Assembly: GCA_018660825.1 (NCBI GenBank)
Contig: JABJJO010000050.1
Span: forward strand, 1 to 49,842
DNA: 49,842 nucleotides
Reading direction: 5' to 3'
Source: Planctomycetaceae bacterium
GTDB taxonomy: Bacteria > Planctomycetota > Planctomycetia > Pirellulales > Pirellulaceae
The notes beneath the pieces were generated by a model. The model made no database searches, was not told the DNA's origin, and was given only the letters and a program-made list of their open reading frames with translations. The position numbers and the translations under genes were made by a program. Shown one piece after another: positions 1 through 49,842 of this stretch (position 1 is the stretch's first letter; every line of letters starts with the position of its first letter).

Positions 1-131
1 GCAACGCTGAGCAAAATAACCGCGGCGACGAGCGAACGACTTTTCGGACAATTGCCTTGTTGCCGCGCTTGCTGGCGCTTTAGCGGCGTAGCGGGAATTG
101 TCCTTGTGTCATGGTCTGATAATTCGGACAT
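1..131 (-). CDS. flhB: FlhB flagellar export gate protein, N-terminal part (cut by window edge)
   Basis: An ATG at 131-129 on the minus strand opens a frame that stays open to base 1 (43 codons visible). The start reads MSELSDHD, and further in it has TPLKRQQARQQG followed by a hydrophobic stretch. This matches the FlhB N-terminus, where a 'TPKRLxxAREKGQ'-type segment precedes the first membrane helix. FlhB sits at the flagellar export gate and switches substrate class by self-cleavage; the cleavage site lies outside the window. The start is five bases after the fliR stop, so it is almost certainly co-translated in the fliNOPQR run. The identification rests on a short segment plus the strong gene-order context. 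Confidence 0.82.
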   Translation of the reverse strand, partial: MSELSDHDTRTIPATPLKRQQARQQGNCPKSRSLVAAVILLSV

Positions 132-136
132 GGTTG

Positions 137-976
137 TTACAACACTCCCAGCGTTGCCAGAGCTGCTTGGATTTCAATTTGCATGGCTAGCATGGCGCTG
201 CCGAGAGTCAGCATAACGGCGCCGAGCAATACAAATGTATTGAGTGGTATTCCGATGACAAAGTGATTCAATGCTGGGCTTTGCCGACTTATCCACCCCA
301 GTGCCAAGTTCACAGTAATCATGATGATCATGACGGGCAGCACGATGCGGAGGGCCAGCGTGAAACTCCAAGTTGCGACGACAGCCGCTTGATCAAACCA
401 GTGGTCCGGTTCTTGAGTAACTGATAATTCACCGACGCCTAGCCATTGGTAACTGTCCAAGAGAGCAGTTATTAACATCCGCTGCATCCCAGATGTTAAT
501 AACACGGCGACGGTAATCAAGCTGACAAGCATCCCAATGGACGTATTACCTATTTGGGATTGTGTCGTGGTTTTTAGCGGTACACCAGACGTCATCCCGA
601 GCCATTGCCCTGCGATGAGTATGGATTCTACGACAAACAGAATTGCTGTTCCGAGCGCCAATCCGGTGATACCCTCGGAGATCAGCAAGTTTATGGGGGG
701 CAGGCTGTTGGTTACACCGGCGGACGCGGCATTGGGGGGATTCAGAAAGGGGGCGAACAGTCCTGAGTCGTGCTGGACGGGAGTTACCAACGCTGTGAGC
801 AGAACGGCGAGTACTATTTTTGTTTTCCAGTTCCAGTGCATTCGTCCTAGAGGCAATAGCAAAACGATTGGAACCATTCGACAGGCAACGATCAGGCCGG
901 TAGCGAGCGGAATCGTTTCGCCTAAGTCAAGGAGTTCCGGTGGGAGTCGTTCTTGCCAATCATACATGTCCGCCAT
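137..976 (-). CDS. fliR: FliR flagellar biosynthesis protein
   Basis: The 279-residue polytopic protein has about six hydrophobic segments and the usual FliR length (about 260 residues). Typical features are an early helix with a RMVPIVLLLP segment, a central GQWLGMTSG-like motif, and a C-terminal pair of helices ending in a short amphipathic tail. FliR joins FliP and FliQ in the helical export gate inside the MS ring. The start ATG at 976 has a strong ribosome site, GGAGG at 990-986, lying in the 3' end of fliQ. The gene lies between fliQ (7 bp gap) and flhB. Identity is supported by both sequence and order. Confidence 0.93.
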   Translation of the reverse strand: MADMYDWQERLPPELLDLGETIPLATGLIVACRMVPIVLLLPLGRMHWNWKTKIVLAVLLTALVTPVQHDSGLFAPFLNPPNAASAGVTNSLPPINLLISEGITGLALGTAILFVVESILIAGQWLGMTSGVPLKTTTQSQIGNTSIGMLVSLITVAVLLTSGMQRMLITALLDSYQWLGVGELSVTQEPDHWFDQAAVVATWSFTLALRIVLPVMIIMITVNLALGWISRQSPALNHFVIGIPLNTFVLLGAVMLTLGSAMLAMQIEIQAALATLGVL

Positions 977-982
977 CAGGTG

Positions 983-1258
983 CTATCCTCCGAAAATCAT
1001 TTGGGGGATGCTGGTGAAGAGTTGTGTTGAGTACTCTGTAAGCTTCTCGAAAATCCACGGCAAGCAAATGCACATCACGAGTAAAATTGCAGTCAGTTTT
1101 GGAATATAGCTTAGTGTGTGATCTTGGATCTGAGTCATGGCTTGCAACATACCGACCAAGAGTCCCACGAGGATGGCAATTACGAGGATGGGCGCAGCGA
1201 TCAATAACGCTTGCATAAACGCTTGTTGACCAAGTTCAACTGCTTGCTCAGACTGCAT
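983..1258 (-). CDS. fliQ: FliQ flagellar biosynthesis protein
   Basis: The 91-residue protein has two membrane helices, the normal FliQ size. The family signature is clear: the N-terminal helix (residues 16-38) ends in the MLQAMTQIQDHTLSYIPK segment, the loop typical of FliQ/SctS, and a second helix covers about residues 52-72. FliQ is the four-copy component of the FliPQR export gate. The gene is 63 bp downstream of fliP and 7 bp before fliR in the same direction. Confidence 0.96.
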   Translation of the reverse strand: MQSEQAVELGQQAFMQALLIAAPILVIAILVGLLVGMLQAMTQIQDHTLSYIPKLTAILLVMCICLPWIFEKLTEYSTQLFTSIPQMIFGG

Positions 1259-1321
1259 CTTGTATTTCCTTGTCGTGTTTAGATATTGCGTTGATCATTC
1301 CGCTTCCAAAAAATCAAAAGG

Positions 1322-2293
1322 TTAGCCGAAGCTTTCCAAGAGCATGCCTATGATTAGGTGCCAACCATCGACGAGGACGAACAGCATGATTTTAAATGGG
1401 AGTGAAATTGTAGTTGGAGGTAACATCATCATGCCCATTGCATTGGTCACGCTACTGATAACGATATCCAAGACCAAAAATGGCAGGAAAATAATGAACC
1501 CAATAAGAAAAGCGGTCTTTAGCTCGCTGATCATAAAAGCGGGCAATAATGCCTGCATAGGGATGTCGTGATAGCTTAGTGCGGTGGTCGCGGACCCGCT
1601 TTGATTGCTTGCTGCGAAGTAGGACGGTTCGTTGCCCGTCTGTGATTTACGCGCGTTTTCAGGTAGGTGATCGTAAAATAACCACACGTCTTCACTGTTG
1701 CCAGCCCTGTCGATTTGCCTTCCCATGAAGTTCACCAAGGAACTACGAGCGACTTCCCAAGCATATTCGCCAGAAATTTCCTTATCGCTATAGGGGACGA
1801 TCGCTTCTTCGTAGACAGTCGTCCAAGTGGGCGTCATTATTAAAGCACTCATGAACAAAGCCAACGCACCAATCACTTGGTTGCTGGGGTTTTGCTGTGT
1901 CCCTAGAGCTTGCCGCAGTAGACCAAGCACTACGGAAATTCGCAGGAATGAAGTTGTCATCAGCAGTACCGCTGGTGCAACACTAAGCACGGTAACCATC
2001 AGGAAAAGCTTCAAACTGCTGAGAGCCTGTTCGGGCGAATTGAGTTGCTGCTCGAGAACATTAACGCTCGGTTGGGCGGCGGGAGCAACGACTGCGTTTG
2101 GGGGTGTGCTGTTGTCGACAGGCTCGACACTATTGCTGGTTTCGGCTTCGATGGGATACGCATGTATAGCGGACATCGGTAGGATGGTAAGGCACAGCAG
2201 CAATCCGGTTAGCGCACTGGCTAGCTGGATTCGCCGCGAACGAGTTGCTCGCTGCGGTAGTGTCGATTCAAAATTTCCAAGTTGGTGAGGCAT
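1322..2293 (-). CDS. fliP: FliP flagellar export gate protein
   Basis: I place the start at the ATG at 2293 (323 residues). A longer in-frame extension to 2497 would overlap fliO and carries no FliP-like sequence. Residues 24-45 form a cleavable signal peptide, as in other FliP proteins. The conserved core begins near residue 100. It contains TTSFLRISVVLGLLRQALGT (about 113-132), the ISELKTAFLIGF segment (about 255-266) and the C-terminal GMMMLPP...FVLVDGW region (287-311). FliP is the five-copy gate subunit. Compared with E. coli FliP there is about 20 extra residues, low in complexity (residues 218-240), in the periplasmic loop. The operon neighbours fliO and fliQ confirm the call. Confidence 0.95.
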   Translation of the reverse strand: MPHQLGNFESTLPQRATRSRRIQLASALTGLLLCLTILPMSAIHAYPIEAETSNSVEPVDNSTPPNAVVAPAAQPSVNVLEQQLNSPEQALSSLKLFLMVTVLSVAPAVLLMTTSFLRISVVLGLLRQALGTQQNPSNQVIGALALFMSALIMTPTWTTVYEEAIVPYSDKEISGEYAWEVARSSLVNFMGRQIDRAGNSEDVWLFYDHLPENARKSQTGNEPSYFAASNQSGSATTALSYHDIPMQALLPAFMISELKTAFLIGFIIFLPFLVLDIVISSVTNAMGMMMLPPTTISLPFKIMLFVLVDGWHLIIGMLLESFG

Positions 2294-2330
2294 TAGTTTT
2301 GTCTGGAATCTGTTGCCGCTGAACCGTTCT

Positions 2331-2990
2331 TTAAGCACTGAACGTTTCGTTGGGATTCTGTGAGTATTGGGCGAATATTCGCTTAAAGGTGCTTTGGGGA
2401 AGTTCACTTGCGGCGCCAGTTTGTAAGTTTGTTTCAAGCAACTGTGCAACTTCCACCGGATCATTAATTTCAGCCAGGCAGGTGACACTGCTGTCACTAG
2501 CGGAGATCAATAGAATTCGTTGTCCAAGGCGGATTAAGTGCAGGCTGTGGATTTTGTTGATTTGCTTTTGTCCGAGTAATTCCAGTGTTTGTTGTGACAT
2601 CATAGCCTGGGAGGGACCTTGGATCTTCTTGGTGATCCACAGCAGCACCATGAATGCACCGAGAACAACGGTCAACGCGCCAACCATGCGAGTAGCGGAT
2701 TGGGTGAAATTGGGAATCGAGAATTTACTGGTTGCCGAAGTGGTAGCAGGAGACGATGTAGACTCAGTCTTTCGCGACTGCAAGGGCAGTCGCGGGAATG
2801 GCGATCGCTGTAATGACTGCAGTGATTGGGGTTCGAGCTCTCTAGTTACTGATTGCGGCGGGTCAACTTGAGCTGTGCAAATACTGCTTGTTAGTACAAG
2901 CGCCAACATAGTCCATATGCACGACAGGAATTGTTTGTCGAACGGGTTCGAGTTGGTAAGCGAAAAGTGTGCTTGTTGCGTAGGCGACAT
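2331..2990 (-). CDS. fliO: FliO-like flagellar assembly protein
   Basis: The 219-residue protein has an N-terminal hydrophobic signal (20-39), a Ser/Thr/Pro-rich periplasmic linker (40-100), one membrane helix (102-120) and a C-terminal cytoplasmic domain. In that domain the LELLGQKQINKIHSLHLIRLGQRILL pattern (first part 136-150) matches the FliO fold, in which a small beta domain follows the helix. FliO helps assemble the FliP ring and is not part of the finished gate. The gene lies between fliN and fliP (35 and 37 bp gaps). FliO sequences diverge widely, so the order adds much of the weight. Confidence 0.85.
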   Translation of the reverse strand: MSPTQQAHFSLTNSNPFDKQFLSCIWTMLALVLTSSICTAQVDPPQSVTRELEPQSLQSLQRSPFPRLPLQSRKTESTSSPATTSATSKFSIPNFTQSATRMVGALTVVLGAFMVLLWITKKIQGPSQAMMSQQTLELLGQKQINKIHSLHLIRLGQRILLISASDSSVTCLAEINDPVEVAQLLETNLQTGAASELPQSTFKRIFAQYSQNPNETFSA

Positions 2991-3025
2991 TTTGTGACCT
3001 TGATAACTTATCCCAGAGTCAGGAG

Positions 3026-3493
3026 TTATTGGGCAGATGGTGAAATGGAGTCGTGGCTAGTAGAGGTGATTGTGAGTACATACTCACCATTGTGAACGGT
3101 TAATTCAGCGGTGGCGATGATGTGGTTGCCTCGGTAAACGACGACAGGTTGTTCAAGTCGCTCGGACGATAACAAGACGTCACCTGAGGAGAGTCCTGCG
3201 AGCGTTTCTTGAGTGACATCCAGACGGCAGAATTCTGCTCGCAATATATTTGAGTGCACTTGTGTGGGGGCATGTTGTGCAGGTATGGCATTTTGGCTGG
3301 GCCCAGACAGTTGCGGGTACGGTATGGCTTGTTGAGTTGCCTCAGTGTCTTCTTGTTGCAGCATTTGGGTGAGTTGCGAGCATTTATGGAGCGTCTCGAG
3401 GATTGGCGCAGGGTCCGTCTGAGTCGTGGGTGTATCTGATGCCGAGTTGTTTGAATCCGCGGCAGAATCGGGATTGTTTGGTTCGGTTGTCAT
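3026..3493 (-). CDS. fliN: FliN-type flagellar switch (C-ring) protein
   Basis: The chosen ATG at 3493 gives 155 residues; the upstream in-frame ATG at 3547 adds a hydrophobic stretch that does not look like FliN. Residues 1-78 are polar and low in complexity (Asn/Ser/Thr/Gln/Pro-rich). Residues 80-145 form a SpoA/FliN C-terminal domain, with LSSGDVLLSS and PVVVYRGNHIIATAEL aligning to the 'GDVLxLD...V.VxVNGxxxxxGE' pattern. FliN lines the bottom of the C-ring and docks export substrates through FliH. It is the first gene of the minus-strand run into fliOPQR-flhB. No fliM is in the window. Confidence 0.88.
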   Translation of the reverse strand: MTTEPNNPDSAADSNNSASDTPTTQTDPAPILETLHKCSQLTQMLQQEDTEATQQAIPYPQLSGPSQNAIPAQHAPTQVHSNILRAEFCRLDVTQETLAGLSSGDVLLSSERLEQPVVVYRGNHIIATAELTVHNGEYVLTITSTSHDSISPSAQ

Positions 3494-4740
<1,247 letters not shown>

Positions 4741-4764
4741 GCCCACGAATTACATGAACGAAAC

Positions 4765-4805
4765 CACCTCCCCCGCGCAAGGTAAACATTCAACGGGGTG
4801 AGGTG
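4765..4805 (+). terminator. Possible hairpin terminator after mdh
   Basis: CACCTCCCCCG (4765-4775) can pair with CGGGGTGAGGTG (4794-4805), leaving one bulge and an 18-base loop. It lies 25 bp after the mdh stop and just before the candidate promoter of the next unit. No T-run follows, so it may not be a classical intrinsic terminator. Confidence 0.35.
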
Positions 4806-4812
4806 ATCGGCA

Positions 4813-4841
4813 TTGACAGGCATTGGTTTATTCCTTAAAAG
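4813..4841 (+). promoter_or_regulatory. Candidate sigma-70-type promoter for the kinase-fliF-fliG unit
   Basis: A perfect TTGACA (4813-4818), a 17-base spacer and TAAAAG (4836-4841, four of six matches to TATAAT). The predicted start of transcription is about 40 bases before the ATG at 4890, and AAGGGA (4872-4877) could be the ribosome site. Confidence 0.45.
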
Positions 4842-4889
4842 TCCGGCGCGAATATAGTTCGTTTGCCATTTAAGGGAATGTAAAAAACC

Positions 4890-5390
4890 ATGTCTGAAAA
4901 CCTGCGGTTCTTTACCAGTCGGAAGCATCCGGTCTGGGGTCCTATAGATATTGCTGAAGTTGTTCAAGAGTCGTTGAAGCGGGTGCGCGAATACCAGTCG
5001 CGCCGCAACGTGCATGTTCACTGCGATCCATTAACGAGTGTGTTTGCCTACGGTGATCAAGAATGGATTACGATGGCGGTCACAAATCTTCTCGAAAATG
5101 CTATCGAACACACACCTAGTGAATCCCATTATCGAGTGGCCGTGGATATGGATAGCCGAAAAACTAGAGTCCTTGTTGAGGATCAAGGTCCGGGCATTAC
5201 ACCGGGTTCAGAGTATCAGATATTCAAACCGTTTTACACAACACAACCAGGTGCTACAGGGCTAGGCCTTGCCAATGTCCGTCGCGTCATCGAAATACAT
5301 GGTGGCGGGATTCAGGTCGCGAATATGGAGCACGGTGGCGCACTGTTTACATTAAAACTACCTCGTATTCAGGCACAACAAGCGGCCTAA
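4890..5390 (+). CDS. Orphan histidine-kinase ATPase domain (HATPase_c), no phosphoacceptor domain
   Basis: The 166 residues are almost exactly the catalytic ATP-binding domain of a two-component sensor kinase: N box NLLENAIEHT (66-75), G1 box EDQGPGI (97-103), F box IFKPFYTT (111-118) and G2 box GATGLGLANV (121-130). The first 30 residues (PIDIAEVVQESL) resemble the linker that normally follows the dimerisation/phosphoacceptor helices. There is no H-box histidine, sensor or membrane segment, and no upstream frame supplies them. It could be a truncated NtrB/FlgS-like kinase, a split kinase, or a stand-alone ATPase acting with another protein. It is 56 bp upstream of fliF in the same direction, so a flagellar regulatory role is a reasonable inference. 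Confidence 0.85.
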   Translation: MSENLRFFTSRKHPVWGPIDIAEVVQESLKRVREYQSRRNVHVHCDPLTSVFAYGDQEWITMAVTNLLENAIEHTPSESHYRVAVDMDSRKTRVLVEDQGPGITPGSEYQIFKPFYTTQPGATGLGLANVRRVIEIHGGGIQVANMEHGGALFTLKLPRIQAQQAA

Positions 5391-5446
5391 ACCTGAGCTA
5401 AAACAAATCGATAACCAGAGATGAAACGTCCACTTCCGATCTAATT

Positions 5447-7000
5447 ATGCAATCATTTTCAAACATCAGCAGTATGGCTCTTGCGGCACTGCGTGAGTCG
5501 AAAAAATCCACGCGGATAGCCCTAGTGGTGTGTGTATCGATTTTGGGTATTTCGATTATGGTTCTGATCAGCGGTGGTGAACGAAAGATGGAACGCCTGT
5601 TCGCGGGGCGGGAGTTATCGGCGAGTGAAATATCAAAAATAACGCAGTCTTTTTCAGTGGCGAAGCTAGACCAGTGGGAAGTGGTAGGCAAGCAAATTCA
5701 AATTCCACGGACTGAGCGGGCGAAGTATCTTGTGGCACTCGAGGGTAAATTTGATTTAGATGCTCGCAATACCGACGTCGACCAAGTGCTGCAACAAACG
5801 AGTATATTAGACACACCTAGTCTGCGCGATCTGCGATTGCGAAATGCAAAGGAAAAAGATCTCGCCATGGTGGTAATGCAGATGCCTGATATCGAAGTAG
5901 CTCGAGTAAACATCGATACCAAACAAGAACGTGGTTTATCAGGACAAACAAAAATGGTTGCCCTCGCAGCACTCAAAGCTGCAAATGGCGAAGACTTGAC
6001 GATACAAAAAGCAGAATCCATTCGAGATATTATCGCTGCGCGTTACGCTGGTTTGCAACGCGACGAGGTCGTGGTCATTGATTTGAACAGTGGCCATACC
6101 TTCGGTTCCTCAACCTCTCTGCCGCAACCCACGGACCGCCAACGTGCGATGCGTGACTATGAGAGGTGGTGGAAAAATCGCATTGAAAATCTACTTGTCG
6201 ATATTCCAAATAAACGTATTGAAGTAAGTTTGCAGATTATATCACCTACCTCTTTCACCGAAGGTTCGCCTGTGCTCGGTCAATCGACAGATCGCATTCG
6301 AGCGAGTATTTCAGTTGGGATCCCACATTCGTATATTCAACAAGTCGCCACCGCGAATAGCGGGTATTCTAAACCGTTAAATGGGCCGGAGCACCAGAAA
6401 TTTGTCGCACAATTGGAAATGCAAATATTGCAGAACGTAACAACATTGGTGCAAGGTGTTATGCCGATTGTTCCTCAGGCCACGCTCGAACCGCTGCAAG
6501 TAAACGTTGCCACAATTGTTGACTTGGTAAACGCTGAATCCGTTGTGAGTCCCTCAAATCCGTCGTTGACGAGTTTTGCGAACCATTGGCGAGAGGCAGT
6601 CATGGGCCTAGTAATGGTGATTACATCATTGACGTTTGTGCGCCATCTCCGCAATCGCTCAAACATTCCCATTCCTCGGTCAGCAGCGAGTGAAGACAGC
6701 GAGAACTTGTCGACGGCAGAGGTGATATTGAATGCAACCACGACAGCGGAATTAGAGTCCTCTGTCGATGGGCCCACGATACCGGATTTTGCTGATACCA
6801 GTCCGCAATTCCTAGTCTATCCACTTGGGGTTTATGATCGCCGACAAACTCTGAAGACGGCTGCCCTAGAGAGGACGGCGACTAAAGTTGACGCGGAGCC
6901 TAGTTTAACCAATGAGTTAGATAGATTGTTAAATGATTCACCTGCCGATGCGGCGGATATTTTACGACAGTGGGTAAGTAGTGCAAATGATGGATCATGA
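5447..7000 (+). CDS. fliF: FliF flagellar M-ring protein
   Basis: The 517-residue protein has two membrane helices (about 24-43 and 383-402) enclosing a large periplasmic part, the standard FliF topology. The N-terminal ring-building region contains the YscJ/FliF pattern: LFAGRELSASEISKI, QQTSILDTPSLRDLRLRNAKEKDLA and a DIEVARVNIDTKQERGLSG segment like the 'VxSARVHL' strand. The cytoplasmic tail ends with an acidic/hydrophobic helix, LLNDSPADAADILRQW (about 494-509), resembling the FliG-binding end of FliF. FliF forms the MS ring on which the C-ring and export gate assemble. The stop overlaps the fliG start, suggesting coupling. Confidence 0.93.
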   Translation: MQSFSNISSMALAALRESKKSTRIALVVCVSILGISIMVLISGGERKMERLFAGRELSASEISKITQSFSVAKLDQWEVVGKQIQIPRTERAKYLVALEGKFDLDARNTDVDQVLQQTSILDTPSLRDLRLRNAKEKDLAMVVMQMPDIEVARVNIDTKQERGLSGQTKMVALAALKAANGEDLTIQKAESIRDIIAARYAGLQRDEVVVIDLNSGHTFGSSTSLPQPTDRQRAMRDYERWWKNRIENLLVDIPNKRIEVSLQIISPTSFTEGSPVLGQSTDRIRASISVGIPHSYIQQVATANSGYSKPLNGPEHQKFVAQLEMQILQNVTTLVQGVMPIVPQATLEPLQVNVATIVDLVNAESVVSPSNPSLTSFANHWREAVMGLVMVITSLTFVRHLRNRSNIPIPRSAASEDSENLSTAEVILNATTTAELESSVDGPTIPDFADTSPQFLVYPLGVYDRRQTLKTAALERTATKVDAEPSLTNELDRLLNDSPADAADILRQWVSSANDGS

Positions 7001-8003
7001 CACATTGCGGCGAGCGGCAGTTTTAGTTGCAAGTCTTAAACCAGGCCAAGCGGATGAGTTGATTGCTCAATTGTCGTCCCGCGATGCGAAACGACTACTG
7101 GCCTGTGTTGCCAATCTTTCGGCCGAAGACTTAGCTGCGTCCGCCGATGTCATAGAAGATTTTCTCGATCATCATCAGGAACCCGCCAAAACACATCTTG
7201 CGGACACGCTCGCAACGCAAAAACCGGAACAACAATCTTCTGTTAACCCCGTAATTATTGCTGCACCGGATTTCGATTTTTTAGATCAAGTGTCCCCTAC
7301 TTTGGTAGCGGATTTTTTGTCGAGCGTACATAGTCAAATTGGGGCGGCCATTTTGTCGACGTTGCCCTCAAGATTTGCGGGTGTAATTCTGTCCTATTTT
7401 GACTCGCAAAAACAGCAGGACGTTCTAGACCGGATTGCGGCTTCCGGTAAATGTGCCGCTGAATCGTTGCAGTTCGCTGTGTTATTACTGCAAGATCGGC
7501 TGCTGCAAATTGACACAAATGGTCAAGGACATAGTCCACGGCCTGATACTAAAGCCCAAGAGATTCGGGTCGCCGCACAAAGTAGTTTTCGCAATCGAAC
7601 CATTTCTGCGCTGGATACACCAGGAACAGAGTTGGGTCATTTAGGGGCTGGCCAGCGGTTCGATCGGGTAACTGTGGAAAAAGCCAAACAGCAAATCACC
7701 TTGCGTTTTGAGGATTTGATTTTGCTTGACGATCGATCCTTGGCTCAAGTATTCCACGTCGTCGACTCGCAAGTCATGTTGTTAGCACTTGCCGGCGCGA
7801 CCGTGGATTTCATTACTCGAGTGTCGGGACCGTTGACGAGTTCACAAAAAGAACGCTTCAATCAACAAATTCAGTCCCTTGGTCCAGTTTCACTTGGTGA
7901 GATAGAACAAGCTCAGCAAAATGTTGCGGAAACCGCAACGCATCTTGCCAATGCAGGGCAGATAACGATTACAGGCCAGCAACCATTTTTGGCGGCGGCT
8001 TAG
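6987..8003 (+). CDS. fliG: FliG-like flagellar motor switch protein, divergent
   Basis: The 338-residue protein is FliG by order (overlapping the end of fliF) and by its C-terminal domain. RFEDLILLDDRSLAQVF (240-256) and the gapless LALAGA...LGPVSLGEIEQAQQNV stretch align with FliG_C. The N-terminal part is a helical FliG_N/M-like region. It is unusual in three ways. The EHPQ motif reads VHSQ (114-117). The MFxF motif reads TLRF (238-241). The five charged residues tied to torque in E. coli (K264, R281, D288, D289, R297 by my recollection of numbering) align with A269, S286, Q293, Q294 and S302. ATG at 6987 is preferred; GTG at 6981 and ATG at 6990 are alternatives. Confidence 0.88.
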   Translation: MMDHDTLRRAAVLVASLKPGQADELIAQLSSRDAKRLLACVANLSAEDLAASADVIEDFLDHHQEPAKTHLADTLATQKPEQQSSVNPVIIAAPDFDFLDQVSPTLVADFLSSVHSQIGAAILSTLPSRFAGVILSYFDSQKQQDVLDRIAASGKCAAESLQFAVLLLQDRLLQIDTNGQGHSPRPDTKAQEIRVAAQSSFRNRTISALDTPGTELGHLGAGQRFDRVTVEKAKQQITLRFEDLILLDDRSLAQVFHVVDSQVMLLALAGATVDFITRVSGPLTSSQKERFNQQIQSLGPVSLGEIEQAQQNVAETATHLANAGQITITGQQPFLAAA

Positions 8004-8029
8004 AGTATTGGGACCGTTACTGTCGAGGT

Positions 8030-9670
8030 TTACTCGTGAGTAGTAATATTCCTCAGCTCGCTGAGGTTGTCGAGTCGGTGTCGTGTTGGAGCAGTTCGTT
8101 TTTTAGCTTGGCGGTCCGCTTTGCCAACTCGAATGAGGAAAAAAGCGATAATTAGCATTGCACCGATAAAGGCCATCGCAACATAAATTCCGCGACCGGA
8201 CCGATCGACAGTTGGCTGCGTGTGGACATGGATGGCGCTGGCAATAATCAGCGGACTGAGTTGTTCACGTTCAGGACCGTCTCGCATCGTAAGTGCTGAT
8301 TGATAGGACCAGAGTTTGAAAAATACCCCTTGAACCGTCACTTTTTCACGCAGTAGTTTACGACCGTCCACACCCTGCCGTAATTCGTTCATCGCCAGTT
8401 GTAATTTCGGGGGTAGATGATTTACGCAGACTTGTAAGGGAAATCGATTTTGAAAGATAAGACCAGCTTGGTCGGCATCATTAGTTTTCACTCGAATACG
8501 GTGTTTGCCAATCGGTATGGAGAGGTCGAGTTGCCAATAGTGATCACTGCCGAGGCGCTGGCGCATTTTTGAGTTGACGATGGTAATGCGGCTAATTTGC
8601 CGCACGTCGCCATGGATCGTCACAAATTGTCCTTGCAACGCGTTCGTGTCTTTGAAGTAATCCACGATTGCGGGCGTTGGAGGTGGTGATTGTTGATGAA
8701 CGTGCTGGATTGAATCTAGCGCGGAAGAGGGCTGGAAAATTTTGAGAATTTGGTAGAAGGCTTCGCGGTCGTTATGTCCGAGTGCCGATTTGTTGGTGCG
8801 ACGAATTTCATCGAGCAAACCAGAATCAAAACCATGTTGGCTAAGCAGCACCATTGAGCTATGTACATTTCGTTCAATGGAAATGTCCCTTGGCAGCCAT
8901 TTAACGCGCGAAGCAGCCATTATTAATTCGAGTTGTTTATTTTCATCAGTTGTTTTTAATAGTAAGCCGTCGACAAGAATTGGTTCGTCAATCTCAAAGG
9001 GCATTTGCTGCTTTGTTTGTGCTGTTGAAGATCCTTCGGCGACCTCGGTCGTGACTGCCGCCGAGCGTTTCCACGAATCGGGAAACCAAGCGATGGGTAG
9101 TTTTCGAGTGGCGATTCGGATTGGCATATCGCTGTCGGTAGCTCTGATGGTGACCCAGAAAAAAGAATTGAATCCAATCAGTCGCGCTGCTTCGGGGATG
9201 ATGTATTGTCGTTTTACACTTGTTGCCCGCCCCCGAATCGTGAAAAAGTTGATGCGATGTCGATCAACGTCGTTTGCCAACATATCAAGGGTGATGGCGG
9301 AATCTGTGTGCGCGGTTGGTTTTGTCAATCGCTGAATATCACTCTCGCTAATTTTCGGGAATACAGCCAGCAGCTTACCAATCGTATCGACGTCTTTTCC
9401 AACCACGGGGTCGAGGTCAATTAAGAAACGAAGTTCACTGGGACCAATTCCGGAAATTTCTAGAATTTGTTCAGCAGTAGTACTATGGGCAATCGAAAAT
9501 GGAAGCTGGTGATCACTAATCTTGTTTTGATTCCATGGCAGGGGTTCGTCAGCGTGCAGTCGACCATGGTGTTGCGCGAAACAGAATCCGCAAATTGCGA
9601 CTGCGTAAAGCACCACTGGTAAGTGGAATTGCGATGTGGCACGGTGAGATTGGATGTTGGTAAGGGACAT
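8030..9670 (-). CDS. Secreted, C-terminally membrane-anchored protein with two copies of a paralogous domain
   Basis: No known family recognised. The 546 residues start with a signal peptide (hydrophobic 17-32, likely cleavage LHA|DEP near 40), followed by a short helical region with an EISGIGPSEL segment that resembles a helix-hairpin-helix turn (71-80). Two related beta-rich units follow, at about 140-262 and 345-484. Each opens with 'F.TI.G....' (FFTIRGRA; FVTIHGDV) and closes with a 'V.G....K' strand and an 'AS/ASA' end (VDGLLLKT...AASRVKWLP; VQGVFFKLW...IIASAI). One membrane helix (494-515) and a basic tail end the protein. The same unit occurs once in the upstream gene 40 bp away, so the two probably act together. 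An OB-like fold is a guess. Confidence 0.8.
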   Translation of the reverse strand: MSLTNIQSHRATSQFHLPVVLYAVAICGFCFAQHHGRLHADEPLPWNQNKISDHQLPFSIAHSTTAEQILEISGIGPSELRFLIDLDPVVGKDVDTIGKLLAVFPKISESDIQRLTKPTAHTDSAITLDMLANDVDRHRINFFTIRGRATSVKRQYIIPEAARLIGFNSFFWVTIRATDSDMPIRIATRKLPIAWFPDSWKRSAAVTTEVAEGSSTAQTKQQMPFEIDEPILVDGLLLKTTDENKQLELIMAASRVKWLPRDISIERNVHSSMVLLSQHGFDSGLLDEIRRTNKSALGHNDREAFYQILKIFQPSSALDSIQHVHQQSPPPTPAIVDYFKDTNALQGQFVTIHGDVRQISRITIVNSKMRQRLGSDHYWQLDLSIPIGKHRIRVKTNDADQAGLIFQNRFPLQVCVNHLPPKLQLAMNELRQGVDGRKLLREKVTVQGVFFKLWSYQSALTMRDGPEREQLSPLIIASAIHVHTQPTVDRSGRGIYVAMAFIGAMLIIAFFLIRVGKADRQAKKRTAPTRHRLDNLSELRNITTHE

Positions 9671-9710
9671 GATTTGGGGTGTGATTGCGAGTAGTTAGAA
9701 GAGGGTAGGA

Positions 9711-11195
9711 TTATTGTGTAGACGAGTTTTGTTCTGCGAGTTGCTGCAGGGCGGCGCGAGTCGGTAGGGCTACTTCATCATCGCTGAGACCGGCCAAATG
9801 TTTTGATATATTGGTCGGGGATGTCTCTGTAGCAGTTTGCCCTTTCCAGCGGCTCATCAAGTACACGCCACCGGTGAAGCCAGCAGCGAGAATCAGGGGA
9901 ATCGCAAATATTGCCCAAACGGGTAGCTGAGCCGCCGGTTTTGCAGAAGTCGGCGCCGCCATTTTTTCATGGGGCAACCATTGAAAAGAATTGGCGAGCA
10001 TTAATGGTGAGGAAAACATCTGTCCTTGCGTTCCGTTATGTGCCCATGATTTAAAGAAATATCCAGTTACTTGAACGACGTCATTCATGTCCGCGGTGGT
10101 GCGGTCGATGTCTTTGTCGGGTAGCGCCGGAAAACCGCTCGGCGGTTGCAGACAGTACACGATTAAAGGCGTGGTGCTTCCGCCACTGGGTCGGATTACA
10201 AGGACATAGTATTGTGGGATGTCGAGTTGGTTTGTGGGTGCTTGGACGCGATACGCTTTGCGGACTTCACCTCGCATGGATATTAATTTACCCCGAAAAG
10301 TATCTTGTTGTTTTGAGAGCTCGAGAATGTTGGGTGTGAATAGGACACTCGCTTGCAAGCGATCCGCAGTGGCAGTGCGTAATGTTTCGAGCATTCGGAA
10401 CCATGCTAAGTTGTCGCTATTGCGAAACACCGTGTGGTCGTCAATTCGTGACATTCCAATTTGATCGAGGATGTGTTGAATGAATTGATATTCGGCTTGA
10501 TTTACCTCTGGGGTTTGCTTGTCAGAAGTTGTTTCAAGGATATCGAGAAATGCTTTGCGCAGCGTTTGTGTCCACCGCGTTCGCAGTTGACCAAGTACGG
10601 TTTGAGCGCGAGTTTTCTGTGCGGGTGTAAGTGCTGTTGTTGTCGAGTGAATCGACAACATGAGTTGTTGTTCGTATTTTTGGTACAGTAAATTTATTTT
10701 TTGGTACAGATCCCACCAAAGGGTTTGCTGTTGATTATTGCCACGCTTCCCGTTGCGTGCTCGGCGCAGAGTGTCTGTTAATGTTTGTTGCTCAGTGGAG
10801 GTTAATTTTTTTAGGATGGCAATCCACAGCGTGCGGTGGGTTGATTGTAGGTCTCGGGAGGCTTGGCTAGCCGTTGGTGGTAATGGATTGCCAAACCTGG
10901 CAAGTTGCGGATCAAACAAGATGTGGGCGCTGTTGCCTGATGCTGCGTTGGTCGGTGAATTTACTTGGACGGCTGCATGATCGTCAAAGAAACGAAACAA
11001 ATCGGGATCGCGAACTTTATCCATCATAATCACGATGGTCATTAGTAATGCGACGAGGGCAAATAGTTTGTATTGAACCTTTCGTGAAAAATAGTTTGGC
11101 GGTGGACGCCGTTTGCCAGTTCCGAGACCAGTTCTTGTGCCTTTCCCAACGGCTTGATCGTCGTCTCGAATTGATTTGCTACTTCTAAAATGCAC
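9711..11195 (-). CDS. Membrane protein, paralogous to the downstream gene
   Basis: No known family recognised. The 494-residue protein has a basic cytoplasmic N-terminus, a membrane helix (43-58), a long helical extracytoplasmic part (about 90-290), one beta-rich unit (300-408: FRGKLISMRGEVRK...VTGYFFKSW...SPLMLANSFQWLP) and a second helix (424-448) before a 46-residue cytoplasmic tail. The unit is clearly related to both units of the downstream protein: FFKSW against FFKLW, and FQWLPHE against VKWLPRD. The pair is likely an operon. The two-helix topology would put both ends inside the cell and the shared domain outside. Confidence 0.8.
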   Translation of the reverse strand: MHFRSSKSIRDDDQAVGKGTRTGLGTGKRRPPPNYFSRKVQYKLFALVALLMTIVIMMDKVRDPDLFRFFDDHAAVQVNSPTNAASGNSAHILFDPQLARFGNPLPPTASQASRDLQSTHRTLWIAILKKLTSTEQQTLTDTLRRARNGKRGNNQQQTLWWDLYQKINLLYQKYEQQLMLSIHSTTTALTPAQKTRAQTVLGQLRTRWTQTLRKAFLDILETTSDKQTPEVNQAEYQFIQHILDQIGMSRIDDHTVFRNSDNLAWFRMLETLRTATADRLQASVLFTPNILELSKQQDTFRGKLISMRGEVRKAYRVQAPTNQLDIPQYYVLVIRPSGGSTTPLIVYCLQPPSGFPALPDKDIDRTTADMNDVVQVTGYFFKSWAHNGTQGQMFSSPLMLANSFQWLPHEKMAAPTSAKPAAQLPVWAIFAIPLILAAGFTGGVYLMSRWKGQTATETSPTNISKHLAGLSDDEVALPTRAALQQLAEQNSSTQ

Positions 11196-11709
11196 GCTCG
11201 ATGTCTCTCTAAAATGTCCTCTTTTGGTGGTGTTCTTTTATTTTACCAACAAGAGTTGAGGTTGAGCCGTTAATTATTGTGAATCCATCATGGTCGATCA
11301 CTGTTTGTGTGACCGAGTCGTGAAGTAAAAATGGTGTGGTTTAGGGCCGATTGTGACCTAAGTTTGCCGATTGTGGAACGTTTGGCATCTCCAGTGCGAG
11401 ATTAGTTGACTGAAGGATAGTTGTTGTTGATTGGTGGGTTGAAGTAGGTATTTTCGTGCTAGGGGATACTTGCTTCTGGGTTGGTAAACTTATAGGCTAT
11501 AGCATAGCGATGGTGGTTGTGAGTTAGGTTTTATTTACAACACGGGGAACACTCGCCATTGTAAAGTGAACAGGAAGTAGAATAGATCAGGATTGTGCAG
11601 ATGTTTTTTCGACTGTAGCGTTTTACAATTGTCGTGACCTCATAGTATTGTTGGTCTTTTTAGCTTAGCAATTTGAATTTCTTCTAAAACGGTAAATAAA
11701 AGAACATTA
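11196..11709. other. Divergent intergenic region before the TPR-ExbB cluster
   Basis: 514 bases with no gene that I can support. It should carry promoters for the minus-strand pair and the plus-strand TPR cluster. A TTTACA (11622-11627) and TAGTAT (11643-11648) pair lies upstream of the TPR gene, but the 15-base spacing is short. A 10-base direct repeat is listed separately. There is no obvious riboswitch-like or tRNA fold. Confidence 0.5.
11346..11375 (+). repeat. Direct repeat GCCGATTGTG, 20-bp period
   Basis: GCCGATTGTG occurs at 11346-11355 and again at 11366-11375. A 20-bp period is close to two helical turns, as expected for a regulator binding one DNA face. The position in a divergent promoter region fits this, but two short copies could be chance. 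Confidence 0.3.
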
Positions 11710-14700
11710 ATGATCTGTTGTAGGACTCTACTACTAACACGTCGCACATTATCCGCGCGATTTGTAATACTTTCCGTATTCTTCCTTGGTATGACTATAC
11801 TGGGTCGTGAGGCGGTGCAGGCAGAAGAGCCTGCAAGTGAGTTTTTAGGATCGCTACGCGCACTGAAGTATTATGACTTGGCCGAGTACTACTTGGACCT
11901 ACAAGTCGAGAAGGATCTGCTTGCACCGGAGTTTCGTGCCAAGCTAGACTATGAGCGTGCCCTTGTCCTCATTCAGAGTGCCCGTTTGATTGGTAACGGA
12001 GACGAGCGAGATAAGCAATTTGAAGTTGCTCAGCAATTATTAGAGAAGTTTGCGCAGGCATCACAAAATTCTGAATTGAAAATCCTCGCGAGCAACGAGT
12101 TAGGTAACCTATTATTTCAGCGCGCCAATCTTATCTTGTTCGAAGCGAATCAAGACGAGAACAAGGCGATTCGCGGTGACATGTTGGGTCAAGCTCGATT
12201 GCTGTTGCAACGGGCCCGTGAGATCTATGTGGCGGGTCGAACACAACTGAAAACGGAATTAGAAGCGATACCGAAGATTTTGGATCCCAAAACGCAACAG
12301 TCACAAATTGAACGGCGGAAATCGTTGTATGGCAATTATTTGCAATCGATGATTACCGCTACGAAATTGCTTGAGGAAATCGGCAAGACATATGATCCAG
12401 GCACACCGGAACACAAGGCAGCATTTGAACAAGCGTTGCCTGAGTATGATGATATAGCGATTAAGTATCGTAACAAAGGTGCTGGATTATTGGCCTTGGT
12501 TGCACAGGGGCGATGTTATTTGGCGATTGATGACACTAAGCAAGCAATGAGTTATCTCAAACAGGTGGTCGACCAACGAGAAACACCTGGCTTTAGAAAT
12601 ATTGTCACGCAAGCAATGCCGCTGTATATCGAAGCCCTATCGCATGAATCGGTAAACCAGATTGAACAGGCATTGACGATTGGTGTAGCGTGGAACGCAG
12701 ACATTCGGCCCAATGAAACATACAATGAGGAATGGCATGAATTTCAACTAGAGCTTGCGCGGGCCTATATTCGAAAAGCTCAGGTCTTGGAAAAGGAAAA
12801 TCCGGAGGATCGTGAGGCGCGCAAGGCATATGTAGCAGCTCGGAAACTGGCACAACAAGTTCTTAAATACCCAGGGAAGTATAAAAACGTCGCTCGTGAT
12901 ATTATTGCGTCTTTGCCGGATTTGCCAGGTGGTGCTGGTGAAGAAGAAAAAACTCCCGAGACATTCGCCGAGGCTTTGGCGTTAGGCAAGGAATACATGG
13001 AGTCGGCTCAAACGATGGAATTTACCATAAAGAGTTTGCCGGCGACAATTGCGGCTGAGACCGATGAGGCGAATAAAAATGTTTTGGTAACGCAATTGCG
13101 TGAAGCGCAGGAAAATTACAAATCGACGCAAGCTGCTGCTGTGTCATACTATGAAATGGCATTAACGTTTACCGATGCGGACACACCAGTGGAACAGTTG
13201 CAGGAAGTCTATTACTATTTGACATTCATCAATTACAGCCGCAAACAATATTATGAAGCGGCTGTTTTGGGCGAATATTTGGCACGCCGTTATCCTGACA
13301 CGAACGCTGCTCGGCCTTGTGCAAAAATTGCCTTAAATTGCTACCAATTACTTTACAACCAAGCAGCATCAGACGACCGCGAATTCGAAGTATTGCGATT
13401 GATTGATATCGCTGAATATACGATCAATAATTGGGAAACTAGCGATGAAGCGATAGATGCTCGACGAAGACTCGTGCCCTACATGATCGAAGCGGGCCGT
13501 TTTGATGACGCACGTACTTTTACGTTGGATATTCCGGAAGGGGCGGCGGAGCGACTAGAGTCTGAATTGCGTTTGGGCCGAGCGATGTGGTTGCGTTACC
13601 GTCAACGTATAGGGGAGGAAAAAAAGTTAAAAGAGAATCAATCTAATCCAGCTCGACTTGCGGAGTTGGCAATCGAGATTCCGCAATTGTTAGCAGTTGC
13701 TGCTGAAATGTTGACTGCAGGCACAGACCATTTAGCCGCCAGTGCAAAAACTGCTCGAATTACTTCTAGTTCCGTGAACGGCTTGTTGTCGGCTTGTCAA
13801 TATTATATTCAAGTGGGCCAGCCAGCCAAAGCAGTTAGTCACTTAGAAGCCGATGATTATGGTTTGCTGACGTTGATTCGAAATAAGAACCCCGCGGCCA
13901 GTCGTTCTTCGTTAGCGGAACAAGGTTTTCGAATTGCTCTGAGTGGCCATATCGCCATGCTTGGATTTGGCCAAGATGCTCAAACACACATTGACGACGC
14001 CAAAGCGATCATGGCCGAACTAAACGCCCTTGTTGGTGAGACACCGGACGGGCAAAAACGTTTGGTGAGTATTTATTTTACTTTAGCCCGAGAATTGGAA
14101 ATTCAATTAGCCGCAGCCAATGATGACGCTCAGCGAAAGGTACTCGCCGATGGCTTCGAGACTTTTCTCAAAGAAGTCAGTAATACGTCGGATCAGTTTA
14201 CGGTTCGGCATTGGGTCGGCGTCACGATGCAGAGTCTCGGTAACGGATTTGAGGTCAACGGCACGATGACCCCGCAAGCCAAAGTGTATTACGAAAAAGC
14301 AATTAAACAGTTTACCGAGATTAAAGAAAGAGGCAAAACGGATCCTACTTGGGTGCACGAAGACCCTGCGACGGCGAAGGCATATATCGGTTCGATTCGA
14401 ATGAATTTGGCTCAAGTCATGAAAAAGATCGGTGATTATAAAGCAGCCTCGACGGAACTTGCTTACATCCTGTTAGAGACACCATCGAACGTCAGCGTTC
14501 AGATAGAAGCTGCCCGCACTTACAGTGAATTAGGTGTGCGGGAAAAGGATTCTGCTAAATATTTGCTAGCTATTGGAGGTGCTCGCAAAATGAAAAGCGG
14601 TGACAACTTAATCTGGGGTTGGCGAAAGATAAACCGGTTAACGCAGGGCAAAGAAGCATTTACGAACGAATACTACGAGTCTCGTCTGGGGATTGCCGAG

Positions 14701-14898
14701 GCCCGTTTGGGTTATGCAATGTTGAAGACAGGAGAAGACAAAAAAAAATATTTGGGTTATGCCAAATTAGAGATACTCAATACAAAAAAAATATACCCAG
14801 AACTTGGCGGACCAGAATTCAAGGCTCGTTTTGATGCGATGTTAAGAAAAATCCAAAAAGCTCTGGGTGAACGTGTTACAGGTTTAGTAAACAAATAG
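11710..14898 (+). CDS. Large secreted TPR-repeat protein
   Basis: The 1,062 residues begin with a signal peptide (hydrophobic 18-31, likely cleavage VQA|EE near 38). The rest is almost wholly alpha-helical with TPR-like helix pairs throughout. Examples are ALRALKYYDLAEYYLD-type, AAVLGEYLARRYPDTNAARPCAK, VYYEKAIKQFTEI and the C-terminal AEARLGYAMLKTGEDKKKYLGYAKLE units. No enzymatic motif is seen. Such proteins act as scaffolds, here in the periplasm. It heads a same-strand cluster with a second TPR protein, ExbB and two ExbD proteins, so it may be the periplasmic load or adaptor of that proton-driven complex; this is an inference from context. Confidence 0.85.
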   Translation: MICCRTLLLTRRTLSARFVILSVFFLGMTILGREAVQAEEPASEFLGSLRALKYYDLAEYYLDLQVEKDLLAPEFRAKLDYERALVLIQSARLIGNGDERDKQFEVAQQLLEKFAQASQNSELKILASNELGNLLFQRANLILFEANQDENKAIRGDMLGQARLLLQRAREIYVAGRTQLKTELEAIPKILDPKTQQSQIERRKSLYGNYLQSMITATKLLEEIGKTYDPGTPEHKAAFEQALPEYDDIAIKYRNKGAGLLALVAQGRCYLAIDDTKQAMSYLKQVVDQRETPGFRNIVTQAMPLYIEALSHESVNQIEQALTIGVAWNADIRPNETYNEEWHEFQLELARAYIRKAQVLEKENPEDREARKAYVAARKLAQQVLKYPGKYKNVARDIIASLPDLPGGAGEEEKTPETFAEALALGKEYMESAQTMEFTIKSLPATIAAETDEANKNVLVTQLREAQENYKSTQAAAVSYYEMALTFTDADTPVEQLQEVYYYLTFINYSRKQYYEAAVLGEYLARRYPDTNAARPCAKIALNCYQLLYNQAASDDREFEVLRLIDIAEYTINNWETSDEAIDARRRLVPYMIEAGRFDDARTFTLDIPEGAAERLESELRLGRAMWLRYRQRIGEEKKLKENQSNPARLAELAIEIPQLLAVAAEMLTAGTDHLAASAKTARITSSSVNGLLSACQYYIQVGQPAKAVSHLEADDYGLLTLIRNKNPAASRSSLAEQGFRIALSGHIAMLGFGQDAQTHIDDAKAIMAELNALVGETPDGQKRLVSIYFTLARELEIQLAAANDDAQRKVLADGFETFLKEVSNTSDQFTVRHWVGVTMQSLGNGFEVNGTMTPQAKVYYEKAIKQFTEIKERGKTDPTWVHEDPATAKAYIGSIRMNLAQVMKKIGDYKAASTELAYILLETPSNVSVQIEAARTYSELGVREKDSAKYLLAIGGARKMKSGDNLIWGWRKINRLTQGKEAFTNEYYESRLGIAEARLGYAMLKTGEDKKKYLGYAKLEILNTKKIYPELGGPEFKARFDAMLRKIQKALGERVTGLVNK

Positions 14899-14986
14899 AA
14901 GTAGCCCATTGTGGTCATGAGGGAAATACTGTTTCCGCCCGCAAGTGGAGCAGTCGATTGAAAACGAAATAAATAGGGATATGCAA

Positions 14987-16054
14987 ATGATCAAACGATT
15001 GCAACTAATTAAGCTCGTGCTGTTGTCGAGTCTGTTTTTAGTCGGTACGAATGTTGTGCAAGCTCAGGTCAAGGATCAAATTTACTTGATCAGTAATCCG
15101 AATGATTCGGTGACGGGTTTGATTGACTCGATTACCAAGAATGCAGTGACCGTGCGAGTTAACGGTGTGCCGCGTAAGTTAGCAGCCAACGACGTATCGC
15201 GGATTCAATTTGTGGATTCCCCAACGGAAGTTTTGCAGGCCGCCGCGATGTTTCGTAAAGGGCAGTTAAAAGACGCTCGTGCGGAACTTGCAAAGGTTAA
15301 TCTAGACGGAATCCAGAATCCATTCGTCAAACAGGATGTTGCTTATATGCTTGCGGCAGTGGATGCCCGCAGTGCGCTTGCTGGTGACGGTGATAAAAAT
15401 CAAGCTGGCTCACTGTTAGTCACGTTTTTGAATCAATACGCTGATAGCTATCATTATTATGAAATTGTCGAACTGTTCGGTGATTTAGCGTACGCGGTAG
15501 GTAGTTTTGACAAGGCGGCCGAACAGTACACCATTTTAACGACATCTCCTTGGGAAGATTTAAAGATCAAAGGGACGTTGCGATTAGCTAATTCAACGGT
15601 CGGCAAAGGCGACTATGCCGCTGCGTTGCTCATGTTCGAGAAAGTTGCTGCGGTTCCAGCGACGACGCCGTTGATGCAATTGACCGTTTCTGAGGCAAAA
15701 GCTGGCCAAGCAAGGTGCCTGGGTGAAACGGGAAAAGCGGCAGCCGGGATTGCTCTGACTGATAAGTTGATTAAGGACAATGATCCGAAAACGCAGAAAC
15801 AGTTATTTGCTCAAGCTTACAATGCTCAAGGTGTTTGTTACCGTAGCAATAAACAACCCAAAGATGCTATCCTTGCATTTCTACACACCCACTTAATATT
15901 TAACGAATCGGCTGATGCACATGCGGAATCACTATACCACTTGTCGCAACTGTGGAGCGAGGTTAGTAAAGCGGATCGTGCTCAAGATAGCAAACGTCTG
16001 TTACGAGAAAAGTATGCAGGCACCTTTTGGGAACAGAAATCACGAGCAGAATAA
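14987..16054 (+). CDS. Secreted TPR protein
   Basis: The ATG at 14987 is chosen because AGGG (14975-14978) sits about eight bases upstream and the protein then starts with a clean signal peptide (MIKRLQLIKLVLLSSLFLVG, likely cleavage VQA|QV at 26). An in-frame ATG at 14981 is also possible. The 355 residues comprise a small beta-rich segment after the signal (QIYLISNPNDSVTGLIDSI..., RIQFVDS), then TPR-like helices from about residue 75 to the end (AAAMFRKGQLKDARAEL; SFDKAAEQYTILT; NAQGVCYRSNKQPKDAILAF). It lies 88 bp after the large TPR gene and 189 bp before exbB. Likely a periplasmic partner of the same system. Confidence 0.85.
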   Translation: MIKRLQLIKLVLLSSLFLVGTNVVQAQVKDQIYLISNPNDSVTGLIDSITKNAVTVRVNGVPRKLAANDVSRIQFVDSPTEVLQAAAMFRKGQLKDARAELAKVNLDGIQNPFVKQDVAYMLAAVDARSALAGDGDKNQAGSLLVTFLNQYADSYHYYEIVELFGDLAYAVGSFDKAAEQYTILTTSPWEDLKIKGTLRLANSTVGKGDYAAALLMFEKVAAVPATTPLMQLTVSEAKAGQARCLGETGKAAAGIALTDKLIKDNDPKTQKQLFAQAYNAQGVCYRSNKQPKDAILAFLHTHLIFNESADAHAESLYHLSQLWSEVSKADRAQDSKRLLREKYAGTFWEQKSRAE

Positions 16055-16187
16055 CCGACAAACATTTGCTCTCGAGCTTTTATTTTGGCGGCGGTTCGGG
16101 AATAATACAGAGTCTACCATCGCAACAAATATTAATCATAATCGCATCCCTTAATAAAATAGACTAACACTAACATTTTACTTATGC

Positions 16188-16213
16188 GGTACTTTTGTAC
16201 CACACTCTACAAT
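16188..16213 (+). promoter_or_regulatory. Inverted repeat and possible -10 element upstream of exbB
   Basis: GGTAC-TTTT-GTACC (16188-16201) is a perfect inverted repeat, and TACAAT (16208-16213, five of six matches to TATAAT) follows. It is about 30-50 bases before the exbB ATG. This could be an internal promoter with an operator, allowing the ExbB/ExbD genes to be expressed separately from the TPR genes. No clear -35 was found. Confidence 0.3.
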
Positions 16214-16243
16214 GAGTTTTAGATTCAAAGAACGGAGACAACA

Positions 16244-17119
16244 ATGGTTCAATTAGCAATCCCAGCGTGGCCCAAATGGATTTTGACAGGGCTAACGGCA
16301 TTAGCGCTAGTTGTCGGTTTGGGCGATTCGCTCAGCCTTAACATGACATCAGTGTTGGTTGCACAAGATGATTTGCCTGATGAAAACGTGCCCGAAGAGG
16401 ACAATGCGGAACCGGCTCCGGTTGATAACGAAAACGAGGCACCGGCAGCGGGCGAAGATGGTGCGGCGGGCGGAGATGGTGGAGACGCACCGACGTCTTA
16501 TCTAGCTTGGGTGTTTGATGCACTTGGTGTCGGCTATACGTTGATTTTCCTTGCGCTTTCTTTTACGCTAGTCGCCTTGTTTGTTATGAATTTGATCACT
16601 AGTGCTCGCAGTAAGGTTTGTCCGGTGCATCTAGTCGAAGACTTTGAAGAGATGCTTGACAATAAACAATATCAAGACGCTTACGAATTAGCCAAGGAGC
16701 ACGAATCTGTACTAGGTTCCGTTTTGTCAGCTGGTTTAGCAAAGCTGTCGGCTGGGTATCCTCAGGCTATCGAAGCGATGCAGGAAATTGGTGAAGAAGA
16801 GAACATGAAGCTTGAACATCGATTGAGTTATATGGCTTTGATCGGAACGATTTCACCGATGGTTGGGTTGTTTGGTACGGTTCACGGGATGATCGCGGCG
16901 TTTCAAGTTATCGCAACGGGTGGATCGACGCCGGAAGCTTCCGAGCTTGCCGGCGGTATCTCAACTGCTTTGTTTACGACTCTCTTGGGACTGGCGATCG
17001 CGATTCCAGCTATTGCTGTTTATAACATCCTCAAAAACCGAGTAGCACGACTGATGCTAGAAGTAGGCATCCTCAGTGAAGGTTTGATGGGGCGATTTGA
17101 AGGTGTAGGCAAGAAATAG
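16244..17119 (+). CDS. ExbB/TolQ/MotA-family proton channel protein with acidic N-terminal extension
   Basis: The 291-residue protein carries an N-terminal signal-like helix (13-30; VLVA|QDD near 40). An Asp/Glu/Ala/Pro/Gly-rich stretch (41-84) follows, then the ExbB core: a helix at about 96-118, the hairpin signature ISPMVGLFGTVHGMIAAF (about 203-220) and GGISTALFTTLLGLAIAIP (from about 236). This matches the family pattern 'P.LGLLGTV.GMI.AF ... GI..AL.TT..GL..AIPA'. ExbB-type pentamers pass protons together with an ExbD dimer to power periplasmic work. GGAG (16234-16237) precedes the ATG. The two exbD genes follow by 6 and 11 bp. Confidence 0.93.
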   Translation: MVQLAIPAWPKWILTGLTALALVVGLGDSLSLNMTSVLVAQDDLPDENVPEEDNAEPAPVDNENEAPAAGEDGAAGGDGGDAPTSYLAWVFDALGVGYTLIFLALSFTLVALFVMNLITSARSKVCPVHLVEDFEEMLDNKQYQDAYELAKEHESVLGSVLSAGLAKLSAGYPQAIEAMQEIGEEENMKLEHRLSYMALIGTISPMVGLFGTVHGMIAAFQVIATGGSTPEASELAGGISTALFTTLLGLAIAIPAIAVYNILKNRVARLMLEVGILSEGLMGRFEGVGKK

Positions 17120-17125
17120 AAACCG

Positions 17126-17599
17126 ATGCGAATAAAGAAACAAAAATCCGAAATCCTCGAAGGCGATTTGACGCCGATGATTGACATGACGTTTCAGTTG
17201 ATCGCTTTTTTTATGGTGTTGATTAATTTCACCCAGAGCGAAACCAACGATATGGTTCAACTACCGGATAGTGCACTGGCTAAGCCACCAGATTCACAAT
17301 TGGAGAATCTAGTGATCATTCATCTTGGTCAAGATGGCACGGCCGTCATGAACCAAACCGAAGTGAATTACCTCGGTCTACGCCATTATCTGGATGTTGA
17401 ATATTATCGCATTGACGTGCAAACGACGGACAGTCCTAAGGACACGACGATAGTTATCCGTGCTCACAAGGCTGCCAAAGGGGGAATGGTGCAGGAATTG
17501 ATTCAGATTTGCCAAGAGGCAGGTTTTGAGAATTTTGCATTGCGTGCCGAAGAAAATATAAATAGCGCTCCAAAATATATAACACCATTAGGGGGCTAA
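17126..17599 (+). CDS. ExbD/TolR-family protein, first copy
   Basis: The 157-residue protein has the classic layout: short cytoplasmic N-terminus, one membrane helix with the proton-carrying aspartate in LTPMIDMTFQLIAFFMVL (D20), and a periplasmic domain. That domain contains the family's 'VVIRAHKAAKGGMVQELIQICQEAGF' pattern near residues 110-135. It would form a dimer inside the ExbB pentamer. It differs clearly from the second copy 11 bp downstream, so the functional unit may be an ExbD heterodimer. Confidence 0.93.
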   Translation: MRIKKQKSEILEGDLTPMIDMTFQLIAFFMVLINFTQSETNDMVQLPDSALAKPPDSQLENLVIIHLGQDGTAVMNQTEVNYLGLRHYLDVEYYRIDVQTTDSPKDTTIVIRAHKAAKGGMVQELIQICQEAGFENFALRAEENINSAPKYITPLGG

Positions 17600-17610
17600 C
17601 CGAGACAATA

Positions 17611-18099
17611 ATGAAGATACGCAATACTGATGGCAAGGGTGAAAAAATCGAACTGCAGATGACTCCGATGATTGACATCGTGTTTCAACTGCTTGTGTTT
17701 TTCATTATGACGTTCAAAATTGTCGCGATGGAGGGTGATTTCAATATCCGCATGCCCGCTGCATCACCACAAGCTGCCCCGCCAGATCAAATGGAGTTTC
17801 CGCCGATGAAGCTATATTTATCGGGCAATGAAGATGGCACTCTGGCTGGTATACGCTTAAATGAAGAGAGCTTGCCGACGGTACAGCATTTGAATTCTCG
17901 AATTCAAGAGTTGATAGGTACCGATGGAGGTCCGAGTCGAGACACTGCGGAAATCGAAGTTGGTTTTGATTATGACTTGCATTATGAGTGGGTGATTGGT
18001 GCAATCACCGCGGTGTCTGGTACGAAGGACACGAATGGCAATGTTGTACGATTAATCGAAAAGATACGATTTAATACACCCGAGTCACAAGACGAATAG
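17611..18099 (+). CDS. ExbD/TolR-family protein, second copy
   Basis: The 162-residue protein has the essential aspartate in MTPMIDIVFQLLVFFIMTF (D22) and a periplasmic domain with an EIEVGFDYDLHYEWVIGAITAV segment matching the ExbD fold. It keeps the same topology as the first copy but has a different periplasmic surface (RMPAASPQAAPPDQMEFPP linker). It is last in the TPR-TPR-exbB-exbD-exbD run and converges on the recombinase gene, ending 18 bp before it. Confidence 0.93.
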   Translation: MKIRNTDGKGEKIELQMTPMIDIVFQLLVFFIMTFKIVAMEGDFNIRMPAASPQAAPPDQMEFPPMKLYLSGNEDGTLAGIRLNEESLPTVQHLNSRIQELIGTDGGPSRDTAEIEVGFDYDLHYEWVIGAITAVSGTKDTNGNVVRLIEKIRFNTPESQDE

Positions 18100-18117
18100 A
18101 ATCGCGGCCGGTTTTCG

Positions 18118-19056
18118 TTATGCCCGTGGGTGGAATTCTTTGTGCACTTTTTGCAAGTGAGACTGGTCCACGTGTGTATAAATTTGAGTGGTTGCAATAC
18201 TCGCGTGCCCAAGAAGTTCTTGTAGTTGACGCAGGTCAGCGCCTCCAGCGAGCATATGTGTGGCAAAGCTATGCCGCAGTGAATGTGGGCTGATGGAATT
18301 GGGCGCGCCGATGCGAGCGGCATATTTTTTGACCAGTTCCCAAATTGCCTCGCGCCGCAATGGCTTACCTGTGCGACTGAGCAGCAGCGAATTAGAAAGC
18401 GATTGTTCGTCCACAAGTGTGGGGCGTTCATGTGCTAGATAATTCGAGATCGATTGAACTGCTTGCTTTGCTAGGGGTACCAACCTTTGCTTTCCACCCT
18501 TGCCATGATATTTACAGTAGAATTCATCCAAGTGCGTGTTGGCGACTGTGAGATGTGAAACTTCTGATGCTCGGCATCCGGTGGCGTATAGAAGTTCCAG
18601 CAGCGCGCGGTCTCGCAGCGGATAACTATCACGATGGTTAGGAGCATTGAGCAGACGCTGGACACTGCCAGGTGTTAGAATTTCTGGGATGCGTTGCCAT
18701 AATTTTTGACTGCCTAAGAGCTCAGCTTTGTTTTCCGAGAGAATTCCTTCAAGCTGCAGGAATCGAAAGAAAACTCGCAGCGACACGATGTTGCGAGCGA
18801 TGCTGCTTGGCGCGAGGTTGTGTTTTTTTAGCGTCGAAATGAATTCGGACAATTTGGTGATGGAAAGCTTAGCAATCTTGCGTTTTCCTAGCCAGTGATT
18901 AAATCGAATGATATCACGCCGATAGGCAGCAATGCTGTTTTCAGCTAAGTGACATTCATTGCGCAGATAATGAACAAAGGCAGCGACAGCGTTGCCTGTC
19001 ACGGGTGACGGCGTTTTTGAAGCGTTACGTTTTATTCGGTTGCGTAGCAAACGCAT
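18118..19056 (-). CDS. xerD: Tyrosine recombinase of the XerC/XerD type
   Basis: The 312-residue protein has a SAM-like core-binding domain (about 22-105, ENSIAAYRRDI...ARNIVSLRVFFRFL) and a catalytic domain with the full set: R162 in ATGCRASEV, K186 in HGKGGKQRLVPL, H258 and R261 in SPHSLRHSFATH, H284 in LLGHASIATT, and nucleophile Y293 in QIYTHV. Xer proteins resolve chromosome dimers at dif. Length and motif spacing fit XerD slightly better than XerC, but the two cannot be told apart firmly here. No integrase-like context (attachment sites, phage genes) is visible, so a housekeeping role is likely. Confidence 0.92.
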   Translation of the reverse strand: MRLLRNRIKRNASKTPSPVTGNAVAAFVHYLRNECHLAENSIAAYRRDIIRFNHWLGKRKIAKLSITKLSEFISTLKKHNLAPSSIARNIVSLRVFFRFLQLEGILSENKAELLGSQKLWQRIPEILTPGSVQRLLNAPNHRDSYPLRDRALLELLYATGCRASEVSHLTVANTHLDEFYCKYHGKGGKQRLVPLAKQAVQSISNYLAHERPTLVDEQSLSNSLLLSRTGKPLRREAIWELVKKYAARIGAPNSISPHSLRHSFATHMLAGGADLRQLQELLGHASIATTQIYTHVDQSHLQKVHKEFHPRA

Positions 19057-19326
19057 GATTTTGTTGTCTTTGAAAAGAGATATACAGAAAAGAATTAATG
19101 ATCACCCACAATAGAATTCGACTATGCTGCGGAAGAATCTACACTGTGCATTTTATCAGAGGAAACAACGCTTGGCGCACCATTTGGTTATACCGGTTAT
19201 AACGGTCAGCAAGAAGTTTTTTGCCGAAGCCGCGGCTGATTTGTGGCAAGACGTAAGTTGATTAACCTCTCAGGGCGAAGATAATAGAGTGGTGTATCGG
19301 TTGTGTCTGTGAAGTCGAGTGTGCAA

Positions 19327-20343
19327 ATGAATATATTAGTGACAGGAGCAGCGGGCTACATCGGCAGTCATACTTGTCGCTACTTAGCCTTACATGGACA
19401 CCAGATTGTTGCTTATGACAATTTGAGTCGCGGGCATCGGCAAGCTGTTGAGCGCGCGTTACCTAACCAGCCATTTGTTCGCGGGGATCTGCACGACGTA
19501 TCGTTGTTGCGTAGCACAATACAGCAGTACCAGATTGAAGCTATCGTTCATTTTGCTGCGTTTGCGTTAGTCGGAGAATCTGTTGAAAACCCCGAGTTGT
19601 ACCAGCACAATAATGTTGAGGGTACTCGGTGTTTGCTCGAAGCAGCGACCAAAGAACATGTCCAAAAGTTTGTGTTTTCTAGCACCACCGCGATTTATGG
19701 TGAACCAGAAACTATCCCGATTACAGAGTCTTGCCCTGCTCGACCGATCAGTCCCTATGGTCAAACTAAATTAGATGTTGAACAATTATTAGAACAAGCG
19801 AATACGGAACACGGCTTGGGGTTCGCAGCGCTGCGATACTTTAATGCAGCGGGGGCCGATCCTGTCGGTGATATCGGTGAAGATCATGACCCCGAAACGC
19901 ACCTAATCCCCATTGTTTTACAAGTTGCTTTGGGACAGCGCAAAGACATTTCCGTATTCGGCGATGATTATGCGACGCCGGACGGTACGTGCATACGTGA
20001 CTATGTGCACGTGTTGGACCTCGCCGACGCTCATTTGCGAGCGTTAGATCGGATACAAGAGAGGCAGTCAATTCAAGTTAACCTGGGATCTGGTACCGGG
20101 CATTCTGTAATGGAGATTATCGCGTCAGCTCGTGCAGTGACGGGGCGAAAAATTCAAACGGTGATGTCCGCTCGACGCCCTGGTGATCCACCATTGTTAA
20201 TTGCTGACAATCAACTAGCTTGCGCGGTGCTAGGATGGCAGCCACGGCATTCCAGTATTGAGGAGATTATGTCAACGGCTTGGAATTGGCATCAATCACA
20301 TCCGCTGGGTTACTCCTCCACGAATGACAAGGTGAGAGGATAA
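19327..20343 (+). CDS. galE: UDP-glucose 4-epimerase
   Basis: Interconverts UDP-glucose and UDP-galactose with bound NAD. Starting at the ATG at 19327 gives 338 residues, the standard length; a GTG 24 bases upstream is in frame but adds only non-family sequence. The Rossmann motif GAAGYIG (7-13), DNLSRGH (31-37), HFAA (75-78), SSTTAIYG (118-125) and the catalytic Y144-x3-K148 pair (SPYGQTK) are all present, with a well-kept extended SDR core. The next gene, an acyltransferase, begins 4 bp after the stop, so the two are probably co-transcribed in envelope sugar or lipid metabolism. Confidence 0.95.
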   Translation: MNILVTGAAGYIGSHTCRYLALHGHQIVAYDNLSRGHRQAVERALPNQPFVRGDLHDVSLLRSTIQQYQIEAIVHFAAFALVGESVENPELYQHNNVEGTRCLLEAATKEHVQKFVFSSTTAIYGEPETIPITESCPARPISPYGQTKLDVEQLLEQANTEHGLGFAALRYFNAAGADPVGDIGEDHDPETHLIPIVLQVALGQRKDISVFGDDYATPDGTCIRDYVHVLDLADAHLRALDRIQERQSIQVNLGSGTGHSVMEIIASARAVTGRKIQTVMSARRPGDPPLLIADNQLACAVLGWQPRHSSIEEIMSTAWNWHQSHPLGYSSTNDKVRG

Positions 20344-20346
20344 TAA

Positions 20347-21585
20347 ATGCAGGATCTCATTATTGAAAAGCCGTATCGATTCGTGCCACCGATTAAATGT
20401 AAGTTTACGTTGTGGCTGACTTGTAAATTCAATTTGTTCCATTTTTGGCTGCGCCGCGCTGAGGGTATTTGTGAGTTTGAAGTGATCAACGTGGAGAAGA
20501 TCGTCGATTCAATTCGAGCGAGACATGGAATTGTGTTAGCAGGGAATCACTGTCGCAACGCAGACCCGATGGCGATCGGCGAAGTTGCCAAAGCGGCTGA
20601 TTGTTATCTTTATAGCATGGCGAGTTGGCATCTGTTTAACCAGGACTGGTTCATGCGATGGGCAATTCCACAACTGGGTGGTTTTAGTATTAATCGAGAA
20701 GGTGTGGATCGCACGGCGCTCGAGTTTGCGATTAATGTACTCGCCACGGCAGAGCGACCGTTAGTGATTTTTCCTGAAGGCTCGGTTTCACGCAGCAATG
20801 ATTATTTGCACCCGTTCTTAGGGGGTACTGGTTTTATTGCACGATCAGCAGCTCGTCGACGTAAAAAACAAGATGCTAATTTAAAGGTTGTCATCCATCC
20901 AATTGCATTTCGTTATCAGTTTATTGGCGATTTCGAAGAGGCCATCGAGCATTCTTTGACTTTACTTGAGTCGCATCTGGAAGTGCCAGTAAAGGCAGAT
21001 TTGCCACTGCTTGAACGGATTCGTTATGTGGCGAGTGGTTTGCTTGCACAACGTGAGATGTCTTATTTGGGGCATGTGCAAACGGGCGAGTATTATGACC
21101 GCATCAAGAATCTTGCTCAGCGTATTCTCGAAACGCAGGAGCAAAAATGGAAAGGCGAGGTTCAGCAGGGGGATTTCGTTGCGCGGGCAAAAGCGCTGCG
21201 ACCGTTGATGGTTCCCGATTTGGCCAATGGACTTCTTGGTGAAGAAGAAGCTAGGGAACGTCGGCAAGACTTGTTTGATATCAATACGGTGCAGCAGCTT
21301 AGCTATTACCCAGTAGACTATATCGTACCGGATGATGGACATTTGCCACGCGAACGCATTTTGGAAATGCTTGAACGATTAGAAGAAGATCTATTGGACA
21401 AAGTGACCATTCCCCGCCGGTATAAATTGGTATTGGACGTGTTGGATGCGATCGAAGTACCTGCTGAAAAGGCCCCTCGCAATGCAGATGATCCGTTGAT
21501 GCAAGAGGTCGCTTCCGCATTGCAAGCTAGTTTGGATGTGTATTCACAAGCCGCCGAGTCCTATGTTGCCGATCCGGCTATGTAA
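20347..21585 (+). CDS. PlsC-family 1-acyl-glycerol-phosphate acyltransferase-like protein
   Basis: The N-terminal 250 residues carry the acyltransferase motifs: N67-H68-x4-D73 in GNHCRNADP (catalytic H-x4-D), GGFSINREGVDR (111-122) and FPEG (142-145), followed by a basic patch (AARRRKK). The remaining 160 residues are helical and charged with no known motif, making the protein (412 residues) longer than a typical PlsC (about 240). It probably transfers an acyl chain to a glycerol-based or other lipid acceptor at the inner membrane. There is no strong membrane helix, so it is likely peripheral. It is directly linked to galE. Confidence 0.85.
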   Translation: MQDLIIEKPYRFVPPIKCKFTLWLTCKFNLFHFWLRRAEGICEFEVINVEKIVDSIRARHGIVLAGNHCRNADPMAIGEVAKAADCYLYSMASWHLFNQDWFMRWAIPQLGGFSINREGVDRTALEFAINVLATAERPLVIFPEGSVSRSNDYLHPFLGGTGFIARSAARRRKKQDANLKVVIHPIAFRYQFIGDFEEAIEHSLTLLESHLEVPVKADLPLLERIRYVASGLLAQREMSYLGHVQTGEYYDRIKNLAQRILETQEQKWKGEVQQGDFVARAKALRPLMVPDLANGLLGEEEARERRQDLFDINTVQQLSYYPVDYIVPDDGHLPRERILEMLERLEEDLLDKVTIPRRYKLVLDVLDAIEVPAEKAPRNADDPLMQEVASALQASLDVYSQAAESYVADPAM

Positions 21586-21718
21586 GTTTGCCAGATTTTG
21601 CAGTGGTGGATAATTTCAACCACGAGTTTACATGAATTTACGCGAATGTGAAAACTGGGCGACTTGCGATAATTCTCAGATAGCTTGAAAATTAAGAGCT
21701 CCAGTCCCTGTTTGGTTC

Positions 21719-21747
21719 TTGTCGATATCTGGATAGGTGTCTATATT
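21719..21747 (+). promoter_or_regulatory. Candidate promoter for rpmE
   Basis: TTGTCG (21719-21724), a 17-base spacer and TATATT (21742-21747, five of six matches to TATAAT). It gives a leader of about 40 bases before the rpmE ATG at 21794. Spacing and position are good. Confidence 0.45.
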
Positions 21748-21793
21748 TAGTTGTTTCACATTGACTTAAACAAAAACGAAAGTTTGAAGTATT

Positions 21794-22039
21794 ATGAAAG
21801 ACGGCATACATCCCGATTACATTGAAACTGCAGTCAAATGCGGGTGTGGTAATAGCTTTACCACTCGCAGCACACGCAGCGAGTTGAAAATCGACATTTG
21901 TTCTAGTTGCCATCCATTTTATACAGGCAAACTGAAGTTTATAGACGCCGCTGGTCGCATCGAGAAATTCCAAAGTAAATTTGCTGCCGGAACTTATGCT
22001 AGTTTGCAAACGCCGAAAAAAGGTAAGAAGAAAAAATAG
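21794..22039 (+). CDS. rpmE: Ribosomal protein L31 (zinc-binding form)
   Basis: The 81-residue protein starts MKDGIHPDY, typical of L31. Zinc ligands are present as C16-x-C18 (KCGCGN) and C36-x2-C39 ([13 protein letters not shown]), so this is the C+ form. The [10 protein letters not shown] segment follows, as in other L31 proteins. A lysine-rich tail (KKGKKKK) closes the sequence. The order rpmE-prfA-prmC is a common arrangement of translation genes. Confidence 0.96.
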
Positions 22040-22135
22040 CTTCCGAAATTTAAAATCAGTCCCGAGTGAACGAGCAGCCGCTCTTGTCACCGGACTGTCG
22101 CATATCGCAGTGATCGGTCTTGCCGGTTACTGCGT

Positions 22136-22163
22136 TTGTCATTTACGCTTTGAACTAGATACT
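22136..22163 (+). promoter_or_regulatory. Candidate internal promoter for prfA
   Basis: TTGTCA (22136-22141, five of six), a 16-base spacer and GATACT (22158-22163, four of six), in the 182-base gap between rpmE and prfA. An imperfect stem, GGCGGAG/CTCCACC (22179-22202), lies between it and the ribosome site AAGGAAA. Confidence 0.3.
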
Positions 22164-22221
22164 TTGAATAGACATTAAGGCGGAGTTCATAATTGCTCCA
22201 CCAAAACAAGGAAACTGTGCT

Positions 22222-23298
22222 TTGCGCGAAATGCTTGACGAGAAGCTCACTCGATATGAAGAGTTAGAGCAAATGATGACTGACCCAGAGGTGCTCACTA
22301 ATTCGAGCAAGTTGGCGGCCGTTGCCCGCGAGCATGGTCGTTTGGCAAAACTTGCGACACTTTATCGCTCGTTCAAATTGATGCTCAATGAAATTGCTGA
22401 ACTCAATGAAATGTCCGGCAGTGATGACCCCGATGAAAAAGAGCTGGCATCAATTGAGTTGCCAGAAATCAAAGTACGACGAGAAGCCGCTTGGAACGCT
22501 TTGCTAGAAATGACAATTGGTGGTGATGACGCATCACGCAATCGCTGCGTGATGGAAATTCGTGCCGGAACAGGTGGCGATGAGGCAGCATTGTTCGCTC
22601 GTGATTTATATGAAATGTATAAGAAACACAGTGAAAATAAACGTTGGAAAGTGGAGGTGATTGAAGCCAGCCCGACGGAACTTGGCGGCTTCAAAGAAAT
22701 CATGCTGTCCTTTGACGGTGAAGGTGCTTTTCGCGAACTCGCTTATGAAAGCGGCGGACACCGCGTGCAACGTGTTCCCGATACCGAAACCAAAGGTCGG
22801 ATTCATACTTCTGCCGCGACCGTCGCTGTGTTGCCTGAACCCGAAGAATTGGAAATCGATATTAAGTCGGATGACTATCGAAAAGATATTTTTCATGCCA
22901 GTGGTCCGGGTGGGCAACATGTTAATAAAACCGCATCGGCTGTGCGGTTGACTCACTTCGAAACAGGAATCGTCGTTTCGATGCAGGATGAAACAAGTCA
23001 GCATAAGAACTTGGCCAAGGCGTTGAGAATTCTTCAGGCACGCGTCTACGAATTGTTTCGTCAACAAGAACACGATAAGCGAGCGAGTGAGCGGCAGTCC
23101 CTCATCGGTTCAGGCGATCGAAGTCAACGTATTCGCACCTATAACTTCGCTGAAAATCGCGTGACGGATCATCGTATCAATGCCACGCTTTATAAGCTTG
23201 ATCAGATTCTGGCGGGGAATCTGCAAATGTTGACCGATTTGTTGATTGATCATGATCGCAACCAATTACGAGAATCTATGGGTGCCCTCGATGACTGA
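22222..23298 (+). CDS. prfA: Peptide chain release factor 1
   Basis: RF1 ends translation at UAA and UAG. The 358 residues contain the catalytic GGQ (230-232, in [16 protein letters not shown]) and the upstream [14 protein letters not shown] region of domain 2. I start at TTG 22222 because AAGGAAA (22208-22214) sits at good spacing; ATG at 22231 gives a protein three residues shorter and is an alternative. The RF1-type codon-recognition loop is preceded by the [23 protein letters not shown] segment. The 3' end overlaps prmC by eight bases, so RF1 and its methyltransferase are coupled. Confidence 0.96.
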
Positions 23299-24217
23299 TC
23301 AAGGAAGTCAGGGAAATCAGGTGGGCCAAGAAACACAATGGACCGTGCTGGCCTTGCTAGATTGGACCAAAGGCTACCTCGAGAAAAATGACTCGCAGTC
23401 GCCGCGACTTGACGCTGAAATACTGCTCGCTCATAGCATGAATTGCGAGCGCATCATGTTGTACACTCGCTTCGATGAAATTGTTGGCGAAGCTGACCGT
23501 TTGCAATTTCGAGAATTGGTAAAACAACGCGCCAGTGGGTGTCCCGTTGCCTACCTTGTTGGTTTCAAAGAGTTTTACTCGCTGCGATTTGATGTGTCAG
23601 AGCATGTATTGATTCCCAGACCGGAAACAGAATTCGTTGTGATCGCTGTACTTGATATTGTGAAGGAACATTTCAATTCCGCTTCCAACGGGCAATCAAT
23701 ACCATGTCATGTTGTTGATGTTGGTACTGGCAGCGGAGCCATTGCTATTACATTGGCTACGGAAGTGCCACAAATTCAAATGACTGCCGTTGATCTCTCA
23801 ACTGCCGCATTAGAAGTCGCCCGGAAAAATGCTACCCGCCATCAAGTTAATGATCGAATTGAATTTGCTGAGCAGGATTTGTTGGCGGGGTCGAGTGACA
23901 ACAAGTTTGACATTGTGGTCAGTAATCCACCGTATGTTACCAGTCAAGAATATGAGACGTTAAGTCGAAATGTGCGAGAGTATGAGCCGCAATTGGCATT
24001 AGAATCTGGGCCCACTGGAATGGAATGTTATCAACGACTGGTGCCTCAGGCGGCAGCGCGACTCAATGACGGAGGTTGGCTTGTACTGGAAACCAGTCCA
24101 ATGCTGATGGAGCAGCTGAAAATGCTGGTTGCTGAAAATGGGTTTGACGAGATTTCGACAGTATCGGATCTCGCCGGTCATCCAAGAATCGTTGCTGCTC
24201 GTCGAATCAATGGCTAG
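23291..24217 (+). CDS. prmC: Release factor glutamine N5-methyltransferase PrmC (HemK)
   Basis: Methylates the glutamine of the GGQ motif in RF1/RF2 using SAM. The ATG at 23291 overlaps the prfA stop (ATGACTGA), which decides the start; 308 residues result. It has the N-terminal helical RF-binding domain ([21 protein letters not shown]), the SAM-binding [14 protein letters not shown] motif and the catalytic NPPY at 212-215. The context downstream of prfA is classic. Its TAG stop overlaps the stop codon of convergent aroC within the palindrome CTAG. Confidence 0.96.
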
Positions 24218-25353
24218 CGTTGTTGGGCCATTTGTTGAAACAGCTCGTAGCGAGCTTTCATTTCACTAATACTGTCATTGCCAAACTTTTCACAGAAGGC
24301 CACCGCGACTTCAAAGGCCACAACGTTTTCGATGATAATCGCCGCGGCTGAAACGGCACACACATCGGAACGTTCGTAGCTCGCCGTATCTGCTTGCTTA
24401 GTGTCCAGATTGATGCTCTCCAGTGGCTGCCGCAACGTACTGATCGGTTTCTTTGCCGCTCTCACAACTAAGCTTTGACCATTGGTCATACCCGCCTCAA
24501 GGCCCCCCGCGTTATTCGTGGGTCGCTGGAAGCCGAGGCTAGGAGTATCTTTTTTATCAGCATCGTAAGTAATGGGGTCGTGGACTTGGGAACCGGGACG
24601 ACGAGCGGCTTCGAATCCGAGTCCAATTTCTACGCCTTTGATGGCCTGCACGGCCATCACCGCTTGGGCGATGCGGCCATCTAGTTTACGGTCCCATTGT
24701 GCATGCGTACCGAGTCCAAAAGGTAATCCGGTAACGTGTACTTCGAGTATTCCGCCCAGCGTATCGCCCTGCTCTTCGGCTTGGTCGATCAACTGTTTGA
24801 TTTTAGGGTCTTGCTCGGGATTTAACGAATAGACTTCGCTTTGTTCGCGCAGTGTTCGCCATTGTTGAATATCACCCGCTTGCCTGTCGATTTGTTGTCC
24901 TCCGAGCTCATCAACAAACCCAATGCACTCGATTTGGAACTCCGCTAAGATTTGCTTGGCGAGTGCTCCGGCAGCCACTCGAACGGCCGTTTCTCGTGCA
25001 CTGGACCGTTCTAGTACATTTCGAATGGACCCAAGAAACTTTACGGCTCCTGTTAAATCGCCGTGGCCTGGACGGGGTCGTTCAAGTTCTTTGAGTTTTT
25101 CAAGTTTGTAGTCGCGATTAATGACTTGTAGTGTCACCGGGCTCCCCATGGAAACATTTTTCCAGACACCGGTAAGTAACTCCACCTTGTCGGTTTCAAT
25201 TTGTTGTCGCCCCCCGCGGCCATAGCCACCTTGCCGCATCCGTAAATCGTAATCAATTGAATCGGTATCAATTTCAATTCCAGCAGGAAACCCATCGACG
25301 ACTGCTAATAATGTCTTGCCGTGAGATTCTCCGGCTGTCCAGTAACGCAACAT
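24214..25353 (-). CDS. aroC: Chorismate synthase
   Basis: Forms chorismate from 5-enolpyruvylshikimate-3-phosphate with reduced FMN, the last common step for aromatic amino acids. The 379-residue protein has the expected signatures: GESHGKTLLAVVDGFPAG at the N-terminus (8-25), RMRQGGYGRGGRQQIE, MGSPVTL, RPRPGHGDLTGAVKF and RSSARETAVRVAAGA. GGLEAGMTNGQ lies in the C-terminal half. Length is normal. It converges on prmC with overlapping stops and is divergent from the permease gene at 25556. Confidence 0.97.
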   Translation of the reverse strand: MLRYWTAGESHGKTLLAVVDGFPAGIEIDTDSIDYDLRMRQGGYGRGGRQQIETDKVELLTGVWKNVSMGSPVTLQVINRDYKLEKLKELERPRPGHGDLTGAVKFLGSIRNVLERSSARETAVRVAAGALAKQILAEFQIECIGFVDELGGQQIDRQAGDIQQWRTLREQSEVYSLNPEQDPKIKQLIDQAEEQGDTLGGILEVHVTGLPFGLGTHAQWDRKLDGRIAQAVMAVQAIKGVEIGLGFEAARRPGSQVHDPITYDADKKDTPSLGFQRPTNNAGGLEAGMTNGQSLVVRAAKKPISTLRQPLESINLDTKQADTASYERSDVCAVSAAAIIIENVVAFEVAVAFCEKFGNDSISEMKARYELFQQMAQQR

Positions 25354-25377
25354 GCTAATCTATTCTTTTCTAGGGCG

Positions 25378-25394
25378 TATTGAGTGAATCAATA
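25378..25394. promoter_or_regulatory. Inverted repeat upstream of aroC
   Basis: TATTGA-GTGAA-TCAATA is a perfect six-base inverted repeat 25 bp upstream of the aroC start, in the divergent region with the permease gene. It could be an operator or a small leader hairpin. There is no independent support. Confidence 0.25.
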
Positions 25395-25555
25395 AGGGGT
25401 ATCATAAGTGCAATACAATTAATGCTCTTGCAGCTTTCCCTACAGTTTAACTAGCGTAGTAAAAATCGCATAGGTCGTTTAGAGTAGGCGGATAGGCGAA
25501 ATATTTGGCATTTGCTGGTTTGACTTAAAGATTTGAAAGAGGAACGGGCAGTTCA

Positions 25556-26554
25556 TTGAAAGAGTTCTTAGCTAAGCGCTGGTTTTTGTTGGCTTTAGTT
25601 GTGGTGTTTGCACTGGGATTAATTGTCCATGAAGAATGCGCAACATGGGCTGAGAATAAACCGTTTCGAAATGCCACCGTGTTTACCGTTTTGTTTTTGA
25701 TGGCTGTGTCGTTAAATCTGAGAGATCTCAGTTCAGGCATTCTCCGCCCCCGTGGGACGCTGCTGGCCGTTGTCATGAACTATGGTGTGTTGCCACTGAT
25801 CTTGTGGGCGGTGACATGTTTGATTGGAAATCCCGAGTTTGAGGGGTTGAGAGGTGGATTGCTGGTGGTAGCGGTAACGCCCTGCACTTTAGTTTCCGCT
25901 TCAGTTTGGACGCGGAGAGCGGGAGGCAACGATAGTATCGCTATCATGGTTACCCTGATCACTAACCTGCTTTGTTTTGTGATTGCGCCATTATGGTTAC
26001 TATTGTTTTTTGGCACGGATGTTGAATTGAAAACATCTTTTAGTGAAATGGTGTTAAAACTGGGGCTACTTGTTGTATTGCCCATGGTGTTGGCACAGTT
26101 GACTCGGACGCATCGCCGATGGGCAAATTGGGCCACAGAAAATAAATCAAAAATGGGAATCGCCGCACAGTGCGGTATTTTGACGATGGTATTTTTGGGT
26201 GCAATAAAAGTTGGGCCGGAGGTGGTGGGAGCACAAGCAACAGATGGGATTATCTTAATTGGGATCGCCTTGGCCGTTGTATTGTTCGTGCACATCGTTG
26301 TTTTTTGGTTGGGTATCGCAATCGGCGGGTGGATTAAGCTTTCGCGAGAAGATGCTGTGGCTGTCGGATTCGCCGGCAGTCAGAAAACGTTGATGATTGG
26401 CTTGTTGATTTGCTTGGACTTAGGAGTGCTGGTGATTCCCATTGTGCTGTATCATGTTTCCCAGTTGATCGTTGATACTTTGTTCGCCGATCATTTGAGG
26501 GCGCAAAAGCCCCGAGTTCCGGCGATTGTCGAAACAGTGTTTGAACAATCCTGA
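25556..26554 (+). CDS. Bile acid:sodium symporter (SBF) family-like permease
   Basis: The 332-residue protein has about ten hydrophobic segments. Family-like features are the SLNLRDLSSGILRPRGTL region after the second helix, the VAVTPCTLVSASVWTRRAGGND stretch (the unwound crossing-helix region with Pro and a polar run) and a late FAGSQKTLMIGL helix, comparable to the second crossing helix. Members move organic anions with sodium; the real substrate here is unknown. The start is TTG at 25556 with GAGGAA (25539-25544) upstream, and no ATG fits better. It is probably monocistronic. Confidence 0.85.
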   Translation: MKEFLAKRWFLLALVVVFALGLIVHEECATWAENKPFRNATVFTVLFLMAVSLNLRDLSSGILRPRGTLLAVVMNYGVLPLILWAVTCLIGNPEFEGLRGGLLVVAVTPCTLVSASVWTRRAGGNDSIAIMVTLITNLLCFVIAPLWLLLFFGTDVELKTSFSEMVLKLGLLVVLPMVLAQLTRTHRRWANWATENKSKMGIAAQCGILTMVFLGAIKVGPEVVGAQATDGIILIGIALAVVLFVHIVVFWLGIAIGGWIKLSREDAVAVGFAGSQKTLMIGLLICLDLGVLVIPIVLYHVSQLIVDTLFADHLRAQKPRVPAIVETVFEQS

Positions 26555-26678
26555 AGAAATCCAACGTTTCACCGGAAACCACGGATGACCACGAATTGGA
26601 TTGCAATTGAGTTGTTGAGTTGAAATCTGCTATCTTACCTCAACAAAATTTGTCTTTTTGATTTGGATTGTTTCACGG

Positions 26679-27824
26679 ATGAAGCATCGAACCCAGCGTT
26701 GGTTGAATCGACTCCTGTTCTGTAGTTGTGTGTGCCTTCCTACACTACTGATCGGTGGAACGATGTTGCTGCGTCATAGCGACGCCGGCCAACAACTGCT
26801 GGTGTCGTGGTGGACAGATTCGTTGGAAATCGCGACTGATAGTAAGGTCGTGATAGGGCGGGTTTATTTCATCAGTCCGGGTTGCTATGTGTTAGAAGAC
26901 GTGTTGCTCAATGACCGTGAAACTGGCCGCAATATTTTGCAGTGCGATCACCTGCGAATAACTCGTGCACGCCACCAATGGGAACTGAATTTACATTTTG
27001 CACAAACGCAATATCAGAATGTCCACAATTGGCTGCAGTGGTGGAACGGCCATGTCCTGCCGATTAGTGAGGGGGAAAACACGACGGTCAAGATCCAATC
27101 GCTAACGTTCGGAGAACAGACTGAACCACCCATCGTAAATTTTGTTGCTCAGATTATCCCCGGCAGTCAGTCTTCTAGTGCATTGCTTAATTTTGGCAAC
27201 GACTTAACGAAGCCAATCGCGATTGAAATGAAACGGTTTCATGAGTTTCCCGTCAAGACAAAGATCCTATTAGAAACTAATGGGCATCCTGTTTCAGCCA
27301 AACTGTTAGGTGAATTGCTGCTCAATGAATTTAGTTTTGGTGAATCGGCAACGTTCGTCGGGGCACTTGCTTTAGACACGGTTGTTGGTACGCAGCAGTT
27401 TATGCAATTTGATTTGCAAGGAACGCTGCACAATGTTGAACTACAATCGCTGTTAGGTGGTTTGCAGGAGTCACCATTGAGCGGTCGCGTAACCGTTGAG
27501 ATATCCCGTGCTATATTTCAAAATGATCGTTGGCTGCAACTCCAAGGCACTCTGCTGGGTCGTGCTGGGCAGGTGTCCCGCGCATGGCTACCAACGGCCG
27601 CTCGACAACTAAAGCTGCGGTGGCTGGGTGACCTACAACAGCCCCAGATCCCTTTTCAATCGATGTACTGTGTATTCAGTTGGAACCAGTCCAGTTTGTC
27701 ATTGCGGGGCGAACCAGAGGGTGAGCAGGCGGGCGCCATTCTCCGGCACGCAAACGGGGTTATCCTCGCCGAAAATCCCCAAATCCTGCAAGCGTCGTTG
27801 TTACATGAAATGTTGGCACGCTAA
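26679..27824 (+). CDS. Membrane-anchored AsmA-like protein of unknown function
   Basis: I do not recognise a named family. From the ATG at 26679 (after CACGG) the protein has 381 residues: a basic start, one membrane helix (11-31), then a beta-rich extracytoplasmic part. Segments such as IGRVYFISPGCYVLEDVLLNDRETGRNILQCDHLRI, FVGALALDTVVGTQQFMQFDLQGTLHNVELQSLLGG and LSGRVTVEISRAIF resemble the repeated strands of AsmA/TamB-type proteins, where LxG and V-x-I strand patterns recur. Such proteins can help lipid transfer across the periplasm. The likeness is at pattern level only. Confidence 0.7.
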   Translation: MKHRTQRWLNRLLFCSCVCLPTLLIGGTMLLRHSDAGQQLLVSWWTDSLEIATDSKVVIGRVYFISPGCYVLEDVLLNDRETGRNILQCDHLRITRARHQWELNLHFAQTQYQNVHNWLQWWNGHVLPISEGENTTVKIQSLTFGEQTEPPIVNFVAQIIPGSQSSSALLNFGNDLTKPIAIEMKRFHEFPVKTKILLETNGHPVSAKLLGELLLNEFSFGESATFVGALALDTVVGTQQFMQFDLQGTLHNVELQSLLGGLQESPLSGRVTVEISRAIFQNDRWLQLQGTLLGRAGQVSRAWLPTAARQLKLRWLGDLQQPQIPFQSMYCVFSWNQSSLSLRGEPEGEQAGAILRHANGVILAENPQILQASLLHEMLAR

Positions 27825-27857
27825 GGATCTTAATAGATAACGCGGCTCGTGGATTGG

Positions 27858-30800
27858 CTACGAAGAACGAAGACCTGTTTTGTAACGTCCCCAAGCAATA
27901 AACATAAAGCCCCAGTTCAAGGTGACGACTAATGCGATGCTGCCGATTGCACTAGCGGCATTGTCCCCGGATCCGTAGGAGTGCAATCCGACTGAGCCTG
28001 TATCTGAGAGCAGAGGTAATCCGAAGTTAACGCCTGCCCAACTCATCATGATCATGGTAAATCCAAAAATAGTACCAGCGACCATGCCAAAATCGTTGAG
28101 CCAACCTGCAAAACGAGCGTGCAAGAATGCCAAGTAAATGAGCAGCGAGATTAGGGCCCAGACTTCCTTGGGGTCCCAGCCCCAGAAGCGTCCCCATGAT
28201 ACATCAGCCCACAGTCCGCCGAGGATCGTCCCTACCGCTAGTAAGAGCACTGCGATTTGGATGCATCGATAGCAGTATTTGGCAAGGGCAGCGCACTGTT
28301 CTGGCGGTCGAGAGTTTGAACTAGCCTTGCTATCCTGTAACCCCTGCGGCTTCATTTCTGTGGGCACGTTGGCAGTTACCGGTGGACGGTATTTTCCAAA
28401 GATATAATAACACAATGCGATATTCCCGAGGCCCAGTGCCAGTCCTCCTGCTCCGTAACTGGCAACGATCGTCAGCACATGAATCGTTAGCCAGAAGTTT
28501 GAACGTAGTACTGGTTGGAGTGGTGAAAAGTTATCGTTAATAATTTGAGTATCTGCTTGTTGCATATTTCCGAGCAACAATACGAGGCCACCAACACCGG
28601 CCATGATTGTCCCGCCCATACCAAAAAATCGACGTTTGTGCATTTCCTCAAATGTTGCCTGAGAGGCATCCACATCACCACGACGCATTAGGAAGTCGCT
28701 AACAATAAATAACGGACTAATGGCAGTTGCGAGTAGGAACCGCGGGATGATCCATAAGATCAAGATGAGACAGATCAGCCCAATAGCCCATACTCCGACC
28801 TTGTTCAAAGAAGTCCAATCGTCCGGTAGCAACGTAAAATAACTTGTTCCACCGTCACCGTCGTTGGTTAGTGTGAGGAAGTAAAACAGCCATAAAATCA
28901 ATGCGGCACGAAATATGGTGCTGAGATACCCCAGTTTTTGCCAGGTGTTTTCTTGTAAGCGATCGGATTGGCTTTTGGTAAGTTCACGCGCTTCGTTTAG
29001 AAAACGGATTTTCTTCAAAAATGGTGCAGCCGTTACTCGCCAAGCATCGGTGAGGGCCTGGCTAATTACCGGTTGCATTAAGAACCACGCGGCTAGTAGC
29101 GAAACAATAAACGGTACGAATACGACCGTTTCGTACATGTTTGTAACGGGAGCCCAATTCGTGATGGCAATCCGTAAGTAGAACCCATAGGTGGTCCAGC
29201 CAAGGCCGATAAACAAGAACGTAATTCCTAAATACAGCCCGAGTTTCTTGGTGGATGCTTTGCCAAACGAGAGTGCGAATCCAAACAACGCCAGTAAATT
29301 GAAAATTGCAGTGAATTGAAAGGGTTTGCTGTCGTTGTACCTAATCTCCGCTGCAATTCGATCCGAGGCCTGCTCGACTGGGTAAGCGGTATAAAGCAAC
29401 ATATCTGGATCTCGTTGTGATGCTTGTAGATTCGATTTCACCGTTTTGTCGCGCGCACTTGTTGCCCGTACTCCTAACTTGTTTAATGATTTCAAAAGCG
29501 CTGTTTCCGCTGCCGAGAATTCGGAGTTCCGGTTACTATTTGCTCGGTTGCGGTAAACGCTCACCAATGCATCCCAATCTCGGCGGACTTGAAGGATTTC
29601 TTTGTGCGATGAAAGCCCTGTCAGAATCCCACCCCTGGGTTGTTGTGTGTCTGCTCCACGACCGTGCAAAACAGCTTGCAAGCTTATCCAAGGCTGGATG
29701 ATTGTTCCTTCATCACGGTTCTTAGCGACGGCATAGGGATTGGATGCAGGGATCACCAACACCGCTTCTCGTCCGGCATAGAGCGTCGATTGCAATTCGA
29801 GGCACAGTACATTTAATTTCAGTGACTGCGACTGCATTTCACGAAACATCGACTGAAAGTCTTTGAGTTGTGTCGCATTTAAGCCTTGTGGAGATTTGGA
29901 GAATTCGTCTTGGACTTGTCGGAAGCTCTGTTGCATCGCTTGAATGTTAGCGCGAAACAAGAAAATAATCTCTGCAATCTTCTCCGTTGTCATTTCATCT
30001 GCGGCGACGACTGCCTGGCTACCTTCATCCGTTGGAACTTCAAATCCAAGAATGACAGCTGATTTTAGTTGCAGGTGGTAGGCATAGGTAATTGAATTAT
30101 TAATAGAAGCTGCCAGGCGTTGACCCGTTGCGAGCGGACCGTCGGGACTAGCAGCGGCTTTGCCAAAAACGTTGGCTAGATTCTGCAATCGTTCTGAGAG
30201 TGAACCACGTTTACTGGGGGTATCGAGTACGCGAACGATTTTTTGTACGGAAGAGCAAAATTGTTTGCGATCACCAACATCAGCGATGCGGATGTTACCG
30301 GTTAGCGGGTCAGTCGCATGTAGCGATACGCTGCGAAAGAGGTCAAGTCGCCCAAGTACTGTTTCGATGTGTTTGAAAAGCTTTTCATTAGGATCCGTTC
30401 CGGAGCGTTGTTGCTTGGCAGATTCCGTTAGCCAAGCTTGTAACGATGATGAATTTTTGATTTGAGCGGGTGAAACGTATTTGCGGACGCCATTTTCGAT
30501 TTCTACATCGAGTTTGCTGCGAACCTCTTCATGGGTGGCATAGATAAATGGCACATGTTCCCATTTGTCAGGTTCGACTAACCAACTCAGAACCAGTTCC
30601 GTGGCTGTCCATTTGCGTTTAAATTCATGTTGACCAGTCTCCGGAAAGAGGATTCTGACATTCGTGAATTTGTCCGAGGCCAATTCTTGGGGCGAGAAAT
30701 AATCCGCCATGTCGAGCGTAATTGATCCACGAGTTGTGTTGGCAATAACTTCAAGAATCTCGCTGGCATAGGAGTCGAACGGCTTAATACGCCCTTTGTG

Positions 30801-30938
30801 AAATACTGGTATGTACCGGAAATCATGTAGCTGAATATCTTGAGCGGCCGCAGTCGTCAGCGGTGTGAGGGATGCCACGCTTGTCACTAGAAGCATTAGC
30901 ATTGCCATTGAGAACCGATTTGTTGTTGAGGTAGCCAT
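27858..30938 (-). CDS. ccsA: CcsA/ResC-like cytochrome c biogenesis protein, long form
   Basis: The ATG at 30938 is chosen because it is followed by a clean signal peptide (hydrophobic stretch, then TAAAQD) and removes an overlap with resB; 1,026 residues result. The first part (about 28-545) is extracytoplasmic and begins with a HDFRYIPVFHKGRIKPFDSYA segment. The rest is polytopic and ends in the haem-handling CcsA domain. The tryptophan-rich WWD-like motif WGRFWGWDPKEVWAL lies at about 912-927, with histidine-bearing helices around it (WLTIHVLTIVASYGAGG; FLHARFAGW). CcsA moves haem outward and, with ResB/Ccs1, attaches it to apocytochrome c. Resb lies 55 bp upstream. Confidence 0.92.
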   Translation of the reverse strand: MATSTTNRFSMAMLMLLVTSVASLTPLTTAAAQDIQLHDFRYIPVFHKGRIKPFDSYASEILEVIANTTRGSITLDMADYFSPQELASDKFTNVRILFPETGQHEFKRKWTATELVLSWLVEPDKWEHVPFIYATHEEVRSKLDVEIENGVRKYVSPAQIKNSSSLQAWLTESAKQQRSGTDPNEKLFKHIETVLGRLDLFRSVSLHATDPLTGNIRIADVGDRKQFCSSVQKIVRVLDTPSKRGSLSERLQNLANVFGKAAASPDGPLATGQRLAASINNSITYAYHLQLKSAVILGFEVPTDEGSQAVVAADEMTTEKIAEIIFLFRANIQAMQQSFRQVQDEFSKSPQGLNATQLKDFQSMFREMQSQSLKLNVLCLELQSTLYAGREAVLVIPASNPYAVAKNRDEGTIIQPWISLQAVLHGRGADTQQPRGGILTGLSSHKEILQVRRDWDALVSVYRNRANSNRNSEFSAAETALLKSLNKLGVRATSARDKTVKSNLQASQRDPDMLLYTAYPVEQASDRIAAEIRYNDSKPFQFTAIFNLLALFGFALSFGKASTKKLGLYLGITFLFIGLGWTTYGFYLRIAITNWAPVTNMYETVVFVPFIVSLLAAWFLMQPVISQALTDAWRVTAAPFLKKIRFLNEARELTKSQSDRLQENTWQKLGYLSTIFRAALILWLFYFLTLTNDGDGGTSYFTLLPDDWTSLNKVGVWAIGLICLILILWIIPRFLLATAISPLFIVSDFLMRRGDVDASQATFEEMHKRRFFGMGGTIMAGVGGLVLLLGNMQQADTQIINDNFSPLQPVLRSNFWLTIHVLTIVASYGAGGLALGLGNIALCYYIFGKYRPPVTANVPTEMKPQGLQDSKASSNSRPPEQCAALAKYCYRCIQIAVLLLAVGTILGGLWADVSWGRFWGWDPKEVWALISLLIYLAFLHARFAGWLNDFGMVAGTIFGFTMIMMSWAGVNFGLPLLSDTGSVGLHSYGSGDNAASAIGSIALVVTLNWGFMFIAWGRYKTGLRSS

Positions 30939-30993
30939 GTTTTTTTGCCAGATGATTATTTTAGTTCGTTGCAAAGTAATTAATGTTGATGCA

Positions 30994-33900
30994 TTAAGTT
31001 GCATCAGTGGACGTTGATTGTTCCGTTGCGTCGGCGGGTTCAAAAAGTTTGTTAAAAGACTGCTTGGAAGACTGCTTGGAAGACTTAGGTTTAAAGAAAT
31101 ACGCCTTCATATAGAACATAATTGCGATACCAAGGCAAACGATTAAGCAGCCGAAATTACGAATCGCTCGGCCAGGATCACGGTTTACCGTAAGAACGGA
31201 CAAATACAAATCGGTTTGTAGTGAATCCGCAGGAATGACGCGTTCATATTCCGCTTCTCCGGGCTTCCAAGGCCCATTGAAGCTTTCTTGGAATAAGCGG
31301 TAACTGTGCCCATTAGTGGGGCTATCGAATTGGACAGGGGCGTTCATGGTGATGAATACGTCATGTCCAAAAGAGGCGGATTGATCCCAATAAACAGTCT
31401 CTCCAAAGACCTGTAGGTGATCGGCCAAATCGAGATCGGGAACGTCGAAAACGTGTTCATTGCCACCCGTGGTGCTTATCGATTTCAAATAATGGGTCGA
31501 ACGTAATTCAGCACTATGTTGACCAATATATTCTTTGGCCGGTTGGGGAGCTTCGATAAAATACAGGGTGTCGTGCTGCTGATCTAGCGTGAGAGAGACA
31601 CAGTAATTGTCGATTTCAAGTCGCGCAATGACTTTGGGTGGCCGACTCGAATCAATACCGCGCGAAACAATGGTGCCAACGGTCGCAGTGCCGTCGGCGG
31701 TAATAGCCGTTTGGCCCCAATATATCGTACCCGTTTGCTGTGCAACGGCTAGACCGTTTGGTTTAGGAATGTTGGTAACGACAATGGTAGGCGGTGTGCT
31801 TCCGTCGAGTGGGCACCGCATGATCTGGTTGTTGAGTGAATCAATCCAATAGATGGTTTCATTGATTGGGTCGAGAGCGATATTGCTAATAACACCGGCC
31901 GAGAGGGCGATTCGTTGAGGAGGTTCGTCATCAAATATACTCATCGATTGAATCATCGTGTTGCCGCCAATGGTATCGATCCAATAGAGGCGATTGTTTT
32001 CTACATCAAATGCTAAACTGTGTGGTTGATTGAGCCCTCCGCTGCTACCTTGGCCTTGATTACGTTGCCGCAATATTTGACCGTTTAAGAACGGTTTTGT
32101 ATCACCAGTATCGAGTTGTGTTATGTTGATTTCACGCTGCTGTGCATCTATCCAGTAAACAACAGTCCCTTGTTTCGCAGCCACCATTGCAAAGCCGGAA
32201 ACGCTGTGAGCATTGTCAGCGTCGCTAAGCCGCCCGCTTTCCGTTCGCGCGGGTACCTTTATTGGATGTGCAGTTGATTCGCCGATGCCAACTCCCCAGA
32301 TCTCTCGAGTGTTATTTAAGTCGACAAAATCGACCCAACTGGAAAAATGTGAAGCTTGCCGTGTACCAGGGTCAAGTTTACGTTCAAAGTCTTTCAATCG
32401 AATGCGGAACCCGATATCGAGGGCTTGCGTTGGCATGGAGACCACCAGAGTTTGTCCGCTTGGTTTATCGTATACACGAATTTCTTGGTCCGTGGCGCGT
32501 CGTTCTCCCGGCGCACCGACAAATGCTCTGATCCAATGTTCTTCAGTCGTCGTCCCAAAGGTGACTCGTACTAAGGCCATCACTCGCCGCTGTACGATCT
32601 GCAGGTCGCTGTTAAACGGCAAAGCCTGGCTTGCGACCCGGGGTTTATCGCTCGACTCGAAATCATTTACGTAAAACCGCAGCGGCGATTTGAACTGTGG
32701 CATTTGAAACCCATCAACAGCACTATTGACGCCACCGTCGTCGACGAGGCTACCGACGGAAACTAGTTTATTGGTGCGACGATTCCAATAGCGATAATAC
32801 AGCGTCCCATCATCACCTTGGAGGAATTCAATGCGCGAATAAACTTGTTCTTGAGCAGCAGGGTCGCCACCAAATGGCTGAATCGATTTTTTTGAAAAGT
32901 CAAACCAATAGGTGCCGTAAATCTTTTGATCAAAGTCGAATACATTGTGATGCGGCTTATTGGCAAACAACAAAATTTCCCGACCCCAAGGCGTTCCATT
33001 TTTATCGAGAACTTGAAGATGGGCCGTTGGGGATTCTGGCTCGGTCTGTTGAATGTTATTGGAGTAACCGTAGGTGGTGCCAGCTGTGCCTGGACGGCCT
33101 TCGACAGCGTCATTCCACAGTCCGAGAACTTTTACTTTGTAATCTGAGTTGGGTAATTCAATGATGGCATCGAGGCCTGTTGTATTTAAGTCCAGCTGGT
33201 GGGTTGTTCCGGCAATTCGCAACACGACCCGACCTTTAACGCCAAGATCGCCAGTGGGCGCGGCTTCGAGAAAGGCAGCACGGTACTCCGCATCGGGTGC
33301 TATCCACAGCATAACTTTCCCACCGCCGGCCTGCTGGGGTTGGCTGAATCCATAGGGATAGATGTCACCGTAGATCGCTTCTAAAGGGTTGGACAAGGGC
33401 ATGATCGTAATTGGAAAAGCGTTCGGTGATTCCGTATCGAATGCCCCCGGACGTTCTTCCTGTTTTCCGGTGTCCTCATCCAGAAATTGTTGCGGCGGAT
33501 TGCTCAGTACAATTTCAACTCGCGGTAGCGAAGATTTTTGTGAATCAGCCTGAAAGTCCAAGACCTCAATCTTGAGTTGTTGTCCATTGCTTTGCCCTTC
33601 GTGAGTTACCGTTTGGTCAACGACGATATCGTTAGGTTCGTGCCGTTGGGCAAGTTTAAAGATATGACCGCTCGACCATCTCAAACCGTTTTTGAGTAAA
33701 CCTTGGGTGAGCCCAAACTTTTTTCCACCCTCCAGCGTGTAGCCAAAATGGTGGTCATAATCTTCCCAGTTAAATGGCCCAGCAAGAAATGGTACGCGCA
33801 TTTGTGAATGCACAAATTCATCATGAATATGTTGGCTTGATTCGGAGTGGTCATCGACAATTTCAAGGTCAAAAAACATACGTCCTCGGTCAAAGGCGAA

Positions 33901-34290
33901 GTTTTCCATTTTGTGTTCAAAGATGGGGATTTGAGCATCGACACCATATTTGCGTCCAATGGCAGCACCGATTAGCAAAGTCAACAGTCCGATGTGGGTA
34001 ATCACAAAACCGGTTTGATTTCGTTTCCATGGATAGCGAATTGCCGCGGCGCAGAAAATATTGACGCCCAATGTAAAATTAAGGGCGTTAAACCACCATG
34101 TTTGATAGACGAAAAACTGAACCACTGCAGTGCCATAGGCCGCTTCGACAAAGGTTGCATAGCCGAGTGTAAAAGCCATGGAAAAGATGAGTACGACCGC
34201 TAGTTTCAGTGAAGCCAAAAACTTATGGCATCGTTGCACCGCTCGTAAGAGAACTGGCTGATCGGCGGTAACGCGCAGAGGCTTTGCCAT
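30994..34290 (-). CDS. resB: ResB/Ccs1-like cytochrome c biogenesis protein with inserted YWTD beta-propeller
   Basis: The 1,098-residue protein starts with the ResB membrane part: helices at about 27-48, 56-82 and 93-113, with FLASLKLAVVLIF and THIGLLTLLIGAAIGR. A long periplasmic region follows. The ResB-typical stretch FRIRLKDFERKLDPGT...WVDFVDLNN ends near residue 665, and its expected continuation, VFITMNAPVQF...YRLFQESF, resumes only at about 975. Between them lie six YWxD-like repeats, spaced 43-57 residues apart, near 708, 765, 810, 853, 906 and 963. This matches a six-bladed LDL-receptor class B/YWTD propeller. A last helix (about 1045-1067) closes the protein. It partners CcsA, encoded next, in system II cytochrome c maturation. 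Confidence 0.9.
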   Translation of the reverse strand: MAKPLRVTADQPVLLRAVQRCHKFLASLKLAVVLIFSMAFTLGYATFVEAAYGTAVVQFFVYQTWWFNALNFTLGVNIFCAAAIRYPWKRNQTGFVITHIGLLTLLIGAAIGRKYGVDAQIPIFEHKMENFAFDRGRMFFDLEIVDDHSESSQHIHDEFVHSQMRVPFLAGPFNWEDYDHHFGYTLEGGKKFGLTQGLLKNGLRWSSGHIFKLAQRHEPNDIVVDQTVTHEGQSNGQQLKIEVLDFQADSQKSSLPRVEIVLSNPPQQFLDEDTGKQEERPGAFDTESPNAFPITIMPLSNPLEAIYGDIYPYGFSQPQQAGGGKVMLWIAPDAEYRAAFLEAAPTGDLGVKGRVVLRIAGTTHQLDLNTTGLDAIIELPNSDYKVKVLGLWNDAVEGRPGTAGTTYGYSNNIQQTEPESPTAHLQVLDKNGTPWGREILLFANKPHHNVFDFDQKIYGTYWFDFSKKSIQPFGGDPAAQEQVYSRIEFLQGDDGTLYYRYWNRRTNKLVSVGSLVDDGGVNSAVDGFQMPQFKSPLRFYVNDFESSDKPRVASQALPFNSDLQIVQRRVMALVRVTFGTTTEEHWIRAFVGAPGERRATDQEIRVYDKPSGQTLVVSMPTQALDIGFRIRLKDFERKLDPGTRQASHFSSWVDFVDLNNTREIWGVGIGESTAHPIKVPARTESGRLSDADNAHSVSGFAMVAAKQGTVVYWIDAQQREINITQLDTGDTKPFLNGQILRQRNQGQGSSGGLNQPHSLAFDVENNRLYWIDTIGGNTMIQSMSIFDDEPPQRIALSAGVISNIALDPINETIYWIDSLNNQIMRCPLDGSTPPTIVVTNIPKPNGLAVAQQTGTIYWGQTAITADGTATVGTIVSRGIDSSRPPKVIARLEIDNYCVSLTLDQQHDTLYFIEAPQPAKEYIGQHSAELRSTHYLKSISTTGGNEHVFDVPDLDLADHLQVFGETVYWDQSASFGHDVFITMNAPVQFDSPTNGHSYRLFQESFNGPWKPGEAEYERVIPADSLQTDLYLSVLTVNRDPGRAIRNFGCLIVCLGIAIMFYMKAYFFKPKSSKQSSKQSFNKLFEPADATEQSTSTDAT

Positions 34291-34414
34291 AAGATTCTAA
34301 AGCTTTAGTGCTGAATGTTGAAAAAATGGGGCAAATGTAAGGTGGGAAATCTGTCGGGCAGATTTGATGGATATAAGAGACATTCTACGTGCGTTTGGGC
34401 GAAAAAAATATAGG

Positions 34415-34430
34415 CACGATTTCGTGTCAA
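34415..34430 (-). promoter_or_regulatory. Palindrome overlapping a TTGACA hexamer upstream of resB
   Basis: CACGA-TT-TCGTG (34415-34426) is a perfect inverted repeat. On the minus strand a perfect TTGACA (34430-34425) overlaps it, and TATATT follows after 12 bases, too close for an ideal sigma-70 promoter. It lies about 130 bp upstream of the resB start. It may be an operator-promoter for resB-ccsA, or the small hairpin with following T-run may act as a terminator. Confidence 0.3.
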
Positions 34431-34571
34431 AATGCTGTTAAATGTGATTGTTTAAGCAACGTTAATTATAGTCCACGCAAGGGCGATTTAGCAGGCGTGT
34501 AGAACCGTAATTTTTGATGAATATTCCCTGCCGGTATTTCGTTTTCAGCCGTAAACGGGGAGAAACAATGC

Positions 34572-35987
34572 CTACTTATTTCGAGTTCGATCGAGAATCC
34601 AGCCGACGATAATCGCGATGAAAAACACGGCGGCAGCGATACTGAGAATCATCCACGCATTTTGTCCGTCCTTGAGGTCTACCGCTGCGTCGATCAGCGT
34701 GGTCGAAATACTTGAGGGTGTTTCGGCATGGTGTCCCCACAGGTTTTTGACAAGGTCGATTAACATGACGAAAATCGCTACTTGCATCAAGAACACCATG
34801 AACAGACTGAACACGTTAAAGAATCCATAATCGGCTTCTTGCATGACTGGTGCTATCACATCACCACCGGTGCCTATGTCTGCCCCAGTTTGGTCTTGTC
34901 CACCATATGGATCTGCTGGTAGTGCAAAGGGATCCATTGGTGCGGCTGGTTCGGCTGGCATAGCAAAGGGATCTGACGCTGTGGCAGGATCGGTGGGAAC
35001 GGCGAAAGGATCAGCAGCTGCAGGGTCTGTCGGTATAGCGAATGGGTCAGCCGCTCCCTCTGGTTGTACGATTGTTGCGGTGTCGTCGCCAAATGCAATT
35101 GAATCTGACAATGCAATGACTTGAGATCCACTGTCGGACATTTCGTCGTCTTCTTTGCCGCCGAGAATAAACTCGTCGTCGACACCGGGTAATTCTAGGG
35201 AGCTACCACTTCCCATAGAAAGATCTAATACGTCGCCCTCAAGGGAAATCCCGCTGTCGTGAGGACTCGACAGATTGATGCCACTGTTTCCAGCGGCCAA
35301 GCCAACATCGCTGCTACCGGCAGGATCAAGCGGCATTTCTTCGCCGAGAACCAACTCATCTTCGGCAACCTTAAAACCGTCATTACCGATAGCAAATTGA
35401 GTCTCGTCGTCAGTCGATCCACCCAGATCCAGATTTAAGACTTCGTCACTCATTAGATCTGATTCTTCGCCAGCACCAAATTGAGTATCATCATCAGATT
35501 CAATAACGCCTTCGTCGTCTAAGTCCAAAGAGAGTGCTGCAAGGTCCGAAGCTGAAAGACCAGGGCTGTCATCACCAGCGAACATTGTTTTGTCTTCGTC
35601 GTCGAGGTCACCTTCTTCGAGGTCCAGTGAGAGATCGTCGGAATCGTCCAATTCTAATTCGAGTGAATCACCAAGGTTTAGGTCACTGTCATGCGGATTG
35701 ACGCTTGCTTCATCGCCAATAACGGTACCACTGCCGCCGGCTGTTGGAGATATTGGGGTTTCGTCGACGAGGACGGAATCATCGTCGCCGAATGGGCTGG
35801 TGGCGTGGACCTCTGGTATGTCAATCTCATTAGAATCGGCATAACGCTTCAGTTCTAGGTATGTAAATACAGTTTGATCAGCATCTTTGGTGCCGTGAAT
35901 TTTACCCGTACGGGCTAAGAACTGAAGTCGCTCGACATCAATGTTGAGGATCTTTGCAGCTTCGTTTAAATTGATTTTGTCTGCCAT
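34572..35987 (-). CDS. Membrane-tethered HTH (MerR/excisionase-like) protein with acidic region and DPFA repeats
   Basis: The 471-residue protein has three parts. Residues 5-52 (INLNEAAKILNIDVERLQFLARTGKI...FTYLELKRY) look like a MerR/excisionase-type helix-turn-helix. Residues 65-310 are highly acidic and low in complexity (LELELDDSDDLSLDLEEGD and similar). Residues 311-361 hold four copies of a DPFAxPxDPA repeat. Two membrane helices (about 381-408 and 445-466) end the protein with a short basic tail. The expected topology leaves the HTH domain in the cytoplasm, tied to the membrane by a long acidic linker. Function unknown; DNA or protein binding is equally possible. Confidence 0.78.
   Translation of the reverse strand: MADKINLNEAAKILNIDVERLQFLARTGKIHGTKDADQTVFTYLELKRYADSNEIDIPEVHATSPFGDDDSVLVDETPISPTAGGSGTVIGDEASVNPHDSDLNLGDSLELELDDSDDLSLDLEEGDLDDEDKTMFAGDDSPGLSASDLAALSLDLDDEGVIESDDDTQFGAGEESDLMSDEVLNLDLGGSTDDETQFAIGNDGFKVAEDELVLGEEMPLDPAGSSDVGLAAGNSGINLSSPHDSGISLEGDVLDLSMGSGSSLELPGVDDEFILGGKEDDEMSDSGSQVIALSDSIAFGDDTATIVQPEGAADPFAIPTDPAAADPFAVPTDPATASDPFAMPAEPAAPMDPFALPADPYGGQDQTGADIGTGGDVIAPVMQEADYGFFNVFSLFMVFLMQVAIFVMLIDLVKNLWGHHAETPSSISTTLIDAAVDLKDGQNAWMILSIAAAVFFIAIIVGWILDRTRNK
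34903..35055 (-). repeat. Four in-frame copies of a ~42-48-bp repeat (DPFAxPxDPA)
   Basis: Within the coding sequence above, four imperfect tandem units encode DPFAIPTDPAAA, DPFAVPTDPATAS, DPFAMPAEPAAPM and DPFALPADPYGG. Such repeats often change copy number between strains. Confidence 0.75.
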
Positions 35988-36002
35988 TTGTCGTTACCAT
36001 CT

Positions 36003-36031
36003 TTTATGAAAACAAGACATTGTCCCGTCAA
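36003..36031 (-). promoter_or_regulatory. Candidate promoter for the HTH-repeat gene
   Basis: On the minus strand, TTGACG (36031-36026), a 17-base spacer and CATAAA (36008-36003, four of six). The predicted start would be only about 10 bases before the ATG at 35987, so the mRNA would be nearly leaderless. That fits the lack of a good ribosome site. Confidence 0.3.
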
Positions 36032-36186
36032 AATCGAGAAATAAATGTCGTTTCGAACTTGAATAGGGACTTTCCGCGCCTTAGTGCGCATAGGTTACCT
36101 GTTCCCCTGTTCGGTATTTCAACTCCCTTTGCTTGACCTTTGTTTGTTGCAAAACTAAGGCAAAAACTACCAAAATCCTTCTGATT

Positions 36187-36549
36187 TTATTGACTAATAA
36201 GCTGTTGAATCTCTCTCGGTGTTGGGTTTCCCGAATTGTATTCGTCGAGTTGAAAATCCCAGCGAGCATTTCGAGTGCTAAGTAATTGTATTTTTCCGGT
36301 GCCCCGCTCGACGAGATAAACGCTTATGGCTTTAGACTTTACGTCAATAATTGTTATTTGCGTCCCCATCTCTAAATCGATGGACGACATCAGTAACTGG
36401 CTATTGTTGATCGTTGAAGTTGTGGTATCTGGTGTATTGGCTTGAGCCGAGATAGTGGTCAATTGAGATCCGAAATAACCGCTCAAAAACAAAACGATAC
36501 AACCGATACAGATTACCCACCTTCTATCCAATGTCATTTTATTCTCCAT
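36187..36549 (-). CDS. Small membrane-anchored or secreted protein of unknown function
   Basis: The 120-residue protein has a hydrophobic helix at 11-28 after a short basic start, then a Thr/Ser-rich stretch and a small folded region (about 50-120: LLMSSIDLEMGTQITIIDVKS, ISVYLVERGTGKIQLLSTRNARWDFQLDEYN). No family recognised. The C-terminal half has alternating hydrophobic residues typical of a small beta domain. GGAGA precedes the ATG at 36549; the ATG four codons later is an equal alternative. The gene is upstream of the HTH-repeat gene on the same strand but separated by about 200 bp. Confidence 0.65.
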   Translation of the reverse strand: MENKMTLDRRWVICIGCIVLFLSGYFGSQLTTISAQANTPDTTTSTINNSQLLMSSIDLEMGTQITIIDVKSKAISVYLVERGTGKIQLLSTRNARWDFQLDEYNSGNPTPREIQQLISQ

Positions 36550-36675
36550 AATTTCTCCGTGTACTAATTTGCGCTATCTGGTGTCGATGCGTGTTTTTCA
36601 TCTGAATACCCGCTGATAGTCATTGGTCTCGATTTTTGACAATTACATTTGATTGCTTCCTTGCAGCTTTCCCTC

Positions 36676-36703
36676 ATTCTATGGCTCTGGTCGCAAAGTT
36701 CAA
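36676..36703 (-). promoter_or_regulatory. Candidate promoter for the small anchored protein
   Basis: On the minus strand, TTGAAC (36703-36698), a 16-base spacer and TAGAAT (36681-36676, five of six). It would leave a leader of about 120 bases before the ATG at 36549. Confidence 0.28.
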
Positions 36704-36788
36704 GCTATTTTACGGCAAACGTTCAAAGAGTGCTTAGTTTTTGGACGAACATACTAGTATCCAAGGCACTTTTTTGTAGTGGTGAATT

Positions 36789-37190
36789 ATGTTCAGTGTG
36801 ACTCGCGAGATTGATTTTTGTTATGGCCATCGTTTATTGAATTATGATGGCAAATGTAAGCATCTACATGGGCACAACGGTCGGGCTGTGATTACGATCG
36901 CCGCGGAGACACTTGACCAGCGCGGAATGGTCGTTGACTTTAAGGACGTCAAGGTGGTTGTCGCCGGGTGGATTGACGATAATCTGGACCATCGCATGAT
37001 TCTTCATCGTGATGATCCAGTTGTGGAAACGCTGCAAGGGATGCAGGAACCACTCTATCTAGTCGATGAAAACCCCACAGCTGAAAATATCGCTAAGATT
37101 ATCTATGAAGTCGCCAAGAGTCACGGTTTTCCGATTGTTAAGGCCGAGTTATGGGAAACGCCACACTGCTTTGCCACCTATCGAGAGTGA
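36789..37190 (+). CDS. 6-pyruvoyl-tetrahydropterin synthase / QueD family enzyme
   Basis: The 133-residue protein has the zinc histidines H14 (YGHRL), H27 and H29 (KHLHGHNG), a catalytic-type cysteine C23 in GKCKHLHGH, VVDFKDVK (48-55), a LDHRMIL segment and the C-terminal ELWETP with the substrate-binding glutamate. QueD makes 6-carboxytetrahydropterin for queuosine and related 7-deazaguanines; the same fold makes 6-pyruvoyl-tetrahydropterin. The C-x3-H pattern favours a QueD-like enzyme, but no queC or queE lies nearby to confirm this. Confidence 0.88.
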   Translation: MFSVTREIDFCYGHRLLNYDGKCKHLHGHNGRAVITIAAETLDQRGMVVDFKDVKVVVAGWIDDNLDHRMILHRDDPVVETLQGMQEPLYLVDENPTAENIAKIIYEVAKSHGFPIVKAELWETPHCFATYRE

Positions 37191-37198
37191 CTTGAGAG

Positions 37199-37406
37199 TT
37201 ACTTCTTAGTCGGCGGCATCGACGATTGCAGCGATCTTTCGGCCAAATCAACGAGTACATATTGGCCATGCTTTTGCACACGCAATACAGTGTACCTTTG
37301 TTCGTTGACCAAGTTGTTCTATCCCTTCATGAAATTGGTCAATAATATCTTGTTGTGGATTCCACTGTCCGAATAAATTCACCGTTGTCTCTCCAGAATA
37401 AATCAT
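37199..37406 (-). pseudogene. Small gene with a +1 frameshift (68 codons if restored)
   Basis: On the minus strand an ATG at 37406 (or GTG at 37382, with GGAGAG at 37394-37389) opens MIYSGETTVNLFGQWNPQQ and continues DIIDQFHEGIEQL. From there the protein-like sequence goes on in the +1 frame: LVNEQRYTVLRVQKHGQYVLVDLA and then ERSLQSSMPPTKK before a TAA at 37201-37199. The span is 208 bases, that is 3 x 69 + 1, consistent with one extra base near the CAA-CTT-GGT codons (about 37305-37315). Without the shift the first frame ends after 50-odd residues in Cys-rich, unlikely sequence. It may be a sequencing error, a recent pseudogene, or a +1 recoding site (CTT is a known slippery codon). It converges on the QueD-like gene. 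Confidence 0.5.
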
Positions 37407-37620
37407 CAGGGTTGCATATCAGGGTGATGCGAACGGGCTAGCCTTCCTTGAGAGATGCGTTTCCGGCTTAAAACAGACGCTTTGCTAAGGAAAAAGTGTC
37501 AATAAGATGTAGCGGTTGTGTCGATTATGCCGATTTTAAATACATGGAGTATCGTGACGTTACTGGACTCTGACTGTGAAAGCAGAAAAACGGTTGTAAT
37601 AAATAAGGAATTCGAACCCC

Positions 37621-38922
37621 GTGGCACGAGCACAATCAAAATCGTTGTTAAACATAATTGGTAACCTTGGCTGGCCGATCCTCTGGGGCGCGGCCGCTAG
37701 TATTACGTTTTACGAACTTCTTCAAGGGCCGCTGAAAAACGACTTGGCCCAGCGCTACTTCCTCGGTCACCCCGTGGCGATTGCTACAATCGCGATGTTT
37801 TTTATTGCGATGGCAGCCCTCATTTTGCGGGGTCTTAATTTACTAGGGCAATTTGCGGTATTAGACCGCGCCGAGTTGCCAGCAAATGAAACCTCCGCTA
37901 TTTCACAAGATTCATTGGGCCGCGCGACCGAATTGCTTGGCCACGCATCACAATGGTCGATGCGGGTGCAACGTAGCTATCTGGGTAAACGGTTAACCAC
38001 GTTGCTCGAGACAATTGTATCTAATCGCGGCACACGCCATCTAAATGATGAGTTAAAATACCAATCAGAAAAAGACGCCGATGCACAGTACGAAGGCTAC
38101 TCGTTAGTTCGTATCATCATCTGGGCTACTCCGATGCTGGGATTCCTCGGCACGGTCATGGGAATCACTCAAGCCCTCGGTGACCTGGCTACTCAACAAC
38201 TTGGCGATGATCTCAATGCGGCCATGCAAGGATTGTTTGCTGGGCTCTATGTAGCGTTTGATACGACCGCCCTAGCGTTGACGCTGTCGATCATACTGAT
38301 GTTTTTTCAGTTCATGTCAGATCAATTTGAGACTCAGTTACTAAGCGCGGTCGACGTGAAAACTGAATATGCTTTGTCGAGTCTGTTGGCCATGGAGTCG
38401 GAAGGTGCTGGCGTATCTGCGGATATCGGAAAATCGTTACGGCCAGTTATTACGGAATTAACGCAGTTTCAGCAGGCATGTTGGAGTGACGCGATTAGCG
38501 GCCTGCAACAACAGTGGCAAACTTGGGCTGCGGAGCAAGGTAGCACGATGGGAGCTGCATTAGAGCGTAGCATGTCGCAGTCGCTGGCGGAGCACAGCAA
38601 AGTTGGTCAGCAGCAATGGGAAGGTTGGCTGGAATCCCTAAATCGCAGTGCCGATTTGTTACATAGCAATCAAGATTCAATGTGTCGACAGCTGGAAATG
38701 ATGCAGCAGGTCATAGAGACCACAGGCGATGTAGTGAGTCTAGAAAAAGCACTCAATGATAATCTCCAACATCTGGCTGACACACGCCAGTTTGAAGATA
38801 TAGTCGTTAGTCTTTCCGCCGCAATTCAATTGTTATCAACTCGACTGGGCGCGCCGGTGGTGCAATCCAAAGTCTTAGATTCGCCAACAGAGACCGGTAA
38901 CATAAAAGGTAAAGCTGCATGA
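37621..38922 (+). CDS. MotA/TolQ/ExbB-family proton channel protein with long helical tail
   Basis: The 433-residue protein starts at GTG 37621, with AAGGAA ten bases upstream. It has four membrane helices (15-33, 49-74, 162-185, 206-232), and the channel hairpin shows ATPMLGFLGTVMGITQAL (169-186) and GLFAGLYVAFDTTALALTL, the ExbB/MotA signature. A cytoplasmic loop separates helices 2 and 3. The tail (235-420) is helical and Gln/Trp/Ser-rich, with repeated 'QQQWQTWA', 'QQWEGWLESL' units that may form a coiled coil. It is the first of three genes joined by ATGA overlaps, so the three products are likely made in fixed ratio as one complex. Confidence 0.88.
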   Translation: MARAQSKSLLNIIGNLGWPILWGAAASITFYELLQGPLKNDLAQRYFLGHPVAIATIAMFFIAMAALILRGLNLLGQFAVLDRAELPANETSAISQDSLGRATELLGHASQWSMRVQRSYLGKRLTTLLETIVSNRGTRHLNDELKYQSEKDADAQYEGYSLVRIIIWATPMLGFLGTVMGITQALGDLATQQLGDDLNAAMQGLFAGLYVAFDTTALALTLSIILMFFQFMSDQFETQLLSAVDVKTEYALSSLLAMESEGAGVSADIGKSLRPVITELTQFQQACWSDAISGLQQQWQTWAAEQGSTMGAALERSMSQSLAEHSKVGQQQWEGWLESLNRSADLLHSNQDSMCRQLEMMQQVIETTGDVVSLEKALNDNLQHLADTRQFEDIVVSLSAAIQLLSTRLGAPVVQSKVLDSPTETGNIKGKAA

Positions 38923-40454
38923 GACGTAAGCGTAAGCAACGTCGCCAAGGTGCAGCGCCATCGATGTTCCCTTTTTTGGCGGTCTTGATTTGCACAATGG
39001 GGGCACTGATTTCTTTGCTTGTCATGGGTGTTCGCCAAGCGCAAGTGCATGCGCACGAAATTATCGAAGCGACGCAAGTGGACAATGCTCAACAACAAAT
39101 CGAGGCGCAGCAGAACCAACACTTGCTAGAGAATTATCAATGGCGAAGTTTGATCTTGCGGACTCAACGCGAAGAGCAACAAGGGAAAATTTCAAGTAAT
39201 CGTCTGTCGCTGAGTCACCTTGAACAACATGCGCGCGAATTGGAAGAAGAACTGGAAAGCCTTGTTTATCGTCATGAATCCTTGCAGCGCCGACTTCAAC
39301 AGGACGACGCCGTTCAGGCTCAACGAACAAATCGGCAAGCCGAACTAAAGAATCTAGCCGCAGATATAAATGTTGCTCGCTCGAAACTCGCTCAAGCACG
39401 ACTCGATCGAGAGTCTGCGACGGAATCGTTTGCGATCATCCCATATGCGGGTGACAAGGGAACGAATCGCCGTCCCATCTATATCGAGTGTGTTGCGGAA
39501 GGGATCATCATCCAGCCCGAAGGGATTCTGATTACAGAAATCGAAATGGCGGGTCCGCCAGGTCCGGGGAACCCACTGGATGCTTGTTTGCGTGCTGTGC
39601 GCGAGTTCTATTTTGAGCACACTGTTGATGAATCTATTGCGCCGTACCCGCTGTTGATCGTACGATCCAGTGGTGTTCGAAGTTATGGCGTAGCTCGGCA
39701 AGCGATGAAGAACTGGCAACATGAATTTGGATATGAGTTGATAAGTGATGAATTGAAACTGGCTTATCCACGGCCACAACCTGCGCTGGCCCAGCAGTTA
39801 CGCAAGGCAATCAAGGCGGCCCGTTCACGACAACAAGCGTTAGCCGCTACGATGCCGAGTCGTTATCGTTTAAGCCCAACCACGCAACACGAGAATCAGC
39901 CATTTAATGGCGCGGCGCCGCGGAAACAACAATTCGCAACTGAGGCCCAGAAATCTCCGAAAACTGGAGAAGGTTCTGATCAACAAACAAACGTGCCATC
40001 ACCAATGCCGCCGCGCACAAGCGGAAAAAATACTACACCCTCCCAAGGGCGTGGTGGTGTTCGCGGACAAGGCGCCCCTGATTTACAAATGGGAATGGCT
40101 GGCAGGAAGCCAGGCTGGGCACTTAGGAAACAGCAAACACTCGGCCCAGCGGTTACGCGAGGCGTGCGAGTGTTGTGTACGGTAGACCAACTTGTTTTGA
40201 TCCCTGCCCACGGTGAACGAGGTGCTCCAATCGTCGTTCGCATCGAAGGCACGATGCAGCAGTCGATTGACCCATTCGTGACTGCTCTCCACCAACACAT
40301 TCAAGGCTGGGGGCTTGCTCTGGCAGGGGGCTATTGGAAACCAGAATTACACATTGAAGTTGCCGCCGGTGGTCAACAGCATTTCTATTTATTGCAAAAA
40401 TATTTGAAACATAGTGGCATTAAAGTGACACAACGCATTGAAGCAAAACCATGA
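38919..40454 (+). CDS. Single-helix coiled-coil protein, ExbD-like partner without the channel aspartate
   Basis: The 511-residue protein has a very basic N-terminus (MRRKRKQRRQ), one membrane helix (17-37, MFPFLAVLICTMGALISLLV) with no acidic residue, and a coiled coil (about 45-168, rich in QQ, EEELE and LEQHAREL). A globular unit (170-290) follows, whose PLLIVRSSGVRSYGVARQAMKNW stretch resembles the ExbD periplasmic domain. A Pro/Gln/Gly-rich linker (300-400) leads to a second globular unit (405-511). Topology is that of MotB/ExbD. The start overlaps the previous stop (ATGA). Because its helix lacks an aspartate, I infer a structural role next to the third gene. Confidence 0.78.
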   Translation: MRRKRKQRRQGAAPSMFPFLAVLICTMGALISLLVMGVRQAQVHAHEIIEATQVDNAQQQIEAQQNQHLLENYQWRSLILRTQREEQQGKISSNRLSLSHLEQHARELEEELESLVYRHESLQRRLQQDDAVQAQRTNRQAELKNLAADINVARSKLAQARLDRESATESFAIIPYAGDKGTNRRPIYIECVAEGIIIQPEGILITEIEMAGPPGPGNPLDACLRAVREFYFEHTVDESIAPYPLLIVRSSGVRSYGVARQAMKNWQHEFGYELISDELKLAYPRPQPALAQQLRKAIKAARSRQQALAATMPSRYRLSPTTQHENQPFNGAAPRKQQFATEAQKSPKTGEGSDQQTNVPSPMPPRTSGKNTTPSQGRGGVRGQGAPDLQMGMAGRKPGWALRKQQTLGPAVTRGVRVLCTVDQLVLIPAHGERGAPIVVRIEGTMQQSIDPFVTALHQHIQGWGLALAGGYWKPELHIEVAAGGQQHFYLLQKYLKHSGIKVTQRIEAKP

Positions 40455-41485
40455 AATCAAAACGAAAACAAGGTAGTGAAATCGGTGGTTTGGATTCCTT
40501 TCAAGACATCGTTGCCAACTTGGTCGGAGTATTAATCATCTTGGTTATTATTGTGATGGTGCGCACCCGCGAAGCGATAGTTTCAGCGCAAACACAAACC
40601 GACCAAGAGGAAGTTATAAATTCTGATGAGGGGGCGAGCATGGAAACTGTTGCTGCCGCGGAACGTGAATCCACAGCGATTGAAAAAGATATTCATGATC
40701 TCGAAGAGGTAAGTACACGGCAACAAATTGAAATAAAGTATCGCAGAGCAGAGCGTGATAAGTTGCAGCAACTTGTTGCCACAGTTGAGACTCGAATAGC
40801 GCAAGATTCCAAGGACTTGTCGAATGTTGATCAGATTTCCAATGACGAACAGGTTCTATTTGAGGCTCAGCAAAAAGAATTAGGCGATTTGATCCGTAGT
40901 CGACAAGTGCTTGACAACATGAAAGAACAGATCAATGTCATTGACCACATCCCAACTCCGATGGCGGAAACGGTATTCGGAGATGAGATTCATTTTCGCT
41001 TGGAAGACGGCCGTATTTCCTATGTACCGTTTAGCGAGTTGATCGATCGCATGAAATCGCATGCTGCTCAACATCTTGCTAACGTACGGATTCAAAAGAC
41101 CGTTACCAATACGCTCGGGCCCGTCGAAGGCTTTGAGTTGCGTTATCAATTGGGTTATGTGAGCCAAATAGTGCGCACTGATGTAGGTCCACGCAGGCAA
41201 GAACGGATTGAATTGATTAAATTGGAAGTATTACCCGTTGATTCCGCGCGGGGTGAAACGGTGACTGCGGCTCTAAAACCAGGTTCGCGATTCTTGCAAT
41301 ACGTACAACGACTGGTACCCGATACGGCAACGGTAACTATTTGGGTGTATCCCGATAGTTTTATTCAATTTCGAGAAATCAAGGATAAACTATTACCTCT
41401 TGGATATGCCTGTGCCGGTCGACCGCTACCGGATGGTATGCCGATTTCCGCTTCTCCGCAGGGCACGCGATCCGTCAGCCAATAG
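40451..41485 (+). CDS. Single-helix coiled-coil protein with a membrane-edge aspartate, ExbD/MotB-like
   Basis: The 344-residue protein has a basic start (MKSKRKQ), then GGLDSFQDIVANLVGVLIILVIIVMV. Here D19 sits at the start of the membrane helix (19-38), as the proton-carrying aspartate does in ExbD and MotB. A coiled coil (about 40-165: IEKDIHDLEEVSTRQQIEI, ERDKLQQLVATVETRI) and a C-terminal beta-rich domain follow. The domain includes RLEDGRISYVPFSELIDRM and SRFLQYVQRLVPDTATVTIWVYPDSFIQFREIKDKLLPLGY, the last part resembling an ExbD-like strand-helix-strand. It is coupled to the previous gene by an ATGA overlap. This is probably the active ion-carrying partner of the channel protein. Confidence 0.8.
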   Translation: MKSKRKQGSEIGGLDSFQDIVANLVGVLIILVIIVMVRTREAIVSAQTQTDQEEVINSDEGASMETVAAAERESTAIEKDIHDLEEVSTRQQIEIKYRRAERDKLQQLVATVETRIAQDSKDLSNVDQISNDEQVLFEAQQKELGDLIRSRQVLDNMKEQINVIDHIPTPMAETVFGDEIHFRLEDGRISYVPFSELIDRMKSHAAQHLANVRIQKTVTNTLGPVEGFELRYQLGYVSQIVRTDVGPRRQERIELIKLEVLPVDSARGETVTAALKPGSRFLQYVQRLVPDTATVTIWVYPDSFIQFREIKDKLLPLGYACAGRPLPDGMPISASPQGTRSVSQ

Positions 41486-41543
41486 ATTTGCTTGGCTTCG
41501 AAAATACATAAGTTCGATAATCGCGGAGGCGACACGCGACCAT

Positions 41544-42905
41544 TTATGTACGGTTGATATCAAGGACTTGATGCAATGCATGCTCAACGGATGCTACGAT
41601 CTTAATGATCTCAGTTTTTGATATGCTCAGCGGCGGCATGATGACGATTGTATCTCGCAGCGGACGCAACCACACGCCCTGCTCTAGCGCCGCTTTACAG
41701 ACAGCGGTGCCCGTAGCCCCAAGGTTTTCAAAGGGTGTCTTTTGTTCTTTGTCGGATACGAGTTCAATGGCAACGATCAGCCCGCGTTGACGAATGTCAC
41801 CGACGTGAGGATGGTCCATCAAAGGTTTCAACAGGTTGGCGAGTTGCGCGGTTCGTGCGTGCACATTGACCATCGTCTGTTCGGACTCAAAGATATCCAA
41901 GTTAGCGATTGCTGCGGCAGCTGCTAGTGGGTTTCCACCGTAGGTATGGCCGTGATAAAACGTGTGAGCTGAATCACCTAAAAACGCATTCCAGATCTCC
42001 GTTGTTGCTAAGGTCACCGCCATAGTGATGTAACCACCGGTAAGCCCTTTCGCCAAACACATTAGATCGGGTTGAATATTTTCATGGTCACAGGCAAACA
42101 TTGCCCCGGTGCGACCAAAACCAACCGCAACTTCATCCGCGATCAAGAGAACATTATATTTTTTCGTGAGTTGCCGGACACCTACCAAATATCCTGCTGG
42201 TTGCATGATCATCCCCGCAGCACCTTGCACGACAGGTTCGATAATCATTGCTGCAATAGTTGAGTGATGTTGCTGCAGGAGGGATTCGAGTTGACTTAGA
42301 TAATATTGCGTCGCATCTTGTGGTTGCGAAAGGTTTGCAGGTAAACGATATGTATCGGGACTGTCGATGCGGAGGACATCAAACAACAACGGCTTAAACA
42401 TTTCGTGGAATCGCTGTACACCGCCAACACTGACACTGCCGAGGGTATCACCATGATAGGCGTTACCGAGGGCGATGTATTTAGTTTTGTTTGGCTGCGG
42501 GCCACCCTTTTGTTGCCAATATTGAAAAGCCATTTTCATTGCCACTTCAACACTACTCGAACCATCGCCGGAGAAAAATAGATGGTTAAGACCGTCTGGC
42601 GAAATATCGACGAGACGTTTTGCCAATTGAATCGTTGTTGGGTTTGACATACCTAAGGAAGTCACGTGGGCTACTTGGTCAAGTTGTTTACGAATCGCAG
42701 CGTTGATGACGGGGTGTTGATGACCGTGCACGTTACACCACAAACTGCTGACAGCATCAATATACGTGTTGCCTTGAATGTCCGTGAGAAGACAGCCAAT
42801 TGCACTGTCGATAACTAGTGGCTCATAGTTGGCCATTTGTGTGAAAGCGTGCCATACATGTTCACTGTCCCACAGTTTCAGTTGGTCGATAGAGCTGTCA
42901 GTCAT
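41544..42905 (-). CDS. bioA: Adenosylmethionine-8-amino-7-oxononanoate aminotransferase
   Basis: Makes 7,8-diaminopelargonate in biotin synthesis, using SAM as amino donor. The 453-residue class III aminotransferase begins with the BioA-specific WDSEHVWHAFTQM segment (residues 12-24). It has SSLWCNVHGH, SGDGSSSVEVAMKMA, YHGDTLGSVSVGG, an ADEVAVGFGRTG PLP-aspartate motif and the PLP lysine near K286 in LAKGLTGGY. No other bio gene lies in the window. It follows gatB by 37 bp on the same strand, so it may be read through from the gat operon. Confidence 0.95.
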   Translation of the reverse strand: MTDSSIDQLKLWDSEHVWHAFTQMANYEPLVIDSAIGCLLTDIQGNTYIDAVSSLWCNVHGHQHPVINAAIRKQLDQVAHVTSLGMSNPTTIQLAKRLVDISPDGLNHLFFSGDGSSSVEVAMKMAFQYWQQKGGPQPNKTKYIALGNAYHGDTLGSVSVGGVQRFHEMFKPLLFDVLRIDSPDTYRLPANLSQPQDATQYYLSQLESLLQQHHSTIAAMIIEPVVQGAAGMIMQPAGYLVGVRQLTKKYNVLLIADEVAVGFGRTGAMFACDHENIQPDLMCLAKGLTGGYITMAVTLATTEIWNAFLGDSAHTFYHGHTYGGNPLAAAAAIANLDIFESEQTMVNVHARTAQLANLLKPLMDHPHVGDIRQRGLIVAIELVSDKEQKTPFENLGATGTAVCKAALEQGVWLRPLRDTIVIMPPLSISKTEIIKIVASVEHALHQVLDINRT

Positions 42906-42942
42906 CGGGATGTAAGCATCTTTCTACTTGTTACCGAAGTGC

Positions 42943-44439
42943 TTAGAGTTTTTCGATGAGGGCCAGACAAATTTCGCGTACTTGGCCAGGATCGACATTG
43001 GAGTTTTCATTACGTGCTTGTCCGATCAATGCGCCAACCGCTTTTTGGTTACCGTTCTGCACATCCGCGACGATCTTAGGATTGTTGTTGACTAAACGCT
43101 GACACAATTCTTCTAGTTGCGAAGAATCGACTTTTTCAATTCCAAGTTCAGCCATAACGTCTGCGGCAGATTGTCCCGATTCCATCATCATGGCAAAAAC
43201 ATCTTTGGCTTTGGAGTTGTCGATGTCATCGCTTTGTATCAACTTTAACAGTTCGCCTAACTCCGCGGCGGATAGCGTAAACTGTTCGATGGTTTGTTCT
43301 TGTTCGTTAAGAATACGCAAGACTTCGCCTTGCATCCAATTGCCTGCTAGACGACCGTCGTCGATTATTGTTGCGAGCGTGAGAAAATAGTTAGCAAAGC
43401 CCAGGCCTTGGTTGATGATAACGGCTGACGTGTGGGCGGTAAGTTGGTGGTCGTCGAACAGTTGCTTTCGTAAGTCGGCCGGCAAGGTGCAAATTGTTTG
43501 TTGCATCGCTTGAATTTCTTCGTCTGTAACAATAACGGGCACTAAATCTGGGCAAGGAAAATATCGATAGTCACTTGATTCTTCTTTTTCGCGTTGTGCT
43601 CGGGTAACTTGGGATCCCTCATCCCACCCTCGTGTTTGTTTAGGCATGTCGCCCAAGACCTGTTTGTTTTTTTTCCATAACGAATATTGCCGCCCGACCT
43701 CGAACTCGATACCTCGGTGGACAGCTCGAAAGCTGTTCATGTTCTTGATTTCGACGATAGGCGTGGCAATGGTTCCGTCGGGGGTGTCGATGTGCAAATT
43801 GACGTTGGCGTCACATCGAAGGGAGCCTTCTTGCATGTTGCAATCGGAGACGTCGAGGTACAACAGAATCAACCGAAGTTCTTGCAAGTAAGCTTTCGCT
43901 TCGGCGGCACTGCGCATGTCTGGCTCACTCACGATTTCGAGCAATGGAGTCCCCGTGCGATTCAGGTCGATACGACTGTCGGCAACTCCATCAGCTTCGT
44001 CATGCATGCTTTTTCCAGCGTCCTCTTCTAAATGCGCACGCAGGATGCGAATTTGTTTGTCTGCGAATTCATCATCCTCGGAAAAAATATTAAGGTGACC
44101 ATGTTCACTCATCGGTAAGTCAAACTGACTCGTTTGGTAACCCTTTGGTAGATCAGGATAGAAATAATTCTTACGATCCCATTTGGTGAAGTGAGGGATC
44201 GTGCAGTTGAGCGCCAATGCTGTTTTCATGGAGAGTTCAAATGCATGGCGATTCATTACGGGCAACGATCCCGGCAAACCGAGGCAGACGGGACAAGTTT
44301 GCGTGTTGGGTGGTCGGCCAAAAATAGTGGGACAGCGGCAAAACAGTTTGGTGTTTGTTTTTAGTTGGACGTGAACTTCGAGTCCAACGACTACTGTGTA
44401 GGGAACGTCGTCCGTAGATTGTGTTGCAGGTGAGGACAT
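42943..44439 (-). CDS. gatB: Asp-tRNA(Asn)/Glu-tRNA(Gln) amidotransferase subunit B
   Basis: The 498-residue protein has the GatB catalytic core: VVVGLEVHVQLKT (16-28), zinc-type cysteines C34, C36, C49 and C52 (FCRC...TCPVCLGLPG), MPKQTRGWDEGS and the AEDAG-like EEDAGK segment. A C-terminal helical YqeY-like tail reaches the tRNA. GatB phosphorylates the misacylated tRNA and amidates it with ammonia from GatA. Its ATG shares one base with the gatA stop (TAATG), which points to tight coupling. Confidence 0.97.
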   Translation of the reverse strand: MSSPATQSTDDVPYTVVVGLEVHVQLKTNTKLFCRCPTIFGRPPNTQTCPVCLGLPGSLPVMNRHAFELSMKTALALNCTIPHFTKWDRKNYFYPDLPKGYQTSQFDLPMSEHGHLNIFSEDDEFADKQIRILRAHLEEDAGKSMHDEADGVADSRIDLNRTGTPLLEIVSEPDMRSAAEAKAYLQELRLILLYLDVSDCNMQEGSLRCDANVNLHIDTPDGTIATPIVEIKNMNSFRAVHRGIEFEVGRQYSLWKKNKQVLGDMPKQTRGWDEGSQVTRAQREKEESSDYRYFPCPDLVPVIVTDEEIQAMQQTICTLPADLRKQLFDDHQLTAHTSAVIINQGLGFANYFLTLATIIDDGRLAGNWMQGEVLRILNEQEQTIEQFTLSAAELGELLKLIQSDDIDNSKAKDVFAMMMESGQSAADVMAELGIEKVDSSQLEELCQRLVNNNPKIVADVQNGNQKAVGALIGQARNENSNVDPGQVREICLALIEKL

Positions 44440-45926
44440 TAAACTTTCGGCCTCCGCTGATGCCAGTCCGTGGCATTTTGAAACATGTAAGCGGCTCGTA
44501 AAAGTTTGTCTTCCTGAAACGGCGCAGACTGTAATTGCATACCAATGGGTAGTCCGGCATCGGTGAATCCGCAGGGAACCGAAATCCCGGCGACACCTGC
44601 TAAATTGGCCGTGACGGTAAAAAGGTCCTCCATATACATCGCCATCGGGTCCGCTATTGTTTCACCTTGCTTGAAGGCGGATCTCGCGGTAACTGGCCCG
44701 ATCAATAGGTCGATATCCTTAAAGGCGTTGTCGTAGTCCTGTTGGATCAATCGGCGGACTTTGAGTGCTTTTAAATAGAAGGCATCGTAATAACCTTCGC
44801 TCAAGGCATAAGTGCCGAGCATTATTCGCCGTTTTACTTCATCGCCAAAACCGGCAGCGCGGCTCGAACGGTACATGCGAGTTAATGCGTCCTCGCTGGT
44901 TGATTGTTGGTCGGTCATACAAGTATCAGCACGCTGACCGTAATGCGCGCCATCAAAACGCGCTAGGTTACTGGAAGCCTCACAGGGCGCGATAATATAG
45001 TACGTAGCGATACCGTAGCTCGCGTGAGGCATTTCGACATGTTTAATGGTCGCGCCGAGCGACTCGTATACTCGAATGGCTTCTTCAATACTTGATTTAA
45101 TTTCTATATCAAGTCCATCACCATAATGTTCATCGACGATACCGAGCGTCAAATTGGACAGGGGTTGAGTGACATTTTCGACATAGCTATCTACCGTTAC
45201 GTCAGCGGACGTTGAGTCATGTGAATCGTGGCCTGCGAGGACTTGCAACAACAACGCGGCATCTTCTACGTTGCTAGTCATTGGGCCAATTTGGTCGAGG
45301 CTGCTGGCAAATGCGACCAGTCCATAGCGACTGACACGACCATAGCTTGGCTTAAGGCCGACGATGCCACACAGTGCCGCTGGTTGTCGAATGGAACCGC
45401 CCGTGTCTGACCCGAGTGCCAGCGGTGCAAAGTCTGCGGCAATACAGGCTGCTGAACCACCACTGCTGCCTCCCGGAATGCATTGTAGATCCCAGGGGTT
45501 ATTGGTGACTTGAATTGCCGAGTTCTCCGTTGAGCTCCCCATGGCGAATTCGTCCATGTTGGTCCGGCCGATGAGTACAGCGTCGGCAGTTTTTAGTTTA
45601 GCGATGACAGTGGCATCATAGGGTGGTATAAAATCGCTGAGAAATTTAGAGGCACATGTTGTGGGGATGCCTTGGCAACAGAGATTGTCTTTAACTGCGA
45701 CGGGGATACCTGCAAGGTCACCGAGCGGTTCTCCGGCAGCACGACGCGTGTCAATCTGTTGAGCAGCATCAAGTGTTTGTTGTTCATCGAGATGTACAAA
45801 CGCTTTGACTGCTGATTCACGCGACCTGATTTGTTCGAGATACGCTGTGGTTAGTTCGACACTAGTTAATTCTCCCGTCCGCATCATCTCTCGTTGTTGA
45901 GTCGCTGATTTTGAGATAATAGACAT
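44439..45926 (-). CDS. gatA: Asp-tRNA(Asn)/Glu-tRNA(Gln) amidotransferase subunit A
   Basis: Glutaminase subunit that releases ammonia for GatB. The 495-residue amidase-family protein has the Ser-cisSer-Lys triad at K79 (GIPVAVKDN), S154 (PGGSSGGSAA) and S178 (GSDTGGSIRQPAAL), the same numbers I recall for well-studied GatA proteins. GLKPSYGRVSRYGLVAFASSLDQIGP follows. Length and motifs are normal. Order is rpmB-gatC-gatA-gatB-bioA on the minus strand. The ribosome site before the ATG at 45926 is weak. Confidence 0.97.
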   Translation of the reverse strand: MSIISKSATQQREMMRTGELTSVELTTAYLEQIRSRESAVKAFVHLDEQQTLDAAQQIDTRRAAGEPLGDLAGIPVAVKDNLCCQGIPTTCASKFLSDFIPPYDATVIAKLKTADAVLIGRTNMDEFAMGSSTENSAIQVTNNPWDLQCIPGGSSGGSAACIAADFAPLALGSDTGGSIRQPAALCGIVGLKPSYGRVSRYGLVAFASSLDQIGPMTSNVEDAALLLQVLAGHDSHDSTSADVTVDSYVENVTQPLSNLTLGIVDEHYGDGLDIEIKSSIEEAIRVYESLGATIKHVEMPHASYGIATYYIIAPCEASSNLARFDGAHYGQRADTCMTDQQSTSEDALTRMYRSSRAAGFGDEVKRRIMLGTYALSEGYYDAFYLKALKVRRLIQQDYDNAFKDIDLLIGPVTARSAFKQGETIADPMAMYMEDLFTVTANLAGVAGISVPCGFTDAGLPIGMQLQSAPFQEDKLLRAAYMFQNATDWHQRRPKV

Positions 45927-46018
45927 GCTGGACCTGTGACTAACTAGCGAAAGCGAAGTTTGTTTGATTTTCTGGGAGGTGGTAAAGATTCCAATGCAAA
46001 CGATTTACCTTGTCTGTT

Positions 46019-46303
46019 TTAGAGTACGGCAGGTACTCGAAAACATTCCTCATCCCGTTGCGGCGCGTTTTGTAGAGCGGCATCTCGGCTTAAGCATTCC
46101 CCGACAACGTCGTTGGCTAGGACATTGGTAATGTCAAGGGTATGTGCTAATGGCGCGACATCTTCTGTGTTGATTTCATCGAGTTGATGAACGTACTGGA
46201 TGATCTGGCTGAGATGCATCGTCATACTATTGAGTTCATCGTCGGTTAGTTGCAGTCGTGCAAGCAAAGAGACTTTTTCAACATCGTCACGTGTTAGTGC
46301 CAT
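46019..46303 (-). CDS. gatC: Asp-tRNA(Asn)/Glu-tRNA(Gln) amidotransferase subunit C
   Basis: The 94-residue protein matches GatC in length and pattern: ALTRDDVEKVSLLARLQLTDDEL (2-24), a LSQIIQYVHQLDEINTEDVAPL helix-strand (32-52) and a short C-terminal tail with RDEECFRVPAVL. GatC wraps around GatA and stabilises the complex. It is the first of the three gat genes and lies 97 bp after rpmB. Confidence 0.95.
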   Translation of the reverse strand: MALTRDDVEKVSLLARLQLTDDELNSMTMHLSQIIQYVHQLDEINTEDVAPLAHTLDITNVLANDVVGECLSRDAALQNAPQRDEECFRVPAVL

Positions 46304-46400
46304 GTTACGTTGCCCTAATCTATCGGAAGATGTTCAAGCAAGATGTCCCAGATGTTTTTGAATTGAGCAGGCGGTTACTTAGCACCGTTTACTTCTGGGT

Positions 46401-46652
46401 TTAAATAAATGGTTTAGTAACAACCGCTTTGCGTATGTTACCACTGCGAATACACTGTGTGCAAACTTTCATGCGGCGACTGCTGCCATCTTCTTGGGCG
46501 ACACGGATACGTTGTAGATTTGGTTTGAATTTTCGTCGAGTGATTCCGGTGATCTTAGTACCAACACCACCAAGGTATTTAGCTTTACCACGGGTTTCGA
46601 CAGAATTTCCAATTTGTGCTTGTTTGTTGCAAATTTCGCAAACTCGAGCCAT
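46401..46652 (-). CDS. rpmB: Ribosomal protein L28 (zinc-binding form)
   Basis: The 83-residue protein begins MARVCEICNKQ, typical of L28. C5, C8, C64 and C67 (CEIC, CTQC) make a zinc ribbon, the C+ form. GITRRKFKPNLQRIRV carries the conserved basic rRNA-binding region. GAGGA precedes the ATG at good distance. It leads the gat-bioA run; the gap to gatC is 97 bp. Confidence 0.97.
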   Translation of the reverse strand: MARVCEICNKQAQIGNSVETRGKAKYLGGVGTKITGITRRKFKPNLQRIRVAQEDGSSRRMKVCTQCIRSGNIRKAVVTKPFI

Positions 46653-46679
46653 CTTCGCGTTCCTCTTGAAAAACGATCG

Positions 46680-46696
46680 CCCCTGATAAATAGGGG
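46680..46696 (-). promoter_or_regulatory. Hairpin in the rpmB leader
   Basis: CCCCT (46680-46684) and AGGGG (46692-46696) pair around a seven-base loop. On the minus strand it lies about 28 bases before the rpmB start and is followed by CGATCGTTTTT. It could be a weak attenuator or a protein-binding leader element; many ribosomal protein genes are leader-regulated, but no known L28 leader is recognised here. Confidence 0.3.
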
Positions 46697-46727
46697 ACTT
46701 GGGGATTTGTAGTTATTTGGAACCGTA

Positions 46728-46755
46728 AGTATAACTTGTCCTCGGTGGTCTGCAA
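46728..46755 (-). promoter_or_regulatory. Candidate promoter for rpmB-gatCAB
   Basis: On the minus strand, TTGCAG (46755-46750, three of six), a 16-base spacer and TATACT (46733-46728, five of six). The transcript would carry a leader of about 70 bases including the hairpin. Confidence 0.33.
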
Positions 46756-46975
46756 CGGGTACTTTTATCCCATTATGCGTTTGTCAATTGTTTTATTTTG
46801 GGGGAATACTTGCTTAGGTGCGGTGTGCAGGCACGTAAGCAGTAAAAATATATCGTCGGTGACCACTGTTTTTATCAAAAACGATTCGCATCGCCGTCTC
46901 AGAACACCTAGAATGGCAAACTTGTTGTAGTATGTTGTAAAACTGATACTAAAACCTACGCTCTCTAGGAAGTTT

Positions 46976-48367
46976 ATGATAATGTTGTTTTCGCTGAATC
47001 GATTTTGTTCGTTAGCTATTTCTACTTTATTGGTTGGTACTCTTTCGACGAGTATTGCGTTGCCCGACCAATCTTTGTTGGCCGCAGAGTTGCTAGTTTA
47101 TCAAGGTACGATGGTGCCAGACGACGGCGACGCTACAACTTCGACGAAAGAATATAAAATTACCGTGTTACGTGATCGGGGGGACGACGGTGGTGTGTTG
47201 TATTGGACGATAAGAGAAAATGGTCGTGGGGAGTTATCGTGGATTGAACAGTTTGGTGTTTCCAGATGGATTGACGGCAACGGTTTCAATTTGCAGTCAT
47301 CGCGAACTTCACTCGCCAACCCGTTGATATTATTTAACTCCGAAAATCACACATCGTTGATTCCGCTCGCGCTGTTTCAAATTGCGGATGGCGGAAAGAT
47401 CAACATGGATACTGTCTGGAAGCAGGGCGGTTTAAGTTACCGCGTGACTGAACGTGAACAGATGAACGGAAAATCTTTTTGGCGAGTTTTGGGTTTTAAC
47501 AGTTTTGGCACCAAACGAACGGTCTGGGTTTCCGCTGATGGAGTAATTAATCGTCTTGAAGAACGAGTGACTGTGGGGCAAGGTGAACGCCATACACTTG
47601 AATATCGACTTGTCAAACGAGAGGTCGTGAGCGATGAAGCGTGCGACAAGACGATAGCGGCTTTTGCGGAATTCACAAGTTTGCGAGATCAGCTTGAGTT
47701 GGATTTGCCAAGCAAAGAAGTTGTGTGGGACGACGAACAACTTAAGTTATTGCGTGCACAGAGCGACAAATTAATCGAGATTGCCAAGACAACGACCTTG
47801 GCGGACCTTTCATTGATTGCCAAGAAAGACGTGCAATCACAAAACGGTCGGCGGGGTGGCGTTGCATCGCTGACGACGCGAGCGATGGGGAAAGTCGTAA
47901 CCACTCCTGGATTTGAATTGTATCGAGGATCTGGTTTTGATGAAGCGTCGCTAAAAGGGAAAATAACGATATTACACTTTTGGGATTACAAGGACAGTCC
48001 GTTAACTCCACCGTACGGACAGGTTGGGTATCTAGATTTTCTGTCCCGAAAATATGCGGACAAGGGTTTGCAGGTTGCTGGGGTCGTGGTTCGTCCTGAA
48101 CTGGAAGATCCCACGCTGCGAACGCGAGTACGTGCGTCGACTAGAAAGTTCGCTAGCTTCATGAATTTGAGTTACCCAGTGCTAGCGGACGTTCAAGGGT
48201 ATATCAGCGAGTTGGGCGACCCGCGTCGCGCGGGTGCCAAGTTACCGTTGTTTGTAGTTTTGGATAAATCTGGCAAAGTCGTTCATTACAAAGTTGGGTT
48301 TTATGAAGTTGATCGCCAAGTGGGCCTCCGAGCACTTCACGATATTGTTAAAGAGCAATTGGAGTAG
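46976..48367 (+). CDS. Secreted thioredoxin-fold (TlpA/redoxin-like) protein lacking the CxxC pair
   Basis: The 463-residue protein has a signal peptide (hydrophobic 11-28, likely cleavage LLAA|EL near 38). A beta-rich N-terminal region follows (about 40-215: LYWTIRENGRGELSWIEQFG, RTVWVSADGVINRLEERV), and then a linker helix. The C-terminal 150 residues look like a TlpA/AhpC-type thioredoxin fold: GKITILHFWDYKDSPLTPP, LQVAGVVVRPE, and KLPLFVVLDKSGKVVH with the cis-proline. Where a TlpA protein has W-C-x-x-C, this one reads W-DYKDSP, so no redox cysteines remain. It is therefore probably a binding or structural member of the fold. ATG at 46976 or 46982; no neighbour explains its role. Confidence 0.8.
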   Translation: MIMLFSLNRFCSLAISTLLVGTLSTSIALPDQSLLAAELLVYQGTMVPDDGDATTSTKEYKITVLRDRGDDGGVLYWTIRENGRGELSWIEQFGVSRWIDGNGFNLQSSRTSLANPLILFNSENHTSLIPLALFQIADGGKINMDTVWKQGGLSYRVTEREQMNGKSFWRVLGFNSFGTKRTVWVSADGVINRLEERVTVGQGERHTLEYRLVKREVVSDEACDKTIAAFAEFTSLRDQLELDLPSKEVVWDDEQLKLLRAQSDKLIEIAKTTTLADLSLIAKKDVQSQNGRRGGVASLTTRAMGKVVTTPGFELYRGSGFDEASLKGKITILHFWDYKDSPLTPPYGQVGYLDFLSRKYADKGLQVAGVVVRPELEDPTLRTRVRASTRKFASFMNLSYPVLADVQGYISELGDPRRAGAKLPLFVVLDKSGKVVHYKVGFYEVDRQVGLRALHDIVKEQLE

Positions 48368-48399
48368 GGTTTTTATATTGACCGCATTCCGCCCGGCAT

Positions 48400-49233
48400 C
48401 TAAGCATCGCGGGTCAATGCGAGAATCTCGTTATGGCAGTGTCCGTTGGTGGCAATGCCCTCTCGATTGTGCACCGTAACAATGCCTTTCCAGTCAGTGA
48501 AGGTGCCGCCAGTTTCTTGAATCACAGGAAGAATTGCAGCGGCATCCCAGACGTTGAAAATCGGGTCAATCATGACTTCAGCACGTCCCGTAGCGACGAG
48601 TAGGTATCCGTAGGCATCGCCCCAAGTGCGAGTAATAGACACCCGTTGCTCGAGGTCTCGGAACACTTGGCGGCGGTTACATTCGTCATAGGTGCTTAAT
48701 TGGGTTGTAACAAAACAGGCATCTGCAAGCGAGGTAACGTTGGAAACTTTGGGCTCGGTCATTTTAGCCTCGCCCCGACAATGCCGTGCCCCTTTGCCAA
48801 TTTCGGCAAAAATAAGTTCGTCCAAAGCTGGTATATAGATCACGCCGCTCTGACTGTTACCTTCGTGTTCGATTCCTATCAACGTAGCGTAGAGCGGTAC
48901 GCCTGAGATGAACGACTTAGTACCGTCGATCGGGTCGAGGATCCAGCGGTAGCCGGTCGACCCAGTGACGTCGTCAAATTCTTCGCCAAGAATGGCGTCT
49001 TCGGGGAAATCGTCAGCAATGCATTTTCGTAGCAGCAACTCTGCCTCAGTATCTGCCACAGTAACAGGTGATAGATCCGATTTTTTGATAACCTCTAGTT
49101 GATCATCTTGGAATCGAGTGAGCGTTTGTTGTCCCGCAGCAACGGCATATTGCACGGCAGCGAGCAACCGCGAGCTGAATTGGGTATCGAGATCGTTAAG
49201 CTGAATCGTTAGTTGTTCTAGGCGATTGTTCAT
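48400..49233 (-). CDS. Inositol monophosphatase-family phosphatase (HisN-like)
   Basis: The 277-residue protein has the metal-binding motifs of the family: GEE (83-85), ILDPIDGTKSF (98-108, with D100, D103 and T105) and the late VWDAAAILPVIQETGG, whose aspartate binds the third metal site. An early KSDLSPVTVAD segment matches the bacterial branch. It dephosphorylates a small sugar- or histidinol-type phosphate with Mg2+. Members in bacteria include histidinol-phosphatase, 3'-phosphoadenosine-5'-phosphate phosphatase (CysQ) and inositol phosphatase. The TGYRWILDPIDGTKSFISGVP pattern is closest to the HisN-type group, but no his gene is nearby. It starts 21 bp after lspA. Confidence 0.9.
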   Translation of the reverse strand: MNNRLEQLTIQLNDLDTQFSSRLLAAVQYAVAAGQQTLTRFQDDQLEVIKKSDLSPVTVADTEAELLLRKCIADDFPEDAILGEEFDDVTGSTGYRWILDPIDGTKSFISGVPLYATLIGIEHEGNSQSGVIYIPALDELIFAEIGKGARHCRGEAKMTEPKVSNVTSLADACFVTTQLSTYDECNRRQVFRDLEQRVSITRTWGDAYGYLLVATGRAEVMIDPIFNVWDAAAILPVIQETGGTFTDWKGIVTVHNREGIATNGHCHNEILALTRDA

Positions 49234-49254
49234 GATGGTGATGCTGTTACCATT

Positions 49255-49842
49255 TTAGGTTGCTTCCATTTCGTTCTCTGTCGTCTTTGACTGTTTATCT
49301 GTCGCCTCTTGGCGAAAAGAGGAAATGCCAAGCATGATTGCTCCACAAACCAACAGACAATCGGCGATATTGAAATTTGGCCAGATGTGACCCTGATAAG
49401 TGAATAGGATGAAATCGCGTACGCCATAGGTGAAATTGGAATAGTCAGCTGCAAACGTATCAGTGGGGAGTCCGTTCATGCCCACGGGACGCCATAGACC
49501 CAAGTAGTCATAGAGATCCCCTAGGATACCAGTGGGATGCCAGAGCCCCAAGCGGTCATAAAGATTCCCTAGAATACCTGCAGTAACGGCGGCTAGGCAG
49601 ACAGTGAGCCAGCGGCTTTTCCAGCCTTCACTCTTTATAAACCAAAACGCAATTGCTAGGAGAGCGACGCCGGAGAACATTGCAAAATACGAACTCTTGC
49701 CCTGCCCGATGCCAAACAATGCCCCTTGATTGACGGCTGTTTGAAACCCGAAAAAATCTTCGATTATCCACCATATTTTAAAGGGCTGTTTTCCAGGCAA
49801 TCCAAGCTTGGAGAACATATAGGATTTCGACCAGAGGTCAAA
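49255..49842 (-). CDS. lspA: Lipoprotein signal peptidase II (LspA), N-terminus beyond the window
   Basis: Cleaves signal peptides of diacylated prolipoproteins in the inner membrane. An ATG at 49818 is not the true start: the frame stays open to the window edge and reads FDLWSKSYM, the family's 'D-x-x-(S/T)-K' motif after the first helix. The rest has TAVNQGALFGIG, ILGNLYDRL, and the two catalytic aspartates in GVRDFILF and FNIADCLLVCGA. The protein carries an extra 16-residue tandem copy just after GNLYDRLGLW (listed separately) and a lengthened linker before VRDF. The C-terminal tail (about 25 residues) is polar. Confidence 0.93.
   Translation of the reverse strand, partial: FDLWSKSYMFSKLGLPGKQPFKIWWIIEDFFGFQTAVNQGALFGIGQGKSSYFAMFSGVALLAIAFWFIKSEGWKSRWLTVCLAAVTAGILGNLYDRLGLWHPTGILGDLYDYLGLWRPVGMNGLPTDTFAADYSNFTYGVRDFILFTYQGHIWPNFNIADCLLVCGAIMLGISSFRQEATDKQSKTTENEMEAT
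49483..49578 (-). repeat. 48-bp in-frame tandem duplication inside lspA
   Basis: Unit 1 (49578-49531) encodes GILGNLYDRLGLWHPT and unit 2 (49530-49483) encodes GILGDLYDYLGLWRPV. The two 48-base units match at 37 of 48 positions by my count, so the duplication is not very recent. It lies between the conserved GNLYDR motif and the catalytic VRDF aspartate. Confidence 0.85.

Follow-up and report, generated by a model that had tools for sequence, protein, structure and literature searches.

In FliG of Escherichia coli, R281, D288 and D289 are described as primary and K264 and R297 as secondary for torque (PMC6079164). In Borrelia burgdorferi, FliG1 is reported to be central in torque and FliG2 to be essential for flagellum synthesis (PMC7225975). 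In the non-flagellated Lysobacter enzymogenes, the flagellar export gate has been reported to be working, with FlgD being secreted (PMC9927559). Non-flagellar type III secretion systems (NF-T3SS) are derived from the flagellum and are defined by the lack of FliE, FlgB and FlgC, the retention of the gate and the requirement for a secretin; in the sections of that work used here, Planctomycetes are recorded with flagella and not with NF-T3SS (Abby and Rocha, PMC3459982). In Chlamydia, FliF, FliI and FlhA are described as the only flagellar orthologues, and the sections of that paper used here name no FliG or C ring (PMC2830194).

The window, which is the whole stretch of 49,842 nucleotides analyzed here, is a contig (C175) of a draft planctomycete genome (G000; 4.94 Mb, 221 contigs, 96.6% complete, 2.11% contamination). 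Its FliG is probably part of a reduced basal body made up of the MS ring (FliF), the C ring (FliG, FliM and FliN) and the export gate (FliOPQR, FlhA and FlhB), in which it would act as a torque-less scaffold that arose in two steps. Like B. burgdorferi, the motile members of the order carry two FliG proteins per genome. However, B. burgdorferi is a spirochaete whose flagella are periplasmic and whose motor works, whereas here the pattern extends across the order, the torque-type gene is isolated and the motor appears to have been lost in some lineages. As in L. enzymogenes, the export gate is kept in the apparent absence of a flagellum; however, going by the account of Lysobacter used here, that bacterium has lost fliG, fliM and motAB and keeps fliI, whereas G000 keeps FliG and FliM and FliI was not found. 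In keeping the gate and in having no flgB-flgC-fliE before fliF, the core of G000 resembles NF-T3SS. However, FliG, a flagellum-specific marker in PMC3459982, is kept in G000. As in Chlamydia, few flagellar core proteins are retained. A literature search, with subscription journals mostly outside its scope, found no title or abstract that treats a torque-less or stand-alone FliG, or a flagellar core in reduced form, in planctomycetes.

Table 1. Genes of the flagellar locus in the window and their immediate neighbors
Product	Coordinates	Strand	Evidence or remark
FliR, export gate	137..976	-	PF01311 E 4.6e-33
FliQ, export gate	983..1258	-	phmmer to E. coli FliQ E 2e-20
FliP, export gate	1322..2497	-	PF00813 E 3.2e-69
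FliO	2331..2990	-	PF04347 E 2.7e-9
FliN-like C-ring protein	3026..3547	-	PF01052 E 1.2e-8, above cut-off; TIGR02480 only E 0.0022
Malate/lactate dehydrogenase (MDH)	3751..4740	+	PF00056, PF02866
Histidine-kinase ATPase domain, 166 aa	4890..5390	+	PF02518 E 1.1e-23
FliF, MS ring	5447..7000	+	PF01514 E 2.9e-12; TIGR00206 E 9.4e-7, below its cut-off
FliG	6987..8003	+	PF14842, PF14841, PF01706; charge-free at five torque positions
546-aa protein	8030..9670	-	no Pfam/NCBIfam match; at the fliH-fliI-fliJ place of relatives; candidate member only
494-aa protein	9711..11195	-	no Pfam/NCBIfam match; candidate member only

The N-terminal, middle and C-terminal domains of FliG follow one another in order, and all three matches are above cut-off. 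The match to the TIGR00207 fliG model (E 2.5e-27, 96.1 bits) misses its equivalog threshold of 226.7 bits. Residues are numbered here from the ATG at 6987; an in-frame GTG lies upstream at 6981, and fliG adjoins and overlaps the end of fliF (6981-7000). The sequence-only reading had described a C-terminal domain that aligns with E. coli FliG without gaps and is neutral at every key torque position, and both statements are borne out: the alignment with E. coli FliG (L002) has 25 identities over 90 C-terminal columns with 0 gaps, and K264, R281, D288, D289 and R297 are replaced by A269, S286, Q293, Q294 and S302. It is likewise confirmed that EHPQ is replaced by VHSQ and MFLF by TLRF. Among the 46 fliF-linked FliG proteins examined, the window FliG is the sole one with 0 of 5 torque positions charged. 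A scan of genome contigs gave a single relative, L003; the nearest named record is a 'Planctomycetaceae bacterium' MAG. The FliG of L003 is 91% identical and has Glu at the position of D288; a search of viral contigs found no relative. Because the stretch from S286 to Q293 contains K288, E289 and R290, the torque region of the window FliG is not charge-free. A shift of the charges to such nearby positions, which the sequence-only reading had considered, is rejected as the whole answer, because the alignment has no gap and the fliF-linked FliG proteins of motile relatives also lack the charges. AlphaFold models gave a mean pLDDT of 36.6 for FliG (with L003) and 35.5 for the 494-aa neighbor, and because these values are low, nothing is concluded from either model.

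The C-terminal end of FliF, presumably its FliG-binding part, is conserved across relatives and recognizable in the window. No flgB-flgC-fliE genes are present in the 56-base gap between the kinase gene and fliF, and fliH-fliI-fliJ were not found in the window after fliG, their place in relatives. The kinase at the corresponding position is longer in relatives. Gene clusters were labeled full (motile-type) or reduced in this analysis from their gene content. Because an MDH closely homologous to that of the window lies upstream of 6 of the 10 full clusters examined, the flagellar locus looks ancestral; such an MDH also lies beside most of the reduced clusters read. A weak homologue of the 546-aa protein adjoins MDH in one reduced cluster (L097), and homologues of the 494-aa protein are found in L097 and in a motile-type region (L169); dN/dS is 0.177 for the 546-aa and 0.203 for the 494-aa protein. 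Near the flagellar cluster, positions 11710-18099 of the window carry genes for a TPR protein, ExbB and two ExbD proteins, and a similar TPR/ExbB/ExbD set adjoins the gate genes in two other genomes, G024 and G006 (L169, L170). Positions 37621-41485 hold a MotA/ExbB-like gene (433 aa) followed by genes for 511-aa and 344-aa proteins, each with one N-terminal hydrophobic stretch; in L052, a 758-aa homologue of the middle protein of this trio is encoded at a distance of about 5 kb from fliI.

Elsewhere in G000, contig C37 carries an flhB gene running to the contig end, a sulfotransferase gene, and genes for FlhA, FlhF and an FliA/WhiG sigma factor, which is the set that follows FliR in motile relatives. 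The gate proteins FliP, FliQ, FliR, FlhB and FlhA are thus all encoded in G000, with one FlhA. The partners that the sequence-only reading had named for a search (motA/motB, fliM and fliC) yielded in G000 a divergent FliM of 280 aa, no MotB_plug match above cut-off and no flagellin match. This FliM is without the N-terminal LSQAEIDALL-type motif and without GGxG, which are both found in most relatives and presumably serve CheY and FliG binding. Its gene adjoins proA; fliM likewise stands apart in the order. With the FliI of a relative as query, G000 gave four matches: atpD and atpA score best, and the weaker two lie on C141 and C165 (E ~1e-10); no FliI is among those identified. The sole rod/hook-type match of G000 lies on a 4.1 kb contig (L086 = C212, 4128 bases), which encodes FlgD and an FlgE of 1179 aa or more. 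In tetranucleotide composition this contig correlates with the genome at 0.763, slightly under the lowest value (0.769) of 29 equal-size slices of G000 itself, and its G+C (0.489) fits; the contig is either a contaminant or a real hook remnant, and its origin is doubtful. A second, canonical fliG, also raised by the sequence-only reading, was not found in G000, where the fliF-linked FliG is the one FliG_C match, and is present in most of the order.

FliG_C is found in 116 of 146 genomes of this order (probably Pirellulales), and the other 30 are without any FliG. A FliG copy with an E value under 1e-24 occurs in 91 genomes; in 88 of them, and so in 88 of the 146, this strong copy is accompanied by one or more additional matches. 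Cluster context was read in chosen genomes, short of all 116 with FliG. In the regions read, the weaker copy adjoins fliF, and the strong copy is isolated in 14 of 16 regions (L068-L077, L080-L083), near which no flagellar gene of the query set was found besides weak FlgI-like matches (L073, L074). The remaining two strong copies (L078, L079) lie inside a flagellar cluster of another type in G121 and G137. These two genomes, which belong to the window's family (L078, L079, L167, L168), have in that cluster an FlhB with NPTH and MotB-like genes, and also a separate fliF-fliG pair; a FliM match is absent from both. In most genomes of the order, a FliG that has every torque charge stands alone, away from other flagellar genes (L004-L033, L068-L077, L080-L083).

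The loss of the torque charges is clade-wide. All 46 fliF-linked FliG proteins examined lack K264, also where the genome encodes MotA/MotB and flagellin. A charge of the E. coli sign is found at none of the five positions in 7 of them, at one position in 32 and at two in 7, and never at more than two. The charge that is often kept is R297, in 17 of 21 rows from full-type clusters and 16 of 23 from reduced-type ones. In the stand-alone FliG, all five charge signs are present in 40 of 42 rows, which were taken from the chosen loci because they match one stand-alone FliG strongly, at E under 1e-50; L082 and L136 are one gene of G109, so the 42 rows represent 41 genes, and L044, L087 and L088 were aligned separately from this set. 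Consistently, the matching charges of MotA, R90 and E98, which the sequence-only reading had pointed to, are kept in 13 of 13 rows of relatives (11 full-type and two other-type clusters). Because the fliF-linked FliG is without the charges, the stand-alone FliG has them and MotA keeps R90 and E98, the FliG that matches MotA in motile relatives would be the stand-alone one. The cause of the charge loss also differs from that implied by the sequence-only reading, because even in motile relatives the FliG beside fliF is without the charges, while a separate FliG has all five signs (40 of 42 rows).

The stand-alone FliG and MotB occur together in 84 of the 146 genomes; seven have FliG only, five MotB only and 50 neither. 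The Fisher value for this association is 1.6e-25, which overstates independence because the genomes are related. One of the five genomes with MotB and no strong FliG, G145, has a full-type cluster. Stand-alone FliG copies with lost charges are found in G030 and G052, and also in G055, G019 and G065, all of them genomes without a MotB or flagellin match. The copies of G055, G019 and G065, which belong to one family, are only 23-35% identical to the other sequences outside it, so that they descend probably, but not certainly, from the stand-alone FliG. G044 and G109 have an intact stand-alone FliG with five charges and no MotB or flagellin match, with rod matches in G109; these copies could reflect another role for the stand-alone FliG, a recent loss or an assembly gap.

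FliG without MotB and flagellin matches is found in 25 of the 146 genomes, in eight families. FliM is present in 23 of these 25 and weak (E above 1e-50) in 21, and a rod-domain match is lacking in 23, the exceptions being G000 and G109. Where read, reduced clusters have the gene order of full clusters minus flgB-flgC-fliE and minus the fliK-to-motB stretch; an FliE-like gene is kept in G030 and perhaps in G036. FliF and FliG are joined in a single frame in G053, G021, G110, G039, G085, G057 and G074, and both models match the G057 protein. These single-frame proteins have 639-855 aa (L158, L094, L099, L100, L163, L164, L165; families f1, f2, f17 and f3). In G057 and G074, fliH, fliI and fliN were not seen between fliG and fliO. 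None of the 19 FlhB rows read from full and reduced clusters has NPTH, and both other-type clusters have it; in seven reduced rows FlhB is only 233-286 aa long.

A FliF+FliG+FliI tree of 36 rows (18 full and 18 reduced, the window excluded) requires at least seven changes between full and reduced, and a single clade of reduced clusters is rejected (p-AU 1.4e-5). The 36 rows were drawn from 48; G000, G005, G053, G057, G074, G110, G121, G137 and G140 were among those dropped because of long branches, missing genes or second systems, as were rows without FliI in hand, such as G004, and the FliF of G098 is a 132-aa fragment. In the gate tree, at least four changes are required, and the p-AU of one reduced clade is 0.0625 if the window is included and 0.0486 if it is left out. 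Repeated loss is therefore clear in the FliF+FliG+FliI tree and not in the gate tree, and the former rejects, and the latter does not clearly reject, the view that the reduced clusters are a single inherited family. The FliF-FliG and gate rows of the window lie on very long branches, and the window could not be placed.

Several planctomycete lineages thus seem to have kept a stripped flagellar base after losing motor and filament. In the first step, early in the order, a second, stand-alone FliG would have carried torque, so that the fliF-linked FliG could lose K264, R281, D288 and D289 at a time when the motor still served. In the second step, several lineages, including that of the window, would have lost the stator, the appendage and either the torque FliG or its charges, and the window lineage would then also have lost R297 and EHPQ. 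The remaining FliG may act as a scaffold or clamp on the C-terminus of FliF, joining the FliF ring to FliM/FliN or to the gate without producing torque, and the gate may export proteins on the proton gradient. Flagellar export can run without its ATPase. Against this reading stand the intact stand-alone FliG copies of G044 and G109, the five genomes with MotB and no strong FliG, the gate tree, the long-branched window row that could not be placed, and the contig with FlgD and FlgE. A more specific version is put forward tentatively, with nearly as much confidence for as against: the two FliG proteins might have divided their work, the fliF-linked one connecting MS ring and C ring and the stand-alone one meeting MotA, after which a stator-free MS ring, C ring and gate might have been kept in several lineages, in G000 free of FliHIJ and on the proton gradient alone. 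Of the two options offered by the sequence-only reading, use of the basal body for export or in a non-rotating structure is favored by the gene content of G000, with gate genes present, MotB and flagellin without a match and the sole rod/hook match on a doubtful contig. The other option, a different stator interface, is unsupported in G000 because no flagellar stator was found.

It is unlikely, although less so than the other alternatives, that the locus is a decaying and now functionless relict of a lost flagellum. Its very long branches, the failure to find FliI, the FliM motifs lost in G000 and the fact that no cargo is known speak for a relict. However, dN/dS of the window FliG against L003 is 0.126, and the window FliG is under purifying selection. 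Moreover, every gate gene read is an open frame, and the core is present in the 25 genomes without MotB and flagellin matches, whereas 30 other genomes of the order are without FliG.

There is little to suggest that G000 has a normal motor whose MotA/MotB, flagellin and canonical FliG lie on missing sequence. The assembly is an incomplete draft in many contigs, contigs end inside the cluster (at the window start and at the end of C37) and hook genes are present on one contig. However, this would require the gaps to have taken out several unlinked genes together, the absence of flgB-flgC-fliE before fliF and of fliH-fliI-fliJ after fliG is read directly, and FliM has diverged as in other genomes without MotB. 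Slightly less probable still is a ring driven through another interface by a non-flagellar stator (the 37621-41485 trio or ExbB-ExbD), with K288, E289 and R290 in the torque-helix region as replacement charges: G000 has seven MotA_ExbB matches, two of them inside the window, but the trio lies 30 kb off and among the loci read none has a close homologue of its first gene, the ExbB genes stand with ExbD genes, as is usual for outer-membrane transport, and no rod or filament is known in G000 for such a rotor to turn.

The reduced basal body, if it is what these genomes encode, offers a natural experiment on the role of the C ring without rotation, because lineages apparently lacking stator and appendage keep FliF, FliG, usually FliM, and the gate. 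In motile members of the order, a proposed division of labor between two FliG proteins becomes testable. For annotation, a FliG encoded beside fliF, even with motA and motB in the cluster, need not be the torque FliG. Two minor features were observed among the clusters. A sulfotransferase-family gene adjoins flhB in full and reduced clusters alike (L064:4773-5921; L051, L097, L163, L164, L169, L171, L172, L173, L096). In G024, a FliM match lies at one end of a 1403-aa frame (L123:9297-13508), which is possibly a fusion.
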